The notes under the pieces: model-generated
Seen by the model: the letters and a program-made list of their open reading frames with translations, nothing else
Told to the model about the DNA's origin: nothing
Database searches by the model: none
Part shown: piece by piece, positions 1 to 64,000 of the stretch
Position numbering within the stretch: the first letter of the stretch is position 1
Layout: the number at the start of each line of letters is the position of its first letter
Assembly: GCA_021731365.1 (NCBI GenBank)
Contig: JAKFXL010000016.1
Span: 124,001 to 188,000 of the forward strand
DNA length: 64,000 nt
Direction of reading: 5' to 3'
DNA from: Gammaproteobacteria bacterium
GTDB lineage: Bacteria; Pseudomonadota; Gammaproteobacteria; Tenderiales; Tenderiaceae
Position numbers and translations under genes: made by a program

Positions 1-3000
1 TTTTCCAATGTTGTGCATACTGATGTAGTCACCAACAGTTCAACCTCGATCTCATACAGTCAAACATTCCCCTATGCCGGATTGCCTGTGTATGTTGAAA
101 CCAAGGTAAATAATGTCACTATTGCCCAGAAAACATTGATGTACACAGCGCCGAGTAATACTGGAAATAACGGTGTTACTACGAGCGTGGGAGCCGATGG
201 TGTGCTTCGTTATAATGCCCCGTATGCCTATTTTGTAGGTGAGTCCAAGTGGGACTTAGACGGGGCCTCGACAACAACTAATAGCACTAATATCATCCAA
301 AATCGTTATGGCAGCGTTACTGAATTGAGTGTAACTACCAGGGGTGATGGATATGGCAGCTATACTAAAACAATCACCAATGTATATGCGCATGAATTAG
401 ATACAGACCCTTCACTAACAGCTTGGCGTACAGTCTCTCAAATAAAAACGGCCACCTCTACCAGTGTGATTCCCCGTGCATGGAATGATGGATACACTCG
501 AGGCAGCAACATTCGTAAGAGCAGTTTTGAGTATTATGCTGATGGTCTATTAAAAAGGGAAACTATTGAGCCGGACAACACATCATTGTCTCAGGTTACC
601 ACCTATGGTTATGATCGCTACGGAAACCGTATCAGCGACTCTGTCAGTGGTTATGGTTTATCTTCGCCTCGAACTATTATCACAACGTATAGTCCTGACG
701 GTTTATTTCCTGTGCGAGTCACTAATGTACTCGGGCATATAGAGAGTCGAGTCTATGATGCCCGTTTTGGAGCGATAAGCAGTTTTACAGACTCAAACAA
801 CCTCACTACCACTTACTATTATGATGAGTATGGCCGCCTCACAGGTGAACTATATCCTGATGGTACCTCTACTACGACTGGTTATGCTTCATGTAACTCA
901 GCCACTTGTATGAGTAATGAAGCCTACTATGTCACGACTCGATCCACTGCCACCCCCACGACAGTTGGTTATTTCGATATGTTTGGTCGTGAACTGCGTC
1001 GAACAACGGAAGGGTTCGATGGTCGTTTAGCCACCAATGAGACCAGATACAACGCTCGTGGGCACATTGATAAAATTTCACAGCCATACTACCCGGGCGA
1101 CGTTGTTTATTGGATAAACCATACTTATGATGGTCTCGGGCGTATGCTGACTGAAACCATACCAGCTACAGCTGATGTGGCGCAAAATACAACCACCTAT
1201 AGCTATACTGCTTTCAAAACCACAGCGACTAATGGTCGTCTATTCACCAAAGAGCGAGAGATCAATGCGCTTGGGCAGCTGATTAGAATGAAGGAGGTTG
1301 CCCCTGATGCAGTAGCACCAGCATCACCTTCCACCACTACCCCAGTTGAAACCCGTTATGACTATGATTACTTTGGTAACTTGCGTTACATCAGCGACCC
1401 CAAAGGTAATGTCATTCGCACCTATTACGATGTGCGTGGTCGCAAGGTCGCCATGGATGATCCTGACATGGGGCACTGGGAGTATGAGTACAACGCTGTT
1501 GGTCAGGTTATAAGTCAGTGGGATGCAAAGAGCGGTCGTAACACCATGACAAATCCAGTGGTGAATGCCTCCGCCGTTGCCACGACCCGGATGGAGTACG
1601 ATGGTCTTGGCCGACTGATTAAACGCACTGAAGCTGAAGGTGTGAGTGAATGGGTCTACGACACCGCCTATATGGGGAAAGGAGAGATAGCCCATGTTAG
1701 TGGACCAGGGGGGTACTCACGTCGTCATGGCTATGACCATTTGGGGCGTTCCATCAATATTGCCACGACTGTTGCCGGCGCGACGTTTGTACAAGAGACC
1801 GGTTATGATGCCTATGGCCGTATTGAAACCACCCGTTATCCTGAAACCAGGCCTGGTGTCCGTCTTCAGGTTAATAACGTTTACACCTCTACTGGCTATT
1901 TAAGCCAGTCAAAAAATGCCAGTACTAATCAAATTTACTGGCAGGCAACACAAAAAGATGCGGCAGGTCGCCTTATAGAATCGCGATTGGGCAACGGCCT
2001 TACTACTATCCAAGGTTATGATCAGCAACATGGTTATTTGCTGAATATTAAAACGCAGCGCACAGGGAGTGGAGTATCCAGCGTTCAAAACCTTGCTTAT
2101 GGTTATGATGCAATTGGTAATGTCAGGAGCCGTACCGTTGGCCTGCCAGAGCTGAATACAAGCTATCGCGAAAGTTATACCTACGACGCCTTTAACCGTC
2201 TTCGTACCACCACCGGTACCGGTGGCCCTGCCAGTAAAAGCTACAGCTATGATGTTCTGGGCAACATAAAGTCAAAATCAGATGCGGCAGCTGAATATGT
2301 TTACGGAGACGCCGCTCACGTACATGCAGTCACAGCGCTCAAAAACAGTGCTGGCGCCACGATTGCCACCTACAGTTACGATGCCAATGGCAACATGGTC
2401 TATGGTAACGGTCGTACAACTGACCATAGCAGCTACAATCTGCCCTGGAATATTGTGCAGGGTAGTAACAGCATCACTTTTGTTTACGATGCTGACCATC
2501 AGCGTATGTTGCAGATTACTAATGATGAAATTACAACCTACTTAAGCCCACGGCTAGATACCGGAACCCATTTTGAAAAGGTTAACCACACCGCGACGGG
2601 TGTGGTCGAATACAAACACTACATTTACGGCGGTGATGGCCCGGTGGCCATCTACGCCGTAGCTTCAAACAGTACCTCTGCAACCACACGTTACCTGCAT
2701 AAAGATCATTTGGGCTCCATTGAGGCGGTAACAGATGAGTCGGGCAATTTAGTAGAAAGGTTAAGTTACGACGCCTTTGGTAAACGTCGACTATCTAATG
2801 GTGTTGATGCCCCGGTTGTTGCCCAGACGACTCAATATGGCTTTACCAGCCACGAGATGCTGGATGCCGTCGGACTCATCCATATGAATGGGCGGGTATA
2901 TGATCCCCATGTAGGGCGATTTATTGAGGCGGATCCCTATATTCAGTTTCCAGAGAATAGCCAGTCTTACAACCGTTACAGCTATGTATTAAATTCCCCA

Positions 3001-3831
3001 CTCTCGTTTACCGACCCGAGTGGTTATAAACTCCGTTGGAAGTCTATTCGTGGTGCTATTAAAGCGGCTGTTGGCGCGACAGTGATTGCTTTTTCTGGGC
3101 TTTGTGGTCCGGCTGCTGCTCAATGTGGGAGTGTTGGGGTGGCATTAGTTGCATCTGGTGTTGATGATTTAAACAATACCCCAAAAGAACAACGGCAAGA
3201 CCCCGGTTACTCGCTCAGCTTTGGAGCCAACTACGGAGGCAGTGGCGATACACAATACACGGCAGACCTTGAATATCATCCAAGCGGAGAGATCGTCTTT
3301 GGGCAGGGGTATAGCCTTCTTGGTTATAACTCATCAGGGGTGCCTTATGGTTTAGGTGATGCATCCCGGGCACCACAGGCACTTCCCGTGATTGTTGTAC
3401 TGCTTGCGGAATGGAGTGGCCCCATTATTCAGATAGCCCGTGTGGTGGGACCGAGGGCATCGCAGTGGCTAGGTAAGACCTTTGCGCGAAAGGGAGTGAA
3501 GCAGGCCGAGAGGGACGCAGAAACGAGTTTGGAGGTTAATGTTGCAAACAAAACAACCAATGAGGTTTTAACACGAAAATCAAAAGGTGGTGATGGAGGT
3601 GCATCCCAGCAAATAATCGAAAGAGATGCGTCTGGAAACGTTATATCAAGAACACATAAGGTTACGACGGATGGTAAAACTGTTCATCAGCATCAAAACC
3701 ATGTTGGGAAAGAAGGAGGTGTTAGGCAATTTCCTGACGAGTGGACGGGCACTGAAACAATAAATGCCCCCTATGAGAATATCCCACCTAAGTTCCCGGC
3801 AGATCGAGTTCCGGGGGGGAGGAAATTCTAA
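1..3831 (+). CDS. Rhs/YD-repeat polymorphic toxin, 5' end outside window
   Basis: The reading frame is open from base 1, so the N-terminus lies beyond the window; the GTG at 13 is only the first internal start-like codon. About 1,276 residues are visible. Tyr-Asp (YD) repeats fill most of the protein up to about base 2930 and in this family form a shell around the C-terminal toxin. The Rhs core ends near 2968-3027 with the typical motif YSYVLNSPLSFTDPSGY. An Ala/Gly-rich hydrophobic stretch (3050-3125) and a hinge follow. A variable tip begins near 3538 and ends in a His-rich segment (HQHQNHVGKEGGVRQFPDEW) whose activity I cannot name. The stop overlaps the start of the next gene by one base (TAATG), typical of a toxin-immunity pair. 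The domain call is firm; the toxin chemistry is unknown. Confidence 0.9.
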   Translation, partial: FSNVVHTDVVTNSSTSISYSQTFPYAGLPVYVETKVNNVTIAQKTLMYTAPSNTGNNGVTTSVGADGVLRYNAPYAYFVGESKWDLDGASTTTNSTNIIQNRYGSVTELSVTTRGDGYGSYTKTITNVYAHELDTDPSLTAWRTVSQIKTATSTSVIPRAWNDGYTRGSNIRKSSFEYYADGLLKRETIEPDNTSLSQVTTYGYDRYGNRISDSVSGYGLSSPRTIITTYSPDGLFPVRVTNVLGHIESRVYDARFGAISSFTDSNNLTTTYYYDEYGRLTGELYPDGTSTTTGYASCNSATCMSNEAYYVTTRSTATPTTVGYFDMFGRELRRTTEGFDGRLATNETRYNARGHIDKISQPYYPGDVVYWINHTYDGLGRMLTETIPATADVAQNTTTYSYTAFKTTATNGRLFTKEREINALGQLIRMKEVAPDAVAPASPSTTTPVETRYDYDYFGNLRYISDPKGNVIRTYYDVRGRKVAMDDPDMGHWEYEYNAVGQVISQWDAKSGRNTMTNPVVNASAVATTRMEYDGLGRLIKRTEAEGVSEWVYDTAYMGKGEIAHVSGPGGYSRRHGYDHLGRSINIATTVAGATFVQETGYDAYGRIETTRYPETRPGVRLQVNNVYTSTGYLSQSKNASTNQIYWQATQKDAAGRLIESRLGNGLTTIQGYDQQHGYLLNIKTQRTGSGVSSVQNLAYGYDAIGNVRSRTVGLPELNTSYRESYTYDAFNRLRTTTGTGGPASKSYSYDVLGNIKSKSDAAAEYVYGDAAHVHAVTALKNSAGATIATYSYDANGNMVYGNGRTTDHSSYNLPWNIVQGSNSITFVYDADHQRMLQITNDEITTYLSPRLDTGTHFEKVNHTATGVVEYKHYIYGGDGPVAIYAVASNSTSATTRYLHKDHLGSIEAVTDESGNLVERLSYDAFGKRRLSNGVDAPVVAQTTQYGFTSHEMLDAVGLIHMNGRVYDPHVGRFIEADPYIQFPENSQSYNRYSYVLNSPLSFTDPSGYKLRWKSIRGAIKAAVGATVIAFSGLCGPAAAQCGSVGVALVASGVDDLNNTPKEQRQDPGYSLSFGANYGGSGDTQYTADLEYHPSGEIVFGQGYSLLGYNSSGVPYGLGDASRAPQALPVIVVLLAEWSGPIIQIARVVGPRASQWLGKTFARKGVKQAERDAETSLEVNVANKTTNEVLTRKSKGGDGGASQQIIERDASGNVISRTHKVTTDGKTVHQHQNHVGKEGGVRQFPDEWTGTETINAPYENIPPKFPADRVPGGRKF
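3538..3551 (+). repeat. 14-bp hinge repeat, copy in the full-length Rhs gene
   Basis: The 14 bases AATGTTGCAAACAA occur here, in frame, encoding Asn-Val-Ala-Asn at the junction between Rhs hinge and toxin tip. An identical in-frame copy starts at 4316, at the beginning of a displaced tip. Short identity at this junction is what tip exchange by homologous recombination would use. Confidence 0.75.
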
Positions 3832-4316
3832 TGAATAAATCTTCTTTCAGTGCTAATGACCAAGTCTCATTTATTTGGCATCTGTTGCACCTTTACTTTA
3901 TCAAGGGCTCGTTAGACGAAGTAATGAGCATAGTGTCATCAATCTACGAGCAACAGTTTGAATTTACTTCTGAATTTGAGGGGTTACTTCTCAAATTGTG
4001 GGAAACCTCCGATATGAAGTTCTTAATTGAAGTTGCCAAGCAGGCTGCTAGCCAGCGTTTACTTGATATCGATAAGCATATTTTTATTACGGCTTGCTTG
4101 GTCGAAAATGGTGAGATGAGCGTCAATGATGCAGCATTTCTCTTGAAGTGTGATGCAGGAAAAAATAATGCAAACCTTGATGGGAGGGTAAAGCGAGTTA
4201 TTGATGTGGCTTGGTTGATAATCGAAGATGCAGAAGATGGGGTAATGTCTCCTGATGAGGATAACATGCTGGCTGACGCTCTTAAGGATGTGTTGACTTT
4301 GTATAGGGGAAATTAA
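3831..4316 (+). CDS. Putative immunity protein for the resident Rhs tip
   Basis: This 161-residue, acidic, probably all-helical protein has no signal peptide or membrane segment. Its ATG overlaps the Rhs stop codon by one base, so it is probably translationally coupled to the toxin gene. In Rhs systems the gene directly after the tip almost always encodes the cognate immunity protein, which binds and neutralises the tip in the cytoplasm. I recognise no named immunity family; the role is inferred from position, size and charge. The stop codon at 4314-4316 runs directly into the displaced tip. Confidence 0.65.
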   Translation: MNKSSFSANDQVSFIWHLLHLYFIKGSLDEVMSIVSSIYEQQFEFTSEFEGLLLKLWETSDMKFLIEVAKQAASQRLLDIDKHIFITACLVENGEMSVNDAAFLLKCDAGKNNANLDGRVKRVIDVAWLIIEDAEDGVMSPDEDNMLADALKDVLTLYRGN

Positions 4317-4329
4317 ATGTTGCAAACAA
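4316..4329 (+). repeat. 14-bp hinge repeat, copy in orphan tip
   Basis: This is an identical, same-frame copy of the 14 bases at 3538-3551. It begins on the last base of the stop codon of the preceding immunity gene. The exact placement supports an older tip having been pushed downstream when the present tip and its immunity gene were inserted. Confidence 0.75.
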
Positions 4330-4597
4330 TGCAGCGAAAGAAATTGGCACGATTACGACGCGGACAACAAAAAACACAACGCGCTTAGGTGGAGAAGCGG
4401 GCGAGCCTGGCGTAAAGATTACGTACAAGAACGGTACTGAATTTGATATGACAGGGACACGTGTTAAGGAAACAGAGCTAAACCCATATGTGCCGGGTGG
4501 TACAAGGCCAATCAAGTACGAAGATGCGTTGAACAAGCAAGGTACAAAGCGAGCGCCAACACAAGAAGAGCTTAACTGGTTTAATAGTATCAACTGA
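4316..4597 (+). pseudogene. Displaced (orphan) Rhs C-terminal toxin tip, no start codon
   Basis: One frame is open from 4316 to TGA at 4595-4597 (93 codons) and has no usable start before the motif DMTGTR. It opens with Asn-Val-Ala-Asn, as the resident tip does, and ends LNPYVPGGTRPIKYEDAL...KRAPTQEELNWF, a C-terminal pattern seen in Rhs/Wap-type toxins. With no start and no Rhs core it should be silent, but it could be recombined onto the full-length gene through the shared 14 bases. The cognate immunity gene follows 13 bases later. The assignment as an orphan tip is strong; the toxin activity is unknown. Confidence 0.8.
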
Positions 4598-4610
4598 TGA
4601 GGATTTGTGA

Positions 4611-4859
4611 ATGATTGACTCGAAAACAGGAAAAAAAATCACTGTACTCATTAGTGAAAAGTATGGGCCGTATATTCGAGTTTCTACATATGACGCCGCC
4701 GGGGCATTGGAAGATGTGCTGGATGACCATTACTACGTTTTATATTGGAAGTCCACTCCGGAAGAGCTAAAAGCAGAAGGTGGTAACGAATATTATTTTG
4801 GCAATGCGGCGGACCCGACTAAGGTGCAGAGTATTTTAGACGAAATCATCTTTGACTAG
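4611..4859 (+). CDS. Putative immunity protein of the first orphan tip
   Basis: This 82-residue acidic protein has alternating strand-like and helical segments (YIRVSTYDAAG, YYVLYWKSTPEELKAEGG). GAGG at 4599-4602, eight bases before the ATG, is a good ribosome-binding site, so the gene can be expressed although its partner tip lacks a start. Keeping an immunity gene for an abandoned toxin protects against kin that still deploy that tip. I recognise no family name; the role is inferred from its place directly after an Rhs tip. Confidence 0.6.
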   Translation: MIDSKTGKKITVLISEKYGPYIRVSTYDAAGALEDVLDDHYYVLYWKSTPEELKAEGGNEYYFGNAADPTKVQSILDEIIFD

Positions 4860-4861
4860 TT

Positions 4862-5116
4862 GTTACAAAGAGAGCAGAAACTAGTACTGGTTGAACAGAG
4901 GCTAGAAATCTAAAAGAGCAACTTGTTATGGAGGAGGTTAAGTCAAACCCTTCTGGAGTTACTCCTCCAAAAATGCCCAAAATGTCTGATACCAAAAATA
5001 ATCTTTTTCATGAAGATGGGTGGGTGAAACGAACCCAGAACGTAAATGGTGTTGAAACTCACTATGTTGAAAATATCAATACTAAGGAAGTTATAGACTT
5101 CAAGTTTAAGGATTGA
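4862..5116 (+). pseudogene. Second orphan Rhs tip, interrupted by TGA
   Basis: The frame starts right after the previous immunity gene with VTKRAETSTG, resembling the hinge of the resident gene (VKQAERDAETS). It reaches an in-frame TGA at 4892-4894 and then continues in the same frame to TGA at 5114-5116. The rest ends with a compact tip: DGWVKRTQNVNGVETHYVEN followed by a TKEVIDFKFK segment. An ATG at 4928 could still express 62 residues. The following gene overlaps its stop by one base (ATGA). It looks like an older displaced tip that has picked up a nonsense mutation. The toxin activity is not identifiable by eye. Confidence 0.65.
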
Positions 5117-5469
5117 TGATGCTTTATCGTGATGCTCTGATTCAGGCGATTGAATGCTGGAATTCAGACCCAATTGAAGACGAATGGTTTTTTGAAAAAT
5201 CTAGAAGTGAGTTTATTGGTAAAATGAGTGCGTCTGAAGCATTCGCTGCGATAAATGAAACTATCGATTTTTTGATGTGTGAGGAAGATGAGTCCACAGC
5301 GTGTGAGATATTGAAGACGATTATCAACCTTGCGGAAAAAAGCCAAACAACTGAAGTGCCGAGCGTCTTGGAAAAAAATAAAAATATAATTGAAAGTCAG
5401 TTTTCACCAAGAGGTGAATACTCACAAGCTAAACTACGAAAATTGTTTCGGTATTATCGTTTGAACTAA
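5116..5469 (+). CDS. Putative immunity protein of the second orphan tip
   Basis: This protein of about 117 residues is helical and acidic in its first two thirds and basic at the C-terminus (KLRKLFRYYR). A TTG (5113) and two adjacent ATGs (5116, 5119) are possible starts; ATG 5116 overlaps the stop of the tip, as expected for toxin-immunity coupling. It has no signal peptide. Family unknown; the role is inferred from being the third small gene in an alternating tip-immunity series. A terminator follows eight bases after its stop. Confidence 0.6.
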   Translation: MMLYRDALIQAIECWNSDPIEDEWFFEKSRSEFIGKMSASEAFAAINETIDFLMCEEDESTACEILKTIINLAEKSQTTEVPSVLEKNKNIIESQFSPRGEYSQAKLRKLFRYYRLN

Positions 5470-5476
5470 TTGAGTC

Positions 5477-5506
5477 AAAAGCCCCGGGCAGTTGGCCGGG
5501 GCTTTT
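5477..5506. terminator. Strong bidirectional intrinsic terminator
   Basis: AAAAGCCCCGG and CCGGGGCTTTT form a perfect 11-bp stem with an 8-base loop, A-rich on one side and T-rich on the other. It can stop transcription from the Rhs array on the plus strand and from the toxin-antitoxin operon on the minus strand. Confidence 0.9.
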
Positions 5507-5509
5507 GCG

Positions 5510-5812
5510 TTATTGTTCTCTCGGAATCTCATCCACCTCCAAATGCCGCCGCTTATGAATCACGGCCAGCACCTCGACGAGGTTGTCGGCTTTGATTTCG
5601 TAAATGATCCGGTAGGAGTAGAGGCCCAGTTCGCGCACGGCGTCTTCATTGAGTTCCGGCACTTTGAACCCTTTGCGGGGCAGTTCATTCAGGCCGAGGG
5701 TTTTGCGCACCAGTTATTCACTGACGCGCCGGGCATAGAGCGGGGAGTCCTGGGCGATGTAAGCATGAATATGGCGAAGCTGGGCTTTGGCGTGGGCCGT
5801 CCACTTCACCAT
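5510..5812 (-). pseudogene. ParE/RelE-type toxin gene with in-frame stop codon
   Basis: From ATG at 5812 the frame reads MVKWTAHAKAQLRHIHAYIA... and stops at TAA (5716-5714) after 32 codons. The same frame then continues as LVRKTLGLNELPRKGFKVPE and YRIIYEIKADNLVEVLAVIH to 5510. The joined 99-residue product has the layout of a ParE/RelE toxin, including the C-terminal strand YRIIYEI...VLAVIHKRRH. One C-to-T change (CAA to TAA) would explain the break. A GTG at 5710 could start a truncated 66-residue C-terminal piece. The toxin is probably inactive unless the stop is read through. It overlaps the antitoxin gene by 7 bases. Confidence 0.8.
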
Positions 5813-5994
5813 GTTTGAATTTCCTTAAGCACCTCATCGGCGGATTCTGTTTTGCCGTCGGCGGCATCTTGTTGACCACGGCGGATATTCTCCAATACAT
5901 AAAGCCGGTACATGATCTCTTCCGTATCAGCCGTGTCGGGCAATCGTTGGATGGCGTCTAACGCCTCCTGTTTTGCAGAATGAGCTTGTGGCAT
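5806..5994 (-). CDS. Antitoxin partner of the broken ParE/RelE toxin
   Basis: This 62-residue acidic helical protein has the segment EEIMYRLYVLENIRRGQQDA. Such sequences are common in small antitoxins encoded just ahead of ParE/RelE toxins. AAGGAGG lies a few bases before the ATG. It would bind the toxin and repress its own promoter; the direct repeat at 6012-6033 is a candidate operator. No typical DNA-binding domain is obvious, so the exact antitoxin family is left open. It is intact while the toxin carries a stop codon, the usual direction of decay. Confidence 0.65.
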   Translation of the reverse strand: MPQAHSAKQEALDAIQRLPDTADTEEIMYRLYVLENIRRGQQDAADGKTESADEVLKEIQTW

Positions 5995-6314
5995 GATTGA
6001 GCCTCCTTCGGGTTTCGTACTTGTTTCGTACTTAAAGGGCCGACAGACGTCACCGGGCCTTCTCTGATTATCGGCTATTCAGTGGTTAACACCAAACGCC
6101 TATTCATGACTTTTTCAATTTTATGATGTTTTCTTGGCTGTTTTTTCAAAAAAATGCAAACACAGCAGAGTATCTACTAAAGCCGGGCTATTTATTCCCC
6201 AGCGCGGGCAAGAGTCGTGATAGCGTGAATTCTATAAAATTGCCACAAGAAATATGTCGATATGAAAGTTAGCTCCACCGGTTTTTAACCGATGATTGTC
6301 TAGCAACTCCTGTA
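5995..6314. other. Intergenic region between antitoxin and glgX
   Basis: These 320 bases hold the antitoxin ribosome-binding site, the tandem operator-like repeat and otherwise AT-rich non-coding sequence with short A and T runs near 6140-6160. I see no further gene and no clear terminator for glgX. Confidence 0.6.
6012..6033 (-). promoter_or_regulatory. Tandem 11-bp repeat, candidate antitoxin operator
   Basis: GTTTCGTACTT occurs twice head to tail (6012-6022 and 6023-6033), 18 to 39 bases upstream of the antitoxin start. Antitoxins commonly autoregulate through such repeats. The operator role is inferred from position. Confidence 0.5.
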
Positions 6315-8465
6315 TCAGTTGGCCCGTGGGCTAATCAGCTGTTTTAAAACCACCACTGAGCGCTGCTGGAGCGCAAATTTTTCGTTGGCGTGGTAGAGCC
6401 GTCCGTGGGGGATGTTGGTATCGGTGTGGCTGGTATTGATCAGCACCTCCCAGCGTGCGAGTGCCGGATGGAGTGGGAGGGTGAAATCTATTTTTTCATG
6501 ATGGGCGTTGAACAGCAGGATGAAGTTGTCGTCACTGATTTTTTTGCCACGACTGTCATATTCATCAATGGCGTCGCCCGCCAGGAATAGCCCCAGGCAG
6601 CGGGCAAAGGATAGGTTCCACTCCGCCACGGTCATTTCACACCCTTTAGGGCTGAGCCAGGTGAGGTCTTTAACCCCCGCACCAACGATATCCCGGCCCT
6701 GAAAAAAGTAGCGGCGACGGAAGATGGGGTGTTGTTTGCGAAGTTTTATCAGTTCGCTGACAAACTCCAGCAGGTGTTGATTCTCTCTGTTCAGTGTCCA
6801 GTCTATCCAGGTGAGTTCGTTGTCCTGGCAGTAGGCGTTGTTATTGCCGAGCTGTGTTTTGCCCATCTCATCGCCGGAGCAGATCATCGGCACCCCCTGG
6901 GAGAGCAGCAGGGTGGCAAATAAGTTACGTTGCTGGCGGTTACGCAGTGCATTGATATGTTGATTGTTGGTGATGCCTTCTTCGCCACAGTTCCAGCTCA
7001 GGTTGTGGTTTTCGCCGTCGCGGTTCTCTTCATTGTTGGCGCTGTTATATTTTTGGTTGTAACTGACCAGATCACGCAATGTAAAGCCGTCGTGACAGGT
7101 GATGAAGTTAATGCTGGCGTAGGGGCGGCGGCCACCATGTTCATAGAGGTCGCTGGAGCCGGTGAGCCGGTACGCCATCTCGCCCATAACGCTGCCATCC
7201 CCTTTCCAGTAGGCGCGCATGGTGTCGCGGTATTTGCCATTCCACTCGGTCCAGCCGAGTGGAAAGTTGCCTACCTGATAACCACCTTCCCCCAGATCCC
7301 ACGGCTCGGCGATGAGTTTGACCTGGGAGAGCACGGGGTCTTGGTGGATGATGTCGAAAAAGGCCCCGAGTCTGTCTACCGCATGTAGTTCCCGTGCCAA
7401 GGCGGAGGCAAGGTCGAAGCGGAAGCCGTCAACATGCATCTCCTCCACCCAGTAGCGCAAGCTATCCATAATCAGCTGCAGTACCCGTGGATGGCGCATG
7501 TTAAGGGTATTGCCACAGCCGGTGTAATCCATGTAATAACGATTGTCTTCGGGGGTGACGCGGTAGTAAGCGCTGTTATCTATGCCACGAAAACAGAGTG
7601 TTGGGCCGAGGTGGCTGCCTTCACCAGTGTGGTTGTAGACCACGTCGAGAATCACCTCAATCCCCTCCGAGTGGAGGCGCTTGACCATCGTTTTGAACTC
7701 TTTAATGCTGTCGCTGGAGGAGTAACGTGAGTCGGGGGCAAAAAAGCCGATGGAGTTGTAGCCCCAGTAGTTTCGTAAACCACGCTCCAGCAGATGGCGA
7801 TCATCAATAAAGGTGTGCACGGGCATCAACTCAACGGCCGTCACCCCCAGCCGTTTCAGATGTTCAATGGCGGGGGCCGAGGCCAGCCCGGCGTAGGTGC
7901 CGCGCAGGTTGGCGGGAATGTCCGGATGCAGCATGGTAAACCCTTTGACATGCAGCTCGTAAATCACGGTGTCATGCCAGGGGGTCCGGAGCGGTTTGTC
8001 GTCGCCCCAAGTGAATGCCGGGTCTATCACACGGGCCTTGACCATGGCGGCGGCGCTGTCACCCTTATCTATGATGAGGTCGAGATCCGGTTGTTTTAGC
8101 CGGTAGCCAAAGAGCGAATCGTTCCAGCGCAATTGACCAAACACATCTTTGGCATAGGGGTCGAGCAGCAGCTTGTTGGGGTTGAAACGGTGACCGTTGG
8201 CGGGATCATACGGGCCATACACACGGTAACCATAAAGCAGGCCGGGGCGTGCATCGGGTAGGTAGCAGTGCCACGCCTGGTCCGTCTGCCAGCGCATCTC
8301 AATGGTATGGATGATGCGTCGACCATTGGGATCAAACAGACATAGCTCAACTTTTTCTGCATGTTCTGAGAAGAGTGCAAAGTTGACACCTTCACCGTCC
8401 CATGTCGCCCCCAGCGGGTAAGGGGTGCCCGGCCAGACAGAGACACTGTTGTTGTGGATGGGCAT
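6315..8465 (-). CDS. glgX: Glycogen debranching enzyme GlgX (isoamylase family)
   Basis: This 716-residue cytosolic GH13 enzyme hydrolyses alpha-1,6 branches, mainly in phosphorylase-limit glycogen. The N-terminal CBM48/isoamylase domain starts PGTPYPLGATWDGEGVNFA. The catalytic barrel follows with DVVYNHT, DGFRFDLASALA (nucleophile Asp), the region LIAEPWDLGEGGYQVG (acid/base Glu) and FITCHDGFTLRDLVSYN. Length and motifs are normal for GlgX. No other glycogen genes lie near it, so it appears as a single gene between the toxin-antitoxin remnant and the translation operon. The ATG at 8465 gives the usual N-terminus. Confidence 0.93.
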   Translation of the reverse strand: MPIHNNSVSVWPGTPYPLGATWDGEGVNFALFSEHAEKVELCLFDPNGRRIIHTIEMRWQTDQAWHCYLPDARPGLLYGYRVYGPYDPANGHRFNPNKLLLDPYAKDVFGQLRWNDSLFGYRLKQPDLDLIIDKGDSAAAMVKARVIDPAFTWGDDKPLRTPWHDTVIYELHVKGFTMLHPDIPANLRGTYAGLASAPAIEHLKRLGVTAVELMPVHTFIDDRHLLERGLRNYWGYNSIGFFAPDSRYSSSDSIKEFKTMVKRLHSEGIEVILDVVYNHTGEGSHLGPTLCFRGIDNSAYYRVTPEDNRYYMDYTGCGNTLNMRHPRVLQLIMDSLRYWVEEMHVDGFRFDLASALARELHAVDRLGAFFDIIHQDPVLSQVKLIAEPWDLGEGGYQVGNFPLGWTEWNGKYRDTMRAYWKGDGSVMGEMAYRLTGSSDLYEHGGRRPYASINFITCHDGFTLRDLVSYNQKYNSANNEENRDGENHNLSWNCGEEGITNNQHINALRNRQQRNLFATLLLSQGVPMICSGDEMGKTQLGNNNAYCQDNELTWIDWTLNRENQHLLEFVSELIKLRKQHPIFRRRYFFQGRDIVGAGVKDLTWLSPKGCEMTVAEWNLSFARCLGLFLAGDAIDEYDSRGKKISDDNFILLFNAHHEKIDFTLPLHPALARWEVLINTSHTDTNIPHGRLYHANEKFALQQRSVVVLKQLISPRAN

Positions 8466-8694
8466 TAGCGTATGTCGATGTGATGAAGGGGGGCTACCCC
8501 TTTGGGTGAGAAGCAGCTCATAACAATGAGCTGAGTGATGAATAACGCTTGAGGTAGATCTCCGTTTCTCATAACAACCCCTCGAATTGGTGTGTATGGG
8601 CCTGGTTTAACGACTCAGGTATCGGATGTCACGGAATTAAGTTTACGTCATTTTTTGTAATTACATTAGCGACATAACGCAATTTATCGGAGTG

Positions 8695-8722
8695 TTGACA
8701 GTAATATTTTACACCGTATAAT
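8695..8722 (+). promoter_or_regulatory. Consensus sigma-70 promoter of tRNA-Val
   Basis: TTGACA (8695-8700) and TATAAT (8717-8722) are both perfect consensus boxes with a 16-bp spacer, ending 14 bases before the mature tRNA. Confidence 0.88.
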
Positions 8723-8736
8723 ATCGCCTTCTTAGT

Positions 8737-8813
8737 AGGCGCGTAGCTCAGCTGGTTAGAGCACCACCTTGACATGGTGGGGGTCGTTGGTTCGAGTCCA
8801 ATCGCGCCTACCA
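8737..8813 (+). tRNA. tRNA-Val (GAC)
   Basis: This is a 77-base cloverleaf with acceptor stem AGGCGCG/CGCGCCT, anticodon loop containing GAC, T-arm GGTTCGAGTCC and encoded CCA end. It sits just before thrS, an arrangement common in gammaproteobacteria, but is separated from it by a terminator. Confidence 0.96.
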
Positions 8814-8823
8814 TAAATTTGGG

Positions 8824-8854
8824 AAAATACCGCGTTTATACGCGGTATTTTTGT
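8824..8854 (+). terminator. Rho-independent terminator after tRNA-Val
   Basis: AAAATACCGCG and CGCGGTATTTT form an 11-bp stem with loop TTTATA, followed by T-rich sequence. It ends about 40 bases before thrS, so thrS needs read-through or its own promoter. Confidence 0.85.
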
Positions 8855-8893
8855 TTTGGGACCGCAGTCATATTTGCAATGGGATATATATAG

Positions 8894-10819
8894 ATGCCAG
8901 TTGTTACTCTGCCGGATGGAAGCAAACGTACCTTTGACCAGGCGCTCACTGTTTATGATGTGGCGGCGGACATTGGTACGGGACTGGCCAAAGCGACACT
9001 GGCGGGCAAAGTGGATGGTGTGTTGGTAGACGCCTCCTATCTTATCGAGTCCGACGTTGCCCTTGCCATTGTGACAGAGCGGGACGAAGAGGGGCTAGAG
9101 GTGGTGCGCCACTCCGCAGCACATCTGCTAGCCCAGGCGGTTAAACAGCTGTTTCCTTCGGCTCAGGTGACCATTGGCCCGGTAATCGATAACGGTTTTT
9201 ACTACGACTTTGCCTATAAGGCAGGGTTTACCCCTGAAGACATGGCGGCCATTGAAGCACGCATGGAAGAGCTGGTGAAACAGGATATTCCAGTCGAGCG
9301 CTCGGTGATGGTTCGTGATGACGCGGTTGCATTCTTCCGCAGTATTGGCGAAGAGTACAAGGCCAAGATTATCGAAGATATTCCTCAGGGCGAGGCGTTA
9401 TCACTCTACAAACAGGGTGACTTCACGGACCTCTGTCGCGGCCCGCATGTGCCTTCCACAGGCAAGCTAAAGGCATTCAAACTGATGAAGCTGGCGGGGG
9501 CCTACTGGCGCGGCGACTCCAAAAACGAGATGTTGCAGCGCGTTTATGGCACCGCCTGGTGCAATAAAAAAGATCTGAAGGAGTATCTGCACCGTCTGGA
9601 AGAGGCTGAAAAGCGCGATCATCGTAAAATCGCCAAGCAACTTGACCTGTTTCATACCCAGGAAGAGGCCCCGGGCATGGTCTTCTGGCATGACAATGGC
9701 TGGAAAATCTGGCAGGAAGTTGAACAGTACATCCGTAAAAAGCTGCGCCAGCACGATTACCAGGAGGTGCGAACACCACAGGTGGTGGATCGTAGTTTGT
9801 GGGAGCGTTCAGGTCACTGGGAGAAATTCCAGCATATGATGTTCACTACATCGTCAGAGAATAGGGACTACGCCGTTAAACCGATGAACTGCCCGTGTCA
9901 TGTGCAGATATTCAACCAGGGGTTGAGGAGCTACAGGGATCTGCCGCTACGTATGGCGGAGTTTGGCTCCTGCCATCGTAATGAACCCTCCGGTACATTG
10001 CATGGTTTGATGCGTGTACGGAACTTTGTGCAGGATGATGCCCACATCTTCTGTACCGAAGAGCAGGTACAGGCCGAGGTCTCTACGTTTATCGATCTGC
10101 TCTATGAGGTGTATGCGGACTTTGGGTTTAATGAGGTCATTATCAAACTCTCCACCCGTCCGGAAAGCCGGGTAGGTTCAGATGAAGTCTGGGATAAAGC
10201 TGAACAAGCCCTCGAGATGGCGCTGAATAATAAAGGCTTGGCTTGGGATTTACAGCCGGGCGAGGGTGCCTTTTATGGGCCAAAGATAGAGTTTTCGCTT
10301 AAGGACTGTATCGGTCGGGTCTGGCAGTGCGGTACTATACAGGTCGATTTCTCAACGCCGGGGCGCTTGAGCGCCAGCTTTATCGACGAAGATAGCACCC
10401 GTCAAGTGCCTGTTATGCTGCATCGTGCCATTTTGGGTTCGTTGGAGCGATTCATCGGGATTCTCATTGAGAACTACGCAGGTGCGATGCCACTTTGGTT
10501 GGCTCCTACCCAAGCGGTGGTGATGAGTATCACCGACCGTCAGGCAGAATTTGCTGAAGAGATTGCAAAAACACTCTCAGATCGTGGTTTCAGGGCCAAG
10601 ACGGACTTGAGAAATGAGAAAATAGGCTTTAAAATCCGCGAACATACGCTTTTGAAGGTACCATATCTCCTGGTTCTGGGTGACCGGGAGGTGGAAAATC
10701 GAACAGTGGCTGTTCGCACGCGTAGTGGTGAGGATCTGGGGGTTATGGATGTGGATACCCTTTTGACCCTGTTAACCACTGAGTCCGCGCGCTATGGTCG
10801 CGCCGTTTTGGAGGAATAA
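8894..10819 (+). CDS. thrS: Threonyl-tRNA synthetase
   Basis: This 641-residue class II synthetase charges tRNA-Thr in the cytosol. It has the N-terminal TGS domain (residues 1-61), the second editing domain with its [10 protein letters not shown] zinc-site motif, the catalytic core with [10 protein letters not shown] (zinc Cys) and [12 protein letters not shown], motif 3 [14 protein letters not shown], and the C-terminal anticodon-binding domain. Length is standard. The ribosome-binding site before the ATG is weak, which would suit translational control as known for E. coli thrS. It is followed by infC with only three bases between the two. Confidence 0.97.
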
Positions 10820-10822
10820 AGT

Positions 10823-11347
10823 ATCGCTGCTGAAAAAAAGGTCCGGATTAATGATGAGATAACCTCTCGCGAGGTACGTGTCATTGATGCTGAGGGCAAT
10901 ATGATGGGGGTCATGACGATTGAACAGGCGCTGCAATTTTCCAGCGAATCTGAGCATGACTTGGTTGAAGTTTCCCCCACGGCGGTGCCGCCAGTTTGCC
11001 GTGTTATGGATTATGGAAAATATGTGTTCGAAGAGAACAAAAAGCGCCAGATAGCCAAGAAAAAGCAGAAACAGATTCAGGTGAAAGAGGTGAAGTTTCG
11101 CCCTGGCACCGAGGAGGGAGACTATCAGATCAAGTTACGTAATCTGGTGCGTTTCCTGACTGAAGGAGACAAGGCCAAGATCACACTCCGTTTTCGCGGA
11201 CGTGAGATGGCCCATCAAGAACTTGGTATGAAGTTGCTTAAACGTGTTGAGGTTGATCTCATTGAGATTGGCCAGGTTGAGCAGTTTCCCAAGATGGAAG
11301 GCCGGCAGATGGTTATGGTGTTATCACCAAAGAAAAAGGTCATATAG
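10823..11347 (+). CDS. infC: Translation initiation factor IF-3 with ATC start
   Basis: IF-3 (174 residues) binds the 30S subunit and rejects wrong start codons. The first ATG in frame (10901) would remove about 26 conserved residues. The frame is open back to the thrS stop, and the only reasonable start is ATC at 10823, eight bases after the Shine-Dalgarno GGAGG (10810-10814). Rare AUU/AUC/AUA starts are the known autoregulatory device of infC, because IF-3 blocks initiation at its own codon. The N-terminal part includes KVRINDEI and the linker is Lys-rich ([12 protein letters not shown]). It sits in an operon with thrS, rpmI and rplT. Confidence 0.93.
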
Positions 11348-11394
11348 ACCTACCTACTGCTGCTGATTAACAAAGTAGTTCGGAGAAATAGAAG

Positions 11395-11592
11395 ATGCCG
11401 AAGATGAAAACTCATAGAGGCGCTGCCAAACGCTTTAAGGCGACGGGTTCTGGCCATTTTAAACGTGGTTCAGGATTTCGTAGACATATTTTGACCAAAA
11501 AGAGCACCAAGCGTAAGCGTCAGTTGCGCAACCCTGCCATGGTCTCTGCCGCTGACAAACCATCAGTACGCAGATTGTTGCCTTATTGCTAA
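11395..11592 (+). CDS. rpmI: 50S ribosomal protein L35
   Basis: This 65-residue basic protein starts [20 protein letters not shown] and ends VRRLLPYC, the L35 pattern. It lies between infC and rplT, the universal order. In E. coli L20 represses translation of this transcript; the 47-base gap after infC could hold such a site, but I see no clear copy of it. Confidence 0.96.
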
Positions 11593-11613
11593 TTGGATTT
11601 GGAGTAAAGAAAA

Positions 11614-11967
11614 ATGCCAAGAGTTAAACGTGGTGTTACCGCCAGAGCACGTCACAAAAAGGTGATGAAGCTGGCTAAGGGCTACCGTGGCATGCGTAGA
11701 AATGTCTACCGTGTTGCTGTGCAGGCTGTGACCAAAGCGGGTCAATATGCCTATCGTGACCGTCGTCAACGCAAGCGTCAGTTCCGTGCGCTCTGGATTG
11801 CGCGTATTAACGCTGCAGCCCGTGAGTGTGGCCTGTCATACAGCCGTATGATTAATGGTCTGAAGAAGGCAGCGGTTGAGATTGACCGTAAGGTGTTGGC
11901 CGATCTGGCAGTGTACGACAAGGTTGCCTTTGGCGCTTTGGCGGATAAAGCAAAAGCGAGCCTGTAA
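11614..11967 (+). CDS. rplT: 50S ribosomal protein L20
   Basis: This 117-residue very basic protein ([23 protein letters not shown]) is needed early in 50S assembly and in other bacteria represses its own operon. Length and sequence are typical. A strong hairpin with a T run lies 48 bases after the stop. Confidence 0.97.
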
Positions 11968-12015
11968 TCTCTCTCATTACACCGTAAATATGGTGATGTG
12001 AGTTGGATGTATCTG

Positions 12016-12045
12016 AAAGGGGAAGGCAAAGCCTTCCCCTTTTTG
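12016..12045 (+). terminator. Terminator/attenuator between rplT and pheS
   Basis: AAAGGGGAAGGC pairs perfectly with GCCTTCCCCTTT over a three-base loop and is followed by T's. It ends about 40 bases before pheS. In E. coli pheST is controlled by attenuation, but no Phe-rich leader peptide is visible ahead of this hairpin, so a plain, perhaps partial, terminator is equally likely. Confidence 0.8.
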
Positions 12046-12067
12046 TATTAAGCGCCGCTAAAAATAA

Positions 12068-13102
<1,035 letters not shown>

Positions 13103-13159
13103 ACAACTATACAGCCGCCGCCGTCGCGTGGGGTGTGATTCAATATAAGGCTTTGGACG

Positions 13160-15538
13160 ATGAAATTTAGCGAACAGTGGCTACGTGAGTGGGTAAACCC
13201 TTCCGTTAATACCGAGCAGTTGTCACATCAGCTGACCATGTGTGGCTTGGAAGTGGATGCGATTGAGCCGGTGGCGGTGCCGTTTTCCAACGTGGTGATT
13301 GGTGAGGTGATATCAGTTGAGCCGCACCCTGATGCCGATCGCCTACGCCTCTGTCAGGTCAATGTAGGGTCTGAGCTGTTGGCCATCGTCTGTGGTGCCA
13401 GCAACGTCGCCCAAGGGCTGAAGGTGCCGGTGGCCATGATCGGTGCGGTGCTTCCTGGTGGGTTGGCGATTAAACGTTCAAAGCTGCGCGGTGTGGAGTC
13501 ATTTGGCATGCTCTGCTCCGCAGTAGAGATTGGCCTGGCAGAGAGCGCCGATGGGTTGATGATACTGCCTGCTGATGCCACCCCTGGTATGAGTATTCGT
13601 GATTACCTGCAGCTTGATGATGTGACCATTGAGATAGGTTTGACCCCCAACCGTGGCGACTGTCTCAGTATCCAGGGCATTGCCCGTGAGGTTGCGGTGA
13701 TTAATCAGCTGCCATTGCAGGCCGTTGAGATTAAAGCGGACGTGGCAAGTCACCAGGATCAGTTTGCGGTGGTGGTATCGGCCCCTGAGGCGTGTCCACG
13801 TTATGTGGGTCGCATCATCAAAGGGGTAAATCCCACAGCAGAGACGCCAAACTGGATGCAGGAGCGTCTTCGCCGTTGTGATGTCCGTAGCATTAGCCCC
13901 ATTGTGGATGTGACCAACTATGTGATGCTGGAGCTGGGGCAGCCGATGCACGCCTTTGATCTGAGCAAACTCGAAGGGGGTATCAATGTACGGCATGCGC
14001 TGGCAGGTGAGTCACTGAAGCTGTTGGATGGCCAGAGTGTTGAGTTGACCCCGGAGACATTGATCATTGCTGACCATCGCAAACCGTTGGCGATGGCGGG
14101 TGTGATGGGCGGCGATGAGTCAGCGGTAACAGAGAACACAACCGAGATATTTTTGGAGAGCGCCTTTTTTACACCCTCTGGGTTGATGGGGTGTGCCCGC
14201 CAATATGGCCTGCATACTGACTCCTCACACCGCTTTGAGCGCGGGGTTGATTATGAGCTGCCGGTTAAGGCGATGCGACGTGCCACCGAGCTGTTGCTGG
14301 AGATTGTGGGAGGAGAGGCGGGTGCATTGACCGAGGTGAGCATTGATGAGCACCTACCAAAACGGACACCGATTGCCCTGCGTTTGGCGCGGGTTGAGCG
14401 TATTTTAGGGCTTGAGTTATCGCCAGTACAGATTGAAAAGATATTGCTGTCATTAGGTATGGAGATTCAGAAGCAGCCTGAGCAGTGGTGGGTAACCCCA
14501 CCCAGTTTCCGCTTTGATCTCACAATTGAGGCTGATTTGATTGAGGAGCTTGGTCGTATTTACGGCTATGACCGCCTGCCAACAGAGATGCCAGCGATAT
14601 CCATGGAAGTTCGTCTCCCGACAGAACTACAGGTGAGCCAATCTCGTGGCCGCACGCTGCTGGTTGATCGCGGCTATCAGGAGGCCATCACCTACAGCTT
14701 TGTTGATGAGCAGCTGCAAGCGCGGGTGAATCCTGATATTAAATCGATCTCTCTGGCCAATCCGATCTCAGCGGATATGTCGGTGATGCGTACCTCTCTC
14801 TGGCCGGGGCTGTTACAGGCATTTTCACACAATCAGAAGCGCCAGCAGGCGCGCATCAGGCTGTTTGAGTTTGGTGTTAAATTTTCACGCCAGGGCGGAG
14901 CCATTGTTGAAGAGAAGATTATTTCAGGCCTGATCTCCGGAGAGCTGGTTGCGGAGCAGTGGGGGATGCCCGCCCGTAAAGTTGATTTTTATGACATCAA
15001 GGCCGATGTGGAGGCGCTGTTAGGGCTGGTTGGCAGTGGTGCAGGCCATACGTTTGTAGCAGCCGCACACCCGGCACTCCATCCAGGGCAGTCCGCCGCT
15101 ATCAAGAGTTGTGATGACAAGCCGTTAGGGTGGGTGGGGAAATTACATCCTGCCCTTGAAAAAGAGCTTGGATTAACCGGCCCGGTTTATCTGTTCGAGG
15201 TGGATGCTCATGTACTGGATGTGGCGGCCAAGCCAGCATTTGTTGAAATGTCCAAATATCCATCGGTCAGGCGGGATCTGGCGGTGGTGGTAGCGAGTAG
15301 CGTGCCAGCCAGCCAAGTGCAGCAGAGTATTGTTGCGGCGTCAAAACCGTATCTGCTGAAACTGAATCTGTTTGATGTTTATAGTGGCGAAGGCATTGAA
15401 TCTGGTAGTAAAAGCCTAGCATTGGGCTTGACCTTTCAAGACAGTTCACGCACTCTAACGGATCAGGAAGTGGATGGCCTCATTTCTAATGTACTAAAAC
15501 AACTAAAACAAGATTTTAATGCAACGCTAAGAGAGTGA
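13160..15538 (+). CDS. pheT: Phenylalanyl-tRNA synthetase beta subunit
   Basis: This 792-residue partner of PheS carries the tRNA-binding domain near residues 39-150 (VVIGEVISVEPHPDADRLRL), the B3/B4 editing domain, the B5 domain, a degenerate synthetase core and the C-terminal ferredoxin-like anticodon-binding domain (VEMSKYPSVRRDLAVVV). Length is standard. ihfA begins eight bases after its stop. Confidence 0.96.
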   Translation: MKFSEQWLREWVNPSVNTEQLSHQLTMCGLEVDAIEPVAVPFSNVVIGEVISVEPHPDADRLRLCQVNVGSELLAIVCGASNVAQGLKVPVAMIGAVLPGGLAIKRSKLRGVESFGMLCSAVEIGLAESADGLMILPADATPGMSIRDYLQLDDVTIEIGLTPNRGDCLSIQGIAREVAVINQLPLQAVEIKADVASHQDQFAVVVSAPEACPRYVGRIIKGVNPTAETPNWMQERLRRCDVRSISPIVDVTNYVMLELGQPMHAFDLSKLEGGINVRHALAGESLKLLDGQSVELTPETLIIADHRKPLAMAGVMGGDESAVTENTTEIFLESAFFTPSGLMGCARQYGLHTDSSHRFERGVDYELPVKAMRRATELLLEIVGGEAGALTEVSIDEHLPKRTPIALRLARVERILGLELSPVQIEKILLSLGMEIQKQPEQWWVTPPSFRFDLTIEADLIEELGRIYGYDRLPTEMPAISMEVRLPTELQVSQSRGRTLLVDRGYQEAITYSFVDEQLQARVNPDIKSISLANPISADMSVMRTSLWPGLLQAFSHNQKRQQARIRLFEFGVKFSRQGGAIVEEKIISGLISGELVAEQWGMPARKVDFYDIKADVEALLGLVGSGAGHTFVAAAHPALHPGQSAAIKSCDDKPLGWVGKLHPALEKELGLTGPVYLFEVDAHVLDVAAKPAFVEMSKYPSVRRDLAVVVASSVPASQVQQSIVAASKPYLLKLNLFDVYSGEGIESGSKSLALGLTFQDSSRTLTDQEVDGLISNVLKQLKQDFNATLRE

Positions 15539-15545
15539 TTAACCC

Positions 15546-15848
15546 ATGGCGTTAACAAAAGCAGAGATGGCCGAAAGGCTGTTTGAGGAACTTGGACTCA
15601 ACAAACGTGAAGCCAAGGAGCTCGTCGAGATGTTTTTTGAAGAGATTCGCGGGGCCCTGGAAAATGGCCGTCAGGTAAAGCTATCCGGTTTTGGTAACTT
15701 TAATCTGCGCGATAAAAACGAAAGACCAGGACGTAATCCTAAAACGGGTGAAGAGATTCCGATTACCGCACGGCGTGTGGTGACGTTTCATCCTGGGCAG
15801 AAGCTGAAGGCGAGGGTGGAGGCGTATGCTGGAAGCCGCAAACAATAG
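15546..15848 (+). CDS. ihfA: Integration host factor alpha subunit
   Basis: This 100-residue HU/IHF-fold DNA-bending protein starts [20 protein letters not shown] and has the conserved beta-arm motif [20 protein letters not shown]. With IhfB it bends DNA sharply; such bending assists sigma-54 promoters among others. Its place after pheT is classical for gammaproteobacteria, and its 3' end overlaps the next gene by 23 bases. Confidence 0.96.
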
Positions 15849-16182
15849 TGAACTGCCACAGATCCCGGCAAAACGTTACTTTACCATCGGTGAAGTAGGG
15901 GATCTGTGTGGGGTTAAACCCCATGTGCTTCGTTATTGGGAACAGGAGTTTCCGCAGCTCAAGCCGTTAAAACGGCGTGGCAACAGGCGTTATTATCAGC
16001 GCCATGACGTCATCATGATTCGTCAGATACGTGGATTGTTGTACGAGCAGGGGTTCACGATTGGTGGTGCCAGACAACAGCTGTCAGGGCCAGAGACAAA
16101 GAGCGATATCAGCCACCATCAGACTATGGTACAAGAGATGTTGCATGAGCTTGAGACACTGCTGGTATTGTTAAAAAAGTAG
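15826..16182 (+). CDS. MerR-family transcriptional regulator
   Basis: This 118-residue protein has a winged-helix MerR DNA-binding domain ([22 protein letters not shown], recognition and wing region [13 protein letters not shown]) followed by a short coiled-coil C-terminus. It has no effector-binding domain and no metal-binding Cys. Small MerR proteins of this kind commonly follow ihfA in gammaproteobacteria. The target is not known from the sequence. It overlaps ihfA by 23 bases, so coupled translation is likely. Confidence 0.9.
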
Positions 16183-16292
16183 CATTCCCGCTGGTGTAAT
16201 GGTTTTAAATTCAGTATCATGCCGACCTTCGATGATTAACCCCAAACAATTTTCATCGACTGTGTTAAGTCTGCATTAAAGCGTAAAATTTT

Positions 16293-16369
16293 CGGAGCGT
16301 AGCGCAGCTTGGTAGCGCACCACAATGGGGTTGTGGGGGTCGGGAGTTCGAATCTCCCCGCTCCGACCA
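16293..16369 (+). tRNA. tRNA-Pro (GGG)
   Basis: This is a 77-base cloverleaf with acceptor CGGAGCG, anticodon stem CCACA/TGTGG, loop ATGGGGT (anticodon GGG), T-arm GAGTTCGAATCTC and encoded CCA. It follows ihfA-merR as in many gammaproteobacteria. Confidence 0.95.
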
Positions 16370-16439
16370 GTCAATATCCTCTTTTTATCTCACCTTATTT
16401 TCATCCATATATATTAAAAACAGCAGACTATTGAGCTGT

Positions 16440-17102
16440 TTAGCGGTCGCTGAAAAAAATATCACCGTATAGTGCGGTGGTGGGTATGCCAGTATTGTCG
16501 CTGTCGGTCATCACGGCTATGGCGTGGATTGTGGTGATCTCTTTGCCAAAGGCCTTCTGCAAATCCTCCAGCACGTTCTGTTTCTGGGTGACCCATTCCC
16601 CGGTCTCAGTTGTGCCTGAGCGCACTGCGACCATTTTTGCGTTGCTGGTGAAGGGGTTGTCCCAGCGGGAGTTGATGGTCTGCTGGTTGGACCAGACGTA
16701 GTTGAGTGCTAACGTTTTCCAGAAAAAGAGGCCGCCAGAGACAACCACGTAGACTCGGGCTGGATAGTCATCTCCTTTTTTGTTGCGTTCGTTATTGCCG
16801 CTCAGGGTATTGTCGATGCGCCATGACCAGTTGAGCCATGGGGTTTTGGTGAGATCGATGGTGACCTCTTTGAATAACCCTGACGCCGTGCCGTTGCTCT
16901 TGGCCTGCAGTGCCTTGCCTTGGGGCAGGGTGATAATCTGGTACTGGGTATGGCCGGCAAAGGCCTTCTCTTGCCAGCCGGTCAGCTCACCGGCGCTGAA
17001 CTGGCCGATCTTTATCTCCTCTGCCTGGAGTGTTGCCGGCAGCCCGGCCAGGAGCAGGAAGTAAATGATATAGGTAGGTTTTCGACGCATTCTATTTACC
17101 AT
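16440..17102 (-). CDS. DUF3047 family exported protein
   Basis: This 220-residue protein has an N-terminal signal peptide (basic start, hydrophobic core IIYFLLLAGLPATLQA, cut before EEI). The mature part is mostly beta: SWRIDNTLSG, DYPARVYVVVSGG, LNYVWSN, TTALYGDIFF. This matches the DUF3047 family of putative periplasmic proteins of unknown biochemical role. It is a single gene, divergent from radA. Confidence 0.8.
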   Translation of the reverse strand: MVNRMRRKPTYIIYFLLLAGLPATLQAEEIKIGQFSAGELTGWQEKAFAGHTQYQIITLPQGKALQAKSNGTASGLFKEVTIDLTKTPWLNWSWRIDNTLSGNNERNKKGDDYPARVYVVVSGGLFFWKTLALNYVWSNQQTINSRWDNPFTSNAKMVAVRSGTTETGEWVTQKQNVLEDLQKAFGKEITTIHAIAVMTDSDNTGIPTTALYGDIFFSDR

Positions 17103-17172
17103 GGTAGAGTGGCTATGTGGTTATTGTCGTGTTATTAACGATCCCCTTACAGTTTTATTTAAGTAAATATCG

Positions 17173-18540
17173 ATGGCCAAACCAAAAATACTCTATAGCT
17201 GTACCGAATGTGGCGCTCAGCAGCCGAAGTGGGGCGGGCAGTGTCCTGACTGTAACGCCTGGAACTCCCTGGTTGAAGTAGCGGCAATCGCCGCGGTGAC
17301 TAAGGCAAATCCCCGCTTTGCCGGTTACGCCGGTGCCACGGAGCGGGCAGCGGTGCAGAAACTGTCGGCGGTGCAGCCGGGGGATGTGGCACGTACTCCT
17401 ACGGGACAGCGTGAGCTTGACCGGGTATTGGGTGGAGGCCTGGTGCCTGGCTCTGTCATTTTGATCGGCGGTGATCCGGGGGTCGGCAAGTCGACGCTGC
17501 TGTTACAGACGGTGGCTCAACTCAGCGAGCAGATCAAAACCCTATATGTGACAGGGGAGGAGTCGCTGGAGCAGGTCAGTATGCACGCCCATCGCCTGAG
17601 TCTGGCGGCGGATGAGGTGCGGCTGCTGGCCGAGACCAACGTTGAGGCGATTATTGCCCATGCCCAGCATGAGCAGCCGCAGGCGATGGTAGTCGACTCC
17701 ATTCAGACTATCTACACCGAACAGTTGCAGTCGGCCCCCGGCTCTGTGGCCCAGGTGCGTGAGAGTGCGGCACAGCTGGTCCGTTATGCCAAACAGAGTG
17801 GTACAGCGCTGTTTCTGGTAGGGCACGTGACCAAAGAGGGGACGCTGGCGGGACCGCGAGTGCTGGAGCATATGGTGGATACGGTGCTCTATTTTGAGGG
17901 GGATCCCAGCAGCCAGTTCCGGGTGGTGCGGGCCATCAAAAACCGTTTTGGCGCGGTGAACGAGTTGGGTGTATTTGCCATGACGGAGAAGGGGTTGCGT
18001 GAGGTGAATAACCCATCTGCGATCTTTCTTTCGCGCCATGATCAGGAGGTGCCCGGCAGTGCCATTATGGTGACCCGTGAGGGGAGTCGGCCACTGCTGG
18101 TGGAGGTGCAGGCGCTGGTGGCGGAGAGCCACATGGGCAATCCGCGGCGTGTGGCGGTGGGGCTGGACCAGAACCGTCTGGCGATGTTGCTGGCAGTATT
18201 GCAGCGCCACGGCGGCATCGCTACCTATGATCAGGATGTCTTTATTAATGTAGTGGGTGGGGTGCGTGTCTCCGAGACTGCCGCTGATCTGCCGCTGCTG
18301 CTGGCCGTGCTCTCCAGTCTGCGTAACCGGGTATTGCCCAAGGACACGGTGATTTTTGGTGAGGTGGGTCTGGCCGGTGAGATTCGCCCGGTGCAGGGGG
18401 GCATGGATCGCCTTAAAGAGGCGGCTAAACATGGTTTTAAACGGGCTATTGTGCCGAAGGCGAATCTCCCCAAAAAGATGAGCGAAGATATTGAAGTGAT
18501 TGCTGTGCAGCGGTTGAGTGAGGCTATTGACGCGTTTTAA
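17173..18540 (+). CDS. radA: DNA repair protein RadA/Sms
   Basis: This 455-residue RecA-like ATPase promotes branch migration during recombination repair. It has an N-terminal four-Cys zinc finger (CTECGAQQPKWGGQCPDC), Walker A GGDPGVGKST, the RadA signature KNRFG and a C-terminal Lon-protease-like domain with no proteolytic role (FGEVGLAGEIRPVQGG). Length is normal. It starts at ATG 17173, 70 bases from the divergent DUF3047 gene. Confidence 0.96.
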   Translation: MAKPKILYSCTECGAQQPKWGGQCPDCNAWNSLVEVAAIAAVTKANPRFAGYAGATERAAVQKLSAVQPGDVARTPTGQRELDRVLGGGLVPGSVILIGGDPGVGKSTLLLQTVAQLSEQIKTLYVTGEESLEQVSMHAHRLSLAADEVRLLAETNVEAIIAHAQHEQPQAMVVDSIQTIYTEQLQSAPGSVAQVRESAAQLVRYAKQSGTALFLVGHVTKEGTLAGPRVLEHMVDTVLYFEGDPSSQFRVVRAIKNRFGAVNELGVFAMTEKGLREVNNPSAIFLSRHDQEVPGSAIMVTREGSRPLLVEVQALVAESHMGNPRRVAVGLDQNRLAMLLAVLQRHGGIATYDQDVFINVVGGVRVSETAADLPLLLAVLSSLRNRVLPKDTVIFGEVGLAGEIRPVQGGMDRLKEAAKHGFKRAIVPKANLPKKMSEDIEVIAVQRLSEAIDAF

Positions 18541-18556
18541 CCTTTAACCTTTAACC
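18536..18556 (+). repeat. Three tandem copies of TTTAACC over the radA stop codon
   Basis: TTTAACC is repeated perfectly three times, starting in the last codons of radA and including its stop. It is a short microsatellite with no evident function; slippage would not alter the RadA product upstream of the stop. Confidence 0.6.
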
Positions 18557-18636
18557 ATTGGCATTTAAGACCGACACAACATTGTAAATAACAACGTTTT
18601 ATAAATCTGCCACTAACACACCTTATATTAAGGTGT

Positions 18637-20733
18637 ATGGATGAGAACAATTCCCCGCTTATGAGTGAACCTGACCTGAAACAGTCTGATTACTATATTA
18701 ATCGTGAACTTAGCCTGATCGAGTTTAACCGTCGTGTCCTGGCGCAGGCCGAGGATGAGACGGTGCCCTTGCTGGAGCGGCTCCGTTATCTGGCCATCTC
18801 CAGCTCCAATCTGGATGAGTTTTTTGAGGTGCGGGTTTCGGGCCTGAAACAGAAGATCGAACTTGGCTCCACCCAGACCGGCCCGGACAATATGTCTGCC
18901 AATGAGACGTTGCGTGAAGCGGGCTTGCGGGCGCAGGCGCTGGTGGCGGAGCAGTATCGGGTCTTGGGTGAGGTGCTGCTGCCACAATGTGAGCAGGAGA
19001 AGATCCGTTTTATCCGCCGTAGTGAGTGGAGTGACGCTCAGGCGACATGGTTAAGAAACTACTTTAAGTCGGAGATTCAGCCGATGTTAAGCCCCATGGG
19101 GCTTGATCCGGCGCACCCCTTTCCGCGAATCGTTAACAAGGGCCTTAACTTTATTATCTCCCTGACGGGTAAGGATGCCTTTGGTCGTAACAGCCGCCTG
19201 GCCGTATTGCAGGCACCCCGTTCGTTGCCCCGCCTGATTCAGCTGCCAGCGGAGGAGACGGGCAGCGGCCCGAGTGATTTTGTCTTTCTCTCCTCCATCA
19301 TTCATGCCCATGCGGACAGTATTTTTTATGGCATGGATGTCAACGGCTTTTACCAGTTCCGCGTTACCCGCAACAGTGAGCTGTTTGTGGATGAGGAGGA
19401 GATTGTCGACTTGAAGCTGGCGATACAGGGTGAGCTGGCTACCCGTCACTTTGGTGATGTGGTGCGTCTGGAGGTGGCCCATAACTGCCCGGTGGAGCTG
19501 GTGGAGTATCTGAAGGGGCAGTTCCGTATCGATAGTGGCGACGTCTATCAGGTGGATGGTCCGGTTAATCTGAGTCGTATTCAGGATCTTTACGACATGA
19601 TCCCGCGGCCGGAACTGAAATTCCCCCTGTTTACCCCTGGTATACCCAAACAGGTGGCGAGCAAAAGCGATATTTTTGAGGCGATCGATAAACAGGACAT
19701 CCTGTTGCACCACCCCTTTGAATCGTTTCTGCCGGTGATCGACTTTGTGCGTCAGGCATCTGAAGACCCAAAGGTATTGGCGATTCGGCAGACACTCTAT
19801 CGCACCGGACCAGACTCGGCAGTGGTGGGGGCGCTGGTCAAAGCGGCACAGTCGGGTAAAGAGGTGACGGTGGTCATCGAGCTGATGGCACGGTTTGATG
19901 AGGAGGCCAACGTGGTGCTGGCAACCCGTCTGCAGGAGGCGGGGGTACACGTGGTCTATGGTGTGGTGGGGTATAAGACCCATGCCAAGATGATTTTGGT
20001 GGTGCGGCGTGACGGCAAAAAGATCAACTATTACACCCACCTGGGGACAGGTAATTACCATCCCCGTACGTCGCGTATCTATACCGATTACGGCCTGTTT
20101 ACCGCCGACAAGGTGATTGGTGCCGACGTACATCTGGTATTTAACCAGCTGACCAGCCTAGGAAAAATCCCAAAGTTGAATAAAATTCTCCACTCACCCT
20201 TTACCCTGCACAAGGCGATGCTGGAGAAGATTGAGCGTGAAATTGCCAATGCTAGGGCGGATAAAAAATCGGCGCGTATTATTTTGAAGATGAACTCATT
20301 GACTGACCCTTCGTTGATCCAGGCGCTCTACCGTGCCTCCATGGCCGGGGTAAAGGTTGACCTGATTGTGCGGGGCATGTGTCGCCTGCGCCCAGGGATC
20401 GTGGGTGTCTCGGAGAATATTCGGGTGCTCTCCGTGATTGGTCGCTTTCTGGAACATGCGCGCATCTTCTATTTTGAAAACGGCGGCGATCCTGAGGTTT
20501 ATGGTGCAAGTGCCGACTGGATGGAGCGGAATATGTTCAGTCGGGTTGAGGTCTGCTTCCCATTGGAGCTGAAGTCGATTCGCAACCGCGTCATCAAAGA
20601 TCTAAATAGCTATCTGCAGGAGAGCTGCCAGGCGTGGGAGCTGCAGAATGATGGTAGCTACCGCCGTCTCAGCGAACCCAATGGGTGTAAATTCTCAGCA
20701 CAAGGAGTATTGTTGGCCCAGTTGGCGGGGTAG
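18637..20733 (+). CDS. ppk1: Polyphosphate kinase 1
   Basis: This 698-residue enzyme reversibly makes polyphosphate from ATP. The order is N domain (YYINRELSLIEFNRRVLAQA), head domain, and two phospholipase-D-like C domains with the autophosphorylated His in YKTHAKMILVVRR and the second His region ARIFYFENGG. Length is standard. AAGGTG precedes the ATG. No exopolyphosphatase gene (ppx) is adjacent. Confidence 0.96.
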   Translation: MDENNSPLMSEPDLKQSDYYINRELSLIEFNRRVLAQAEDETVPLLERLRYLAISSSNLDEFFEVRVSGLKQKIELGSTQTGPDNMSANETLREAGLRAQALVAEQYRVLGEVLLPQCEQEKIRFIRRSEWSDAQATWLRNYFKSEIQPMLSPMGLDPAHPFPRIVNKGLNFIISLTGKDAFGRNSRLAVLQAPRSLPRLIQLPAEETGSGPSDFVFLSSIIHAHADSIFYGMDVNGFYQFRVTRNSELFVDEEEIVDLKLAIQGELATRHFGDVVRLEVAHNCPVELVEYLKGQFRIDSGDVYQVDGPVNLSRIQDLYDMIPRPELKFPLFTPGIPKQVASKSDIFEAIDKQDILLHHPFESFLPVIDFVRQASEDPKVLAIRQTLYRTGPDSAVVGALVKAAQSGKEVTVVIELMARFDEEANVVLATRLQEAGVHVVYGVVGYKTHAKMILVVRRDGKKINYYTHLGTGNYHPRTSRIYTDYGLFTADKVIGADVHLVFNQLTSLGKIPKLNKILHSPFTLHKAMLEKIEREIANARADKKSARIILKMNSLTDPSLIQALYRASMAGVKVDLIVRGMCRLRPGIVGVSENIRVLSVIGRFLEHARIFYFENGGDPEVYGASADWMERNMFSRVEVCFPLELKSIRNRVIKDLNSYLQESCQAWELQNDGSYRRLSEPNGCKFSAQGVLLAQLAG

Positions 20734-20837
20734 TTTGAACATCATCACAGATCCATAAAACAATAGTGTTGATGGTGTTTGAATAAGTGTTATCTCCCCA
20801 ACCGTTCATATCAACGATATTTTTTGGGGGAGTAGAG

Positions 20838-21806
20838 ATGGTGCGTCCAGTCAAAGCAGTCGCTTTTATTGTTGCCAGCCTGTTGTTAAATGCCAGTATT
20901 GTCCATGCCGCCATTGGTGACATGGTATTGGTGCCTGCTGGTAAGTTCATCATGGGCAGTGATAAAGGGGACGTGGAGAAGATGGGGCTGGAGTACGGCA
21001 ACGTTAAACCGCTCTATCTCGATGAACATCCGTTACATACCGTAGAGCTGCCGGATTTTTATATCGACGCCTACGAGGTTACCTACCAACAGTATGCCGA
21101 ATACGTGAAGGCGACAGGCGCAACACCGCCTATACAGTGGGTGGAGAATGGTTATCTGCTCAGTCTGCGCCAGGCAGACATGGACCATCTGCCCGTGGAG
21201 GTACTGCGTAAGCTGGCAACCAAGGCCTTTCATCTCGATCTTGATACCCGTGGCATGGACAAAGCACCGCTGGTAGTTGCCATCAATGAGCGCCTTGCCT
21301 ACATGGATCGCCTGCCGGTGAACTATGTGGCGTGGAGCGATGCGGACCACTATTGTCGCTGGGCCGGTAAACATCTGCCATCAGAGGCGGAGTGGGAGAA
21401 GAGTGCCCGTGGCCCTAATGGACGTGAGTTCCCCTGGGGTGACGTCTGGCAGGCGGGCATGAGTGATAGCGAGGATGAGCAGTGGGATGATGGCATTGCC
21501 CCAGTAGACGCCTATCCATCGGATAAGTCTGAGTATGGTGTTTACGACCTGACCGGTAACGTGTCGGAGTGGGTGGCAGATTGGTACCAAGCCTATCCCG
21601 GCAGTGATTATACGAGTGATGACTTTGGCGAAAAGCTCAAGGTGGTCAAAGGTGCGGGTTGGGGGGGTAATGGTCACTACACACTTCACCTGTTCGAACG
21701 TGCTGCCTATCGTGGGGCATTTCCTCAGGAGGGTAGTTATGCCGATGTTGGTTTTCGCTGTGCGGCAGACCAGCCACCGGCGGCACACGCCAGCCTGACA
21801 CCATAA
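20838..21806 (+). CDS. Exported SUMF1/formylglycine-generating-enzyme-like protein
   Basis: The protein has a signal peptide (VRPVKAVAFIVASLLLNASIVHA) and an FGE-sulfatase fold: VPAGKFIMGSD, LPVNYVAWSDADHYCRWAGKHLPSEAEWE, GNVSEWVADWY, VGFRCA. The paired C-terminal catalytic Cys of true FGE (R-Y-R-C region) is not present, so sulfatase activation is unlikely and a structural or binding role is more probable. Residues of about 21160-21310 insert a helical stretch (LRKLATKAFHLDLDTRGMDK) that resembles a SAP/Rho-N motif. A GTG at 20787 would add 17 residues, but ATG 20838 follows GGGGGAG and gives a proper signal peptide. Confidence 0.8.
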   Translation: MVRPVKAVAFIVASLLLNASIVHAAIGDMVLVPAGKFIMGSDKGDVEKMGLEYGNVKPLYLDEHPLHTVELPDFYIDAYEVTYQQYAEYVKATGATPPIQWVENGYLLSLRQADMDHLPVEVLRKLATKAFHLDLDTRGMDKAPLVVAINERLAYMDRLPVNYVAWSDADHYCRWAGKHLPSEAEWEKSARGPNGREFPWGDVWQAGMSDSEDEQWDDGIAPVDAYPSDKSEYGVYDLTGNVSEWVADWYQAYPGSDYTSDDFGEKLKVVKGAGWGGNGHYTLHLFERAAYRGAFPQEGSYADVGFRCAADQPPAAHASLTP

Positions 21807-21915
21807 CAGCACGACAACGGTCCAGATATTGTTGATCTTGTGGGAGGGGGAGTGAAGGTATCCCCCAGCCAGTCCGCTCCCTGTGGTTTGAAAACAGGCC
21901 CAACAGCTGTCGTTG

Positions 21916-22599
21916 ATGTTAAAATTTCTGCACCCTTATTGTATTGGTTCAGCCGTTATGTTTGATCTTCATTGTCGCCGTTGCCCACGCCTCGCACACT
22001 TTCTTGATGAAGTGGGGGAGCAGTATCCCGATTATCACGCCCGTCCGGTCGCTGCCTTTGGCGCAAAAAATATCAAGCTACTGATTGTAGGATTAGCGCC
22101 GGGTATGCACGGTGCCAACGCCACCGGGCGGCCATTTACCGGTGACCATGCCGGTATCCTGCTCTATCAGACACTGTTTGATTTTGGTTTTAGCAACAAG
22201 CCGGAGTCACTCTCTGCGGATGATGGCCTGGTATTGAAAAAATGTCGTATCACCAACGCGGTAAAATGTCTGCCGCCACAAAACAAACCCACCACAGATG
22301 AAGTTAAAACCTGTAATGGTTTTCTCCAGCAAGAGCTGCAACAGCTAAAACCCGGTACGGTGGTGCTGGCACTAGGGGCGATTGCCCATGGTGCCATCGT
22401 GAGGGCGTTTGGTTTGAAACCAGCGGCCTATACGTTTGGTCACGCCGCAGAGCACCCACTACCCAAGGGGTTGTGGCTGCTCGACTCCTACCATTGCAGT
22501 CGTTATAACACCCAGACAAAACGGTTAACCCCTGAGATGTTTGCTAATGTTTTTGCCCGCACCAAAGTACTGATGGGCACGAGTCCAGAGGCGTGTTAG
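21916..22599 (+). CDS. Uracil-DNA glycosylase, family 5 (UdgB-like)
   Basis: This protein of about 227 residues excises uracil and related damaged bases from DNA. The diagnostic family 5 motif GLAPGMHGANATGRPFTGD is present, lacking the polar residue family 1 uses, along with SYHCSRYNTQTKRLT near the C-terminus. Four Cys (CRRCP; NAVKC and nearby) fit the iron-sulfur cluster of families 4 and 5. A TTG at 21913 and ATGs at 21916 and 21958 are possible starts; the last gives a shorter, family-like N-terminus. It stops 3 bases before uvrC, so two repair genes are co-transcribed. Confidence 0.88.
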   Translation: MLKFLHPYCIGSAVMFDLHCRRCPRLAHFLDEVGEQYPDYHARPVAAFGAKNIKLLIVGLAPGMHGANATGRPFTGDHAGILLYQTLFDFGFSNKPESLSADDGLVLKKCRITNAVKCLPPQNKPTTDEVKTCNGFLQQELQQLKPGTVVLALGAIAHGAIVRAFGLKPAAYTFGHAAEHPLPKGLWLLDSYHCSRYNTQTKRLTPEMFANVFARTKVLMGTSPEAC

Positions 22600-22602
22600 C
22601 GG

Positions 22603-24438
22603 GTGGCCACTGATCAACAGCCGGAGATGGTTTTTGATGCCAAGGCATACCTCAAAACGTTGAGTACACGCCCCGGTGTCTATCGCATGTTAAATGCGAG
22701 CGGGGAGGTGATCTACGTTGGCAAGGCGCGCAATCTGGCCAAACGGGTGGGCAGTTATTTTAGTCGTAACATCACCACCCCTAAAACCCGGGCCTTGGTG
22801 AGTCAGATTGCCAACATAGACGTCACGGTGACACATACCGAGAATGAGGCGCTGATTCTTGAAAACAACCTGATCAAAGAGCTGCGCCCCCGTTACAACG
22901 TCCTGTTGCGCGATGATAAAAGCTACCCCTATATATTTCTCTCATCAGACCCGTTTCCGCGACTGGCCTACCATCGTGGTGCAAAACGTGCCCGTGGCCG
23001 CTACTTTGGCCCATACCCCAGCGCCGGTGCCGTGCGTGATACCTTGAATCTGTTACAGAAGGTTTTTCGTGTCCGGCAGTGTGAAGATGTTTTTTACAGC
23101 AACCGCTCCCGGCCTTGCCTGCAGTACCAGATCAAACGCTGTACCGCCCCCTGTGTTGATTACATCACACCGGCGGAGTATGCCGATGACGTGCGGCTGG
23201 CAACACTCTTTCTTGAAGGAAAAGATAGTCAGGTTATCGATACGCTGGTAACCAAGATGGAGGAGGCCAGTACTAAACTCGAATTTGAACGCGCCGCGCA
23301 GTACCGTGACCAGATTGCCAGTCTGCGTCGTGTTCAGGAGCGGCAGTATGTGAGTGGCTCCGGCGGTGATCTGGATGTGATCGTGAGCGCCTATGACAAA
23401 GGTGTTGGTTGTGTCCAAGTGGTCTTTATTCGCGGTGGCCGCCAGCTGGGCAGCAAAACATTTTTCCCCGGCCATACCCAGGACACCAGTGAGGCGGAGA
23501 TACTCGCTGCTTTTCTGCCCCAATACTACATTGGCAAACAAGTACCGACAGAGGTACTGGTCAATCAGCCGCTTGAAGATCAGCAACTGCTTGAAGATGT
23601 ATTGGGTGAACAGGCGGGGCGCAAGGTTAGCATCAGCCACAACCTGCGCAGTGATCGCGCACGCTGGGTGCAGATGGCGGTGATCAATGTAGAGGATGCG
23701 TTGCGACGCCATCTGGCCAGCAAGAGCGGCATGAACAGGCGTTATGAAGCGTTACAGGATGCCCTGAAACTGGATAGCACACCCCAGCGGCTCGAATGTT
23801 TTGATATCAGCCATACGATGGGAGAAGCCACCGTAGCATCCTGTGTGGTGTTTAATGAAGAGGGGCCGTTGAAGAGTGACTACCGCCGCTTCAATATAGA
23901 GGGCATAACCCCGGGTGACGATTATGCCGCCATGCATCAGGCGCTCACCCGTCGATATACCCGTTTAAAGGAGGGGGAAGGAAAACTGCCTGACATACTC
24001 TTTATAGATGGCGGCAAAGGACAGCTGTCAGAGGCGCAAAAAGTACTGGAAGAGCTGCAAGTTAACGATGTGCTGCTGGTGGGGATCGCCAAAGGGCCGG
24101 ATCGTAAAGCGGGGCTGGAGACGCTTTTCTTGTGCGGGCAGGGGCAGCCGACTATACTGCCAGCCGATTCACCAGCCCTGCATCTGATTCAGCAGATTCG
24201 TGACGAAGCGCACCGTTTTGCCATCACCGGCCATCGGCAACGACGTGCCAAGGCGCGCAACACGTCAGCACTGGAAGGTATTCCAGGCGTTGGTCCCAAA
24301 CGGCGGCGCGACCTATTGAAACAGTTTGGTGGTTGGCAAGAAGTCGCCCGGGCAGGGGTGGATGATCTGCTCAAGGTTAAAGGGGTGAGCCGTGACTTGG
24401 CCCAAAAAATTTACGACGCCCTGCATTTAGAGAATTAA
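22603..24438 (+). CDS. uvrC: UvrABC excinuclease subunit C
   Basis: This 611-residue dual-incision nuclease of nucleotide excision repair has the N-terminal GIY-YIG domain (GVYRMLNASGEVIYVGKARNL), a UVR segment (FERAAQYRDQIASLR), the RNase H-like C-terminal domain (LECFDISHTMGE, LPDILFIDGGKGQL) and the helix-hairpin-helix pair (GIPGVGPKRRRDLL, VKGVSRDLAQKI). It starts with GTG at 22603. It is followed by pgsA after 6 bases. Confidence 0.96.
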   Translation: MATDQQPEMVFDAKAYLKTLSTRPGVYRMLNASGEVIYVGKARNLAKRVGSYFSRNITTPKTRALVSQIANIDVTVTHTENEALILENNLIKELRPRYNVLLRDDKSYPYIFLSSDPFPRLAYHRGAKRARGRYFGPYPSAGAVRDTLNLLQKVFRVRQCEDVFYSNRSRPCLQYQIKRCTAPCVDYITPAEYADDVRLATLFLEGKDSQVIDTLVTKMEEASTKLEFERAAQYRDQIASLRRVQERQYVSGSGGDLDVIVSAYDKGVGCVQVVFIRGGRQLGSKTFFPGHTQDTSEAEILAAFLPQYYIGKQVPTEVLVNQPLEDQQLLEDVLGEQAGRKVSISHNLRSDRARWVQMAVINVEDALRRHLASKSGMNRRYEALQDALKLDSTPQRLECFDISHTMGEATVASCVVFNEEGPLKSDYRRFNIEGITPGDDYAAMHQALTRRYTRLKEGEGKLPDILFIDGGKGQLSEAQKVLEELQVNDVLLVGIAKGPDRKAGLETLFLCGQGQPTILPADSPALHLIQQIRDEAHRFAITGHRQRRAKARNTSALEGIPGVGPKRRRDLLKQFGGWQEVARAGVDDLLKVKGVSRDLAQKIYDALHLEN

Positions 24439-24444
24439 AGCGAT

Positions 24445-25005
24445 ATGACCAGCATTCCAACACTCCTGACCTACTTACGTATCCTCCTTATCCCCATCTT
24501 TGTAGTGATCTTTTTTCTGCCCTATAGCTGGGTGAATGAGGTTGTCACCATCATCTTTGGTATAGCAGCCATCACAGACTGGCTTGATGGTTACCTTGCA
24601 CGCAAATTGAATCAAATGTCCCGCTTTGGTGCGTTTCTTGATCCTGTGGCAGATAAGTTGATTGTAGGGGCAGCGCTGATACTATTGGTTCAGGCCAATC
24701 CCACCCCCTGGATGACCATTGCAACAGTCGTGATTATCGGTCGGGAGATTGCGATATCAGCACTCCGTGAATGGATGGCCGAGATTGGTGAAAGCGCGCA
24801 GGTAGCCGTTTCAAATGTGGGTAAATGGAAGACCACCGCACAGATGGTAGCGCTTTTTATACTGCTCTATGACGCGCCGCTGCTAGGTGTTTCAATACAC
24901 ATGCTCGGTATGATCTTCCTCTACGCCGCTGTTATTCTAACCCTTTGGTCCATGGTCATTTATCTGAAAGCGGCTTGGCCAGTATTGCGTAAAGAAGAAG
25001 TGTAA
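24445..25005 (+). CDS. pgsA: CDP-diacylglycerol-glycerol-3-phosphate phosphatidyltransferase
   Basis: This 186-residue inner-membrane enzyme makes phosphatidylglycerol phosphate. The CDP-alcohol phosphatidyltransferase motif is present as DWLDGYLARKL...FGAFLDPVADK, with several membrane helices. The order uvrC-pgsA then tRNA-Gly and tRNA-Cys is conserved with E. coli. Confidence 0.95.
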   Translation: MTSIPTLLTYLRILLIPIFVVIFFLPYSWVNEVVTIIFGIAAITDWLDGYLARKLNQMSRFGAFLDPVADKLIVGAALILLVQANPTPWMTIATVVIIGREIAISALREWMAEIGESAQVAVSNVGKWKTTAQMVALFILLYDAPLLGVSIHMLGMIFLYAAVILTLWSMVIYLKAAWPVLRKEEV

Positions 25006-25024
25006 AAAAACATATAAGTGGGTG

Positions 25025-25052
25025 TTGACGTGACTTAAAAAGGCTATATAAT
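25025..25052 (+). promoter_or_regulatory. Sigma-70 promoter of the tRNA-Gly/tRNA-Cys unit
   Basis: TTGACG (25025-25030) and TATAAT (25047-25052), spacer 16 bp, end 21 bases before tRNA-Gly. Confidence 0.82.
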
Positions 25053-25073
25053 GACGGCCACTTAACAGGGTGC

Positions 25074-25148
25074 GCGGGAATAGCTCAGTGGTAGAGCACA
25101 ACCTTGCCAAGGTTGGGGTCGCGAGTTCGAATCTCGTTTCCCGCTCCA
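25074..25148 (+). tRNA. tRNA-Gly (GCC)
   Basis: This is a 75-base cloverleaf with acceptor GCGGGAA/TTCCCGC, anticodon loop TTGCCAA (GCC), T-arm GAGTTCGAATCTC and encoded CCA. Confidence 0.96.
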
Positions 25149-25267
25149 AATTTAGTATGCCTCGGTGGTATGTTTTCGGGGTAGCAACACAGTCGTAAAG
25201 TCATCAGTTTGTTTGTGGCGCGTAGTGTTAGCGTAAACAGCAAAGTCGTAGTGTTTCATGTATCGCT

Positions 25268-25341
25268 GGCTGGGTGGCAGAATGGCTATGCAGCGGCCTG
25301 CAAAGCCGTGAATGCCGGTTCGATTCCGGCCTCAGCCTCCA
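25268..25341 (+). tRNA. tRNA-Cys (GCA)
   Basis: This is a 74-base cloverleaf with acceptor GGCTGGG/CTCAGCC (one G-T pair), anticodon loop CTGCAAA (GCA), T-arm CGGTTCGATTCCG and encoded CCA. The tRNA-Leu that follows in E. coli is absent here. Confidence 0.95.
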
Positions 25342-25726
25342 TCATAAGCAATTCTTCTGTCGATCATATACTCCAAACATTCTTTGCGGTAATCGTATTT
25401 CTGTTCATTGGTATTCGCTGTTGTGTTTTTTTACATGGGGTGAGTATGCTGGCTGTGATGTGCGGGCAATACACTGACTACCGAGCCCACTCTCTAGCTT
25501 GCGGCTTTTAAGGTGATCGAGTTCAGAAGGCTGCCTAGAGTGCTTTGAAAGCCAGCTCTGCGTGTCGATTTTTTTTACAGATGCATAAAGATTTCAACTA
25601 TAGAATATGCTTTTCGTTTTTAACTTCATGTTTTTATGCGTGGTTTTTATTGTGGCATAGAGAATGCTTTATATGGTACCGAATGGCAATTGCCTATGTT
25701 TAGTAACAATGAAATAAGGGTGAAAT
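25342..25726 (+). other. Intergenic region before the PEP-CTERM gene
   Basis: These 385 bases start after tRNA-Cys. No further tRNA and no credible gene were found. The distal part becomes AT-rich and contains a sigma-54-like promoter (25653-25668) and the ribosome-binding site AAGGG of the PEP-CTERM gene. Confidence 0.6.
25653..25668 (+). promoter_or_regulatory. Sigma-54-type -24/-12 promoter
   Basis: TGGCAT-AGAGA-ATGCT keeps the essential GG-N10-GC spacing (GG 25654-25655, GC 25666-25667) and lies about 60 bases before the PEP-CTERM start. Published work on PEP-CTERM systems places many PEP-CTERM genes under RpoN with PrsK/PrsR. The match is close but not perfect (TGGCAT for TGGCAC, ATGC for TTGC). 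Confidence 0.55.
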
Positions 25727-26389
25727 ATGAAAAAACTACTGTTGGTGCTGTCCTTGGTTGCATGGGTAAACCCCGCTTACTCTACAGTCATCAAGTCCAA
25801 TATTACTGGTGCTGATATGGCGGGCATCAATGTAACGGCATATTTTGCAGGCGGCGGATCTGAAACTGCTACTTGGGTTACTACCAGCACAGATGGAACC
25901 CCAGCTTATCAAGAAGGGTATGCGGGTGGCGCGTTTGGTGCCGGGTGGTCGTTGACCCAGCAGGGTGAAACATTTGGGCAATTTGGACCTGGAAGTCAGT
26001 TGTTAGGGGTTTGGACACTGAATAATACGTCAGGCAATTCTCTTATGAAAATCGCTATCGATGCTCTGATGGCAGATATTGTCTTTGATAATATGTTTGG
26101 CGCTGAAGAGACCCCAGGTTCTGGTCCAGGACGTGAATTTACACCTGGTCTGACAAATGCACCGGGTTCATTTGCGTATAGTAATGTGTATAGCGCACCG
26201 GACCTGTATGGTTCGTTGACCCTTGATTGGGGTGTGACAGGGCTTGCTTCAGGCAACACCTTCCAGTTTATGGCTGATACCGATGCGATTCCAGAACCCG
26301 CTACAATATTGTTATTTGCTGCAGGCCTCCTTGGCCTAGCCGGTACACGCACTAAAAGACAGCTGCCAACTATTAAAAGTGAGGTTTAA
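25727..26389 (+). CDS. PEP-CTERM sorting domain protein
   Basis: This 220-residue exported protein has a signal peptide (KKLLLVLSLVAWVNPAYS). The C-terminus has the full PEP-CTERM signal: PEPATILLFAAGLLGLAG followed by the basic tail TRTKR, recognised by an exosortase in the inner membrane. The body is Gly/Thr-rich, beta-like, without Cys, and of unknown function. No exosortase gene is in the window, so the enzyme must be encoded elsewhere. The lasso-type precursor starts only 4 to 10 bases after its stop, so the two share a transcript. Confidence 0.9.
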   Translation: MKKLLLVLSLVAWVNPAYSTVIKSNITGADMAGINVTAYFAGGGSETATWVTTSTDGTPAYQEGYAGGAFGAGWSLTQQGETFGQFGPGSQLLGVWTLNNTSGNSLMKIAIDALMADIVFDNMFGAEETPGSGPGREFTPGLTNAPGSFAYSNVYSAPDLYGSLTLDWGVTGLASGNTFQFMADTDAIPEPATILLFAAGLLGLAGTRTKRQLPTIKSEV

Positions 26390-26393
26390 TATA

Positions 26394-26570
26394 ATGATAA
26401 TGGCGACTAATGATGTGGTTTATAACGGTGATGAATTGGTATCAAAAAAATCTTACCGTAAACCAGAATTCAAAAAAGTAGGTAGTCTGGCAGAGTTGAC
26501 CCAAGGATTTGCAGGCAGCGTGCCTGATGAACAAGGCGGTCAGACAAAGCGTAACCCGTTCTTGGGTTAA
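26394..26570 (+). CDS. Lasso-peptide-type RiPP precursor
   Basis: This 58-residue precursor is read from ATG 26394 behind GAGG; ATG 26400 and GTG 26379 are alternatives. The leader ends YRKPEFKKVGSLAELTQ, which fits the lasso leader rule Y-x2-P-x-L-x3-G-x5-T-x with Tyr -17, Pro -14, Phe (for Leu) -12, Gly -8 and Thr -2. The predicted 21-residue core starts at base 26505: Gly1-Phe-Ala-Gly-Ser-Val-Pro-Asp8-Glu9, then QGGQTKRNPFLG. Gly1 could be joined to Asp8 or Glu9, giving an 8- or 9-residue ring, with bulky Arg16, Asn17 and Phe19 as possible plugs. The gene follows the PEP-CTERM gene and precedes an HPr-kinase-like gene. Maturation proteins are found at 51-63 kb. Confidence 0.82.
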   Translation: MIMATNDVVYNGDELVSKKSYRKPEFKKVGSLAELTQGFAGSVPDEQGGQTKRNPFLG

Positions 26571-26577
26571 CAGTTTA

Positions 26578-26632
26578 CAGCTGGGTGTTGTGATAAAGAC
26601 ATATGAATGTCTAAGATTGTGTCACCCAGCTG
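26578..26632 (+). promoter_or_regulatory. Inverted repeat enclosing the kinase start codon
   Basis: CAGCTGGGTG (26578-26587) and CACCCAGCTG (26623-26632) are perfect 10-bp inverted arms around a 35-base loop that contains the kinase ATG (26607). A smaller hairpin, TAACCC/GGGTTA (26552-26569), lies just before, over the precursor stop. Together they could make the kinase less abundant than the precursor or protect the precursor mRNA. Confidence 0.5.
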
Positions 26633-27578
26633 GATTTTCACGACCCCCCTTCATGGTGTGCGGCTCTATCAGTCAGCTGATACCGATCGGTTAGATTGTG
26701 ATGGCGAATATATAGTATCTATAAAGCTCAGTTTCTCTGAGTGTTTTGTCCCGACACAGCAGAAATCGATTTGGCGTCTCTCAACGCAAGGTGAGCGATA
26801 TAGCAGTGTTGTTGAGCTGTTTGATGATCCAACAGGAAAATTATTGCACATTGAGTGTCAAGGCACAGGGTCGTTTCAATACCAGGGCAATGAGATCAAT
26901 GTTGCATGGCGAGATGAGGGTACCAGCTTTGAGCATTACCTTCAGACAGTCGGACTGAGTTTGTGGCTGGAAATGCGCGGGATACTGTGTATTCATGCCA
27001 ATGCAATTGAAACCGAGCGTGGAGTCATTGGGATAATAGCCCCAAGTCAAACAGGCAAAACAACATTAACTGCAGCACTTGCAGTGCGTGGCATGGGCAT
27101 GATGAGCGATGACATGATGGCCATACATAAAACTACGGAGGGGCTAAAGGTCTTTCCCGGTTGGCCTCAAGTGAGAATGTGGCCAGAGGTAGCCCAGCAT
27201 TTTGTGAAAGATATTGAAACTTTACAACGTGTTCATCATCGCTTTGAAAAGCGAATAGTGGAATCCGGCACCCAAAGCGAACTTCGTTTCTCAAGTAAAA
27301 GTGGCCGGTTAAAGAGGCTTTATCTGTTGGATAGGACGGATAGCAACGATTCGGAGATAAGGATAGAACAGCTTTCAGCATCAGAGTCGATGATAGTGTT
27401 GTTACAGAATAGTATGTTGGCAGATGCATACAGGTCACTGAATGTTGAAAAAGATAGATTAGACAGGCTTGCATCAATGCTTGAGTCTGTAGAGATAAAA
27501 CGGATTACTTACCCCAGTGGCAAAGAGCATCTGGTTAATATTTGTAAAAGCATTGAAGCAGATGTGAAAACAATTTAG
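26607..27578 (+). CDS. HPr-kinase-like protein next to the lasso precursor
   Basis: This 323-residue protein has a Walker A loop (APSQTGKTT, about residues 144-152) and an Asp-Asp pair (SDDMMAIH, about 166-170), as in HPr kinase/phosphorylase C-terminal domains. The N-terminal 120 residues are beta-rich and not HprK-like. HprK-like kinases occur in lasso clusters, where a paeninodin-type kinase phosphorylates the C-terminal Ser of the precursor, and also beside EPS/PEP-CTERM loci. Here the core ends in Gly, so that exact reaction is impossible; Ser5, Thr14 or another substrate must be considered. No PTS HPr protein is encoded nearby. The kinase fold call is strong, the substrate is unknown. 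Confidence 0.75.
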   Translation: MSKIVSPSWIFTTPLHGVRLYQSADTDRLDCDGEYIVSIKLSFSECFVPTQQKSIWRLSTQGERYSSVVELFDDPTGKLLHIECQGTGSFQYQGNEINVAWRDEGTSFEHYLQTVGLSLWLEMRGILCIHANAIETERGVIGIIAPSQTGKTTLTAALAVRGMGMMSDDMMAIHKTTEGLKVFPGWPQVRMWPEVAQHFVKDIETLQRVHHRFEKRIVESGTQSELRFSSKSGRLKRLYLLDRTDSNDSEIRIEQLSASESMIVLLQNSMLADAYRSLNVEKDRLDRLASMLESVEIKRITYPSGKEHLVNICKSIEADVKTI

Positions 27579-27914
27579 GACGGCATTGGTCAATGTGTTT
27601 TGTCATCTGGCATCAGTTAAAAATTTGAGCGTGCGGCGTTCAAAACATTAGATTTAGTGTCTACACTCTACTAGGTTAAGAATGGCGAATTAACCAATTC
27701 CTCCAAGAAGTTTATTGCGAATGTTGCTTTCTGTAATGGAGCTAGATAAGTGTGGATTTTTATGATTATGCATCATGTACACATATACGTTGAGTCATTG
27801 TTTAGTGAAGACTCCATTAAGGATGATGGGTTGTGGTTTTTACAGTTAACACCAAGTTAACGCTGGCGTTTATCCCGTAACAACCATCATATAGAGCAGC
27901 AAGGAAGTATTAAA
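27579..27914 (+). other. Intergenic region before the EPS priming gene
   Basis: These 336 mostly AT-rich bases hold no gene, no convincing terminator after the kinase and no sigma-54 motif with correct spacing. They presumably contain the promoter of the plus-strand EPS block. A short element GCGAATTAAC near 27684 recurs near 30737. Confidence 0.5.
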
Positions 27915-29327
27915 ATGCATAACTCCTCAAATGGCATGATCCTTCCCCATCGGTCCAAACTGGCATTTGTTTTTAAAATGTCAGATGGCATCATCATCTT
28001 CCTGGTTTTATTAGTGGCACTTTTTGCTCGTGGAATTGCTGTGGAAAATCAGTACATGCTTGCAGCGTTACTGGTGGTTATCTGTTTTGCCTTTGTTGGC
28101 AGTGAGTCAGGCCTTTACCGTTCGCAACGAGGTAGTTCACTATCACAACAGATATGGCCTGTGCTGGTGGCGTGGGGTATCACCGTATCAATACTCTCCG
28201 CGTTAGCCTATTTTTTAAAGTCCTCTGCTGATTACTCACGTGTTGTGGTTGGATTTTGGTTCGTTGCCGCACCAACACTGCTCATTTTGTGGCGCTTAAC
28301 GGTACGTAGCTTGCTCTCCCACTATAGATCAAAAGGGTACAACACCCGTTCTGTGGCGATTGTTGGCGCTGGTGCCGTTGGCCAACGTATTGGCCAGGTA
28401 ATTAAAGAGACGCCCTCTTATGGATTAGATTTAAAAGGTTATTTTGACAACCGCAAAGGTGATGATGGGCGGGTTGCTAAAAACCTGGCCGCGCCAATTT
28501 TGGGTGATTTTGATGAGTTAATCCGACGTGCCAAAGAGGGCAAATATTACCTCATATATATCGCCATCTCCATGAAGGGCGAAGAGCACATCGTCAAGTT
28601 GATATCAGAGTTATCAGATACTACCGCTTCGGTACATTTAGTCCCCGACTTTTTAATGTATGACCTCCTGCACTCACGCTGGATCAACCTAGGGCCAGTG
28701 CCTACCGTTAGTATTTACGAATCTCCCTTCATGGGGCTTGATGGATGGCTAAAGCGCATTGAAGACGTTGTGCTCTCATCGCTCATACTCACTCTTATAG
28801 CTATCCCTATGCTCTTCATTGCAGCCGGTGTAAAACTAAGCTCCTCTGGTCCGGTCCTGTTTAAACAGCGCCGCTATGGAATGGATGGACGACCGATAAA
28901 AGTCTGGAAATTTCGTTCGATGACAGTGTGCGACGATGGCGATAACATTGTGCAGGCCAAAAAATGTGATGTGCGTATCACACCTTTTGGCGCATTCCTG
29001 CGTCGTACCTCGTTAGATGAACTGCCGCAATTCATCAATGTACTAACAGGTGAAATGTCAATCGTAGGGCCGCGCCCACATGCAGTCGCCCATAACGAAG
29101 AGTATCGCAAACTCATTTCAGGCTACATGCTACGGCACAAAGTAAAACCTGGAATTACAGGCTGGGCACAAGTGAACGGCTGGCGCGGTGAAACAGACAC
29201 ACTGGATAAGATGGAAAAACGGGTTGAGTACGATCTTCACTACATACGTAACTGGTCTTTGTGGTGGGATATAAAAATAGTATTTCGTACTATTTTTACA
29301 GGCTTTTCGGGTAAAAGTGCCTATTAA
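27915..29327 (+). CDS. Undecaprenyl-phosphate sugar phosphotransferase (WcaJ-like)
   Basis: This 470-residue polyprenyl-phosphate transferase starts EPS repeat-unit assembly by moving a sugar phosphate (usually glucose-1-phosphate) onto undecaprenyl phosphate. It has four N-terminal membrane helices, a CoA-binding-like Rossmann domain (SVAIVGAGAVGQRIGQ), a fifth membrane segment, then the catalytic domain with KVWKFRSM, RTSLDELPQFINVL, EMSIVGPRPH and VKPGITGWAQVNGWRG. Length and layout are typical. It has its own upstream region and is followed by rmlD after 180 bases. Confidence 0.92.
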   Translation: MHNSSNGMILPHRSKLAFVFKMSDGIIIFLVLLVALFARGIAVENQYMLAALLVVICFAFVGSESGLYRSQRGSSLSQQIWPVLVAWGITVSILSALAYFLKSSADYSRVVVGFWFVAAPTLLILWRLTVRSLLSHYRSKGYNTRSVAIVGAGAVGQRIGQVIKETPSYGLDLKGYFDNRKGDDGRVAKNLAAPILGDFDELIRRAKEGKYYLIYIAISMKGEEHIVKLISELSDTTASVHLVPDFLMYDLLHSRWINLGPVPTVSIYESPFMGLDGWLKRIEDVVLSSLILTLIAIPMLFIAAGVKLSSSGPVLFKQRRYGMDGRPIKVWKFRSMTVCDDGDNIVQAKKCDVRITPFGAFLRRTSLDELPQFINVLTGEMSIVGPRPHAVAHNEEYRKLISGYMLRHKVKPGITGWAQVNGWRGETDTLDKMEKRVEYDLHYIRNWSLWWDIKIVFRTIFTGFSGKSAY

Positions 29328-29507
29328 CCTATCTCCCTGAGTTTTGAATAGTTACCCCACACTTGAGTCGTGGCAGAACGCTACCCTCATCCGGGCAGGG
29401 GGTTTATAATGCTCACGGCTGTTAAAAATGGCAATAACATGCGCTGCTCCTTATCGATAACCACCGATTACAACGGTGCCCACTGACAGAATTATAGATA
29501 GGTTTTT

Positions 29508-30389
29508 ATGGATGTATTGATAGTAGGTGCCGCAGGTCAGTTGGGTACAGAGCTTCGTATACGATCGCAGTTACGAGGTTACAATACCACTGCGGTGGAT
29601 CGTAGTCAGCTGGATATCAGCGATACAACAAGTGTCAATGAACTAGTCACCCGTTTAAAACCCAGCGTCATTATCAATGCGGCCGCGTATACAGCAGTAG
29701 ATCGTGCTGAAACAGATGTGGTAACAGCCTACGCGGTGAATAGAGACGGTCCCTTAAACTTGGCCAAAGCCTGTGCCAATGCCGATATTCCACTACTGCA
29801 TGTCTCCACCGATTATGTATTTGATGGGCATAAACTCACGCCATACAATGAAACAGATACACCCAACCCACAAGGTGTATACGGCCAAAGCAAATATGCA
29901 GGCGAAATAGCCGTTGCAACAACACTGCAAAAACAGCTCACGTTAAGAGTCTCCTGGGTCTTCTCAGCCACAGGCAATAACTTTGTCCGAACCATACTCC
30001 GGTTAGCCAAAGAGCGTGATGAGTTAAAAATAGTAGCGGACCAAACCGGCGCTCCTACTTGGGCAGGAGATATTGCCGAAGTTCTTTTAACCGTTGTAGA
30101 TCGCATGAATCAAAACAACCCCATTCCATGGGGGCTGTATCACTATACCGGTTCACCCGTAACTACTTGGCACGCCTTTGCAGAAACCATATGTGATCAA
30201 GCGTTTGAATTAGGTATGTTAGATAAAAAGCCCATCATTCATCCCATCACCACAGCAGAGTATCCCACCGTCGCAAAGCGGCCACAAAACTCTATGCTTG
30301 ATTGCACACACATCTTAAATGAGTTGAACATATCTCAAGCCAATTGGAACAATGGCTTGAGGAAGGTTCTGACGACATGGAACGGATAA
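29508..30389 (+). CDS. rmlD: dTDP-4-dehydrorhamnose reductase
   Basis: This 293-residue NAD(P)H enzyme catalyses the last step of dTDP-L-rhamnose synthesis. It has a Rossmann motif (VGAAGQLGTEL), VNELVTRLKPSVIINAAAYTAVD, STDYVFDG and catalytic YGQSKYAGE (Tyr-x3-Lys). The other rml genes are not in the window; only a fragment of rmlB overlaps its stop codon. The remaining steps must be encoded elsewhere or rhamnose is no longer made. Confidence 0.93.
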   Translation: MDVLIVGAAGQLGTELRIRSQLRGYNTTAVDRSQLDISDTTSVNELVTRLKPSVIINAAAYTAVDRAETDVVTAYAVNRDGPLNLAKACANADIPLLHVSTDYVFDGHKLTPYNETDTPNPQGVYGQSKYAGEIAVATTLQKQLTLRVSWVFSATGNNFVRTILRLAKERDELKIVADQTGAPTWAGDIAEVLLTVVDRMNQNNPIPWGLYHYTGSPVTTWHAFAETICDQAFELGMLDKKPIIHPITTAEYPTVAKRPQNSMLDCTHILNELNISQANWNNGLRKVLTTWNG

Positions 30390-30472
30390 TGAACTATCGG
30401 TCTCAAAATTTATTGGTAACTGGTGGAGTAGGTTTTATTTTTCCTAATTATGTACATTACTGGTTAAAGTAA
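30389..30472 (+). pseudogene. rmlB: 5' remnant of rmlB (dTDP-glucose 4,6-dehydratase)
   Basis: The ATG overlaps the rmlD stop (TAATG) and 27 codons read LLVTGGVGFIFPNYVHYWLK, then TAA. This is the N-terminal NAD-binding start of RmlB (family pattern LVTGGAGFIGSNFVHYWL) with three or four changes, including loss of the third Gly of GxxGxxG. Nothing further of rmlB follows in any frame. It marks where an rml operon was cut and replaced by the AT-rich cassette. Confidence 0.82.
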
Positions 30473-30783
30473 AATTCTAATAGCCATCTTTAACAGTACT
30501 TGATGTGTGTTTACCTATGAGGCGAGTTTTTGGAGGCTGTATTAAGGCTGAAAATTAATGATATATACAATAGAGTCTTTTACTCGAAATTTGTGTCTGT
30601 AAAACGGCACAGCGTTATATTTTAATAATGAAACAGGGTGGCGTGGTGTTATAGGTAAAAGTCATACAAAAAGTTTTAAATATGAAATATTTTATATAAT
30701 GAATACTAAATTTCGCCATATTAAGTTTTGAAAATAGCGAATTAACTATCTTAATGAAAAGCACAGGTTTTTAGGGTTTCTTA
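30473..30783 (+). other. AT-rich intergenic region at the start of the EPS cassette
   Basis: These 311 bases contain no gene. Base composition drops sharply here compared with rmlD. A TATAAT box at 30695-30700 could serve the cassette promoter, but no good -35 box is placed ahead of it. Confidence 0.5.
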
Positions 30784-32028
30784 GTGTATGGAATTTTTGT
30801 GATAAAAATAAAGCTTTTGCAAGGCATTCTTTATAGTTTGTTTGGAATTACGGCCCAAATCCTGGGGAATGTCGTTATTTTTTTGATTATAGCAAGAACC
30901 CTTGGTCCTTCGGGGTTTGGTGAATTTTCGATTTATTACGCTGTCGCTTCTGTTCTCGCCATCATTTTAGATTATGGTTATCCACAGCGATTGTTGAAAA
31001 ATTTTTCTATAGAATGCAACCTTTATGGTGGTCTACGAAAAAGAATTTTTTATCTTAAAGGGATTATTTTATCTATTGAAACCATGATTGCGTTACCTGT
31101 TTTATTTTTGATAGATAGCAACCAGTTGCTATTTTTTATGCTTTTTTTATCTACTGCTTTATTTTCTTTTGCCAATATTTTTTCATCCTCATTACGAGCG
31201 CTTGGGAAATTCCGCTCTGATTCAGCACATCTTTTTATAATCTATTTTATTGGCACAGCATTAGCTATGTTAGTGTACTTTAGTGAAATAGACGAAATAC
31301 TTGTTTTTTCATTGATTTTTTGTGTAATAAATGCGTTGTATTTGTTCTTGTCAATAAGGTGCTATATGCGCTTTTCTTCTATTAAACATGAGCCATTCGA
31401 GATGAATAGTATTATTAGTGAGCTTAAATTAGGAGGTGTTTATGCAGGTGATATTTTTATACAAAGGGGATTTATTTACATCGAAATTATTATTCTTGCT
31501 TTATTGACGAATCCTTATCTAGTAGGCATCTATCAGGCGGGGCAAAAGTTAATGTTAGGCGTATTGCCATTCGCTCAGGCATTTAATAATGTACTGCTCC
31601 CTTATTTATCATTAGATAATAATTATAAAAATAGTAATAAAGTAGTATTAGTTTTTGTAGCAATGTCTTTCATTGGTTTTGTAGGATTGATGGGGTTTTA
31701 TTATGTGGGGGAATGGGTTGTCAATATTGTGTATGGAAAAGAATACGAAGATTTGAAAGAATTTATTGTGCTATTTGGGGTTGTAATTTTAATACGCTAT
31801 ATATCATCTTCTCTTTCTATTGTTCTTACTGCTGCTGGTCGTCAGAATGTTAGGTTAAAGGGGAATGCTATCTGCTTTATGTTATTTGTCATTATCGCCC
31901 CGCTGCTTGTTTGGCTTTATTCTATAGTAGGCATGTTATATGCGGTAATAGCATCTGCCACCTTGTCAAGTGTCTTTTATTTTCAGGGTGTGCGTAGCAT
32001 ATATAAAAATAATACAAGGATCCTTTAA
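30784..32028 (+). CDS. Oligosaccharide flippase, Wzx-like
   Basis: This 414-residue protein has about 12 to 14 membrane helices and an N-terminal pattern typical of MATE/MOP-type flippases ([28 protein letters not shown]). It would turn lipid-linked repeat units to the periplasmic side for polymerisation. It starts with GTG at 30784 (a second GTG at 30799 is possible). Strongly AT-rich codon use contrasts with rmlD. It is followed directly by the acyltransferase. Confidence 0.88.
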
Positions 32029-32029
32029 T

Positions 32030-32665
32030 TTGAAATATGTGAATAAAATATTATTTAAATTAAAAAAAATTCTGTTTCTAATAATGTCGAGATTTGTAAG
32101 GCTTAACGAGTTCGAAAGTCAGCTCCTTCGGAAACTATTTAACGACTTATATAATATAGAGGTTGGGCTATATTCTTACGGATGTTTTGATCCACGTAGG
32201 ATTGGCCGATATACAAAAGTTGGTAGATATTGCTCATTTTCCGGGACGGCGTATCGTTTTAATGGTAATCATGCTAAAGATTTTTTAATGCTCCATCCTT
32301 ATGTCTATAACATTAAATTTGGTCTAGTGTGTAATGAAATGATTAACCGTAAAAAATGCACAATCGAAGATGATGTTTGGATTGGCCACAATGCAATAAT
32401 TCTTCCTGGTGTCGAGAGTATTGGGCGCGGCTCAATTATAGGTGCCGGCACTGTAGTAACAAAAAATGTTCCTCGTTATGCGATAGTTGTAGGTAATCCC
32501 GCTCGGGTTAGTGGGTATCGTTTTAATGAAGATTTAATAGAAAAAATTGAAGCTACTCGTTGGTGGGAAATGGATAAACAAGAGTTGGCCAGTATGATAA
32601 AGAAAAATCCAGATGCGATATATCACCCAGATATACCAGGTGTTTTAGAAAGGCTGTCTCTATAA
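32030..32665 (+). CDS. Hexapeptide-repeat O-acyltransferase (CatB-like)
   Basis: This protein of about 211 residues has a left-handed beta-helix: [65 protein letters not shown]. The usual active His lies in the WIGHNA turn. It probably acetylates a sugar of the EPS unit. The frame extends upstream into the flippase gene, but TTG at 32030, just after the flippase stop and behind AAGGA, is the likely start. Confidence 0.82.
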
Positions 32666-32943
32666 ATAATGTTAGTGTTTTACGGGGTAAAATTATATTT
32701 TTGCCCAATATTATTCTGACATATAAGCAAAACTCACTAGAGCTATCTAATATATAATGAAAATCTCTATTGCTAAAGGGGGTGAAAAATTAATATGAAA
32801 TAGATAGTTGATTTGATAGTAGGTACGAAGTGGCAAAAATTTAGATATGTAGTAATTTTATTGTTTTTATGTTCACAGTATTAAAAACACTCCTCCTGTT
32901 AAGTAAAGACATGTGATTATGTGGTTATATTTTGGAATGCCAG

Positions 32944-34179
32944 ATGAAAGAGATATTTAAATACGTATCAATAACAGAGTCGTTCTCTAAAAAATACTCG
33001 TTATTGGTTTTTACTTTAGTATTAATTAATTCGCAGATTTTGTTTGCAACTATGGCAAATCCAATTGGCATTAAGGGGTTTTTAGAGGTTTTTTATATTT
33101 TCTTGTTAGTAATGTCTAGCCATTATGTGATATCTAAAACATATGTCCGGCGGCTGGTCAAACTAGATTTTCTTGTGTACGCCCTGATTATTGTGATGTG
33201 GGTGTACTCCGCGATAGCTTCGTATTTTCAATATGGGCAGCCATTAATATATGGACTTATTGAAGAGAGAAGAATTTTAGGTTTTTTAATATATTTTCCC
33301 TGTGTTTATATTTTAAGAAAGGCACTTTATTCAGTCGAAGATATTTTAAATTTTATGTTGGTTAGTGCAGTTATTTGCAGTGTACTTTCAATACTTAGTT
33401 ATTTTGGCATGATACCTGTCATTAATGAGAGTCCATTTGGCGATTTTGCACTTAGACAAAATCGTTATTTAATTGGCGTGCTTTATATTTTGTTAGGTGC
33501 TTTGTATTCAGTGTATTTAATTTCCAGAAAGAAATTTTTATTTCGCTCGTTAGCTATTTTACTTGTATGTTTAGTTACATTAATGGTCGTTTCTCAAACC
33601 AGACAACTTTTGGCAGGGTTTGGTATTGCAGTATTTGTTATGTTGTTTAGTTTAAGTGTGAAAGGGGTTATAAGGCTTGCTCTTATGAGCGGAGTTGTTT
33701 TTATTGTTTATATGTGTGCAGTGTATTTTTTCCCCATTATCCTTGAAACATACACTGTGTTGTTTGATTCTTTGTTATCAGATGACTATATCGAAAGTGA
33801 TGCTCGTCCATTGGCTTATTCTATAGTTATAAATAATTTTATGAATGGTAATGTTTTAGGTAGTGGTTCTTTATCATTGTTGTGGAAGAATGGTTTTGTT
33901 CCTATTTATGGAGAATGGTTTTTTCTTGCGGATATTGGGTTCATGGGAACCGTTTTTAAATATGGGATTTTTGCGGTTGTGTTTTATGGAGCATATCTTT
34001 GGTGGCAATCAAAATTGTTAATTAAATTGATGGGGGCTACTGAATGGCGTTTTTTCTTGGGATGGCTTTCTACATTATTAATAGCACTTCCGGTCGCGGC
34101 ACTAATCGAATATAGAGGGTTTATAGCAGGGTTACTATTATGTATGACGTATTCATTAGTTCTACAGGTGAAAAAATGA
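32944..34179 (+). CDS. Putative polysaccharide polymerase (Wzy-like)
   Basis: This protein of about 411 residues has 10 to 12 membrane helices, a large periplasmic loop near residues 290-340 and an Arg-containing motif (VVSQTRQLLAG) like that of O-antigen polymerase/ligase proteins. In the plus-strand cassette it is the natural Wzy. It starts at ATG 32944; a TTG at 32932 is less likely. Wzy proteins are highly divergent, so the call rests on topology and context. Confidence 0.72.
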   Translation: MKEIFKYVSITESFSKKYSLLVFTLVLINSQILFATMANPIGIKGFLEVFYIFLLVMSSHYVISKTYVRRLVKLDFLVYALIIVMWVYSAIASYFQYGQPLIYGLIEERRILGFLIYFPCVYILRKALYSVEDILNFMLVSAVICSVLSILSYFGMIPVINESPFGDFALRQNRYLIGVLYILLGALYSVYLISRKKFLFRSLAILLVCLVTLMVVSQTRQLLAGFGIAVFVMLFSLSVKGVIRLALMSGVVFIVYMCAVYFFPIILETYTVLFDSLLSDDYIESDARPLAYSIVINNFMNGNVLGSGSLSLLWKNGFVPIYGEWFFLADIGFMGTVFKYGIFAVVFYGAYLWWQSKLLIKLMGATEWRFFLGWLSTLLIALPVAALIEYRGFIAGLLLCMTYSLVLQVKK

Positions 34180-34306
34180 AGGCATTTTGAGAGTCTTCAA
34201 TTTTCTCATAACGCATGAAAGAGCATTGTTAGGCTTACCGATCAACTTTGGATAGGTAATAGTTTTCTAATTATCATCAGATAATGATTATTTAAGGTGT
34301 ATTTTG

Positions 34307-35500
34307 ATGTCTATAAAAATCTGTCTTCTATGGCATTCATTTAGTTCAGCAAATCTAGGTGTGGGTGCATTAAGTATCTGTAATTATAAAATTATTGAGG
34401 ATGAAGTGAGTAAGATTGGTATTGATGCTGAATATATCGTAATAGGTAATGTAGGGTCTTTTAATTACACTCCGTGTAACACAAATAACAATATAAGGTT
34501 TATTCATTTTTCTGCAAAGTCTTTTGCTAAAAGACCATTCTCTATATTGAAAGAGATATCTGCTTGTGATGTCGTATTTGATATTGGAGAGGGGGATAGT
34601 TTTAGTGACATATATGGTTATCCTAGGCTCTTGAAAATGTTATTGGGAAAGTATGCTGCAACTATGGCCGGGGTTCCATTAGTGATGTCACCCCAGACTA
34701 TTGGTCCATTTACCGGTAAGTTGGCTAGGAATCTGGCAAGAAAAATTATGTTAAAATCTGTTCTTGTAGTTGCAAGGGATCATATGTCGCGAAAAGTTCT
34801 GGAAGAGTTACAAGTAACTAATTCAAGTGAAGCTATTGATGTGGCATTTTGTTTGGACTTTGAGCGAGATGAGAAGAAAATAAAAAATAACTGTAGTACT
34901 TTAATGGTAGGCATAAATGTTTCTGGGCTTCTTTATAATGGAGGGTATTCTAGGGGAAATCAATTTGGTTTATCAGTTGATTATAAAGTTATGATTGATG
35001 AGATTGTTGAGACGTTTTCAGGCATGGATGGTGTTGAGCTACACTTGATCCCTCATGTAATATCTCAGTTTAATACTACATCAGTTGAAGATGACTATAG
35101 GGTATCCATTGCCTTAAAAGAAAAATTTCCAGACTCAATTCTTCCTGAAAGATTTTCCAGCCCAGTAGAGGCAAAAAGCTATATTTCTAATATGGATTTT
35201 TTTATTGGTGCAAGAATGCATGCAACTATTGCCGCTATTTCGTCGGGAGTACCAGTTGTACCGTTGGCATATAGTCGGAAGTTTTCGGGATTATATGAAA
35301 CCATTGGATACCCTCATGTTATTGACATGAAAAAAGTTACCAAGACAGAAGCTATAGAAAAAATAATGACAATGTTTGGATCTTTAGACGAAGTTAAATG
35401 CGATGTTGAAGGTGCGTTGTCGAGAGTAAACTCTAAGCTTGATACCTATAAGAGTGATGTGAATAAGGTTTTAATGGGATACGTTAATGACCAAAAATAG
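34307..35500 (+). CDS. Polysaccharide pyruvyl transferase family protein (first copy)
   Basis: This protein of about 397 residues has the pyruvyl-transferase/CsaB-like fold: WHSFSSANLGVGALSI at the N-terminus, DVVFDIGEGDSFSDIYG, PLVMSPQTIGPF and the C-terminal MDFFIGARMHATIAAISSG. Members add ketal-linked pyruvate to sugars, although some do other transfers. It overlaps the FrhB-like gene by 14 bases, a pairing common in EPS loci. The first codon of the frame is TTG at 34304; ATG 34307 is preferred. Confidence 0.85.
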   Translation: MSIKICLLWHSFSSANLGVGALSICNYKIIEDEVSKIGIDAEYIVIGNVGSFNYTPCNTNNNIRFIHFSAKSFAKRPFSILKEISACDVVFDIGEGDSFSDIYGYPRLLKMLLGKYAATMAGVPLVMSPQTIGPFTGKLARNLARKIMLKSVLVVARDHMSRKVLEELQVTNSSEAIDVAFCLDFERDEKKIKNNCSTLMVGINVSGLLYNGGYSRGNQFGLSVDYKVMIDEIVETFSGMDGVELHLIPHVISQFNTTSVEDDYRVSIALKEKFPDSILPERFSSPVEAKSYISNMDFFIGARMHATIAAISSGVPVVPLAYSRKFSGLYETIGYPHVIDMKKVTKTEAIEKIMTMFGSLDEVKCDVEGALSRVNSKLDTYKSDVNKVLMGYVNDQK

Positions 35501-36707
35501 ACTTATCGACAACATAGTTTCTGACCAGTTATGTTTAGGATGTGGAGCTTGTGCTCAAATTGTTGGTAAAGAAAAAATTGATTTTAAAATTTCTGAGGAC
35601 GGGTTTCTCAGGCCATTTGTCATTGATGAGCTGTCAACTGAAAATGAGGTGAGTATTTCAAAAGTATGCCCAGGGATTCATGTTGGCATAGATGATCATA
35701 GTGCTGATTACTCAGACTTGTGGGGCTCTGTACACTCTGTTCATGTTGGTTGGTCTACAGATGAAAATATTAGACATCTGGCATCATCTGGCGGAGGAAT
35801 AAGCGCCGTTCTTTGTTATCTATTGTCAAATGGTAAAGTAGACTGTGTTTTGCATTCTGGGGTTTCTGAAAGTGACCCGTTAGAAAATACTTATAAAATC
35901 AGTACACGAGTTGAACAAGTTATTGCAAATTCAGGTTCTCGGTATGCACCAGCAGCACCATTGATGGGGATAATGGATGCAATAAGAGAGTTTAATAGCA
36001 TAGCGTTTGTAGGTAAACCATGTGATGTAGTAGCGCTGAGAAAATTAGCCAATGAATTAGATGTTGTTAAAAGAAAAGTCAAATATGCAATTTCATTTAT
36101 GTGCGCAGGAACCCCGAGTATAAAAGGCACAGAAGCTATTCTGAAAAATTTCTCAATTGATAGGGAGAGTGTCTTGTCATTCGATTATCGTGGTGATGGG
36201 TGGCCTGGAATGGCAACAGCAGTTACCAAGTGCGGTGACAAGCACAGCATGACATACAACAGTTCATGGGGAAAGATTTTAAATAAACATTTACAAGTAA
36301 GATGTAAGTTATGTAACGATGGTACAGGAGAGTCGGCAGATATTACTTTTGCCGATGCTTGGCATGGAGATGAGTCTGGATATCCGAATTTTGACGAGCA
36401 GAAGGGACGAAGTCTTATTCTCATTAGGTCAGAATGTGGCAATGAACTTATAAAACAAGCTGTGGCTACAGGTGACTTATATGTGGAGCCATTTGATAAA
36501 AATAATATTGAGAAAATACAGCCTTACCAAGCTATGCGTAAAAAATTAATATTTTCCCGAATACTTGCGATGAAGTTCTGCTTTCAGCGAACTCCTTCGT
36601 ATCCTTGGCGAAATATATTTAGGTTAGCTCTAGGTGCGGGGATTAAAAATAATGTAGTTAGTTTTATGGGAATGGTAAAACGTATACTGAGATTACGCTT
36701 TGGCTGA
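35487..36707 (+). CDS. FrhB-like F420 hydrogenase/dehydrogenase beta-subunit family protein
   Basis: This 406-residue protein resembles the coenzyme F420 hydrogenase beta subunit: CLGCGACAQIVG near the N-terminus, LASSGGGISAVL, FVGKPCDVVALRKL, SFMCAGTPS and CKLCNDGTGESADITFADAWHG. Cys clusters suggest iron-sulfur binding and flavin may also bind. Such genes often accompany pyruvyl-transferase genes in EPS clusters; the redox role there is unknown, and F420 itself is not expected in this group. It overlaps the upstream gene by 14 bases. Confidence 0.85.
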   Translation: MTKNRLIDNIVSDQLCLGCGACAQIVGKEKIDFKISEDGFLRPFVIDELSTENEVSISKVCPGIHVGIDDHSADYSDLWGSVHSVHVGWSTDENIRHLASSGGGISAVLCYLLSNGKVDCVLHSGVSESDPLENTYKISTRVEQVIANSGSRYAPAAPLMGIMDAIREFNSIAFVGKPCDVVALRKLANELDVVKRKVKYAISFMCAGTPSIKGTEAILKNFSIDRESVLSFDYRGDGWPGMATAVTKCGDKHSMTYNSSWGKILNKHLQVRCKLCNDGTGESADITFADAWHGDESGYPNFDEQKGRSLILIRSECGNELIKQAVATGDLYVEPFDKNNIEKIQPYQAMRKKLIFSRILAMKFCFQRTPSYPWRNIFRLALGAGIKNNVVSFMGMVKRILRLRFG

Positions 36708-36890
36708 TTGTTCTTTATATTGATTGTTTGGAATGTTAATGAATAATATATTTTTGTGCTAGTGTGTTGTTATCTTTAATATTGTTGTTTTTTGATATTA
36801 AAGTCCGATTTTTCAGAGGAATTTCTTGTGTTTATTTATTTTTGTTTTGTTATCAACACTAGCATCCACTTTTAAGAAGGATTTAAGTTT

Positions 36891-38018
36891 ATGAACGTCT
36901 TTTTAAAAGGGTATTTTGGCCATAAAAATTTTGGTGATGATGCTATATTATTATCGATATTTCGTTTATTAAGAAATGAAGGTCATGAAATAAAATTAGT
37001 GGGTAGGGGGGCAGGAATTAGAGAGCTTCTTGGACCTGGCGTGAGTGTTGTTTCTGATGCGAAATGGTATTCGATTATTGTACATCCATTCTATATATTA
37101 TTAACAGACGGGGTTGTGATTGGCGGTGGCGGGCTGTTTCAGCATGACTCATTTTTTGCCACGGCATACAAATTGTATTTGGTCTTTATTGCTAAGATTC
37201 TACGAAAAAAAACTTTAATGGTTGGTGTCGGGGTTAATCCGGTTAATAATCAGTTAACCAAGCTGCTCTGGAAGATAGCTGTGAAGTGTCTGGATGTGGC
37301 TGTCATGAGAGATGATAGTAGCCATAAAAATGTGCTTAATGCTGCTGGTCTTAAACAGAGTAATAAAATACTGACTGGTGCAGATCTTGTTTTTTGTGAA
37401 GATTTTGTTATAAGCCATACTGACCTTGATTTGGCAGTTATTATTCCTGCAATGCCATGGTCGGGAAGTGAGTTGGATTCGCCTAGAGTTCAAAAGCGTT
37501 ATAAAAAACTTGTTAATGATTTTTCAATTATCGTAAAAACTCTGCAAAAATCCGGATATAAAAAAATAATATTTTTGGATTTTCATGATGCAACTGATTC
37601 GATTCTAATCAAAGATATAGTTAAGGCTAGCAATTTGGATGGCGATGCCTTTTTTGAAGGCCGCAGTTTTAAAGAAACCCAAGATATTTTATTTAAGGCA
37701 GATTTTGTTGTAGGTATGCGCTTTCACTCGATTGTTTTTTCTATTGCAATGAAAAAGCCTATGTTTGCTATTGCCTATGATTTCAAGTCAGAAAATTTGT
37801 TAAATGAGTGCGGAATGAATGATAGTTATGTTAGGTACGGGATCAGGAAAAGTGAGTTTTTTAAAGAGGAGTTTGATTTTAATTCGGTAGACCTGGAAAA
37901 AAAATTAAAGTCTTCGCTTGATAATAAAGCTTTAAATCAGGAACGAGCAGCTTCTTGTGCGAAAAAAATGAGACGGATGGCTATGGCAAATGTAGATGCA
38001 ATTCGAAAATATTTTTGA
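36891..38018 (+). CDS. Polysaccharide pyruvyl transferase family protein (second copy)
   Basis: This 375-residue protein belongs to the same family as the gene at 34307 but is clearly different in sequence: FLKGYFGHKNFGDDAILLSI, DGVVIGGGGLFQHDSFF, LMVGVGVNPVN, ADFVVGMRFHSIVFSIAMKK. The Gly-rich GGGGLF and the late RFHS motif are typical. Two family members in one locus suggest two modified positions or one with a changed function. A 183-base AT-rich gap precedes it. Confidence 0.85.
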   Translation: MNVFLKGYFGHKNFGDDAILLSIFRLLRNEGHEIKLVGRGAGIRELLGPGVSVVSDAKWYSIIVHPFYILLTDGVVIGGGGLFQHDSFFATAYKLYLVFIAKILRKKTLMVGVGVNPVNNQLTKLLWKIAVKCLDVAVMRDDSSHKNVLNAAGLKQSNKILTGADLVFCEDFVISHTDLDLAVIIPAMPWSGSELDSPRVQKRYKKLVNDFSIIVKTLQKSGYKKIIFLDFHDATDSILIKDIVKASNLDGDAFFEGRSFKETQDILFKADFVVGMRFHSIVFSIAMKKPMFAIAYDFKSENLLNECGMNDSYVRYGIRKSEFFKEEFDFNSVDLEKKLKSSLDNKALNQERAASCAKKMRRMAMANVDAIRKYF

Positions 38019-38077
38019 CTTTCAGTAATTGAAAAATATTTTTTGTTGTGGATTATATTACTTAGTGTGGTGCTGTT

Positions 38078-38947
38078 ATGAATGTTGCGATAATACTTAA
38101 CTGGTGTGCATCGAATGATTCTATAAAGTGCATTGATAGTGTTTTGGCGTATTGCAGAGGGATTGACAGAATTATTGTTGTTGATAATAATTCGCCAAGC
38201 AATGATTTCGAGAAGATATCAATCTGGGTTGATGAACGTCAGCTTCAAGAGGTAGTTGTTGTATTAAAAAATGATGTAAACAATGGATACGCTGGTGGCA
38301 ATAATTTTGGCATCCGCTGGTGTAGAAAAAACCTTAATGTTAAATATTATTGGATTATAAATAATGATGCTTTTGTTAAGTCAGATGCATTTCAACCAAT
38401 GATTACTATTGTTGAACAGAAAAAAAAGTTGATTGTTGGCTCAGTAGTGCTTAATGCAGCATCTGGAATGGTTGAGTGTTACGGTGGCGGGATATTATAC
38501 TCATTACTTGGTAAAGCCAAACTTTTCGGAAAAGGCTTACCTATTGATAAGGTGCAAAATGAGATAGAAACTCCAGACTATATTATGGGGTGTAGTATGC
38601 TTATAAGTAACGATCTGATTAGTGAAGTTGGATATATGGATGAATCTTATTTTATGTATTCAGAAGAGCTTGATTTGCAAACTAGAGCGAAAAACTGTGG
38701 TTATGATTTGGCTGTTGCTAAAAGTAGTATTGTCTATCATGAGGGCTCAAAAAGCTCTGGGAGAGGGGATTTTTATCATTACTACAGAAATAGGTCTGCA
38801 ATAAAATATAATAAAAAGTACTTCGGGGTTTATCATGCGTTTATTTCATGTCTATTGTTGTCATTAATAACAATTTTTCTTGAGTATAAAAAACCAAAAA
38901 ATATAATCGCTGGACTGAATGGGGCTTTTGCAGGATTGAATGCCTGA
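38078..38947 (+). CDS. Family 2 glycosyltransferase
   Basis: This 289-residue GT-A enzyme contains DRIIVVDNNSPSNDF, NNGYAGGNNFGIRW, YYWIINNDAFVK, CSMLISNDLISEVGYMDESYFMY and EELDLQTRAK. This pattern is common in rhamnosyltransferase-like GT2 proteins. A C-terminal hydrophobic segment may anchor it at the membrane. Donor and acceptor are unknown. Confidence 0.88.
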   Translation: MNVAIILNWCASNDSIKCIDSVLAYCRGIDRIIVVDNNSPSNDFEKISIWVDERQLQEVVVVLKNDVNNGYAGGNNFGIRWCRKNLNVKYYWIINNDAFVKSDAFQPMITIVEQKKKLIVGSVVLNAASGMVECYGGGILYSLLGKAKLFGKGLPIDKVQNEIETPDYIMGCSMLISNDLISEVGYMDESYFMYSEELDLQTRAKNCGYDLAVAKSSIVYHEGSKSSGRGDFYHYYRNRSAIKYNKKYFGVYHAFISCLLLSLITIFLEYKKPKNIIAGLNGAFAGLNA

Positions 38948-39023
38948 TTTCCAATAAAGACAAAGATTCTATAAGTGGTTTTTTATGAATAAAGTGCTGA
39001 CGAATAAAATATGATGGTGAACA

Positions 39024-39797
39024 ATGAATGATAAAATGGATTTTGTAAAAATACTTAACATTGATTTAAATAATGAACGGCGAGATGATTTCCTTGCGGC
39101 ATTTTGTGAGGGATTTCTTGTGCCTGTAAATGTTGATATGCTTATGAAAATGCAAAATGATAAAATATTTTGGAATGTATGCCAATCAGCAGAGTATAGG
39201 GTTTGTGATAGCCAAATACTTATGTACTCTTCACGATTTTTAAACACTTCGATAGTTGAGAAAATTTCGGGTTCTGATTTTTTTCCAGAGTTTTGTCAGT
39301 ATCATAGAAGCAATCCTCAAATAAAAATATTTTTACTGGGGGCTAAAGATGGTGTTGCGGAAACCGTGAGGCGTAGACTTAACGAAAAGATTGGGCGCGA
39401 GATTATAGTGCATGCGCATTCGCCTTCCTTTGGTTTTGAGAAAGATGAAATTGAGTGTGAGAAAATCGTTGAATTGATTAATAACTCTTCTGCGACTGTG
39501 TTGGCGGTAGGGGTTGGAGCACCGAAACAAGAGCTTTGGATAAGTAAATATCGACGAGAATTAACAAATGTAAAAATGTTCATGGCAATTGGTGCGACAA
39601 TTGATTTTGAGGCGGGAAATGTTAAACGCGCACCTGAGTGGATGAGTCGTAGTGGCTTGGAATGGTTATATCGGCTTATGTCGGAGCCACGTCGATTGTG
39701 GAAGAGATACTTGATTGATGATATGCCTTTTATAATACTATTGTTAAAACAAAAATTTGGTCTATATGCAAATCCACACAAGGACTTGAGAAAATGA
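39024..39797 (+). CDS. WecG/TagA/CpsF family glycosyltransferase
   Basis: This 257-residue GT26-type enzyme contains [16 protein letters not shown], the family hallmark [34 protein letters not shown] and [17 protein letters not shown]. It transfers an N-acetylmannosamine-type sugar or related unit onto a lipid-linked acceptor. It overlaps the next gene by four bases (ATGA). Confidence 0.9.
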
Positions 39798-40819
39798 TTT
39801 TTCGTAGCAGAGCACCTTTGCGTTTAGGTTTGGCAGGTGGTGGAACGGATGTGAGTCCATACAGTGAAAAATTTGGTGGATATGTACTTAACACCACAAT
39901 AGATATGTTTGCACACTGTACTCTTGAGGTTACGAATGACAATATTATTGAGTTTCGGGCAAATGACTTAGGTCAGTCTGCTACATATGCGAGTTCAGAT
40001 AAACTAGAATATGATGGAAATCTGGATGTATTTAAAGGTGTTTATAATCGTATTGTAAAAGACTTTACCCACAAGGCACTTTCTTTCAGGCTTACTACAT
40101 ATTCAGATGCAATCAGTGGGAGTGGTTTAGGTGGGAGTTCAACATTAGTTGTTGCAATTTTAAAGTCATTTGTAGAATGGTTGAATCTTCCTCTTGGTGA
40201 TTATGATCTTGCTCATTTAGCATATGAAATAGAACGAATTGATGTTGGGCTGGCAGGGGGGAAACAAGATCAGTACGCAGCCACATTTGGTGGATTTAAT
40301 TTTATTGAGTTTAGTGAAAATGATAAGGTTATAGTTAATCCATTACGTGTCAAGAACTGGATTGCTTGCGAGTTAGAAGAGTCAATGCTGATTTGTTATA
40401 CAGGCCGATCTCGCGATAGTGCAACTATTATTAATGAACAAACACAAAATGTAAAAGATAATAAAACCGTCTCACTTGAGTTCATGCATCAATTAAAGCG
40501 AGATGCTATTGACATGAAGGAAGCTATACTTATAGGTGATATCCCATTTTTTGCGGATGTTCTGGATAGAAGTTGGCGTAATAAGAAGCAGATAGCATCA
40601 TCAATTACAAATGCGGAAATTGACCAGTATTATGATGCTGCTAAAAATTCCGGTGCCTTAGCTGGAAAAGTTAGTGGTGCGGGTGGTGGTGGTTTTATGG
40701 TCTTTGTTGTTGACCCTAAAAATAAGCATTTAGTTAAGCATGCGCTTGAATCATTGGGTGGAGTGGTTAGAAATATTCGGTTTACGACGGATGGCACACA
40801 GGGCTGGAGAATATCTTGA
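39794..40819 (+). CDS. hddA: D-glycero-alpha-D-manno-heptose 7-phosphate kinase (GHMP)
   Basis: This 341-residue GHMP kinase contains [18 protein letters not shown], the ATP-binding loop [18 protein letters not shown] and [15 protein letters not shown]. In the GDP-heptose pathway it phosphorylates the heptose 7-phosphate at C1 to give the alpha-1,7-bisphosphate. Identity as HddA is supported by the directly linked gmhA, hddC and gmhB genes. It overlaps both neighbours by four bases. Confidence 0.92.
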
Positions 40820-41406
40820 TGCAGCAGTATATTTACGATCAAATTGAAAGTTCGTATAAAGTTAAAGAGAGACTTCTTGAATCTAATGAATTAAGAGAAT
40901 TGATAGGTGCAGTAGCAGAAAAATGTGTGGCTGTTTATAAGGCAGGTGGAAAAACACTTATTGCAGGTAATGGTGGTAGTGCGTCAGATGCACAACACAT
41001 GGCCGGCGAGTTTGTTAGTAGATTTTACTTTGATCGTCCAGGGCTTCCTTCATTGGCACTGACTACAGATTCTTCTGTTTTAACCGCTATCGGCAATGAT
41101 TATGGTTACGATAAAATATTCTCTCGGCAGATACAGGCAAATGGTAGGTCAGGTGATATCTTTATTGGAATTTCAACTTCCGGAAACTCAATTAACGTGA
41201 TAAATGGTATCCATCAGGCAAAAGCAATGGGCATTATTACCGTAGGGTTGACGGGTGAGGGGGGGGGCGGAATGGATGGTATTTGTGATTATTGTATTAA
41301 GGTGCCGTCACGAGAAACACCCCGAATCCAAGAGTCACATATTTTAGTTGGTCATATCATCTGTGCTGTTGTTGAAGAAGCCATGTTTGGTAAAGGTTTT
41401 GATTGA
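40816..41406 (+). CDS. gmhA: Phosphoheptose isomerase
   Basis: This 196-residue SIS-domain enzyme converts sedoheptulose 7-phosphate to D-glycero-D-manno-heptose 7-phosphate. Motifs are [36 protein letters not shown] and [12 protein letters not shown]. It is the first step of the heptose set although third in the gene order. Confidence 0.93.
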
Positions 41407-41407
41407 A

Positions 41408-42100
41408 ATGGAGGCAATAATACTTGCAGGAGGGTTTGGCACGAGACTTAGAGACGTTGTTACAGATGTACCGAAACCAATGGCGAAAGTTGCGGGTGAG
41501 CCTTTTCTGAAACATTTGTTTGTTTATTTAAAGCGACAGGGGATCAGGCGGGTAATATTATCGGTTGGCTATATGAACGAGGTCATAAGAGAATATTTTA
41601 AATTCAATTATGACGATATTGAAATAGTTTATTCGATTGAAGATGAGCCTCTTGGTACAGGTGGGGGGATTCGTAAAGCCTTGGCTCAAGTAGTTTCCCA
41701 GAATGTTTTTATTGTTAATGGAGATACATTTTTTAATGTGTCTCTAAAAGAGTTGTTGGACTTTCATATCAAATCAAGTGCCGATATCACTCTCTCACTT
41801 AAAGAAATCTCTAATGTTTCTCGCTACGGAACAGTCAAGTGTGGAGAAAGTGGGAAAGTTGAATTATTTGAAGAAAAAAAACTTACAGGGAAAGGTTTAA
41901 TTAACGGTGGTGTTTATGTGATGGATAAAAATATTTTTGATTTGTACACGCTGCCAGAAAGATTCTCCTTTGAAGAGTTTATGTCTCAGAACGTATCTAG
42001 TGCTCACATAAGCTCAATTATATGTGATGAATATTTTATTGATATTGGCATACCAGATGAATATCATCGTGCACAAAATGAATTGTTAGAATACTTGTAA
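41408..42100 (+). CDS. hddC: Heptose 1-phosphate guanylyltransferase
   Basis: This protein of about 230 residues is a sugar-nucleotidyltransferase: EAIILAGGFGTRLRDVVTDV (nucleotide loop), PKPMAKVAGEPFL, IVNGDTFFNV. It would form GDP-D-glycero-alpha-D-manno-heptose from the 1-phosphate. The frame is open upstream to 41348, but ATG 41408, one base after the gmhA stop, gives the family N-terminus. It overlaps gmhB by one base (TAATG). Confidence 0.9.
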   Translation: MEAIILAGGFGTRLRDVVTDVPKPMAKVAGEPFLKHLFVYLKRQGIRRVILSVGYMNEVIREYFKFNYDDIEIVYSIEDEPLGTGGGIRKALAQVVSQNVFIVNGDTFFNVSLKELLDFHIKSSADITLSLKEISNVSRYGTVKCGESGKVELFEEKKLTGKGLINGGVYVMDKNIFDLYTLPERFSFEEFMSQNVSSAHISSIICDEYFIDIGIPDEYHRAQNELLEYL

Positions 42101-42648
42101 TGAAAAAAGCACTTTTTCTTGATCGTGATGGTGTAATTAATATAGAAAAAAATTATCTCTATAGAATTGAAGATTTCGAGTTCATTGAAGGTGTAGTTGA
42201 GGCTTGCAGGTTTTTTTTTGATAGAGAATATTTGCTAGTTGTTGTAACAAATCAGGCAGGTATTGCGTTAGGCCGTTATACGGAGTCTGATTATGAAAAA
42301 GTGACAACATGGATGAAAAAGAAATTTTATGATAAAGGTGTTGTATTGACAGGTGTTTATCACTGCCCTCATAGGCCAGAAATATCGGGCTATTGCTCTT
42401 GTAGAAAGCCGGAGCCAGGCATGCTGTTTACTGCCGCTGCAGATCACCACATCGACTTAAATAAATCAATTTTAGTTGGTGACAAGGAATCGGATATTAT
42501 TGCTGCTAAAAAGGCTGGAGTGGGTTTAAAAGCTCTTGTGAGAAGTGGGCATCCCATCATTAATGAATCAATATCATCGGCAGACTTTATTTTAAACTCA
42601 TTAAAAGATCTTCCTTCATATCTAGAGCGGAGTGGGAAAGTTGTTTAG
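42100..42648 (+). CDS. gmhB: Heptose 1,7-bisphosphate 7-phosphatase
   Basis: This 182-residue HAD phosphatase contains FLDRDGVIN (nucleophile DxD), VVTNQAGIALG, zinc-binding CPHRPEISGYCSCRKPEPGM and ILVGDKESDIIAAKKAG. It removes the 7-phosphate. With gmhA, hddA and hddC it completes the GDP-heptose pathway, so the EPS or another surface glycan should contain this heptose. It is the last gene of the plus-strand block and converges on the minus-strand block. Confidence 0.93.
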   Translation: MKKALFLDRDGVINIEKNYLYRIEDFEFIEGVVEACRFFFDREYLLVVVTNQAGIALGRYTESDYEKVTTWMKKKFYDKGVVLTGVYHCPHRPEISGYCSCRKPEPGMLFTAAADHHIDLNKSILVGDKESDIIAAKKAGVGLKALVRSGHPIINESISSADFILNSLKDLPSYLERSGKVV

Positions 42649-42682
42649 TAATGTATAAATGTGATTGGGATTGTCGAATGGT

Positions 42683-43918
42683 TTATATTTTTGACCAGCT
42701 ACGTCCTCTGAAAATAACCCTTATTAATGAAAAAATCCTTATTGGTATATTGATAAATCCGGGTGCATAACAGACATTATTCCACACCCATCCAGGCAGC
42801 CGGAGATAGTAATATCTTTTTCTATATATTTTTTTTAGACTGAATGTATTGTTGTTATTTTTTGGATATGTGAGGTTTATAATTCGTTGGTAGTTATCTT
42901 GTGCCACTTTTGGTGTGGAAAATTTGAATGGCCAAATTGTGTTCATGAGTGAGTGACTCATTAGTAGATATGTCATGAATGGTGTTTCTAAATGGCTTGA
43001 TTTCGCTGTGTTTGCCCAGTCATCCCAGTTGATTTCATTTAATCGTTGAGAAACCAACGTAGAGAAGTCAGCTAGTTGCAGCAATGAAACTTCACCTTGA
43101 ATAAACTCCCTCCTCGGCAGCAATGCATGTGCAGTATTTAATAAGACTCTATCTTGCACGGATAGTATAGATGTATTGGAATTTTCCAGTGTGGCTTCAA
43201 TTTTATTTTTCCATGCTTGTTCTGTTGGAACAACTCTTCCTGCTTGACCATATGAAACATTAAAGTGTATTTCTATAATGACATTGGTAATCGGGTGGCG
43301 ATATGCGGGAATCTGATGATGACGTATGTCCGTAGCTAAGCCATTCAAGGCCATTCCTGGATCGAACATTTCTGTATAGCCCTGTGTGATGAGTATGGCT
43401 TTACATTTTTCGATGTGTTCAGGATGAACTAAGATGTCGAGATCCCCCATTACTCGTGCGCCGGGATCTCCATAATAATTATCACAAAATGTTGCAGCAC
43501 CTTTTAGCAGCAGGCTATTTATATTTTGTTTTTCAAATTCCGCCAGAAGGTTAATTAATCCATCTTTAAGTGTATTATTACGTTTAAGGTTGTTTTGATA
43601 GGCTTTTGTAATAATGCTCTGTATTGCGGTGGGGAGATTAGAAAACAGGTCATGCTGATTCAGTCTTACGTACAGTAGGGGTGTGCATCGTTCTGTGCCT
43701 GATAGTTGCAATATGTTGATCCAGATGATCTGCTCTTTACCTATCGCGCTATGTATTTGTAATAATGTGTTCTCATTTAAGGTTGGAGATAGAAATAGTG
43801 CAAGTAACGCGTAGTCGTTTGATAGTGGTATGGTTTCTATCAGATGATGGTTAAATTGGTGGTTTATAGTTTTCACGTTATGACTATTGATGTTGTCGAT
43901 TACTTGAGATGAGTGCAA
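42683..43918 (-). CDS. Nucleotidyltransferase family protein (PF14907-like)
   Basis: This 411-residue protein contains LLAEFEKQNINSLLLKGAAT and the nucleotidyltransferase-like GDPGARVMGDLDILVHPEH (Asp-x-Asp), followed by an IEIHFNVSYG segment. Proteins of this family appear both in exosortase-linked EPS loci and in lasso-peptide clusters together with HprK-like kinases. The substrate is unknown. The start is a TTG at 43918 inside the upstream gene (35-base overlap), so a later start is possible. It is the last gene of the minus-strand EPS operon. Confidence 0.7.
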   Translation of the reverse strand: MHSSQVIDNINSHNVKTINHQFNHHLIETIPLSNDYALLALFLSPTLNENTLLQIHSAIGKEQIIWINILQLSGTERCTPLLYVRLNQHDLFSNLPTAIQSIITKAYQNNLKRNNTLKDGLINLLAEFEKQNINSLLLKGAATFCDNYYGDPGARVMGDLDILVHPEHIEKCKAILITQGYTEMFDPGMALNGLATDIRHHQIPAYRHPITNVIIEIHFNVSYGQAGRVVPTEQAWKNKIEATLENSNTSILSVQDRVLLNTAHALLPRREFIQGEVSLLQLADFSTLVSQRLNEINWDDWANTAKSSHLETPFMTYLLMSHSLMNTIWPFKFSTPKVAQDNYQRIINLTYPKNNNNTFSLKKIYRKRYYYLRLPGWVWNNVCYAPGFINIPIRIFSLIRVIFRGRSWSKI

Positions 43919-45290
43919 TTGCTAGTAGAATAAAAAAATAGCTGGCATTTGCAGGGATATGGAAATTGAATTCAACTACTGAGTGTATCAATATGGCGTT
44001 GATGCCAAATATTGAACCAAAAAGAAGACCTGCTATTTTAGGATTAGGTCTCCTTTTTATACCTTTTATAATTGTTATTATGAATAGTAATATGCTGCTT
44101 CCTAGCAGAGCCAGGCCAATAACGCCTTGGTCTGTGAATAATTCAAGGTAGTCGTTATGAACCCGTTTTGACATGCTGGATGTGCCAAGCTCTGGGTTTT
44201 TGTATTGGTGAAATATGTATGGATAGGTTCCTGCGCCACTGCCTGTTAACGGATAGTCCTGGCTTAGGCTGTAAGCAGTTGTGAGCATGTGATCACGACC
44301 ATTGGCACTGAATCCATATTTTTCAAATCTGTCTGCTAAGCTGCCTATTCCGAAAAGTAAGATAACTATTGCAATAACAGTGGCCATAACAGGAAGGAAG
44401 CTTAATGATTTATATTTTCTGCCTTGAAATAGTAGGAAGAGGCTCAGTGTCAATATAAATGCGGCTAGAAATGCGCCATTGCCTCCCCTTGATGCTGAGA
44501 AGAGTAGCGCTATGAGCATGGCGCATAAAAATACTATATAAAGTGCTCGTGATGACATAACAAAGCTTAATATTTTTTCAAGATGACGTTTTTCATTGCT
44601 CTGTTCTTTAGCCAACATAATGATTCCGATTCCTATAGGAATCGTCATGGCCATCAGTGCGGCAAAATGGTTGCGATGGGTATATGTTCCTCGAGTTGCT
44701 TCATTCCAAGGGGTACCCCAGGGTGGAATAGGTTCGTTTATACTGAATTGACCAGCAGTATAGTAATTAAGTAGAGAGTATAAGGCTTGGACAACTCCGA
44801 CTATAAATATGATGAAGGCTAGATGTTTGATGCGTTTATAGGTATTGCAAAGCACTAATAATAAAAAAAACATTGCCACATAACTACTGTATCTAAGTAG
44901 TTCTATGCTTGATATAGATGTTTCAACACTAAGGCTGTTTGTGTGAGAGGCATCATTGATACTGGTGTAAATATTTAGCTTGGCAGCGGCTGGATTTAAA
45001 AAAGCTAGCCATGTTGTTGGTAATGGTAATGTTTGTATATATGTGTACATTAACCATATGCATAGCAGTATAAGTGAGATTTTGTTGGTGTTAATGATAT
45101 GGGGAAGGGTGCGGTTATAGTGCCACTGTTGAAATAGCCAGATGGATAGTAATAAAAATATACTGCTGATAAATGGTGCATGTTCCCAAAATAGTTCTCC
45201 GCCATGGGGAAAAGGTAGTAATGCAATGATTGCCAACAGGCAATAATAGAGTGAGCTATATGGTTGTTCTGTTGAATGGTCATGAGTCAT
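43884..45290 (-). CDS. O-antigen ligase-like membrane protein
   Basis: This 468-residue protein has about 11 to 12 membrane helices and the Wzy_C/WaaL motif region GTYTHRNHFAALMAMTIPIG with a following periplasmic loop (GSGAGTYPYIFHQYKNP, RVHNDYLELFTDQGVIG). That H-N-D-x-L motif is typical of exosortase-associated EPS polymerases and O-antigen ligases. It is the second polymerase/ligase candidate in the window besides the gene at 32944. It overlaps both neighbours. Confidence 0.85.
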   Translation of the reverse strand: MTHDHSTEQPYSSLYYCLLAIIALLPFPHGGELFWEHAPFISSIFLLLSIWLFQQWHYNRTLPHIINTNKISLILLCIWLMYTYIQTLPLPTTWLAFLNPAAAKLNIYTSINDASHTNSLSVETSISSIELLRYSSYVAMFFLLLVLCNTYKRIKHLAFIIFIVGVVQALYSLLNYYTAGQFSINEPIPPWGTPWNEATRGTYTHRNHFAALMAMTIPIGIGIIMLAKEQSNEKRHLEKILSFVMSSRALYIVFLCAMLIALLFSASRGGNGAFLAAFILTLSLFLLFQGRKYKSLSFLPVMATVIAIVILLFGIGSLADRFEKYGFSANGRDHMLTTAYSLSQDYPLTGSGAGTYPYIFHQYKNPELGTSSMSKRVHNDYLELFTDQGVIGLALLGSSILLFIITIIKGIKRRPNPKIAGLLFGSIFGINAILIHSVVEFNFHIPANASYFFILLAIALISSNRQHQ

Positions 45291-46006
45291 GGGTGTACTG
45301 CACTTTCTTTTTTACGCATGGCGTTGTTAAGTAGGTCTTTATGCCATTTATGAGTGATGAGTGGTGAAAGGTGTTCGCTCCAGTTGTTTTGCACGGTCGC
45401 TGTGATGAGGGCGTAGATGATTTTGGGTTGGTGTTGTAGTGCGTGTTCGATAATATTGATAGTTTTTTCTTTTATTGTATCGGGCAGTATATTCCACTGT
45501 GCTATTCCAAGCGGAATGATCAGTTGTTGGCTGACTTCTTCATAGGGTTCGAAGTATATGGCTAGTTCCAGTGCTTTAATAAAGTCGGCTGTGTGGCTGT
45601 TATCAGCTGCGTAGCTTTGCGCCAATTTTGCCCAGGCAACCCCCCAGGTTGGGCGTCTTTCTAATGCTTGTTTTAGGTTGTGGGTAGCCAGGGCTTGATA
45701 CTGTTGTTGATCCTGGATTGAGGCCTCAGGGATATTGGCCTGTAGTGTGGCTAGCCGTGCCAGGTCCATGTAGAACTCTGCGTTGTTGCTGTTGAGTATG
45801 ATGGCCTTTTGTAAACGGCCCCAGGACTCTTTGGCTGACTGTTGATCCAGGGTGTTGGCGTTGGTTTCCCATTGGCTGATGTTGTGCCGGGGTGTGATGG
45901 CAAGGATTTCTGCATATCCCCATCGCGCTGACCAGAGCATCAGTATGACGCTGATGAGCGCTGCTGGTAGATAGAGCCAGCGGTAGGGTGAGGTGTTGGT
46001 GTGCAT
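45287..46006 (-). CDS. Membrane-anchored TPR-like protein of the EPS operon
   Basis: This 239-residue protein has one N-terminal membrane helix (WLYLPAALISVILMLWSA) and then helical repeats: AKESWGRLQKAIILNSNNAEFYMDLARLA, ALERRPTWGVAWAKLAQSYA, ALELAIYFEPYEE. It resembles TPR proteins placed beside the EPS polymerase and may scaffold the assembly complex. The stop overlaps the polymerase gene start by four bases. Function is inferred from context. Confidence 0.65.
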   Translation of the reverse strand: MHTNTSPYRWLYLPAALISVILMLWSARWGYAEILAITPRHNISQWETNANTLDQQSAKESWGRLQKAIILNSNNAEFYMDLARLATLQANIPEASIQDQQQYQALATHNLKQALERRPTWGVAWAKLAQSYAADNSHTADFIKALELAIYFEPYEEVSQQLIIPLGIAQWNILPDTIKEKTINIIEHALQHQPKIIYALITATVQNNWSEHLSPLITHKWHKDLLNNAMRKKESAVHP

Positions 46007-46009
46007 CTA

Positions 46010-46717
46010 TTACAGCTTTAATGCGGGGGCATTGGCGAGCTTGGCTGCCTGGGTGTCGCCGATGATTTTACTGGCGGCGTTGATGCCTTGCCCTAAGTTG
46101 GGTGGGCGGTACTCCAGGTTGTGGCAGTCTGATGCCATTAAATCGACTTTGCCTTCTGTGAGTAACTCTATTGCCAGCTGTTTGGCCTGTTTGCCAAAGC
46201 CACCGAGGATACTTGAGCTGGTGATCTGTATGGGGCAGCCAGCGTTTAAAAAGGGTTGTAGCTTGGCAGGGTTTTTCTGGAATGCACGGTTTCTTTCGGG
46301 GTGTACGAGTATGGGGGTTATCTGTTTTGTGCGTAGCCACTGAATCAGGTTGAGTGTGCCTGATGGAATGTCGTTGGGTGGCAGCTCTAGCAGGAAACAC
46401 TTTTGGTCATTCCATGTGCCAAGCCAGGGCAGGGTGTCTGTTTCTATCATCTGTATTATTTGCGGGCCAATGTGTACTTCGGCGGCGAGATGTAGTTTTA
46501 TGGGGATCTCTTCTGCTTCGACTGTGATACGAAACATTTCAAACAACCGGGTAAGTTCTTTGAGGTTGTTTTCAAAGCGGTTGGCCTGTATGTGAGGGGT
46601 AATAACTTGTGTTGTTACCCCTTCTTGAACTGCAATCTGCAACATCTTAATGGCGTCATTAATGTTCTGCACGCCGTCATCCACATTGGGAAGTATGTGG
46701 CTGTGTATGTCAATCAT
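46010..46717 (-). CDS. CpsB/CapC-type PHP tyrosine-protein phosphatase
   Basis: This 235-residue PHP-domain metalloenzyme contains MIDIHSHILPNVDDGVQNI (metal-binding H-x-H), VITPHIQANRF, LAAEVHIGP, PILVHPERNRAFQ and LMASDCHNLEYRPPNL. It dephosphorylates the Tyr-rich tail of the EPS kinase encoded directly upstream. No low-molecular-weight phosphatase is present, so this is the counterpart of the Wzc-like kinase here. Confidence 0.9.
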   Translation of the reverse strand: MIDIHSHILPNVDDGVQNINDAIKMLQIAVQEGVTTQVITPHIQANRFENNLKELTRLFEMFRITVEAEEIPIKLHLAAEVHIGPQIIQMIETDTLPWLGTWNDQKCFLLELPPNDIPSGTLNLIQWLRTKQITPILVHPERNRAFQKNPAKLQPFLNAGCPIQITSSSILGGFGKQAKQLAIELLTEGKVDLMASDCHNLEYRPPNLGQGINAASKIIGDTQAAKLANAPALKL

Positions 46718-46749
46718 GGCGGCAGTAGTTGCATGGTTGTATTGAGCTA

Positions 46750-49023
46750 TCAGGTGGTTTTGTTGTCGTTTTGACTTTCCGGTGTGCCGTAATAGCTGTT
46801 CGCATAGTAATAGTGGCTGCCATAGGCCTCCATACGTTTGGTGTCCACCTGGGTTAAAACAGTGCCTGTTACCTGTACGTTGCCTTTATGCAGCCGGTTA
46901 AGTGTCTCTTGTGTCATTTGGATTTTTGTTGATTCGGCTTTTACTGCAACAATAACGCTGTCTACCAATTGGCCTACAACGATGGCGTCACTGACGGCGA
47001 GTACAGGAGGGCCATCAAGAACGATGTAGGCGTAGACGGTTTTTAATTTTTCCAGTAGCTGTTTAAAGGCGTCTGATGATAGAAATTCAATAGGATTATG
47101 GACAAAACTCCCTGCGGGCATGACGTAGAGTTTGCTCCCTTCGTCACCAATCTGGGTAACGGCATTTTCTAATAGGGTATCGTTATTGATTGCCTGATCG
47201 GATACACCGGGGAAGGATGCGATTCCCATGTATTTTGCGATGGAGGGTTTACGCAGGTCTATTTCCAGCAACAGGGTACGATCCAGATGGCTTAGTGATG
47301 CAGCCAGATTGGTGGCAAGTGTTGATTTTCCTTCCATTGCGGTGGCAGAGGTGACCAGGATTGTTCTTGGTGGGTTGTTGATGTTGGAGAACAGTAGTCC
47401 GGTACGGATGTTATTAACACTTTCAGAGAAGGGTGAGCGGTTGTCTGAAAGTACTTGTAGTTCCGGGGTGACCGTTTTTTTGTTTTTTTCTACCAGCGGG
47501 ATGATACCCAGTGATGGGAGTTGCAGTTTATCTTCAAGGTCTTCCACCGTTTTGAAGGTGTTGTTGAGGTGCTCACGCAGGAAGGCAAAGAGGATTCCTA
47601 TAAATAGCCCCAGTACTACGGCAATGACAATGAAGCGTGGTTTATTGGGTTTGAATGGGATTGTGGGTACCAGGGCAACGTCAATGATCTGTACGTTTGA
47701 GGCGCTATATTTTTCGCTGATGTTGGCTTCCTGATAGCGAATTAAAAACGATTCATATGATTTTTGGTTGTTGAGAACTTCACGCTCCAGGCTGGCGAGT
47801 TCAAAGCCGCTGCCTCTGATACCACCGAGGTCATTTTTCTCTTTGTTGATGAGGGCGATGATCTCGTTTTCCTGAGTGAGTGCGGCTTGATACTCTTTGC
47901 GTATGCTGTCGACAACCTTATCAACCTCAGACTCAAAGTTCTGTTTGGCCTGGTTGAGATCAGCCCGGGCGGCAATCATTTTTGGGTGAAGGTCACCATA
48001 ACGCTCTGAAAGATCTTTTACGCTGCGTGAGAGTTTGGTCATCTCCTGTTCGAGTGTTTGAACAGAAGGTTTGTTAAGCATGGGGCTAAGGGTGGTGTAG
48101 TCACCATTTTCATATTTGATCTTGATCTGGTTATAACGGATCTCTGCTTCGCTACGTTTGGTTTGTGCGCGAATCAGCTCGGCGGAGAGGGTGTTGAGAC
48201 GGGTGCCCGCCAGTTGCTGTTGTTGTGTGGTGTCGATCATTGAATGGCTTTTCTGGAATGCCTGCAGTGCAGCTTCGGAGTCTTTGAGTTTTGTCCGAAG
48301 ATCAGCAAGTTGATCATTGAGCCATGTGGAAGTCTCTTTGGCACCACTGCTACGTGATTCAAGGCCGTACTCTACGTAAGATTCGGCAATGGCATTGGTT
48401 ATTTCGGCGGCCAGCTTTGGGTTTGAGTCTTCATAGCTGATGTTGATTATTTCGCTCTGTTTGCCACCTTCAACGGTGAGTCCTGCCTGAATCTTGCCCG
48501 CCAGTTTTATACGTAGTGTGTGGTCGCTTGTATCGGGTGCAGACTCCTCTTGTTTATCAAGGGGCAGCCACTCTTTAACCTGTTTTGCCAGATCAAACTC
48601 TTTAAGTGTCTGGATAAAGGCAAGGGAGTGCTCACTATCAGGTTTGCCCAGCTCACCGGCCCTGTGGCGTTCGACTAGATTTAATTTGTCGACCGCTTTT
48701 TGGGCGATTCGTTGTGAACGGATGATTTCGTACTGTGTTTCATAAAAGAGGAATACCAATGCGGTGTTAACATATTGATCGCGGGTATCAAGATTGGGTT
48801 GCATCGGGTCTGCAACCAGTTTGGTTTCTGCTTTGTAGATGGGAGTACTGCTTAATGCGACCAGTACGCCAATAATCAGGCAGACCACAGTGATGTTGAT
48901 GATGCCCAATTTGTGCCGTTTGATAACGTGCCAATACTGGGCAAGATCAATGCTCTCCTCTTCAGCGGAGGGGATGTAATTAAGCATGGGTGTAGAGTCG
49001 GGTGTGTTGGCTCTGTTTTTCAT
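46750..49023 (-). CDS. Wzc-like polysaccharide copolymerase and tyrosine kinase
   Basis: This 757-residue inner-membrane protein has an N-terminal Wzz domain (SIDLAQYWHVIKRHKLGII), a long periplasmic coiled coil, a second membrane helix (FIVIAVVLGLFIGILFAFL) and a cytosolic BY-kinase domain with Walker A TSATAMEGKSTLATNL (about residues 557-572), LLEIDLRKPS and YIVLDGPPVLAVSD. It ends in a Tyr cluster (AYGSHYYYANSYYG) for autophosphorylation. It controls chain length and export with the Wza-like protein encoded 2 bases upstream. Confidence 0.93.
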   Translation of the reverse strand: MKNRANTPDSTPMLNYIPSAEEESIDLAQYWHVIKRHKLGIINITVVCLIIGVLVALSSTPIYKAETKLVADPMQPNLDTRDQYVNTALVFLFYETQYEIIRSQRIAQKAVDKLNLVERHRAGELGKPDSEHSLAFIQTLKEFDLAKQVKEWLPLDKQEESAPDTSDHTLRIKLAGKIQAGLTVEGGKQSEIINISYEDSNPKLAAEITNAIAESYVEYGLESRSSGAKETSTWLNDQLADLRTKLKDSEAALQAFQKSHSMIDTTQQQQLAGTRLNTLSAELIRAQTKRSEAEIRYNQIKIKYENGDYTTLSPMLNKPSVQTLEQEMTKLSRSVKDLSERYGDLHPKMIAARADLNQAKQNFESEVDKVVDSIRKEYQAALTQENEIIALINKEKNDLGGIRGSGFELASLEREVLNNQKSYESFLIRYQEANISEKYSASNVQIIDVALVPTIPFKPNKPRFIVIAVVLGLFIGILFAFLREHLNNTFKTVEDLEDKLQLPSLGIIPLVEKNKKTVTPELQVLSDNRSPFSESVNNIRTGLLFSNINNPPRTILVTSATAMEGKSTLATNLAASLSHLDRTLLLEIDLRKPSIAKYMGIASFPGVSDQAINNDTLLENAVTQIGDEGSKLYVMPAGSFVHNPIEFLSSDAFKQLLEKLKTVYAYIVLDGPPVLAVSDAIVVGQLVDSVIVAVKAESTKIQMTQETLNRLHKGNVQVTGTVLTQVDTKRMEAYGSHYYYANSYYGTPESQNDNKTT

Positions 49024-49025
49024 TG

Positions 49026-49631
49026 TTAGAAAAAGCTCTCTTCTACCGTGATGATATCACCGGGCCGAATGGGTGTGGCAAGTTCAACACGTTTGGCATT
49101 GCCTTTGTCTTCTTCATGGGCGAGGGTGATTTTGTTTTTTGATGCACGTTCAGAAAATCCGCCGGCCAGAGTGATAGCGATTTCCACGGTTAACCCCTCA
49201 CGGTAGTTATAACCACCGGGTTTCTTGACCTCACCGTTTACATAAAACTGCCGGTATTCGGTGATGGAGACGGTGACGGCTGGTTTTATCAGATAACCGT
49301 CAGCAAGTAACCGGGCTATTTTTTCTTCGGTTTGTGCGGTTGTTAGACCTTGTATCTGCACTTGACCAAGCAGTGGAACGGAGATGGTACCGTTAGTTGC
49401 GATGCGTGTTTTTACCAGGCTTAGGTCAGGCTCTCCAAAGACGGTGACGGAGATCTCATCATCTGCTGAGAGAGTATAGCCGTTTTTGCTATCGGCGCTG
49501 GCACTGTTGATAAAGAGGATCATGAGGATGATAGCAAACAGCATGTGTATCATGCCGAAATGTGCAGGTTGGTGCGGTTCTGCCAATGGCGGTTTAAGAG
49601 GAGCCTGAAAACAATGCAAGGTATTTTTCAT
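49026..49631 (-). CDS. Polysaccharide export protein (Wza/EpsE-like)
   Basis: This 201-residue protein has a Poly_export domain (YTLSADDEISVTVFGEPDLS, GTISVPLLGQVQIQGLTTAQ) and a SLBB domain (FYVNGEVKKPGGYNYREGLT). The hydrophobic segment MLFAIILMILFINSASA is a signal peptide without a lipobox Cys, so unlike E. coli Wza it is not an evident lipoprotein. It is also much shorter than Wza and lacks the C-terminal amphipathic helix; the separate barrel protein upstream may supply the outer-membrane pore. Confidence 0.9.
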   Translation of the reverse strand: MKNTLHCFQAPLKPPLAEPHQPAHFGMIHMLFAIILMILFINSASADSKNGYTLSADDEISVTVFGEPDLSLVKTRIATNGTISVPLLGQVQIQGLTTAQTEEKIARLLADGYLIKPAVTVSITEYRQFYVNGEVKKPGGYNYREGLTVEIAITLAGGFSERASKNKITLAHEEDKGNAKRVELATPIRPGDIITVEESFF

Positions 49632-49976
49632 CTCTGGTTAATCCGCGTTCTAATAAAAAGCTATTTCAATAGTAGTGGAGCCTTTGGTTAGATCAGATCC
49701 GTCCATCTGTCAAAGGGGTGAAGAGTAGCCAGCTGTTGTGTCAAATAATTTTTGATGCCAATGAACGGAGCAGGGCCACACGTATCAGCTCTTGCTATTT
49801 ATAAACACGTTATTGTCAGGTGACTGTCGCCTTATAGCAACAAAAAGCCGCAAAATCAGACGAGTTTTCTCTGTTGGCGATTCTACTATATAAATGGTTA
49901 AAGATAAATAGATAGGCTGGCTTTTGATGACAGGTCATATTATTTTCTGGTCGATGCCGGTGAGGTTGGTTTTTGT
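49632..49976 (-). other. Leader region between epsL-like gene and export gene
   Basis: These 345 bases hold no gene. On the minus strand two TTGACA boxes occur (complement of 49739-49744 and 49709-49714); the second is followed 17 bases later by the weak -10 TAACCA. A separate promoter for the export-kinase genes is plausible. I searched by eye for a c-di-GMP riboswitch, JUMPstart or ops element and saw none. Confidence 0.5.
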
Positions 49977-51182
49977 TTAATTGCCAAATTGTGCTTGTGC
50001 CCCAAACATGATTGCGTTTGAGGTGAAGTCAAAGCTGTTGAGGTCGGAATCCCTGGCGGTATGATTATAGGTGGCGCTGAGCCGTAGCCAGGGGAGCAGG
50101 CTGTATTGGGTCTGAAGCCTTAAGTTTAGGCGGTTCTCACTGATTGAGTTGAGGTCATCGGTTTTTGCGCTGGTGTAAAGTGCGCCGACAATAAATGCCA
50201 TGCGTGGTGTTGCCATGTGTGTTATTTCGGTGTGGATGTGGTTTTGGATGTAGGCTCTGGAATTGACTTGTAGTGACTCCTGGGTGTCACGAATAGCGCC
50301 AATGGTGATGTTTGTATAACTGTTTGGCTTCCAGGTACCATCCAGCCGCAACATGAGGATGGAGGTGTCTTTGTATAGGTTGTTGTCATAGTTCCTGTTG
50401 AGCGCACCAATCTGGAACAGGGCCGTGCTGATGGTGCTGATGTCCCAGGTGATGCCGGTGAGGAACCTCTGCTCATTACTGCTTGGATCGACGGTGGGAT
50501 TGGCATTTTGATAGTCGATGTTTGTGGTGCTGAGCTCAAAAGGTATACGGGTTTTAGGGGCCACACGGTAGTAAAACATGCCGGTGATGGTTGTGGAGTC
50601 CAGATCAAGAAACTGCTGGTTGTTATTGGTGTAGCGGCGCTGTTTATGGTTGAGTTTGGTAATGAGCTGACCCCGGTTTGAGGGGTTACCATAGGAGAGT
50701 GTGATTTTTGCGTAGTTTTCCCGCCAGCGGTTGGTGGTAGTGGTGAGATTGGCGGCGACGTTGTTGTCGTCCGGGGTGTAGTGGTCGCGAATCTGGCCCA
50801 TCTCATATTCACTGTTCAGGCGAATGCTGTGGTCAAGCAGCAGTTTGGTCGTCAGGCGGTGGTCGTTGTAGTTGAGTATATTTTGATCCTGATACTGCCC
50901 GTAGGCACCTTTGTAGGTCAGGTCAAGTGAGTGTTTACCAAAGCCCCATAATAAGGGGAGCGTGGGTTTTATGAGTAGCAGCAGGTCGCTCTGTTCGTTC
51001 TGTGCTGGGGCACGTCTGACATTATCTTCATATTGGAGTTGTGTGGCGAGCTGTGGCTGAAAACCGGTACTGCCGGTGATTGCCAGTACGGGGTGCATAA
51101 CAAACAAGGGTAGCAGGCCGATGAGTTTGATGAGGTGGCCGTTTGTCTGTCTGTGTATCATGCTTGCTGTCCTGAGCCGCAT
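49977..51182 (-). CDS. Outer-membrane beta-barrel EPS protein (EpsL-like)
   Basis: This 401-residue exported protein has a signal peptide (LIKLIGLLPLFVMHPVLA) and then many amphipathic strands: PQLATQLQYEDNVRRAP, LDLTYKGAYGQYQDQN, FYYRVAPKTRIPFELSTT, ending in a terminal Phe-like strand SNAIMFGAQAQFGN. This is the layout of the EpsL barrel proteins of exosortase-associated EPS loci, thought to serve in secretion across the outer membrane. It is the first gene of the minus-strand EPS operon. Confidence 0.8.
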   Translation of the reverse strand: MRLRTASMIHRQTNGHLIKLIGLLPLFVMHPVLAITGSTGFQPQLATQLQYEDNVRRAPAQNEQSDLLLLIKPTLPLLWGFGKHSLDLTYKGAYGQYQDQNILNYNDHRLTTKLLLDHSIRLNSEYEMGQIRDHYTPDDNNVAANLTTTTNRWRENYAKITLSYGNPSNRGQLITKLNHKQRRYTNNNQQFLDLDSTTITGMFYYRVAPKTRIPFELSTTNIDYQNANPTVDPSSNEQRFLTGITWDISTISTALFQIGALNRNYDNNLYKDTSILMLRLDGTWKPNSYTNITIGAIRDTQESLQVNSRAYIQNHIHTEITHMATPRMAFIVGALYTSAKTDDLNSISENRLNLRLQTQYSLLPWLRLSATYNHTARDSDLNSFDFTSNAIMFGAQAQFGN

Positions 51183-51314
51183 ACAACCTGCTGGTAACGA
51201 TGGCGTGGTTGCTGTTTAGCGGGTGTTGAAAGTGATTAGGGCGTCATTTTAGCATGCAAGTTTTAGCATGGAGCGCTGTTTTTATGGGTTATTTTTTCTC
51301 ACAAGATGTCATGA

Positions 51315-53000
51315 ATGAAGTTTAAATATTTCTTAACCTATCTTACCCCTCATCGATCGGTCCTGTTATTGGCGGCGCTGTTTATGCTGGGCGAGAGTGC
51401 GGTGGCACTGTTGATCCCGTGGATTGCGGGCCAGTTTGCCATGGGCGTTGTGGGTGATAGCAGTGCATGGGGGCTGGAGAGTGGCCAGATTCTATTGCTG
51501 CTGTTGCTGGTATTTTTGTGTCAGGCGCTGTTCCGATTTTTGAATAGCTATTTGATCACCCGGAGTGGCGCGGAGATCCTGGCGCAGCTGAGTTTGCGTC
51601 TATACGAACATCTGCAGTCGTTACCCATGGGCTACTTTCATGCAACCAAGCGTGGCCAGGTGTTGGCGCTGTTGAGTAATGATGTGGCGATGTTGAGCCA
51701 CTTTGTGACAGGCACCTTGATTGGTCTTGTGCCCATGGTGATGACGCTGGTGGGGGCGATTGTCTTGATTGCACTGATTGATTGGCAGATTGCGTTGCTG
51801 ATCCTGCTGCTGACCCCGCTCTTTTATATCACCCTGAAGTTGATGAGCAGAAAGATTCGTCCGGTCTCGTCGGCCTTGATGCAGCGGCAGGCGGACCATC
51901 TGTCCGTATTTGAGCAGAGTCTGAGCCTGTTATCGCTGATCAAGGCGTTTGTGCGCGAGCCACTGGAGCGGCAGCGGTTTGCATCATCCACCCAGGCGGT
52001 GCTGAAACTGCGATTGCAGCAGCTGCAAATGCAGTCGGTTCTGGCCCCGGTTGTGCAGCTGTTGGCGTCACTGGGGATTTTGGCGGTGCTCTGGCTGAGC
52101 AGTCAGCATCTCACATCAGGCACACTCACCGCCGCTGAGCTGGTGGCCATTCTATTATATGGACTACTGTTTGCCCGGCCGATGAGTGGTTTGGCAAATC
52201 TGTACGGTGATATCCAGCAGGCCAGGGGTGGTGCGGAGCGGCTGCTGGATATCTTTTCCGTTGCCCCGGAACCGATGCAGAGTGGAGCGCTTGAATTTGG
52301 GCTTGGGCTTGGGATCGGCCCCGTCCGTGGTGAGATCGAGTTTCACGACATCCATTTCCACTATCCCGGTGCTGAGCCACTCTTTAGCGGGCTCAATTTT
52401 CAGATTCGCGCCGGTGAAACCGTGGCGCTGACCGGCGTGAACGGTGCCGGAAAGAGCACTTTGATACAGATGTTAATGCGCTTTTTTGATCCACAGAGCG
52501 GGGTGATCCGGCTCGACGGCACCGACATCCGTACCGTGACGCTGGCAAGTTTGCGGCGACAGTTTGGTCTGGTGGCCCAGCATGTGCTGCTATCGGATGT
52601 GAGCATTGCGGACAATATCGCCTACGGCAAACCGGGTGCCAGCCAGGCAGAGATTGAGGCGGCGGCCCGCACCGCTAATGCCCACGGTTTTATTGCCGCG
52701 CTGCCGTTGGGGTACCAGACGATGGTGGGGGAGCAGGGCGTGCGGCTATCGGGCGGGCAGCGGCAGCGGCTGGCATTGGCCCGGGCACTGCTGATCCAAC
52801 CGGCTATTTTAATCTTTGATGAGGCAACCTCGATGTTCGATCCGGAGGGTGAGGCGCTGTTTCTGCAAGAGTGCCACGAGCAGTTGCGGAGCCGTACCGT
52901 TATAATCATCACCCATCGTCCCGCCACCCTGGCGCTGGCAGATCGGGTGATGCAGCTTAAAGATGGGCAGTTAATAGAGGTGAAAAATGACAAATTATAA
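51315..53000 (+). CDS. ABC exporter (permease-ATPase), probable lasso peptide exporter
   Basis: This 561-residue half-transporter has six membrane helices in residues 1-310 and an ATPase domain with GVNGAGKSTL (about 374-383), LSGGQRQRLALARAL (about 478), ILIFDEATSMFD and the His-switch ITHRP. There is no peptidase C39 domain, which fits a lasso exporter (McjD role) because the leader is removed by the B2 protein. The gene overlaps the PqqD-like gene by 14 bases. The match to type is strong; the cargo is inferred from the adjacent B1 and B2 genes. Confidence 0.82.
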   Translation: MKFKYFLTYLTPHRSVLLLAALFMLGESAVALLIPWIAGQFAMGVVGDSSAWGLESGQILLLLLLVFLCQALFRFLNSYLITRSGAEILAQLSLRLYEHLQSLPMGYFHATKRGQVLALLSNDVAMLSHFVTGTLIGLVPMVMTLVGAIVLIALIDWQIALLILLLTPLFYITLKLMSRKIRPVSSALMQRQADHLSVFEQSLSLLSLIKAFVREPLERQRFASSTQAVLKLRLQQLQMQSVLAPVVQLLASLGILAVLWLSSQHLTSGTLTAAELVAILLYGLLFARPMSGLANLYGDIQQARGGAERLLDIFSVAPEPMQSGALEFGLGLGIGPVRGEIEFHDIHFHYPGAEPLFSGLNFQIRAGETVALTGVNGAGKSTLIQMLMRFFDPQSGVIRLDGTDIRTVTLASLRRQFGLVAQHVLLSDVSIADNIAYGKPGASQAEIEAAARTANAHGFIAALPLGYQTMVGEQGVRLSGGQRQRLALARALLIQPAILIFDEATSMFDPEGEALFLQECHEQLRSRTVIIITHRPATLALADRVMQLKDGQLIEVKNDKL

Positions 53001-53256
53001 GATTCAGGACGATGTCTTCCTGCAAAAAGTGGTGAATGAGACGGTGATTCTGGCCCCGGAAACCGGCAACTACTTCTCCCTTGATGAGGTGGGTAGCCGC
53101 ATGATTGAGCTGTTCAGGCAGACCGGTTCGGTAGAACAGACCGTTGCCGCCCTGGTGCAGGAGTACGATGCGCCGCAGGTGGATATCGAACGTGACCTGC
53201 TGGCGCTGCTGGAGGATATGGCCCAACAGGGTGTTGTTGAGAAAATTGAATCTTAA
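52987..53256 (+). CDS. PqqD-like RiPP recognition protein (lasso B1)
   Basis: This 89-residue winged-helix RRE protein contains VFLQKVVNETVILAPETG, YFSLDEVGSRMIELFRQTGS and QVDIERDLLALLEDMAQQGV. Stand-alone PqqD-like proteins bind the leader peptide (Tyr and Pro of the YxxP motif) and deliver it to the B2 protease and the cyclase. It overlaps the exporter gene by 14 bases and the protease gene by about 26. Confidence 0.88.
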   Translation: MTNYKIQDDVFLQKVVNETVILAPETGNYFSLDEVGSRMIELFRQTGSVEQTVAALVQEYDAPQVDIERDLLALLEDMAQQGVVEKIES

Positions 53257-53701
53257 ACTTGGCCGCCTGTTTAGCCTGCCGGCCAAAAGCTACCCACTGC
53301 TGCTAGAGGCGTGGCTGACCCTGGCCTGGGTCGATCTGGCTATCCGTTTTCTTCCCTATGCCCGCTGGCGTCACTGGCTGGAGGGCAGCGCGTCGATCCA
53401 GAGCGCTGATCAGCCAACAGCGGATATTGATGGATTAATCCACACCTCAGAACAGGTTGCCAGACACCACTACGCCGCCATGAACTGTCTGCGGCGCACC
53501 GTGGCACAGAAGATGATGCTGGCGCGGCGCGGCATATCAGGCCAAGTCCACATCGGGGTGAAAAAAGAGCAGGCCGGTTTTGCCGCCCACGCCTGGTTGA
53601 GCTATCAGGGAGAGGTATTAAACGATTCGGCAGATGTAACTGAGCGCTACGTGGAGCTGGAGCGGGCGCTCTGGCGTAGCGTGAAGTTTTTTACGGATTA
53701 G
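53231..53701 (+). CDS. Lasso peptide leader protease (B2, transglutaminase-like)
   Basis: This protein of about 156 residues has the lasso B2 pattern: YPLLLEAWLTLAWVDLAIRF, then the transglutaminase-like catalytic part with Cys in YAAMNCLRRTVAQKMMLARR, His in GFAAHAWLSYQGEVLND and a following acidic residue as the third member. It cuts the leader after the Thr-x pair. The frame is open upstream to 53144, but GTG 53231 (or nearby TTGs) gives the right size. Precursor and cyclase genes are not adjacent but lie at 26.4 kb and 61.2 kb. Confidence 0.85.
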   Translation: MLLRKLNLKLGRLFSLPAKSYPLLLEAWLTLAWVDLAIRFLPYARWRHWLEGSASIQSADQPTADIDGLIHTSEQVARHHYAAMNCLRRTVAQKMMLARRGISGQVHIGVKKEQAGFAAHAWLSYQGEVLNDSADVTERYVELERALWRSVKFFTD

Positions 53702-53770
53702 GTTTTTTTAAAGAGCAGCATCAGACACTTATACTTCAGTGCTGGATTGCCTTCATTGATTTTTATGGGA

Positions 53771-54967
53771 TCAATCCTCCTGAGGGTGGGCTATTAACTG
53801 AGCCGTCTCAGGGTTATAGAACACCTCGGTAATCGACCCATCCCGAATGCGCCGAACGGCTTCGTCAATCACCTGGAGCGGCACCAGGAACCACTCTCTC
53901 GGCTTCACCGGATGTCCGAAGCGATCCTCAATGGTCAGGTCGAGCTGTGCTGCACCGAACAGACGATGGAAGATGTTCTCCAGCCTAATGCGGTTCAGAT
54001 TGTGGAGTGTGTAGGTGGCGACCACCTCCACATCGGCCAACAGGTAGGTGGCATCCTTTTCCGCATTTGCGATGCGGGTCTCCACCCTGCCTCCGGTCAC
54101 GCCGATCTTGTGGATCAGTTCACGATGCTCGGAGACGAATGGATGGCTGGAGAGGCTGCGCAACACATAGATGGTTCCGGATCCAATATCGTCAGGCTCA
54201 GGCGCATCACCAAACAGCGGCCCCATGTCCGGATCGGTCAAGCGGCGGCCGGTCTCGTCCTTGTAGAGCGCCCGTTGTAGCGAGCGGCGCAGCAAGTTGC
54301 TTTCCGTGCCGTTTGCGTAGATGACGCGCAGACGTGCATCTCTTTCACCATTCGGTGCCTTGATGGTTTCACCCACTTCGGCAACATAGGCAAGTTGCCC
54401 GCCGACGATAAAGAAATTTCCGACCTCGATGCTGGCATCACGACCGAAGCGCCGCGTTATGCGCACACCAGCCTTTAGCTCCCGTTCCACCTGTCCAAAC
54501 AGCGGTTGGAACTTGTCAAAATCCGCACACGGCGTGCGGTCGGCGATCTCCTCTGCTGCACGCTTTTCAACGCTGGAGCGCACGTGGCGCAGCACGGTGA
54601 TGTCATTCTGGTCCGCAGGTTCATCTCCTATGCCCAACTCGGCCAGCAAAGCATCTTCGTCCAGGTCATCCACATTTGCCGGGGCCGCTGCGCTACCCGC
54701 CAACAGGCCAGGGCCATCCAGTTCAGCCAGCAGGCTTTGCGCTTCTGGCAACTTGCGTAGCTGGTCCAGTCGCACCGCGTACAGGCGCTCAAAGATGTCA
54801 TGGCCTTCGCCATGCAGTGGGGCGCGGCCATGGGTCTGATGGAAGCGCAGGATATCCTCGAAGCCCGCGATGATGCGTTCCTCGCGCGGTGTCCGGCTAG
54901 TGACCTTGAGTGGGGCGACTTCTACCCCCAGAGCATCTAGCAGTTCGTCATCGTCCATATCAGCCAT
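53771..54967 (-). CDS. GIY-YIG nuclease family protein (T5orf172-like)
   Basis: This 398-residue protein has an acidic, helical N-terminal half (DLDEDALLAELGIGDEP) and a C-terminal GIY-YIG domain from about residue 263: GTIYVLRS, HKIGVTGGRVETRIANAEKD, the metal-binding Glu in LNRIRLENIFHRLFG and KPREWFLVP. This fits the T5orf172/MUG113 subfamily. It is the last gene of a four-gene operon with helicase, RhuM and methyltransferase and would be the DNA-cutting subunit. It overlaps the helicase gene by 8 bases. Confidence 0.82.
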   Translation of the reverse strand: MADMDDDELLDALGVEVAPLKVTSRTPREERIIAGFEDILRFHQTHGRAPLHGEGHDIFERLYAVRLDQLRKLPEAQSLLAELDGPGLLAGSAAAPANVDDLDEDALLAELGIGDEPADQNDITVLRHVRSSVEKRAAEEIADRTPCADFDKFQPLFGQVERELKAGVRITRRFGRDASIEVGNFFIVGGQLAYVAEVGETIKAPNGERDARLRVIYANGTESNLLRRSLQRALYKDETGRRLTDPDMGPLFGDAPEPDDIGSGTIYVLRSLSSHPFVSEHRELIHKIGVTGGRVETRIANAEKDATYLLADVEVVATYTLHNLNRIRLENIFHRLFGAAQLDLTIEDRFGHPVKPREWFLVPLQVIDEAVRRIRDGSITEVFYNPETAQLIAHPQED

Positions 54968-57092
54968 TTCCCGCGCCTCCGCTCGTCTCTTTTATCTTCG
55001 CCTGGGCGCGGTAGCGTGCCAGCGCTGCCACACCTTCAGCCATGCGTTTTTCCCACGCATCGGCGGAGTTAATATCTGGCCGACGGCCACGCTCGTTCTT
55101 GAACAGCAAGGCGCGTTTTGCCAGATCGCGGGCTTCGTCCTCGGGGATGCTCACCTTCTTGGCGGCAATGCTGGCCTGTACTTGGCGCAGTGACTTCTCA
55201 TCCATCGCCTTCGCCAGCACCGCATAGGCGGCATCGAAGGGATTGATGCGGTCGATCAGATCAATATCCAGGTCGCGCACATTCACAAACTTGCGCACGC
55301 CATCTATCAAAGCCGTATTGCCTTGCACTGTGCTATCGCCCGTACCCCCAACATTCGCATCGGCCTGAGCCAACGCCAACTTGGCCTGCTGGGTGATGTT
55401 CATGGCGGCAATCGCGTGTTGGCGGATCGCCTCCTGGTCGACATCGCTCAACTCCGGGTAACGCTCGCGCACGATCTTGCCCATGCGCGACTGGGTCAGC
55501 TCTTCGGGCAGGGTATTTTCCTTGTCGAACAGACCTCGCTCCAGCGCGACCTTGTCCTGCAAGAAACTGGTGACGACTTCGTTCAAGTCCTCTTTGCAGA
55601 TGCGCGTAGCCTCCGGGCTTTGCGGTGTTGTCAGCCCGTTGATCTCGACGTGAATCTGGCCGGTATCCTTGTTCACCCCAATGTTATGGCCACTCTCCCT
55701 GTAGCCCGCCTCACCATAATCGAAGCCATCCTTCGGACCACTGTTTTTAGGTGTGAACTCATAGCGCGGCGCCAGCACCTGCTCCATCAACAGGCTGGCG
55801 GAGATTGCCTTGAGCATGTCGTTCACCGCCTCGGCCACGGCGGCCTGGTCGGCAGCGGGTTCGGCGATCAGATTGGTGAAGCGTGAGCGCTCCTTGCCCT
55901 CGGCGTCGCGGGTGGCGCGACCAATGATCTGCACGATTTCGGTCAGACTACTGCGGTAGCCAATGGTCAGCGCATGTTCGCACCAGATCCAATCGAAGCC
56001 CTCCTTCGCCATGCCCAGCGCGATGATGACATCAACGTGGTCGCGGTTATTTTTCTGCGCTGGATCTTTCAGCGCCGCCAGCACACGGGAACGCATGGTC
56101 AGGTCGCTGTCATCCACCAGGTCCGCCACCTTCAGTATGCGGCCATCCTGGGTCTGTATCTGGTGGAAACTGGTGGCAGGATCGACCCCTTTCCACTGAC
56201 CCAGGCCGTGCATGATTTCGTTTACCTCGCGCTCCTTGTCTTTCAGACTTTCGCGGGCATTCACATTGGGAATGTGGACGATGGTTTTCAGTGCCGGGTC
56301 CAACACCTTGGTGAGGGCCTTCACGTAAGGGCCGGTGTAAAAGAAGTAACCGATATCCAGCGACTTGAGCCACTGATAACCATTAAGCTGCTCGTAGTAG
56401 GTGTAGGTGATCGTCTCAAACCGGGCCTCATCCGCTGGCCCCAGCACCGCCTCGCTGTCGCCACGGAAGTAGGAGCCGGTCATGGCCACCAGATGTACTT
56501 TGTCGCGGGTGATGAACGCGCCCAACTGATTGCCCAGCACGTTACCTGGATTGCTGGAGACGTGATGGAACTCGTCAATCGCGATCAGGCGGTTATCAAA
56601 TGCCGCAATGCCCAGCTCCTCCACCGCAAAGCGGAAGGTGGCATGGGTGCAGACCAACGTCTGGTCGCTGCTGGCCAAAAATTGGCGCACCGCGTCCACC
56701 TTGGACTTGGCCACGCGTGGCTCATCCACGCCGGGGGCGTTGCACAGGTTCCACTGCGGAGCCACCTGCCAATCCCAATAAAAGCCCTGCTGGCTCAGCG
56801 GTTCATCGGCAAAACTGCTGCCAATGGAACGCTCCGGCACCACTATAATGGCCTGCTGCACGCCTTGGTTGTTGAGCTTATCCAGCGCGATAAACATCAG
56901 CGCGCGGGACTTGCCCGATGCTGGCGGCGATTTGATCAGCAGATACTGTTCACCACGCTTGGCATAGGCGCGCTCCTGCATGGCGCGCATCCCCAGTTCG
57001 TTGGCCTTGCTGGATGCACCGGTGCGCGCCGTGGTGATGGATACCGACGGCACGGTGTAGGTATTGGTCGGGCTGACAGACTTATCGCTCAT
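54960..57092 (-). CDS. Superfamily 2 DEAD/DEAH-type helicase
   Basis: This protein of about 710 residues contains YLLIKSPPASGKSRALM (Walker A, about 52-66), IAIDEFHHVSS (motif II, DEFH), LVAMTGSYFRGD (motif III) and IIGRATRDAEG (motif VI). The C-terminal third has no known domain. It resembles helicase subunits of restriction systems. The longer frame starting at 57200 reads through the RhuM 3' end; ATG 57092, in the 11-base overlap with RhuM, is the natural start. No nuclease motif is seen in it, so cutting may depend on the GIY-YIG protein. Confidence 0.85.
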   Translation of the reverse strand: MSDKSVSPTNTYTVPSVSITTARTGASSKANELGMRAMQERAYAKRGEQYLLIKSPPASGKSRALMFIALDKLNNQGVQQAIIVVPERSIGSSFADEPLSQQGFYWDWQVAPQWNLCNAPGVDEPRVAKSKVDAVRQFLASSDQTLVCTHATFRFAVEELGIAAFDNRLIAIDEFHHVSSNPGNVLGNQLGAFITRDKVHLVAMTGSYFRGDSEAVLGPADEARFETITYTYYEQLNGYQWLKSLDIGYFFYTGPYVKALTKVLDPALKTIVHIPNVNARESLKDKEREVNEIMHGLGQWKGVDPATSFHQIQTQDGRILKVADLVDDSDLTMRSRVLAALKDPAQKNNRDHVDVIIALGMAKEGFDWIWCEHALTIGYRSSLTEIVQIIGRATRDAEGKERSRFTNLIAEPAADQAAVAEAVNDMLKAISASLLMEQVLAPRYEFTPKNSGPKDGFDYGEAGYRESGHNIGVNKDTGQIHVEINGLTTPQSPEATRICKEDLNEVVTSFLQDKVALERGLFDKENTLPEELTQSRMGKIVRERYPELSDVDQEAIRQHAIAAMNITQQAKLALAQADANVGGTGDSTVQGNTALIDGVRKFVNVRDLDIDLIDRINPFDAAYAVLAKAMDEKSLRQVQASIAAKKVSIPEDEARDLAKRALLFKNERGRRPDINSADAWEKRMAEGVAALARYRAQAKIKETSGGAGNG

Positions 57093-57144
57093 GCTTTTTT
57101 CCCTTCGTCGGTTTCTTCGTGGGCTTGGCCGCTGCCGTGATCTT
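57082..57144 (-). repeat. Gene-end repeat, copy at RhuM/helicase junction
   Basis: The last about 20 codons of RhuM (ITAAAKPTKKPTKGKK) match the last codons of the methyltransferase gene at 58131-58198. The most conserved part is a 23-base block, 21 of 23 identical. Each copy ends over the start codon of the next gene. Confidence 0.65.
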
Positions 57145-58134
57145 GGCACGACGCTCAACACGCTTTTCCAGCTGCTCGATCTCCTGCAAATCTGCCGCAT
57201 CTGCTTCCAGCGCCTCAGTGGTGCGGCGATGGTGATCGAAGGTCTCGTAGCGTGTGTGGGCGATGCTCACCATTTCATCATGGCGGATCGAGCCGGAATT
57301 CTGCAAAACCGCCTGCCCGTTGAACGCCAACATCCCGTCCACATGGCTGCGCCAAAAATCCAGTGTCAGGTCGTGCCGCTGTTTCACCCTTAGCTCGGCC
57401 TGTTCCAGAAAAATAACAACCAGCCGATTGAGGGTGTCGATCTCATCTTCCGAGAGGTAATTCTTGGCGACGACAACATCCTGCTTGCGCACGCGCGAGC
57501 CGCGAAAGTGGGTGAGCGACATATTCGGGCTGTCCGGGTCTGCGCGCTTCACGATCAGATCGGCGGCGGTGTGGCCGGCGGCAGCAAAAAGCAGCTTGTT
57601 CTGTACCTCGGCGAAAAAAATCTGGGTCTCTTTTTCCGTGATGCGGTAATCCGAGCTCAGGGCGAAAAGGTCGCGGACCTTTTGATAAAAGCGCTTCTCC
57701 GAGGCCCGTATCTCGCGGATGCGCGCCAGCAGTTCGTCGAAATAATCCCAAGCCCCCGGGTTCTTGAGTCGCTCATCGTCCATGACAAAACCCTTCACCA
57801 GAAACTCCTTCAGGTGTCGGGTCGCCCACTGGCGAAACTGGGTGCCGCGTGGCGAGCGGATGCGGTAGCCGATGGCCAGAATCAGCTCCAGATGGTAGAG
57901 CTGTGTGCGGTAGTTCTTGCCATCGGCGGCAGTTGTCAAGGAATCCTTGACAACTGAACCCGGGTTCAACTCCCCCTCGGAAAAGATATTTTTTGCGTGG
58001 AGCGAGACGTTTTGCTTAGTGGTCTGGAACAGCTCGGCGATTTCAAGCTGGCTCAGCCAGATGCTGTCGGCCTCCACCCGCAGATTGATGCGGGTTTGGC
58101 CATCGTCGGAGGTGTAAATAATCAGGCTGCTCAT
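57082..58134 (-). CDS. RhuM family protein
   Basis: This 350-residue protein contains VEADSIWLSQLEIAELFQTT and NVSLHAKNIFSEGEL, then DGKNYRTQLYHLELILAIGYR, SPRGTQFRQWATRHLKEFLV and GFVMDDERLK. This is the RhuM signature; family members are found in pathogenicity islands and in many defence operons, and the biochemical role is not established. The basic C-terminal tail resembles that of the methyltransferase. It overlaps the methyltransferase gene by 4 bases and the helicase gene by 11. Confidence 0.88.
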   Translation of the reverse strand: MSSLIIYTSDDGQTRINLRVEADSIWLSQLEIAELFQTTKQNVSLHAKNIFSEGELNPGSVVKDSLTTAADGKNYRTQLYHLELILAIGYRIRSPRGTQFRQWATRHLKEFLVKGFVMDDERLKNPGAWDYFDELLARIREIRASEKRFYQKVRDLFALSSDYRITEKETQIFFAEVQNKLLFAAAGHTAADLIVKRADPDSPNMSLTHFRGSRVRKQDVVVAKNYLSEDEIDTLNRLVVIFLEQAELRVKQRHDLTLDFWRSHVDGMLAFNGQAVLQNSGSIRHDEMVSIAHTRYETFDHHRRTTEALEADAADLQEIEQLEKRVERRAKITAAAKPTKKPTKGKKHER

Positions 58135-58198
58135 GCGCTCTTCCCCTTTATCGCCTTTTTGGTGGGTTTAGTCTTGGCCGCCGCCGTCATCTTGGTAT
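58131..58198 (-). repeat. Gene-end repeat, copy at methyltransferase/RhuM junction
   Basis: This encodes the methyltransferase tail MTAAAKTKPTKKAIKGK and overlaps the RhuM start. It pairs with the copy at 57082-57144. The shared basic tail may help both proteins bind DNA or each other, or may simply be left from a duplication at the gene junction. Confidence 0.65.
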
Positions 58199-60932
58199 AA
58201 AGCTCAAACAGTTTTTCCAGCCGCTCGGTGTCGTTCTTGAAGCGGCGACCGATGTAGATGCGCTCCAGCACCTCGTCGTTGCGCTCGTGGGCGCGGCGCA
58301 GGTTCTCTGGCATTTTGTCCGGGGCGTAGAGGTCAGCAATGGTGGCGGGAAAATGCGCTTCGCGCGCCAGCAGGATGTTTTTGGCGCAGGCGGTCAGGTC
58401 GGCTTTGTTTTGCTCGGTGAGCAGCGGCACGGGGAAGGTATTCCAGCCGAGGGTGTTGGAATACGAAAAATCTGTGCGCATCCGCACACAGACTGTACCA
58501 ATCCAGACCCAGTGCAGACGCGAGGCGATGAGGGCCATGTTCCAGAGGGGGGCATCGTAGAGGGCGAAGTTTCGGTCGCCGATGATTGTTCCACCTTCGA
58601 TCAAACCCACGGGTAAGTAGGGGCGATTTTCTGAACTTACGCGTGGCACGACGATGGTGGTTTTGCTGGATTGATGCCGTATTTCGGAAAACCGATGCGG
58701 TGAGTCTGCTTCGCTTTGCGTTTGCTTTTTGGTGCTGCTCAAACGCATTTGGCGCACATTCTCAAGACGCTTTTGAATATCAGGAATTTCGACCGCTTGC
58801 TCTACGTCGTCATCATTCAACCACAAGCAAAAACGCTGCTTGCCGTTGATAAATTCTTCAGAATTGGAAAAATTTCGGATAAAGATTTTTGCTTTTGGAA
58901 AGTTTTGAATTAGTTGTTCTTTTTCTTGGTAGTCAAGGAATAAGTATCCCCCATCTACAGGCTTAGATCCAAAGTCCATCCCAGCCTGCCCACTTAAAGG
59001 ACGAGCTACCTTATCCACAACCACATCAGCACCCGCCACCAAATAAGCGTTGATAAAGTCCGTTTGCCTCTCAAGTATTGCACCGTCGTCAGTCACAGAA
59101 AATAATCGGTGTGCCTTTCCTGTTTGACTGGTAATACCAACAATCACAACGGTCACGCCAGCGTTATGACTGGCTAAATTATTCCATTTGAACGAGGTAT
59201 GGGCGAAATGAATAACGTGCCTTATACCAAATACCAGCGGCCAAAGAATCGGCACTTGCTGCCCTTGGCAAATCGAATTGGTGGACACAAAAGCGGCGGA
59301 GGCTTTGGTCTTGGTGCCGTAATCGGCAGCCTTCATGAGCCAGCCCGCCACATAATCCAGTGACTTCCAGTTCTTGGTGCGGTTGGCGAAGATAGCTTGC
59401 AAATCGGCTTTCTGTTCATCCGTCTGCCAAGTGGAACCCAAATACGGCGGATTGCCGCAGATGTATGTCTCCCCACCTTCGTTCTCAAAATCAATCTCCG
59501 CCTGATCTAGCGGCGTGCTAAACAGATCATCTGCCACCAGCTTTACGCCTGTGCCCGTAGGTCGGCAGAGACTCAGCCAATCCAGCCGCAGCGCATTACC
59601 GCAAACAATCCAGTTCTGCGCATCCAGCGGCAGGAACTCTGCCAACGCATCCTTCTGTCCGCGATAGAGCACGTCGCACTGGAACTCGGCAATGATCAGC
59701 GCCAGGCGCGCAATCTCCGCCGGAAAGTCACGTAGTTCGATGCCCCGGTAGTTGGTCAGCGGTATCTCGCTACCCAGATGCGGCTCGCCCCGGCGGCGGT
59801 TGATCTCCGCCTCGATCTCGCGCATCTGTTTGTAGGCGATGACCAGGAAGTTGCCGGAGCCGCAGGCCGGATCAAACACACGGATACGCGCCATGCGTTT
59901 GCGTAGATTCAGCAGTTTGGTTTTGTTGTCGCCCGCCGCGTCGAGTTGCGCACGCAGCTCATCCAGAAACAGCGGGTTTAATACCTTGAGGATGTTGGGC
60001 ACGCTGGTGTAGTGCATGCCCAATGCACCGCGCTCTTCGTCGTCGGCCACGGCCTGAATCATGCTGCCGAAGATGTCGGGGTTGATCTGCTTCCAGTTCA
60101 GGTTGCCGGCATGGATCAGGTAGGTGCGGGCCATGCGGGTGAAGCGCGGCACATCGGTACTGCCGGAGAAGAGGCCGCCGTTTACATAGGGGAAACCATT
60201 GGCCCAGTTGGGCAAGCGGGGCTGAGCTACGGTTCGTTCGTCAGGGTTAGTCTTGATGTTCATGGCGCGGAATATTTCGGACAACACCTCATGGGTGTTG
60301 GATCCATCGCGATCGCTCATTTGTTCGATGGTGTGAGTGAACAGGCCCTCGCCTTTGAATATGTCGGTATCTTCGGCAAAGAAACAGAACACCAGCCGCG
60401 CCATGAAATGATTCATGTCGTGGCGACGCTCTTCTTTGGTCCATTCCGGGTTTTCGCGCAGCAGTTCGACGTAGAGTTTGTTCAGTCGCCCGGTGGCGCG
60501 TACGTCGATGGGGTTGTCCTTGATCTCCTTGATGGTGGAGATACCGGCCAGTGATAAAAAGAAGCCGAAATGGTTGGGGAAATCCGGGTAGGCGCAGGCG
60601 ATGGTTTCGCCGCCAATCAGCTCTTCGGCCTCCAGGGTCTGGCCGTCGGTGGTGAGGATGAATTTGGCCTTGGCTTTGGTGGTGGCGGGGCTGGTGCGCA
60701 ACGCCTTGAGGGTTTCGCTAACACCGCCAGCTTCACACACGGCGAGATGGATGTTGTTGCGCTGGAGCACGCCACCGGGCACATCGGAGGCGTTGTTGTT
60801 ACCGGTACGCAGGCGCTTGAGTGCCGTCTCCTTATTGCCGAACGCGGCCAGAAACGCGAACGGAAACTCCGCCGCGTCGAAGGGCTGAAGGGCTAGGTCT
60901 GATATCGCTTCTTCGATCTCTACTGCATTCAT
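58131..60932 (-). CDS. MmeI-like class I DNA methyltransferase
   Basis: This 933-residue protein contains the SAM-binding motif VFDPACGSGNFLVIAYKQM (about 350-368) and the adenine-methylase motif CGNPPYLGS (about 491-499), followed by a target-recognition region (HFAHTSFKWNNLASHNAGVT) and C-terminal helices. The N-terminal third includes the helical spacer of MmeI-type enzymes (RHDMNHFMARLVFCFFAEDTD). I could not find a clear PD-(D/E)xK nuclease motif near the N-terminus, so it may be a methylase only, with helicase and GIY-YIG proteins restricting. It is the first gene of the operon. Confidence 0.85.
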   Translation of the reverse strand: MNAVEIEEAISDLALQPFDAAEFPFAFLAAFGNKETALKRLRTGNNNASDVPGGVLQRNNIHLAVCEAGGVSETLKALRTSPATTKAKAKFILTTDGQTLEAEELIGGETIACAYPDFPNHFGFFLSLAGISTIKEIKDNPIDVRATGRLNKLYVELLRENPEWTKEERRHDMNHFMARLVFCFFAEDTDIFKGEGLFTHTIEQMSDRDGSNTHEVLSEIFRAMNIKTNPDERTVAQPRLPNWANGFPYVNGGLFSGSTDVPRFTRMARTYLIHAGNLNWKQINPDIFGSMIQAVADDEERGALGMHYTSVPNILKVLNPLFLDELRAQLDAAGDNKTKLLNLRKRMARIRVFDPACGSGNFLVIAYKQMREIEAEINRRRGEPHLGSEIPLTNYRGIELRDFPAEIARLALIIAEFQCDVLYRGQKDALAEFLPLDAQNWIVCGNALRLDWLSLCRPTGTGVKLVADDLFSTPLDQAEIDFENEGGETYICGNPPYLGSTWQTDEQKADLQAIFANRTKNWKSLDYVAGWLMKAADYGTKTKASAAFVSTNSICQGQQVPILWPLVFGIRHVIHFAHTSFKWNNLASHNAGVTVVIVGITSQTGKAHRLFSVTDDGAILERQTDFINAYLVAGADVVVDKVARPLSGQAGMDFGSKPVDGGYLFLDYQEKEQLIQNFPKAKIFIRNFSNSEEFINGKQRFCLWLNDDDVEQAVEIPDIQKRLENVRQMRLSSTKKQTQSEADSPHRFSEIRHQSSKTTIVVPRVSSENRPYLPVGLIEGGTIIGDRNFALYDAPLWNMALIASRLHWVWIGTVCVRMRTDFSYSNTLGWNTFPVPLLTEQNKADLTACAKNILLAREAHFPATIADLYAPDKMPENLRRAHERNDEVLERIYIGRRFKNDTERLEKLFELYTKMTAAAKTKPTKKAIKGKSA

Positions 60933-61153
60933 GGGGCATCGTGCCTGTGTAACGTTTTGTTGGTATTTCCCGCAGGGAGTGGCTGCTGGCGCGGGGCTGC
61001 GGGAGATGGTTGTATATCGGGTTGCCGCTGTCGAGACTCTCTATCATCTGGGTGGAGAGGAGGAGATTCTGTGGCGGGTAGCCCGTTGTGATCCTGTTGT
61101 CAGGCGTGCTAAAAAAATGGCGTCACCATGGTATAGCATATGTAAACCATCTG

Positions 61154-63025
61154 CTACTGGCCAAAAACAGCGGCGTATTTTTGAAACCAGATCTGGGCCA
61201 TCAGGGCGTAGAGCAGGTTGACGTTGAGTGAGCTGGCGGGATTTTTAACCACGGATTCAAAGACGCCAAGCAGCTGCTGATTGTTGATCAGCCCCATCTC
61301 CTGGAGCCGGGTATCGGAGAGGATGGCGCGCACGGTGTGGTGCTGGTCGCGAATGATCTGGCCAAAAAAACCATCAAATATAATCTTCTTTTTGTTCCAG
61401 CAGACGCTGTCGGGCAGCCGTCCGGTCATGCTGCGGCGCAGTAGCCACTTGGGGTAGTTGTGGCGCAGCCAGAGGTCATCGGGGATGGCAAAGCTGAATT
61501 CGAGCAGACGCCGGTCAAAAAACGGGTGGCGTACCTCGATGCCAAACCCAGCGGCGGCTTGATGGTAGGAGCGTACCGAATTGATGGTGGATGTATTTGT
61601 CCACGCCTGATAACGGGCCTGTAGGGCGGGGTTGGTGAAGCGCGGGGCGTTTTTATCTGGGGTGTCGTTGCTGTTTTGCATCAACATCTGTCGGGCGGGT
61701 TCTGCCATCCAGGAGGGGAGGGTGGCGCTGGCGGGGCGGCCCAGTGCGGTGCGTAGGCCCCGTTTGATCGGGGTGGGGATCAGCGGTGTTACAAACAGGT
61801 GTAACAGTGTATTTAACAGCGGTAGCTGCATCTCTCTGCAACCGCTGACGGCCTCTTGAATGGCCCGCAGGTCACCACGCCGCAGGCGCTGTGAGTAGGT
61901 GAGGCTGTGGCCCCAGGTCATCTCATCACCACCGCTGCCGGTGAGCAGAACATCGGCACCTATCTCTTTGAGTAGTTTCATCTCGTCCAGATAGCGTGGG
62001 GAGCAGACGGTGCCGGGGTTGTCGAGTGTGGGGGCGTAGAGTTCCCGGAAGTCGAGTGCCAGATGCTGTTCTGCGGCCATGTAGTGGATGTGCGGTAGGT
62101 CGAGGTGCTGCTGCATCTCCTTGATGCGGTCGCTTTCGTCACAACTGGCGGTTTTCTGGTAGGTGTGGGAGATGACGGCGAGCTGTTGCGGGGTTGATTC
62201 CGTAAGCTGTTTGGCCAGGGCGGTGACGGAGGTGGAGTCCATGCCGCCGCTCATCTGTGTGGCGATGGTGGTGGCGGTTGAGCCCATGCGGTCGCTGACG
62301 TTGCGGGTGAGTATGGCTGTGAGCTGCGCTTCATAATCACCAATGGTGGGGTGGCGGATGGTGAAACTGGGGTCCAGTTGCCAGTAACGCTGGATGCGAA
62401 TGCTGTTGGCATCGGCCAGCAGTGAGTGCGCGGCGGGCAGCAGTTCGATACCTTCAAACATCGAACGGTGTGGGTCGGGCCAGCCACTCAGCCAGCAGGC
62501 CAGGGCGTATCGGTTGAGCTGTGCGGTGACGGCACGCTGTTGCAGCAGTTGGCTCCCGTCGGTGGCTATATATATAGCGTCACCCACCTGGGTATAGCTG
62601 AGGGTTCGCATATTCATCACATCCCGTGCGGCAAACAGGGTGCGCTTTTCTCTGTCCCAGAGGGCAAAGGCAAAATCGCCGATCAGGTGCGCCGGGCAGT
62701 GCTGGCCCCACTGGCGGTAGGCGGCGAGGATGAGCTCGGCGTCCGTGGGTTGGGCGGAGAGGGGCGTGGTGTGGAGCTGTTGTAACAGCTCTGGCCGGTT
62801 ATCGATACGGGCATCACAGATCAGCAGGTATTGGCCACAGGCGGAGAGCAGCGGGGCGGCGGCCAGGGGTGAGAGCGGCGCGCTGTGGTTGAGCTGTTGT
62901 GAAAAGGCCAGCGGCCCCTGGATGTGGGTGGTGCTGTTATCTGGCAGTGAGCGGGTGAAGGTATCAACAACATCGGCGCTTAAGGTTGCACCGCGCCAGT
63001 CAATGATCGCCGCAATGCCCGACAT
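61154..63025 (-). CDS. Asparagine-synthase-like lasso macrolactam synthetase
   Basis: This 623-residue protein has an N-terminal glutaminase-like domain and a C-terminal ATP-pyrophosphatase domain with TQMSGGMDSTSVTALAK (about residues 255-272). True asparagine synthases and the exosortase-linked amidotransferases start MCGI with catalytic Cys2; this one reads MSGIAAIIDWRG, so glutamine cannot be used. That is typical of lasso cyclases (McjC role), which adenylate the ring Asp/Glu and join it to Gly1. It lies 5 bases after the ABC ATPase gene and is separated from the B2 gene by the restriction island. No other function fits as well, given the exporter, B1 and B2 genes. Confidence 0.85.
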   Translation of the reverse strand: MSGIAAIIDWRGATLSADVVDTFTRSLPDNSTTHIQGPLAFSQQLNHSAPLSPLAAAPLLSACGQYLLICDARIDNRPELLQQLHTTPLSAQPTDAELILAAYRQWGQHCPAHLIGDFAFALWDREKRTLFAARDVMNMRTLSYTQVGDAIYIATDGSQLLQQRAVTAQLNRYALACWLSGWPDPHRSMFEGIELLPAAHSLLADANSIRIQRYWQLDPSFTIRHPTIGDYEAQLTAILTRNVSDRMGSTATTIATQMSGGMDSTSVTALAKQLTESTPQQLAVISHTYQKTASCDESDRIKEMQQHLDLPHIHYMAAEQHLALDFRELYAPTLDNPGTVCSPRYLDEMKLLKEIGADVLLTGSGGDEMTWGHSLTYSQRLRRGDLRAIQEAVSGCREMQLPLLNTLLHLFVTPLIPTPIKRGLRTALGRPASATLPSWMAEPARQMLMQNSNDTPDKNAPRFTNPALQARYQAWTNTSTINSVRSYHQAAAGFGIEVRHPFFDRRLLEFSFAIPDDLWLRHNYPKWLLRRSMTGRLPDSVCWNKKKIIFDGFFGQIIRDQHHTVRAILSDTRLQEMGLINNQQLLGVFESVVKNPASSLNVNLLYALMAQIWFQKYAAVFGQ

Positions 63026-63030
63026 GGTCG

Positions 63031-64000
63031 CTACTCGCCCAGCTCTGGATTGAAGGCGATGAGGTGGTCGGTGACCAGACAGATACCGATGGCCTGGCCG
63101 ATGGCGTGGTTGTGGTGGCTGGGGACCAGCGAGAGTATCTGCACACCGCTTTTGAGTTGTAGGGTGTAGAGGATGTCAGCCCCCTGAAACGCTTTGTCGA
63201 TGACGGCGGCGGTTAAGGGGCTGGCGTCGTCATGCACGATATCGTCGGGGCGCAGCAGCAGATCCACCACACAGCCACGGGCGCAGGGGGAGTGCAGCTC
63301 CCCTTCCAGAATACCCAGCTCGGTCTCAACCCGGCTGCCCTCCAGCACCACCCCCTGCAGGAATACCCCTTTGCCAATAAAATCAGCGACAAAGCGATTA
63401 ACGGGACGGTGGTATAGATTGTAGGCGCTGTCCCACTGCTGGATATGGCCCTGATGCATGATGGCGATGTCATCGGCCACGGCAAAGGCCTCATGTTGAT
63501 CATGGGTCACCATCAGCGCTGTTGTGCCTTCACGTTTGATGATCTCCCGGACGTCGTGGCAGAGCCGTTCGCGCAGCTCCACATCGAGATTCGAAAAGGG
63601 TTCATCCAGCAGCAGCAGTTGTGGCCGGGGGGCCAGCGCACGGGCCAGGGCAATGCGCTGCTGCTGGCCGCCGGAGAGCTGGTGGGGATAGAGTTTGGCC
63701 GCTTCGTTGAGGCCGATCAGGGTCAACAACTCATCCTGGCGTATTTTACGTTCGGTGCGGCTGAGTTTATGCAGACCAAAGCCGATGTTCTGTTCCGCCG
63801 TCAGGTGTGGAAAGAGGGCGTAATCCTGGAAGACCATGCCGATGCGGCGCTGCTCGGCAGGCAGGTGGTGTTGTGGGGTGCTGACCGGCTCGCCGTTGAT
63901 CACAATCTCACCGCCGCTGATCTCCTCAAACCCGGCAATGCAGCGCAGCACAGTAGTTTTGCCGCAGCCACTGGGGCCGAGCAGGCAGCCGATACGGCCA
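63031..64000 (-). CDS. ABC importer ATP-binding subunit (PotA/FbpC type), N-terminus outside window
   Basis: The frame is open to the window edge; Walker A GPSGCGKTTVLRCIAGFEEI lies at about 63925-63985. Then come the Q-loop (FQDYALFPHLT), signature LSGGQQQRIALARALAPRPQ, Walker B LLLLDEPFSNLD and the H-loop MVTHDQHEAF. A C-terminal TOBE-like beta domain (VDLLLRPDDIVHDD) follows. This matches ATPases for iron(III), spermidine or similar solutes. The upstream permease and binding-protein genes are beyond the window. The gene ends 5 bases before the cyclase start. Confidence 0.9.
   Translation of the reverse strand, partial: GRIGCLLGPSGCGKTTVLRCIAGFEEISGGEIVINGEPVSTPQHHLPAEQRRIGMVFQDYALFPHLTAEQNIGFGLHKLSRTERKIRQDELLTLIGLNEAAKLYPHQLSGGQQQRIALARALAPRPQLLLLDEPFSNLDVELRERLCHDVREIIKREGTTALMVTHDQHEAFAVADDIAIMHQGHIQQWDSAYNLYHRPVNRFVADFIGKGVFLQGVVLEGSRVETELGILEGELHSPCARGCVVDLLLRPDDIVHDDASPLTAAVIDKAFQGADILYTLQLKSGVQILSLVPSHHNHAIGQAIGICLVTDHLIAFNPELGE

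Follow-up and report, generated by a model that had tools for sequence, protein, structure and literature searches.

Lasso-peptide precursors carry a leader with a YxxP motif, Gly at position -8, and Thr at position -2, followed by a core that begins with Gly, Ala, Ser, or Cys and has Asp or Glu at positions 7 to 9. The pathway employs a PqqD-type leader-binding protein (B1), a transglutaminase-like leader peptidase (B2), and an asparagine-synthetase-like cyclase, and its genes usually, though not by strict definition, form a single compact cluster. In systems of the paeninodin type, an HprK-like kinase is encoded beside the precursor and the core ends in Ser. The characterized lasso kinases phosphorylate the C-terminal Ser, and in the case of pseudomycoidin a nucleotidyltransferase belongs to the lasso pathway (PMC8498205).

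The DNA analyzed here, a stretch of 64,000 nucleotides referred to as the window, likely encodes a functional lasso-peptide pathway with its genes distributed over several blocks. The precursor consists of the leader MIMATNDVVYNGDELVSKKSYRKPEFKKVGSLAELTQ, which ends in ...AELTQ, and the core GFAGSVPDEQGGQTKRNPFLG. Counted from the predicted cut between the two, the leader has Tyr at -17, Pro at -14, Gly at -8, Thr at -2, and Gln at -1, and the core has Gly1, Asp8, and Glu9; both parts follow the lasso rules. The original prediction had called a lasso precursor with exact leader spacing and these three core residues. The translation confirmed each residue, and the sequence also passed the NCBI curated model lasso_leader_L3 (NF033521; see the Table). 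This model scored above its cut-off nowhere else in the 3.4-Mb genome, and within the class it did so in 7 of 369 genomes. One match, in genome G117, falls within a 1008-aa frame and seems spurious, and at the six other credible leader-positive loci examined, cyclase, B1, or B2 genes adjoined in every case. Because the match is single in its genome and rare in the class, and because lasso genes are found at the other loci, it goes beyond chance; the window precursor is thus unusual only by its distance from the enzymes. Searches of plasmids with the precursor by tblastn and of viral contigs with the precursor alignment gave no match. Collectively, the curated model, selection on the core, and the co-occurring B1, B2, and cyclase genes support the predicted identity of the precursor.

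Evidence for selection came from another genome of the family, the MAG G008 ("Gammaproteobacteria bacterium", record JAJRWO01, isolate Dive96_bin2.238; 77% complete). Its contig C118 carries the same triplet of PEP-CTERM gene, precursor, and kinase, and it was the sole match when genomes were scanned with the kinase alignment. The G008 precursor scored 22.5 bits on NF033521, and Gly1, Asp8, and Glu9 are all kept. The two cores, ending in ...NPFLG and ...NPFQG, are identical at 20 of 21 positions, whereas the PEP-CTERM protein (58%) and the kinase (60%) that flank the precursor are only about 59% identical between the two genomes, and these two proteins together with B2 and the cyclase span 58–61%. 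The 39 codons that could be aligned, starting at YRKP and including the stop, show 16 synonymous and two replacement differences, giving a dN/dS of about 0.015–0.03 over the conserved leader and core, a rough figure from few codons. These results, shown for two genomes, indicate that the core is kept nearly constant by selection, which suggests one fixed target or receptor.

The enzymes expected to act on this precursor are encoded elsewhere in the window. The genes at 52987, 53231, and 61154 turned out to be what the original prediction had taken them for, namely B1, B2, and the cyclase. B1 falls under the cut-off of the lasso-specific models (43 bits on NF033536, cut-off 80), and its best match among solved structures is the lasso protein TbiB1 (9e-10). 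The Cys, His, and Asp of B2 were located by alignment in MNCLRR, AHAWL, and LNDS, respectively. The cyclase is asparagine-synthetase-like although its NF033535 score lies below the cut-off of 525, and this score is twice that on the XrtA amidotransferase model TIGR03108 (155 bits). The protein starts with MSGIAA, Cys2 being replaced by Ser, whereas the asparagine-synthetase-like amidotransferases with readable starts in the bacterial family begin with MCGI. The glutaminase Cys has thus been lost in the cyclase, and on the scores together with the missing Cys2 its identification as the XrtA amidotransferase was rejected. The cyclase gene starts 5 nt past the stop of the ATPase gene of an iron-type ABC transporter (63025-63031 and beyond), the last of three genes. 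Grouping of the cyclase with this transporter was rejected, as other genes occupy this place in G008 and in G314, a genome of another family (91% complete; B2 split over two contigs).

The pathway lies in three blocks over 37 kb (26.4–27.6, 51.3–53.7, and 61.2–63.0 kb), B1 and B2 being 25 kb and the cyclase 35 kb from the precursor, rather than in a compact cluster. Since the enzymes are 25–35 kb away, their pairing with the precursor rests on co-occurrence. Among the 11 genomes of the family, B2 scored above cut-off in two, the same two that yielded the precursor and kinase. The exporter gene runs into B1. In G008, contig C317 holds EPS genes followed by the exporter, B1, and B2 facing the cyclase, which is the order of the window without its restriction-modification-type island; both G008 loci lie on short contigs. 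This island is also absent between B2 and the cyclase in G314, and no direct or inverted repeats of at least 10 bases common to both island junctions were found. The G314 proteins are 65% (B1) and 61% (B2) identical to those of the window (exporter and cyclase in the Table), and their genes adjoin rimP-nusA-infB; the short contigs concerned carry no EPS genes. Neither precursor nor kinase was detected in G314. The processing module is thus a stable unit that can also lie outside an EPS cluster.

Table. Positions of the predicted pathway genes and of neighboring features in the window
Feature	Position	Strand	Remarks
PEP-CTERM surface protein, 220 aa; N-terminal signal-like segment, C-terminal PEP-CTERM tail	25727..26389	+	PF07589, TIGR02595
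Lasso-peptide precursor, 58 aa	26394..26570	+	NF033521 21.8 bits (cut-off 19)
HprK-like lasso kinase, 323 aa; H130, Walker A APSQTGKTT, D168-D169	26607..27578	+	G008 homologue 60% identical; relatives in lasso clusters
Nucleotidyltransferase, PF14907	42683-43918		EPS operon
ABC exporter (MsbA-like), processing module	51315..53000	+	Same order in G008; 73% identical in G314, directly before B1
B1, PqqD/RRE leader-binding protein	52987..53256	+	PF05402 66 bits; closest solved structure TbiB1
B2, leader peptidase (transglutaminase-like)	53231..53701	+	NF033537 71 bits (cut-off 33); PF13471 67 bits
Restriction-modification-type island (T5orf172/MUG113, DEAD helicase, RhuM, MmeI), outside pathway	53771..60932	-	Between B2 and cyclase
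Lasso cyclase, asparagine-synthetase-like	61154..63025	-	NF033535 312 bits; homologues 61% (G008) and 63% (G314) identical, adjoining B2

The gene directly upstream of the precursor encodes a PEP-CTERM protein, as originally predicted; its tail scored above cut-off on both PF07589 (25.7 bits, cut-off 20.7) and TIGR02595 (20.5 bits, cut-off 16), and the gene ends 4 nt before the precursor starts. The precursor has a Shine-Dalgarno-like GAGG that is located within the 3' end of this upstream gene, and G008 retains it. From the tight spacing and the conserved ribosome-binding site within the upstream gene, we infer that the PEP-CTERM gene, precursor, and kinase share one transcript. Around the triplet, scans for promoters and terminators gave sites no more frequently than in shuffled sequence and did not define the transcript. 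The genome search for the triplet, proposed with the original prediction, found it in G008, so that two genomes from a single family keep it as a unit. AlphaFold models from two-row alignments were too poor for use (pLDDT 31 for the kinase and 50 for the PEP-CTERM protein). The genome encodes one exosortase, outside the window on contig C26 and beside an XrtA-type amidotransferase; the EPS cluster of the window was thereby ruled out as the exosortase locus. No exosortase was found in the incomplete G008 genome.

On these data, a functional link of the PEP-CTERM protein to the peptide is plausible, and a role of this protein as receptor or carrier would be a guess. A more specific proposal is that the lasso peptide is made with the exosortase-sorted surface protein and that the two act together in the matrix or on the cell surface, the kinase modifying a residue other than a C-terminal Ser. 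This proposal is rather unlikely. If true, it would provide the first known lasso peptide tied to an exosortase system, as we know of no such peptide so far. No paper linking lasso peptides with PEP-CTERM or exosortase was found in a search that covered few subscription journals, the matches to both terms merely citing a PEP-CTERM paper in their reference lists.

Slightly short of an even chance is given to the view that the lasso pathway is real while its PEP-CTERM and EPS neighbors are incidental, the triplet having been captured together and the surface protein being unrelated to the peptide. The surroundings differ completely: the window triplet lies near tRNA-Gly/Cys and EPS genes, and that of G008 near tRNA-Ser, a transposase-like fragment, and glycerol-metabolism-like genes. 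Furthermore, the G314 machinery is outside EPS genes, a motif search found a PEP-CTERM gene at none of the other leader-positive loci, and such a gene contributes no known lasso step. Against this view, the order of PEP-CTERM gene and precursor, the gap of 1–4 nt, and the GAGG have been kept despite divergence of the proteins to 58–60% identity, a tightness that is rare for chance neighbors.

The same evidence bears on the earlier suggestion that the peptide is made in the EPS/biofilm program. In its favor, both the window and G008 show synteny of the exporter, B1, and B2 with genes for EPS export; against it stand the G314 module and the location of the exosortase outside the EPS cluster. The link of the peptide to the EPS program is thus circumstantial. 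The cluster itself contains genes for GDP-D-glycero-D-manno-heptose (HddA, GmhA, HddC, and GmhB-like; 39794-42648) and two pyruvyltransferase-like genes at 34304 and 36891. Assignment of its PF14907 nucleotidyltransferase to the lasso pathway was not supported, and no close homologue was found in the incomplete G008. In another genome, G088, a kinase, a nucleotidyltransferase, B2, and B1 are encoded beside a Wzc-like gene (8768-11557 of 20 kb read), with no cyclase match in those 20 kb; this may be a case of an EPS cluster that employs the B1/B2 pair for something other than a lasso peptide.

Decay of the pathway was also considered. A precursor that is orphaned or decaying after break-up of its cluster, with no present product, would fit the dispersal of the genes, the island between B2 and the cyclase, and an in-frame TAA in the G008 cyclase (contig C317, around 1013-1032), whose frame is otherwise intact; this codon could be decay or a MAG error. 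However, strong purifying selection on the core and the intact reading frames of all genes in the window make such decay very improbable.

The kinase, encoded directly beside the precursor as in paeninodin-type systems, is lasso-associated by homology. A Pfam search gave no match, and its score on TIGR04352 (HprK_rel_A) was 29 bits with a cut-off of 200. A profile with relatives, including two HPr-rel-A members, matched solved HPr kinases (2e-6), and one built solely from the two triplet kinases did not. All six aligned kinases have the key His, the Gly-Lys of Walker A, and the first Asp of the D-D/E pair in common. With the window kinase alone, tblastn reached relatives in lasso clusters of Thalassobaculum, Halopiger, Sulfitobacter, Priestia, and Azospirillum, the Priestia cluster being annotated as paeninodin family, and a sixth in Tistrella outside any lasso cluster. 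In the plasmid clusters with a kinase, no clear precursor candidates emerged from a regex search. In both the window and G008, the core has Gly rather than Ser at its end, and its only hydroxyl residues are Ser5 and Thr14; since the C-terminus is Gly, one of these internal residues is probably the target. Contig C2 of the same genome encodes a genuine HPr-rel-A kinase (372 bits on TIGR04352), and a nucleotidyltransferase-like gene comes next (5607-7684 of the piece read). A very improbable account, in which an HPr-rel-A-like system of kinase, PqqD protein, and nucleotidyltransferase modifies the precursor without forming a lasso and the asparagine-synthetase-like protein is an EPS amidotransferase, can draw on this separate pair, on the PF14907 gene of the EPS operon, and on the G088 genes, but it is opposed by the low TIGR04352 score of the window kinase, by a cyclase that lacks Cys2 and adjoins B2 in both genomes without the island, and by a leader and a Gly1/Asp8/Glu9 core that match the lasso rule.

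For the split lasso pathway, family knowledge suggests the following course. The precursor would be translated right behind the PEP-CTERM gene, with the HprK-like kinase next. B1 would bind the YxxP...G...T leader, and B2 would cut after Thr-Gln. The cyclase would then activate Asp8 or Glu9 and join it to Gly1, and the adjacent ABC exporter would secrete the threaded peptide. The kinase would probably act on the linear precursor, at Ser5 or Thr14. For the core less one water, the calculated monoisotopic mass is 2143.05 Da, and 2223.01 Da with one phosphate. If this pathway is functional, the gene for a lasso peptide need not lie near those for its enzymes, and mining near cyclases alone would miss some such peptides. 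The unusual constancy of the core and the conservation of its PEP-CTERM partner favor a fixed role at the cell surface over that of a variable antibiotic, and with the kinase comes the question of a new phosphorylation site.

The known systems nearest to that of the window are of three kinds. First, HPr-rel-A systems, which pair a TIGR04352 kinase with a nucleotidyltransferase, share HprK-like motifs with the window kinase, but the latter is far under the family cut-off and stands beside a lasso precursor. Second, in kinase-containing proteobacterial lasso clusters of the Sphingobium yanoikuyae type (PMC8498205; G236 and G145 in this analysis), as in the window, the kinase directly follows the precursor and a leader Gln precedes Gly1. 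The core of G236 ends in Thr and that of G145 in Gly, as does the window core. The enzymes of both surround the precursor, with no PEP-CTERM partner found by motif search, and the gammaproteobacterium G236 has cyclase, precursor, kinase, B1, and B2 in one block, whereas the window genes are split. Third, paeninodin-type clusters such as that on plasmid pB2.3 of Priestia aryabhattai, whose kinase was reached by tblastn from the window kinase (2e-8), contain, like the window, a cyclase, a precursor, an HprK-like kinase, B1, B2, and an ABC exporter. The last residue of the Priestia precursor is Ser, the kinase target (PMC8498205), while the window core ends in Gly; the annotated Priestia region is without a PEP-CTERM gene, unlike the window; and the genes that form one compact block in Priestia are spread in the window over three.

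Follow-up and report, generated by a model that had tools for sequence, protein, structure and literature searches.

HPr-kinase-like proteins are encoded beside the lasso precursor in the paeninodin, ThcoK and SyanK systems, and the target of these kinases, as of the pseudomycoidin kinase, is described as a Ser at the C-terminus of the precursor (PMC8498205; PMC10368454). In the pseudomycoidin system a kinase and a nucleotidyltransferase are linked to the lasso cluster, and the phosphate is reported to be followed by the addition of hexoses (PMC8498205). According to a rumen survey, most candidates have a conserved Ser in their C-terminal region (PMC7533575). The published account of BsfK from Bradymonas sediminis differs in that the kinase phosphorylates Ser3 of the core, in a precursor that ends in Asp, and is stimulated by the leader-binding protein B1 (PMC10368454). 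Among the matches listed for the open-licence literature, there was no published description of a lasso peptide-kinase system linked to PEP-CTERM proteins and exopolysaccharide (EPS) loci.

Such a combination is found in a 64,000-nucleotide stretch of a gammaproteobacterial genome of the Tenderiaceae (hereafter the window; Table 1). The original prediction, made from the sequence alone, placed a HPr-kinase-like protein next to a lasso core that lacks the C-terminal Ser, and this was confirmed by the open reading frame, by the match of the precursor to NF033521 (lasso_leader_L3; 21.9 bits, cut-off 19) and by the Phe-Leu-Gly end of the core. The protein encoded at 26607–27578 is a divergent HPr-kinase-like protein whose kinship to the named HprK families is remote. 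It scored 29 bits against the NCBIfam family HprK_rel_A (TIGR04352), below the cut-off of 200, and 18 bits against HprK_rel_B, and the Pfam HPr kinase domain gave no match in the reading frame up to an E-value of 0.1. The best matches of profiles built from the kinase and its relatives were solved HPr kinases; profile A6 reached 3tqf with an E-value of 1.7e-4, profile A3, made of lasso-linked homologues, reached the same structure at 1.6e-8, and the remote profile matches of the kinase were 3tqf and 1jb1. Profile similarity also connects the kinase with lasso-linked HprK-like proteins, as it does the kinases of the paeninodin/ThcoK/SyanK type. The residues listed as conserved in BsfK and the known lasso kinases are H, three P-loop Gly, K, S/T and DD (PMC10368454). 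Two of these glycines are replaced by Ala145 and Gln148 in the window kinase, and H130, G150, K151, T152, D168 and D169 are present; His130, Gly150, Lys151 and Asp168-Asp169 are unchanged in 16/16 aligned kinases of the clade described below, and several members of that clade have Gly at the position equivalent to Gln148. A structure prediction made from two sequences had a mean pLDDT of 31.

Table 1. Lasso, kinase and EPS-related features of the window (positions counted from the first nucleotide of the window).
Feature	Coordinates	Strand	Basis
PEP-CTERM secreted protein	25727..26389	+	PEP-CTERM motif PF07589, 25.7 bits; conserved precursor neighbour
Lasso precursor, 56 aa	26400..26570	+	NF033521 above cut-off; 21-member family with a near-invariant core
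HPr-kinase-like protein, putative lasso kinase	26607..27578	+	323 aa; H130, P-loop A145-P-S-Q-T-G150-K151-T152, D168-D169
Undecaprenyl-phosphate glucose phosphotransferase (EPS initiating enzyme)	27915..29327	+	TIGR03023, 553 bits, above cut-off; conserved kinase neighbour
PF14907 nucleotidyltransferase, possible sugar-adding partner	42683..43918	-	143.9 bits, cut-off 31.2
ABC exporter (D)	51315..53000	+	PF00664 and PF00005; 40% identity with the exporter encoded in the compact G644 cluster
B1, PqqD-like leader-binding protein	52987..53256	+	PF05402, 66 bits; sole PqqD match in the genome
B2 leader peptidase (start approximate)	53219..53701	+	NF033537, 71 bits, above cut-off; PF13471, 67 bits, sole match in the genome
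C, lasso cyclase with GATase_7 and asparagine synthase domains	61154..63025	-	PF00733, 153 bits; PF13537, 74 bits

The precursor, which has a second in-frame ATG at 26394, combines a lasso leader with Thr at position -2, Gly1 and the acidic residues Asp8/Glu9 within positions 7–9, the features by which lasso precursors are recognized. Thr at -2 of lasso leaders is described as a known recognition residue for maturation (PMC10368454), and it places the start of the core at Gly, so that the numbering of Ser5 and Thr14 agrees with that of the original prediction. The core is GFAGSVPDEQGGQTKRNPFLG, and its candidate macrolactam acceptor is Asp8 or Glu9. Comparison of 21 precursors of the family showed Thr14 in 20/21 cores and Ser5 in all 21, although the pattern behind this count required Ser5; a separate search free of that requirement found Ser5 in 19/19 matches. 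Asp8, Glu9 and the final Gly21 are each present in 21/21 cores, in contrast to the C-terminal Ser that the kinases of paeninodin, ThcoK and SyanK are described as modifying (PMC8498205). Position 20 is Gln in 17 cores, Thr in three and Leu in one. In the leader, Ser29 of the window precursor is variable among relatives (Ser, Thr or Asn), and Thr34 (position -2) is invariant. Codon differences per codon pair amounted to 0.469 synonymous and 0.118 amino-acid-changing in the core, versus 0.406 and 0.291 respectively in the leader; at the amino-acid level, purifying selection on the core is strong.

The gap between the PEP-CTERM gene and the precursor start is about 11 bp and that between precursor and kinase is 36 bp, and because of these short gaps the three genes look like one operon. 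The genes B1, B2, C and exporter are all recognizable, and the lasso cluster is complete but dispersed over the window. A cluster devoid of maturation genes had been considered and was rejected, since B1/B2 lie about 25 kb and C about 34 kb from the kinase in the same window. The cyclase scored 312 bits against NF033535, below the cut-off of 525, with both domains present, and is 37% identical to the C protein of genome G644 (see below). An EPS locus occupies the space between kinase and exporter; it includes the sugar transferase at 27915, the PF14907 gene at 42683, and polymerase, VpsP-like, CpsB, Wzc-like, export and EpsL-like genes at 43884 to 51182. A MmeI-type restriction-modification island (53771–60932, with a MmeI-like protein, RhuM, a helicase and T5orf172) lies between B2 and C. 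In most relatives C is near B2 and the PEP-CTERM gene, versus its island-separated position in the window.

The same core is present in 19 genomes from nine genera and two families, in a total of 21 precursor copies. Among 95 relative genomes (the window's own included), a close kinase was found elsewhere only in G008, where it is 60% identical, the order PEP-CTERM, precursor, kinase is that of the window, and the core is identical at 20/21 residues. A search of the phylum with lasso kinases gave a match at 1e-8 in 127/398 genomes and pointed to G644, a member of another gammaproteobacterial family whose core differs at two residues and whose compact cluster has the order sugar transferase, exporter, B1, B2, C, PEP-CTERM, precursor, kinase. 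A precursor search of that family revealed 17 carriers among 295 genomes, in 7/52 genera. In a class-wide sample of 369 genomes the precursor was found only in the window's genome, plus a leader-only match in G236, and a search of plasmids with the precursor gave no match. Since the precursor and kinase pair with the same core recurs in 18 other genomes, the pairing is not due to chance. Three copies of the precursor, their cores identical, occur in G972 (including loci L153 and L161); one of them stands with a PEP-CTERM gene alone and no other lasso gene within the 19 kb fetched.

Kinase and precursor are neighbors in 17/19 carriers; in G936 and G769 the kinase is apart from the precursor and still beside the sugar transferase. 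In the family of G644, a profile of the kinase clade scored at least 341 bits in 17/295 genomes, with the next best at 72 bits, and these were the same 17 genomes that carry the precursor. Since the sequences behind this profile were kinases from precursor loci, the comparison is a test of absence elsewhere, and the kinases of G936 and G769, which lie outside the profile and away from the precursor, were nevertheless recovered by it. Related genomes are not independent observations, and the carriers span seven genera. From this joint presence and absence in the same 17 of 295 genomes, it is most likely that the kinase is part of the system of this lasso peptide. A tree of 78 rows, computed by a quick method and omitting the near-copies L098 and L160 and the broken L128, unites the 18 kinases included in one fully supported clade; the tree carries a long-branch warning, and this clade is the only part of it relied upon here. 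The placement of the clade beside other lasso kinases is weak. The original prediction proposed that grouping only with EPS-linked homologues would tell the possible targets apart. The kinases do group together, and nearly all of them stand in an EPS setting, but all are also in precursor-carrying genomes, so that the grouping does not separate the two options.

An HprK-like kinase and a PF14907 protein in one genome are a feature shared with the HprK-related kinase A system (TIGR04352). Membership of the window kinase in that system was rejected given its score of 29 bits, where the cut-off is 200, and its separate clade; the system is represented in the host by a separate locus, L054, and the HprK-related group that includes this second copy falls outside the 18-member clade. 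L054 (7608–8585 of the fetched locus; genome G000, contig C2, around 192006) is the host's second HprK-like gene and is followed by a PF14907 gene.

One of the closest likenesses is to BsfK, compared here by its published description (PMC10368454). Both systems have a lasso precursor that lacks the C-terminal Ser, a kinase, a nucleotidyltransferase, separate B1 and B2 proteins and a Ser in the ring region, and both kinases show the motifs H, GK[ST] and DD at matching spacing. They differ in the position of the Ser (Ser3 in the BsfK substrate versus position 5 here), in residue -2 of the leader (Ile versus Thr), in two P-loop positions (Gly/Gly versus Ala/Gln) and in the EPS and PEP-CTERM setting, which belongs to the system described here. 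The pseudomycoidin system, as described in PMC8498205, shares the link of a kinase and a nucleotidyltransferase to the lasso cluster, but its precursor has the C-terminal Ser, whereas here the PF14907 gene lies 2.6–20 kb away, outside the core operon.

The EPS setting itself is conserved. A PEP-CTERM homologue lies upstream of the precursor in 20/20 loci (the extra G972 copy included), and in a subset of 135 genomes it scored at least 160 bits in 7/7 precursor carriers. In the same subset it was found without the precursor in the non-carrier G874 (130 bits) and weakly in three other non-carriers. In the 20 kb fetched for the G874 homologue (L199, 9554–10282), neither the precursor nor the kinase nor any lasso gene is present. 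The exosortase PF09721 is present in 17/19 carriers. The kinase adjoins the EPS sugar transferase in 17/19 carriers, G936 and G769 included; the distance is 5.4 kb in one further carrier, and the contig ends too early in another. The suggested relevance of the PF14907 nucleotidyltransferase also held up, with such a gene at most 20 kb from the precursor in 15/19 carriers, a linkage that may concern either the peptide or no more than the EPS locus.

Taken together, we consider it rather probable that the window kinase is dedicated to a lasso peptide encoded in an EPS/PEP-CTERM locus and that it phosphorylates Ser5 in the ring. The kinase would transfer a phosphate from a nucleotide to Ser5 on the linear, leader-bearing precursor, a step in which B1 would assist; B2 would then cleave after Gln(-1), C would close the ring between Gly1 and either Asp8 or Glu9, and the product would leave the cell through the ABC exporter. 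Addition of a sugar to the phosphate, as reported for pseudomycoidin (PMC8498205), may be the role of the PF14907 protein. Phosphorylation of a ring Ser is plausible given the precedent of BsfK, which acts on core Ser3 with the aid of B1 in a core ending in Asp (PMC10368454), and the window would provide a second likely case. The rule on which the original prediction relied, that such kinases modify a C-terminal Ser, stands for the paeninodin type, but BsfK shows it to be too narrow. The candidate targets that it named, Ser5 and Thr14, are indeed hydroxyls of the core, and the 21 precursors favor the first of them; an additional or different target in the EPS locus may also exist.

Within the core, Ser5 is the best candidate phosphosite, by elimination rather than by proof. 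It is favored over Thr14 because it is kept in 21/21 cores versus 20/21, and because the loss of Thr14 occurs beside an intact kinase: in L154, Thr14 is replaced by Ala and position 13 is Ser, and the adjoining kinase retains H, GK[ST] and DD. The conservation of Ser5 is weakly informative, since most of the core is conserved. Phosphorylation in the lasso tail, at Thr14 or a hydroxyl near it, would agree with the tail-end modification described for the known lasso kinases other than BsfK (PMC8498205) and with the near-constancy of Thr14, as the L154 core would still offer a hydroxyl close by (Ser13); given that Thr14 is not strictly kept and Ser5 is, we regard a tail site as quite improbable. 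The protein might instead lack kinase activity and serve as a nucleotide-binding helper, such as a chaperone that assists the precursor during maturation. Ala145 and Gln148 stand where PMC10368454 names two conserved glycines of lasso kinases, but the invariance of the catalytic residues in the 16 clade kinases and the Gly that several clade members have at the position of Gln148 argue against it, making this reading very improbable.

A further explanation is that the kinase acts on another part of the EPS machinery, be it the sugar transferase, a sugar carrier or the PEP-CTERM protein, and that it adjoins the precursor through a shared EPS operon. The adjacency to the sugar transferase, kept even where the precursor lies elsewhere (G936 and G769), speaks for such a target. 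EPS sugar transferases of the type encoded at 27915–29327 are common, and yet among the 295 genomes the kinase clade is confined to precursor carriers; furthermore, the profile relatives of the kinase elsewhere are mostly in lasso clusters. A target outside the peptide is thus unlikely in our view, and phosphorylation of Ser5 is retained as the preferred reading.

Lasso peptides are usually regarded as variable secondary metabolites. The near fixation of this core would rather suggest a constant target or a structural role than an arms-race antibiotic, and its persistence over nine genera and two families, together with the one-to-one kinase and the PEP-CTERM protein in EPS loci, suggests that its function is a conserved one at the cell surface. 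More speculatively, and with little likelihood attached, the peptide could be a conserved non-antibiotic part of the EPS matrix, in which phospho-Ser5 would bear a sugar (added by the PF14907 protein or the sugar transferase) and the product, a glycan linked to the peptide or a primer for EPS, would be kept at the surface by the PEP-CTERM protein.

The end of the core was also compared in 45 other loci that encode a kinase together with C or B2, with precursors chosen from their leader motif and by visual inspection. A precursor candidate was found in 36/45 of these loci and none in the other nine (L045, L053, L056, L097, L098, L103, L127, L128 and L129). The core ends in Ser in 29/36 loci, several of which are close relatives, six of them from one genus. 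The remaining ends are Thr (L043 and L130), Arg (L064), Asn (L117 and L125), Pro (L126), and Val and Pro (L124). The six loci from one genus (L101, L102, L104, L106, L107 and L108, each from a different genome) share a conserved core ending in LTFS, and the order of kinase, B1, B2 and C is the same in all of them. L126, L127 and L129 (kinase ORFs at 7363, 7637 and 8031) form a small separate group with the P-loop GxSRxGKT and Glu-Asp; this group may be another type of lasso kinase lacking a C-terminal Ser target, its sole precursor (L126) ending in Pro. Finally, the lasso cluster of L124 contains two kinase genes as well as two precursors, one with a Val end and one with a Pro end.
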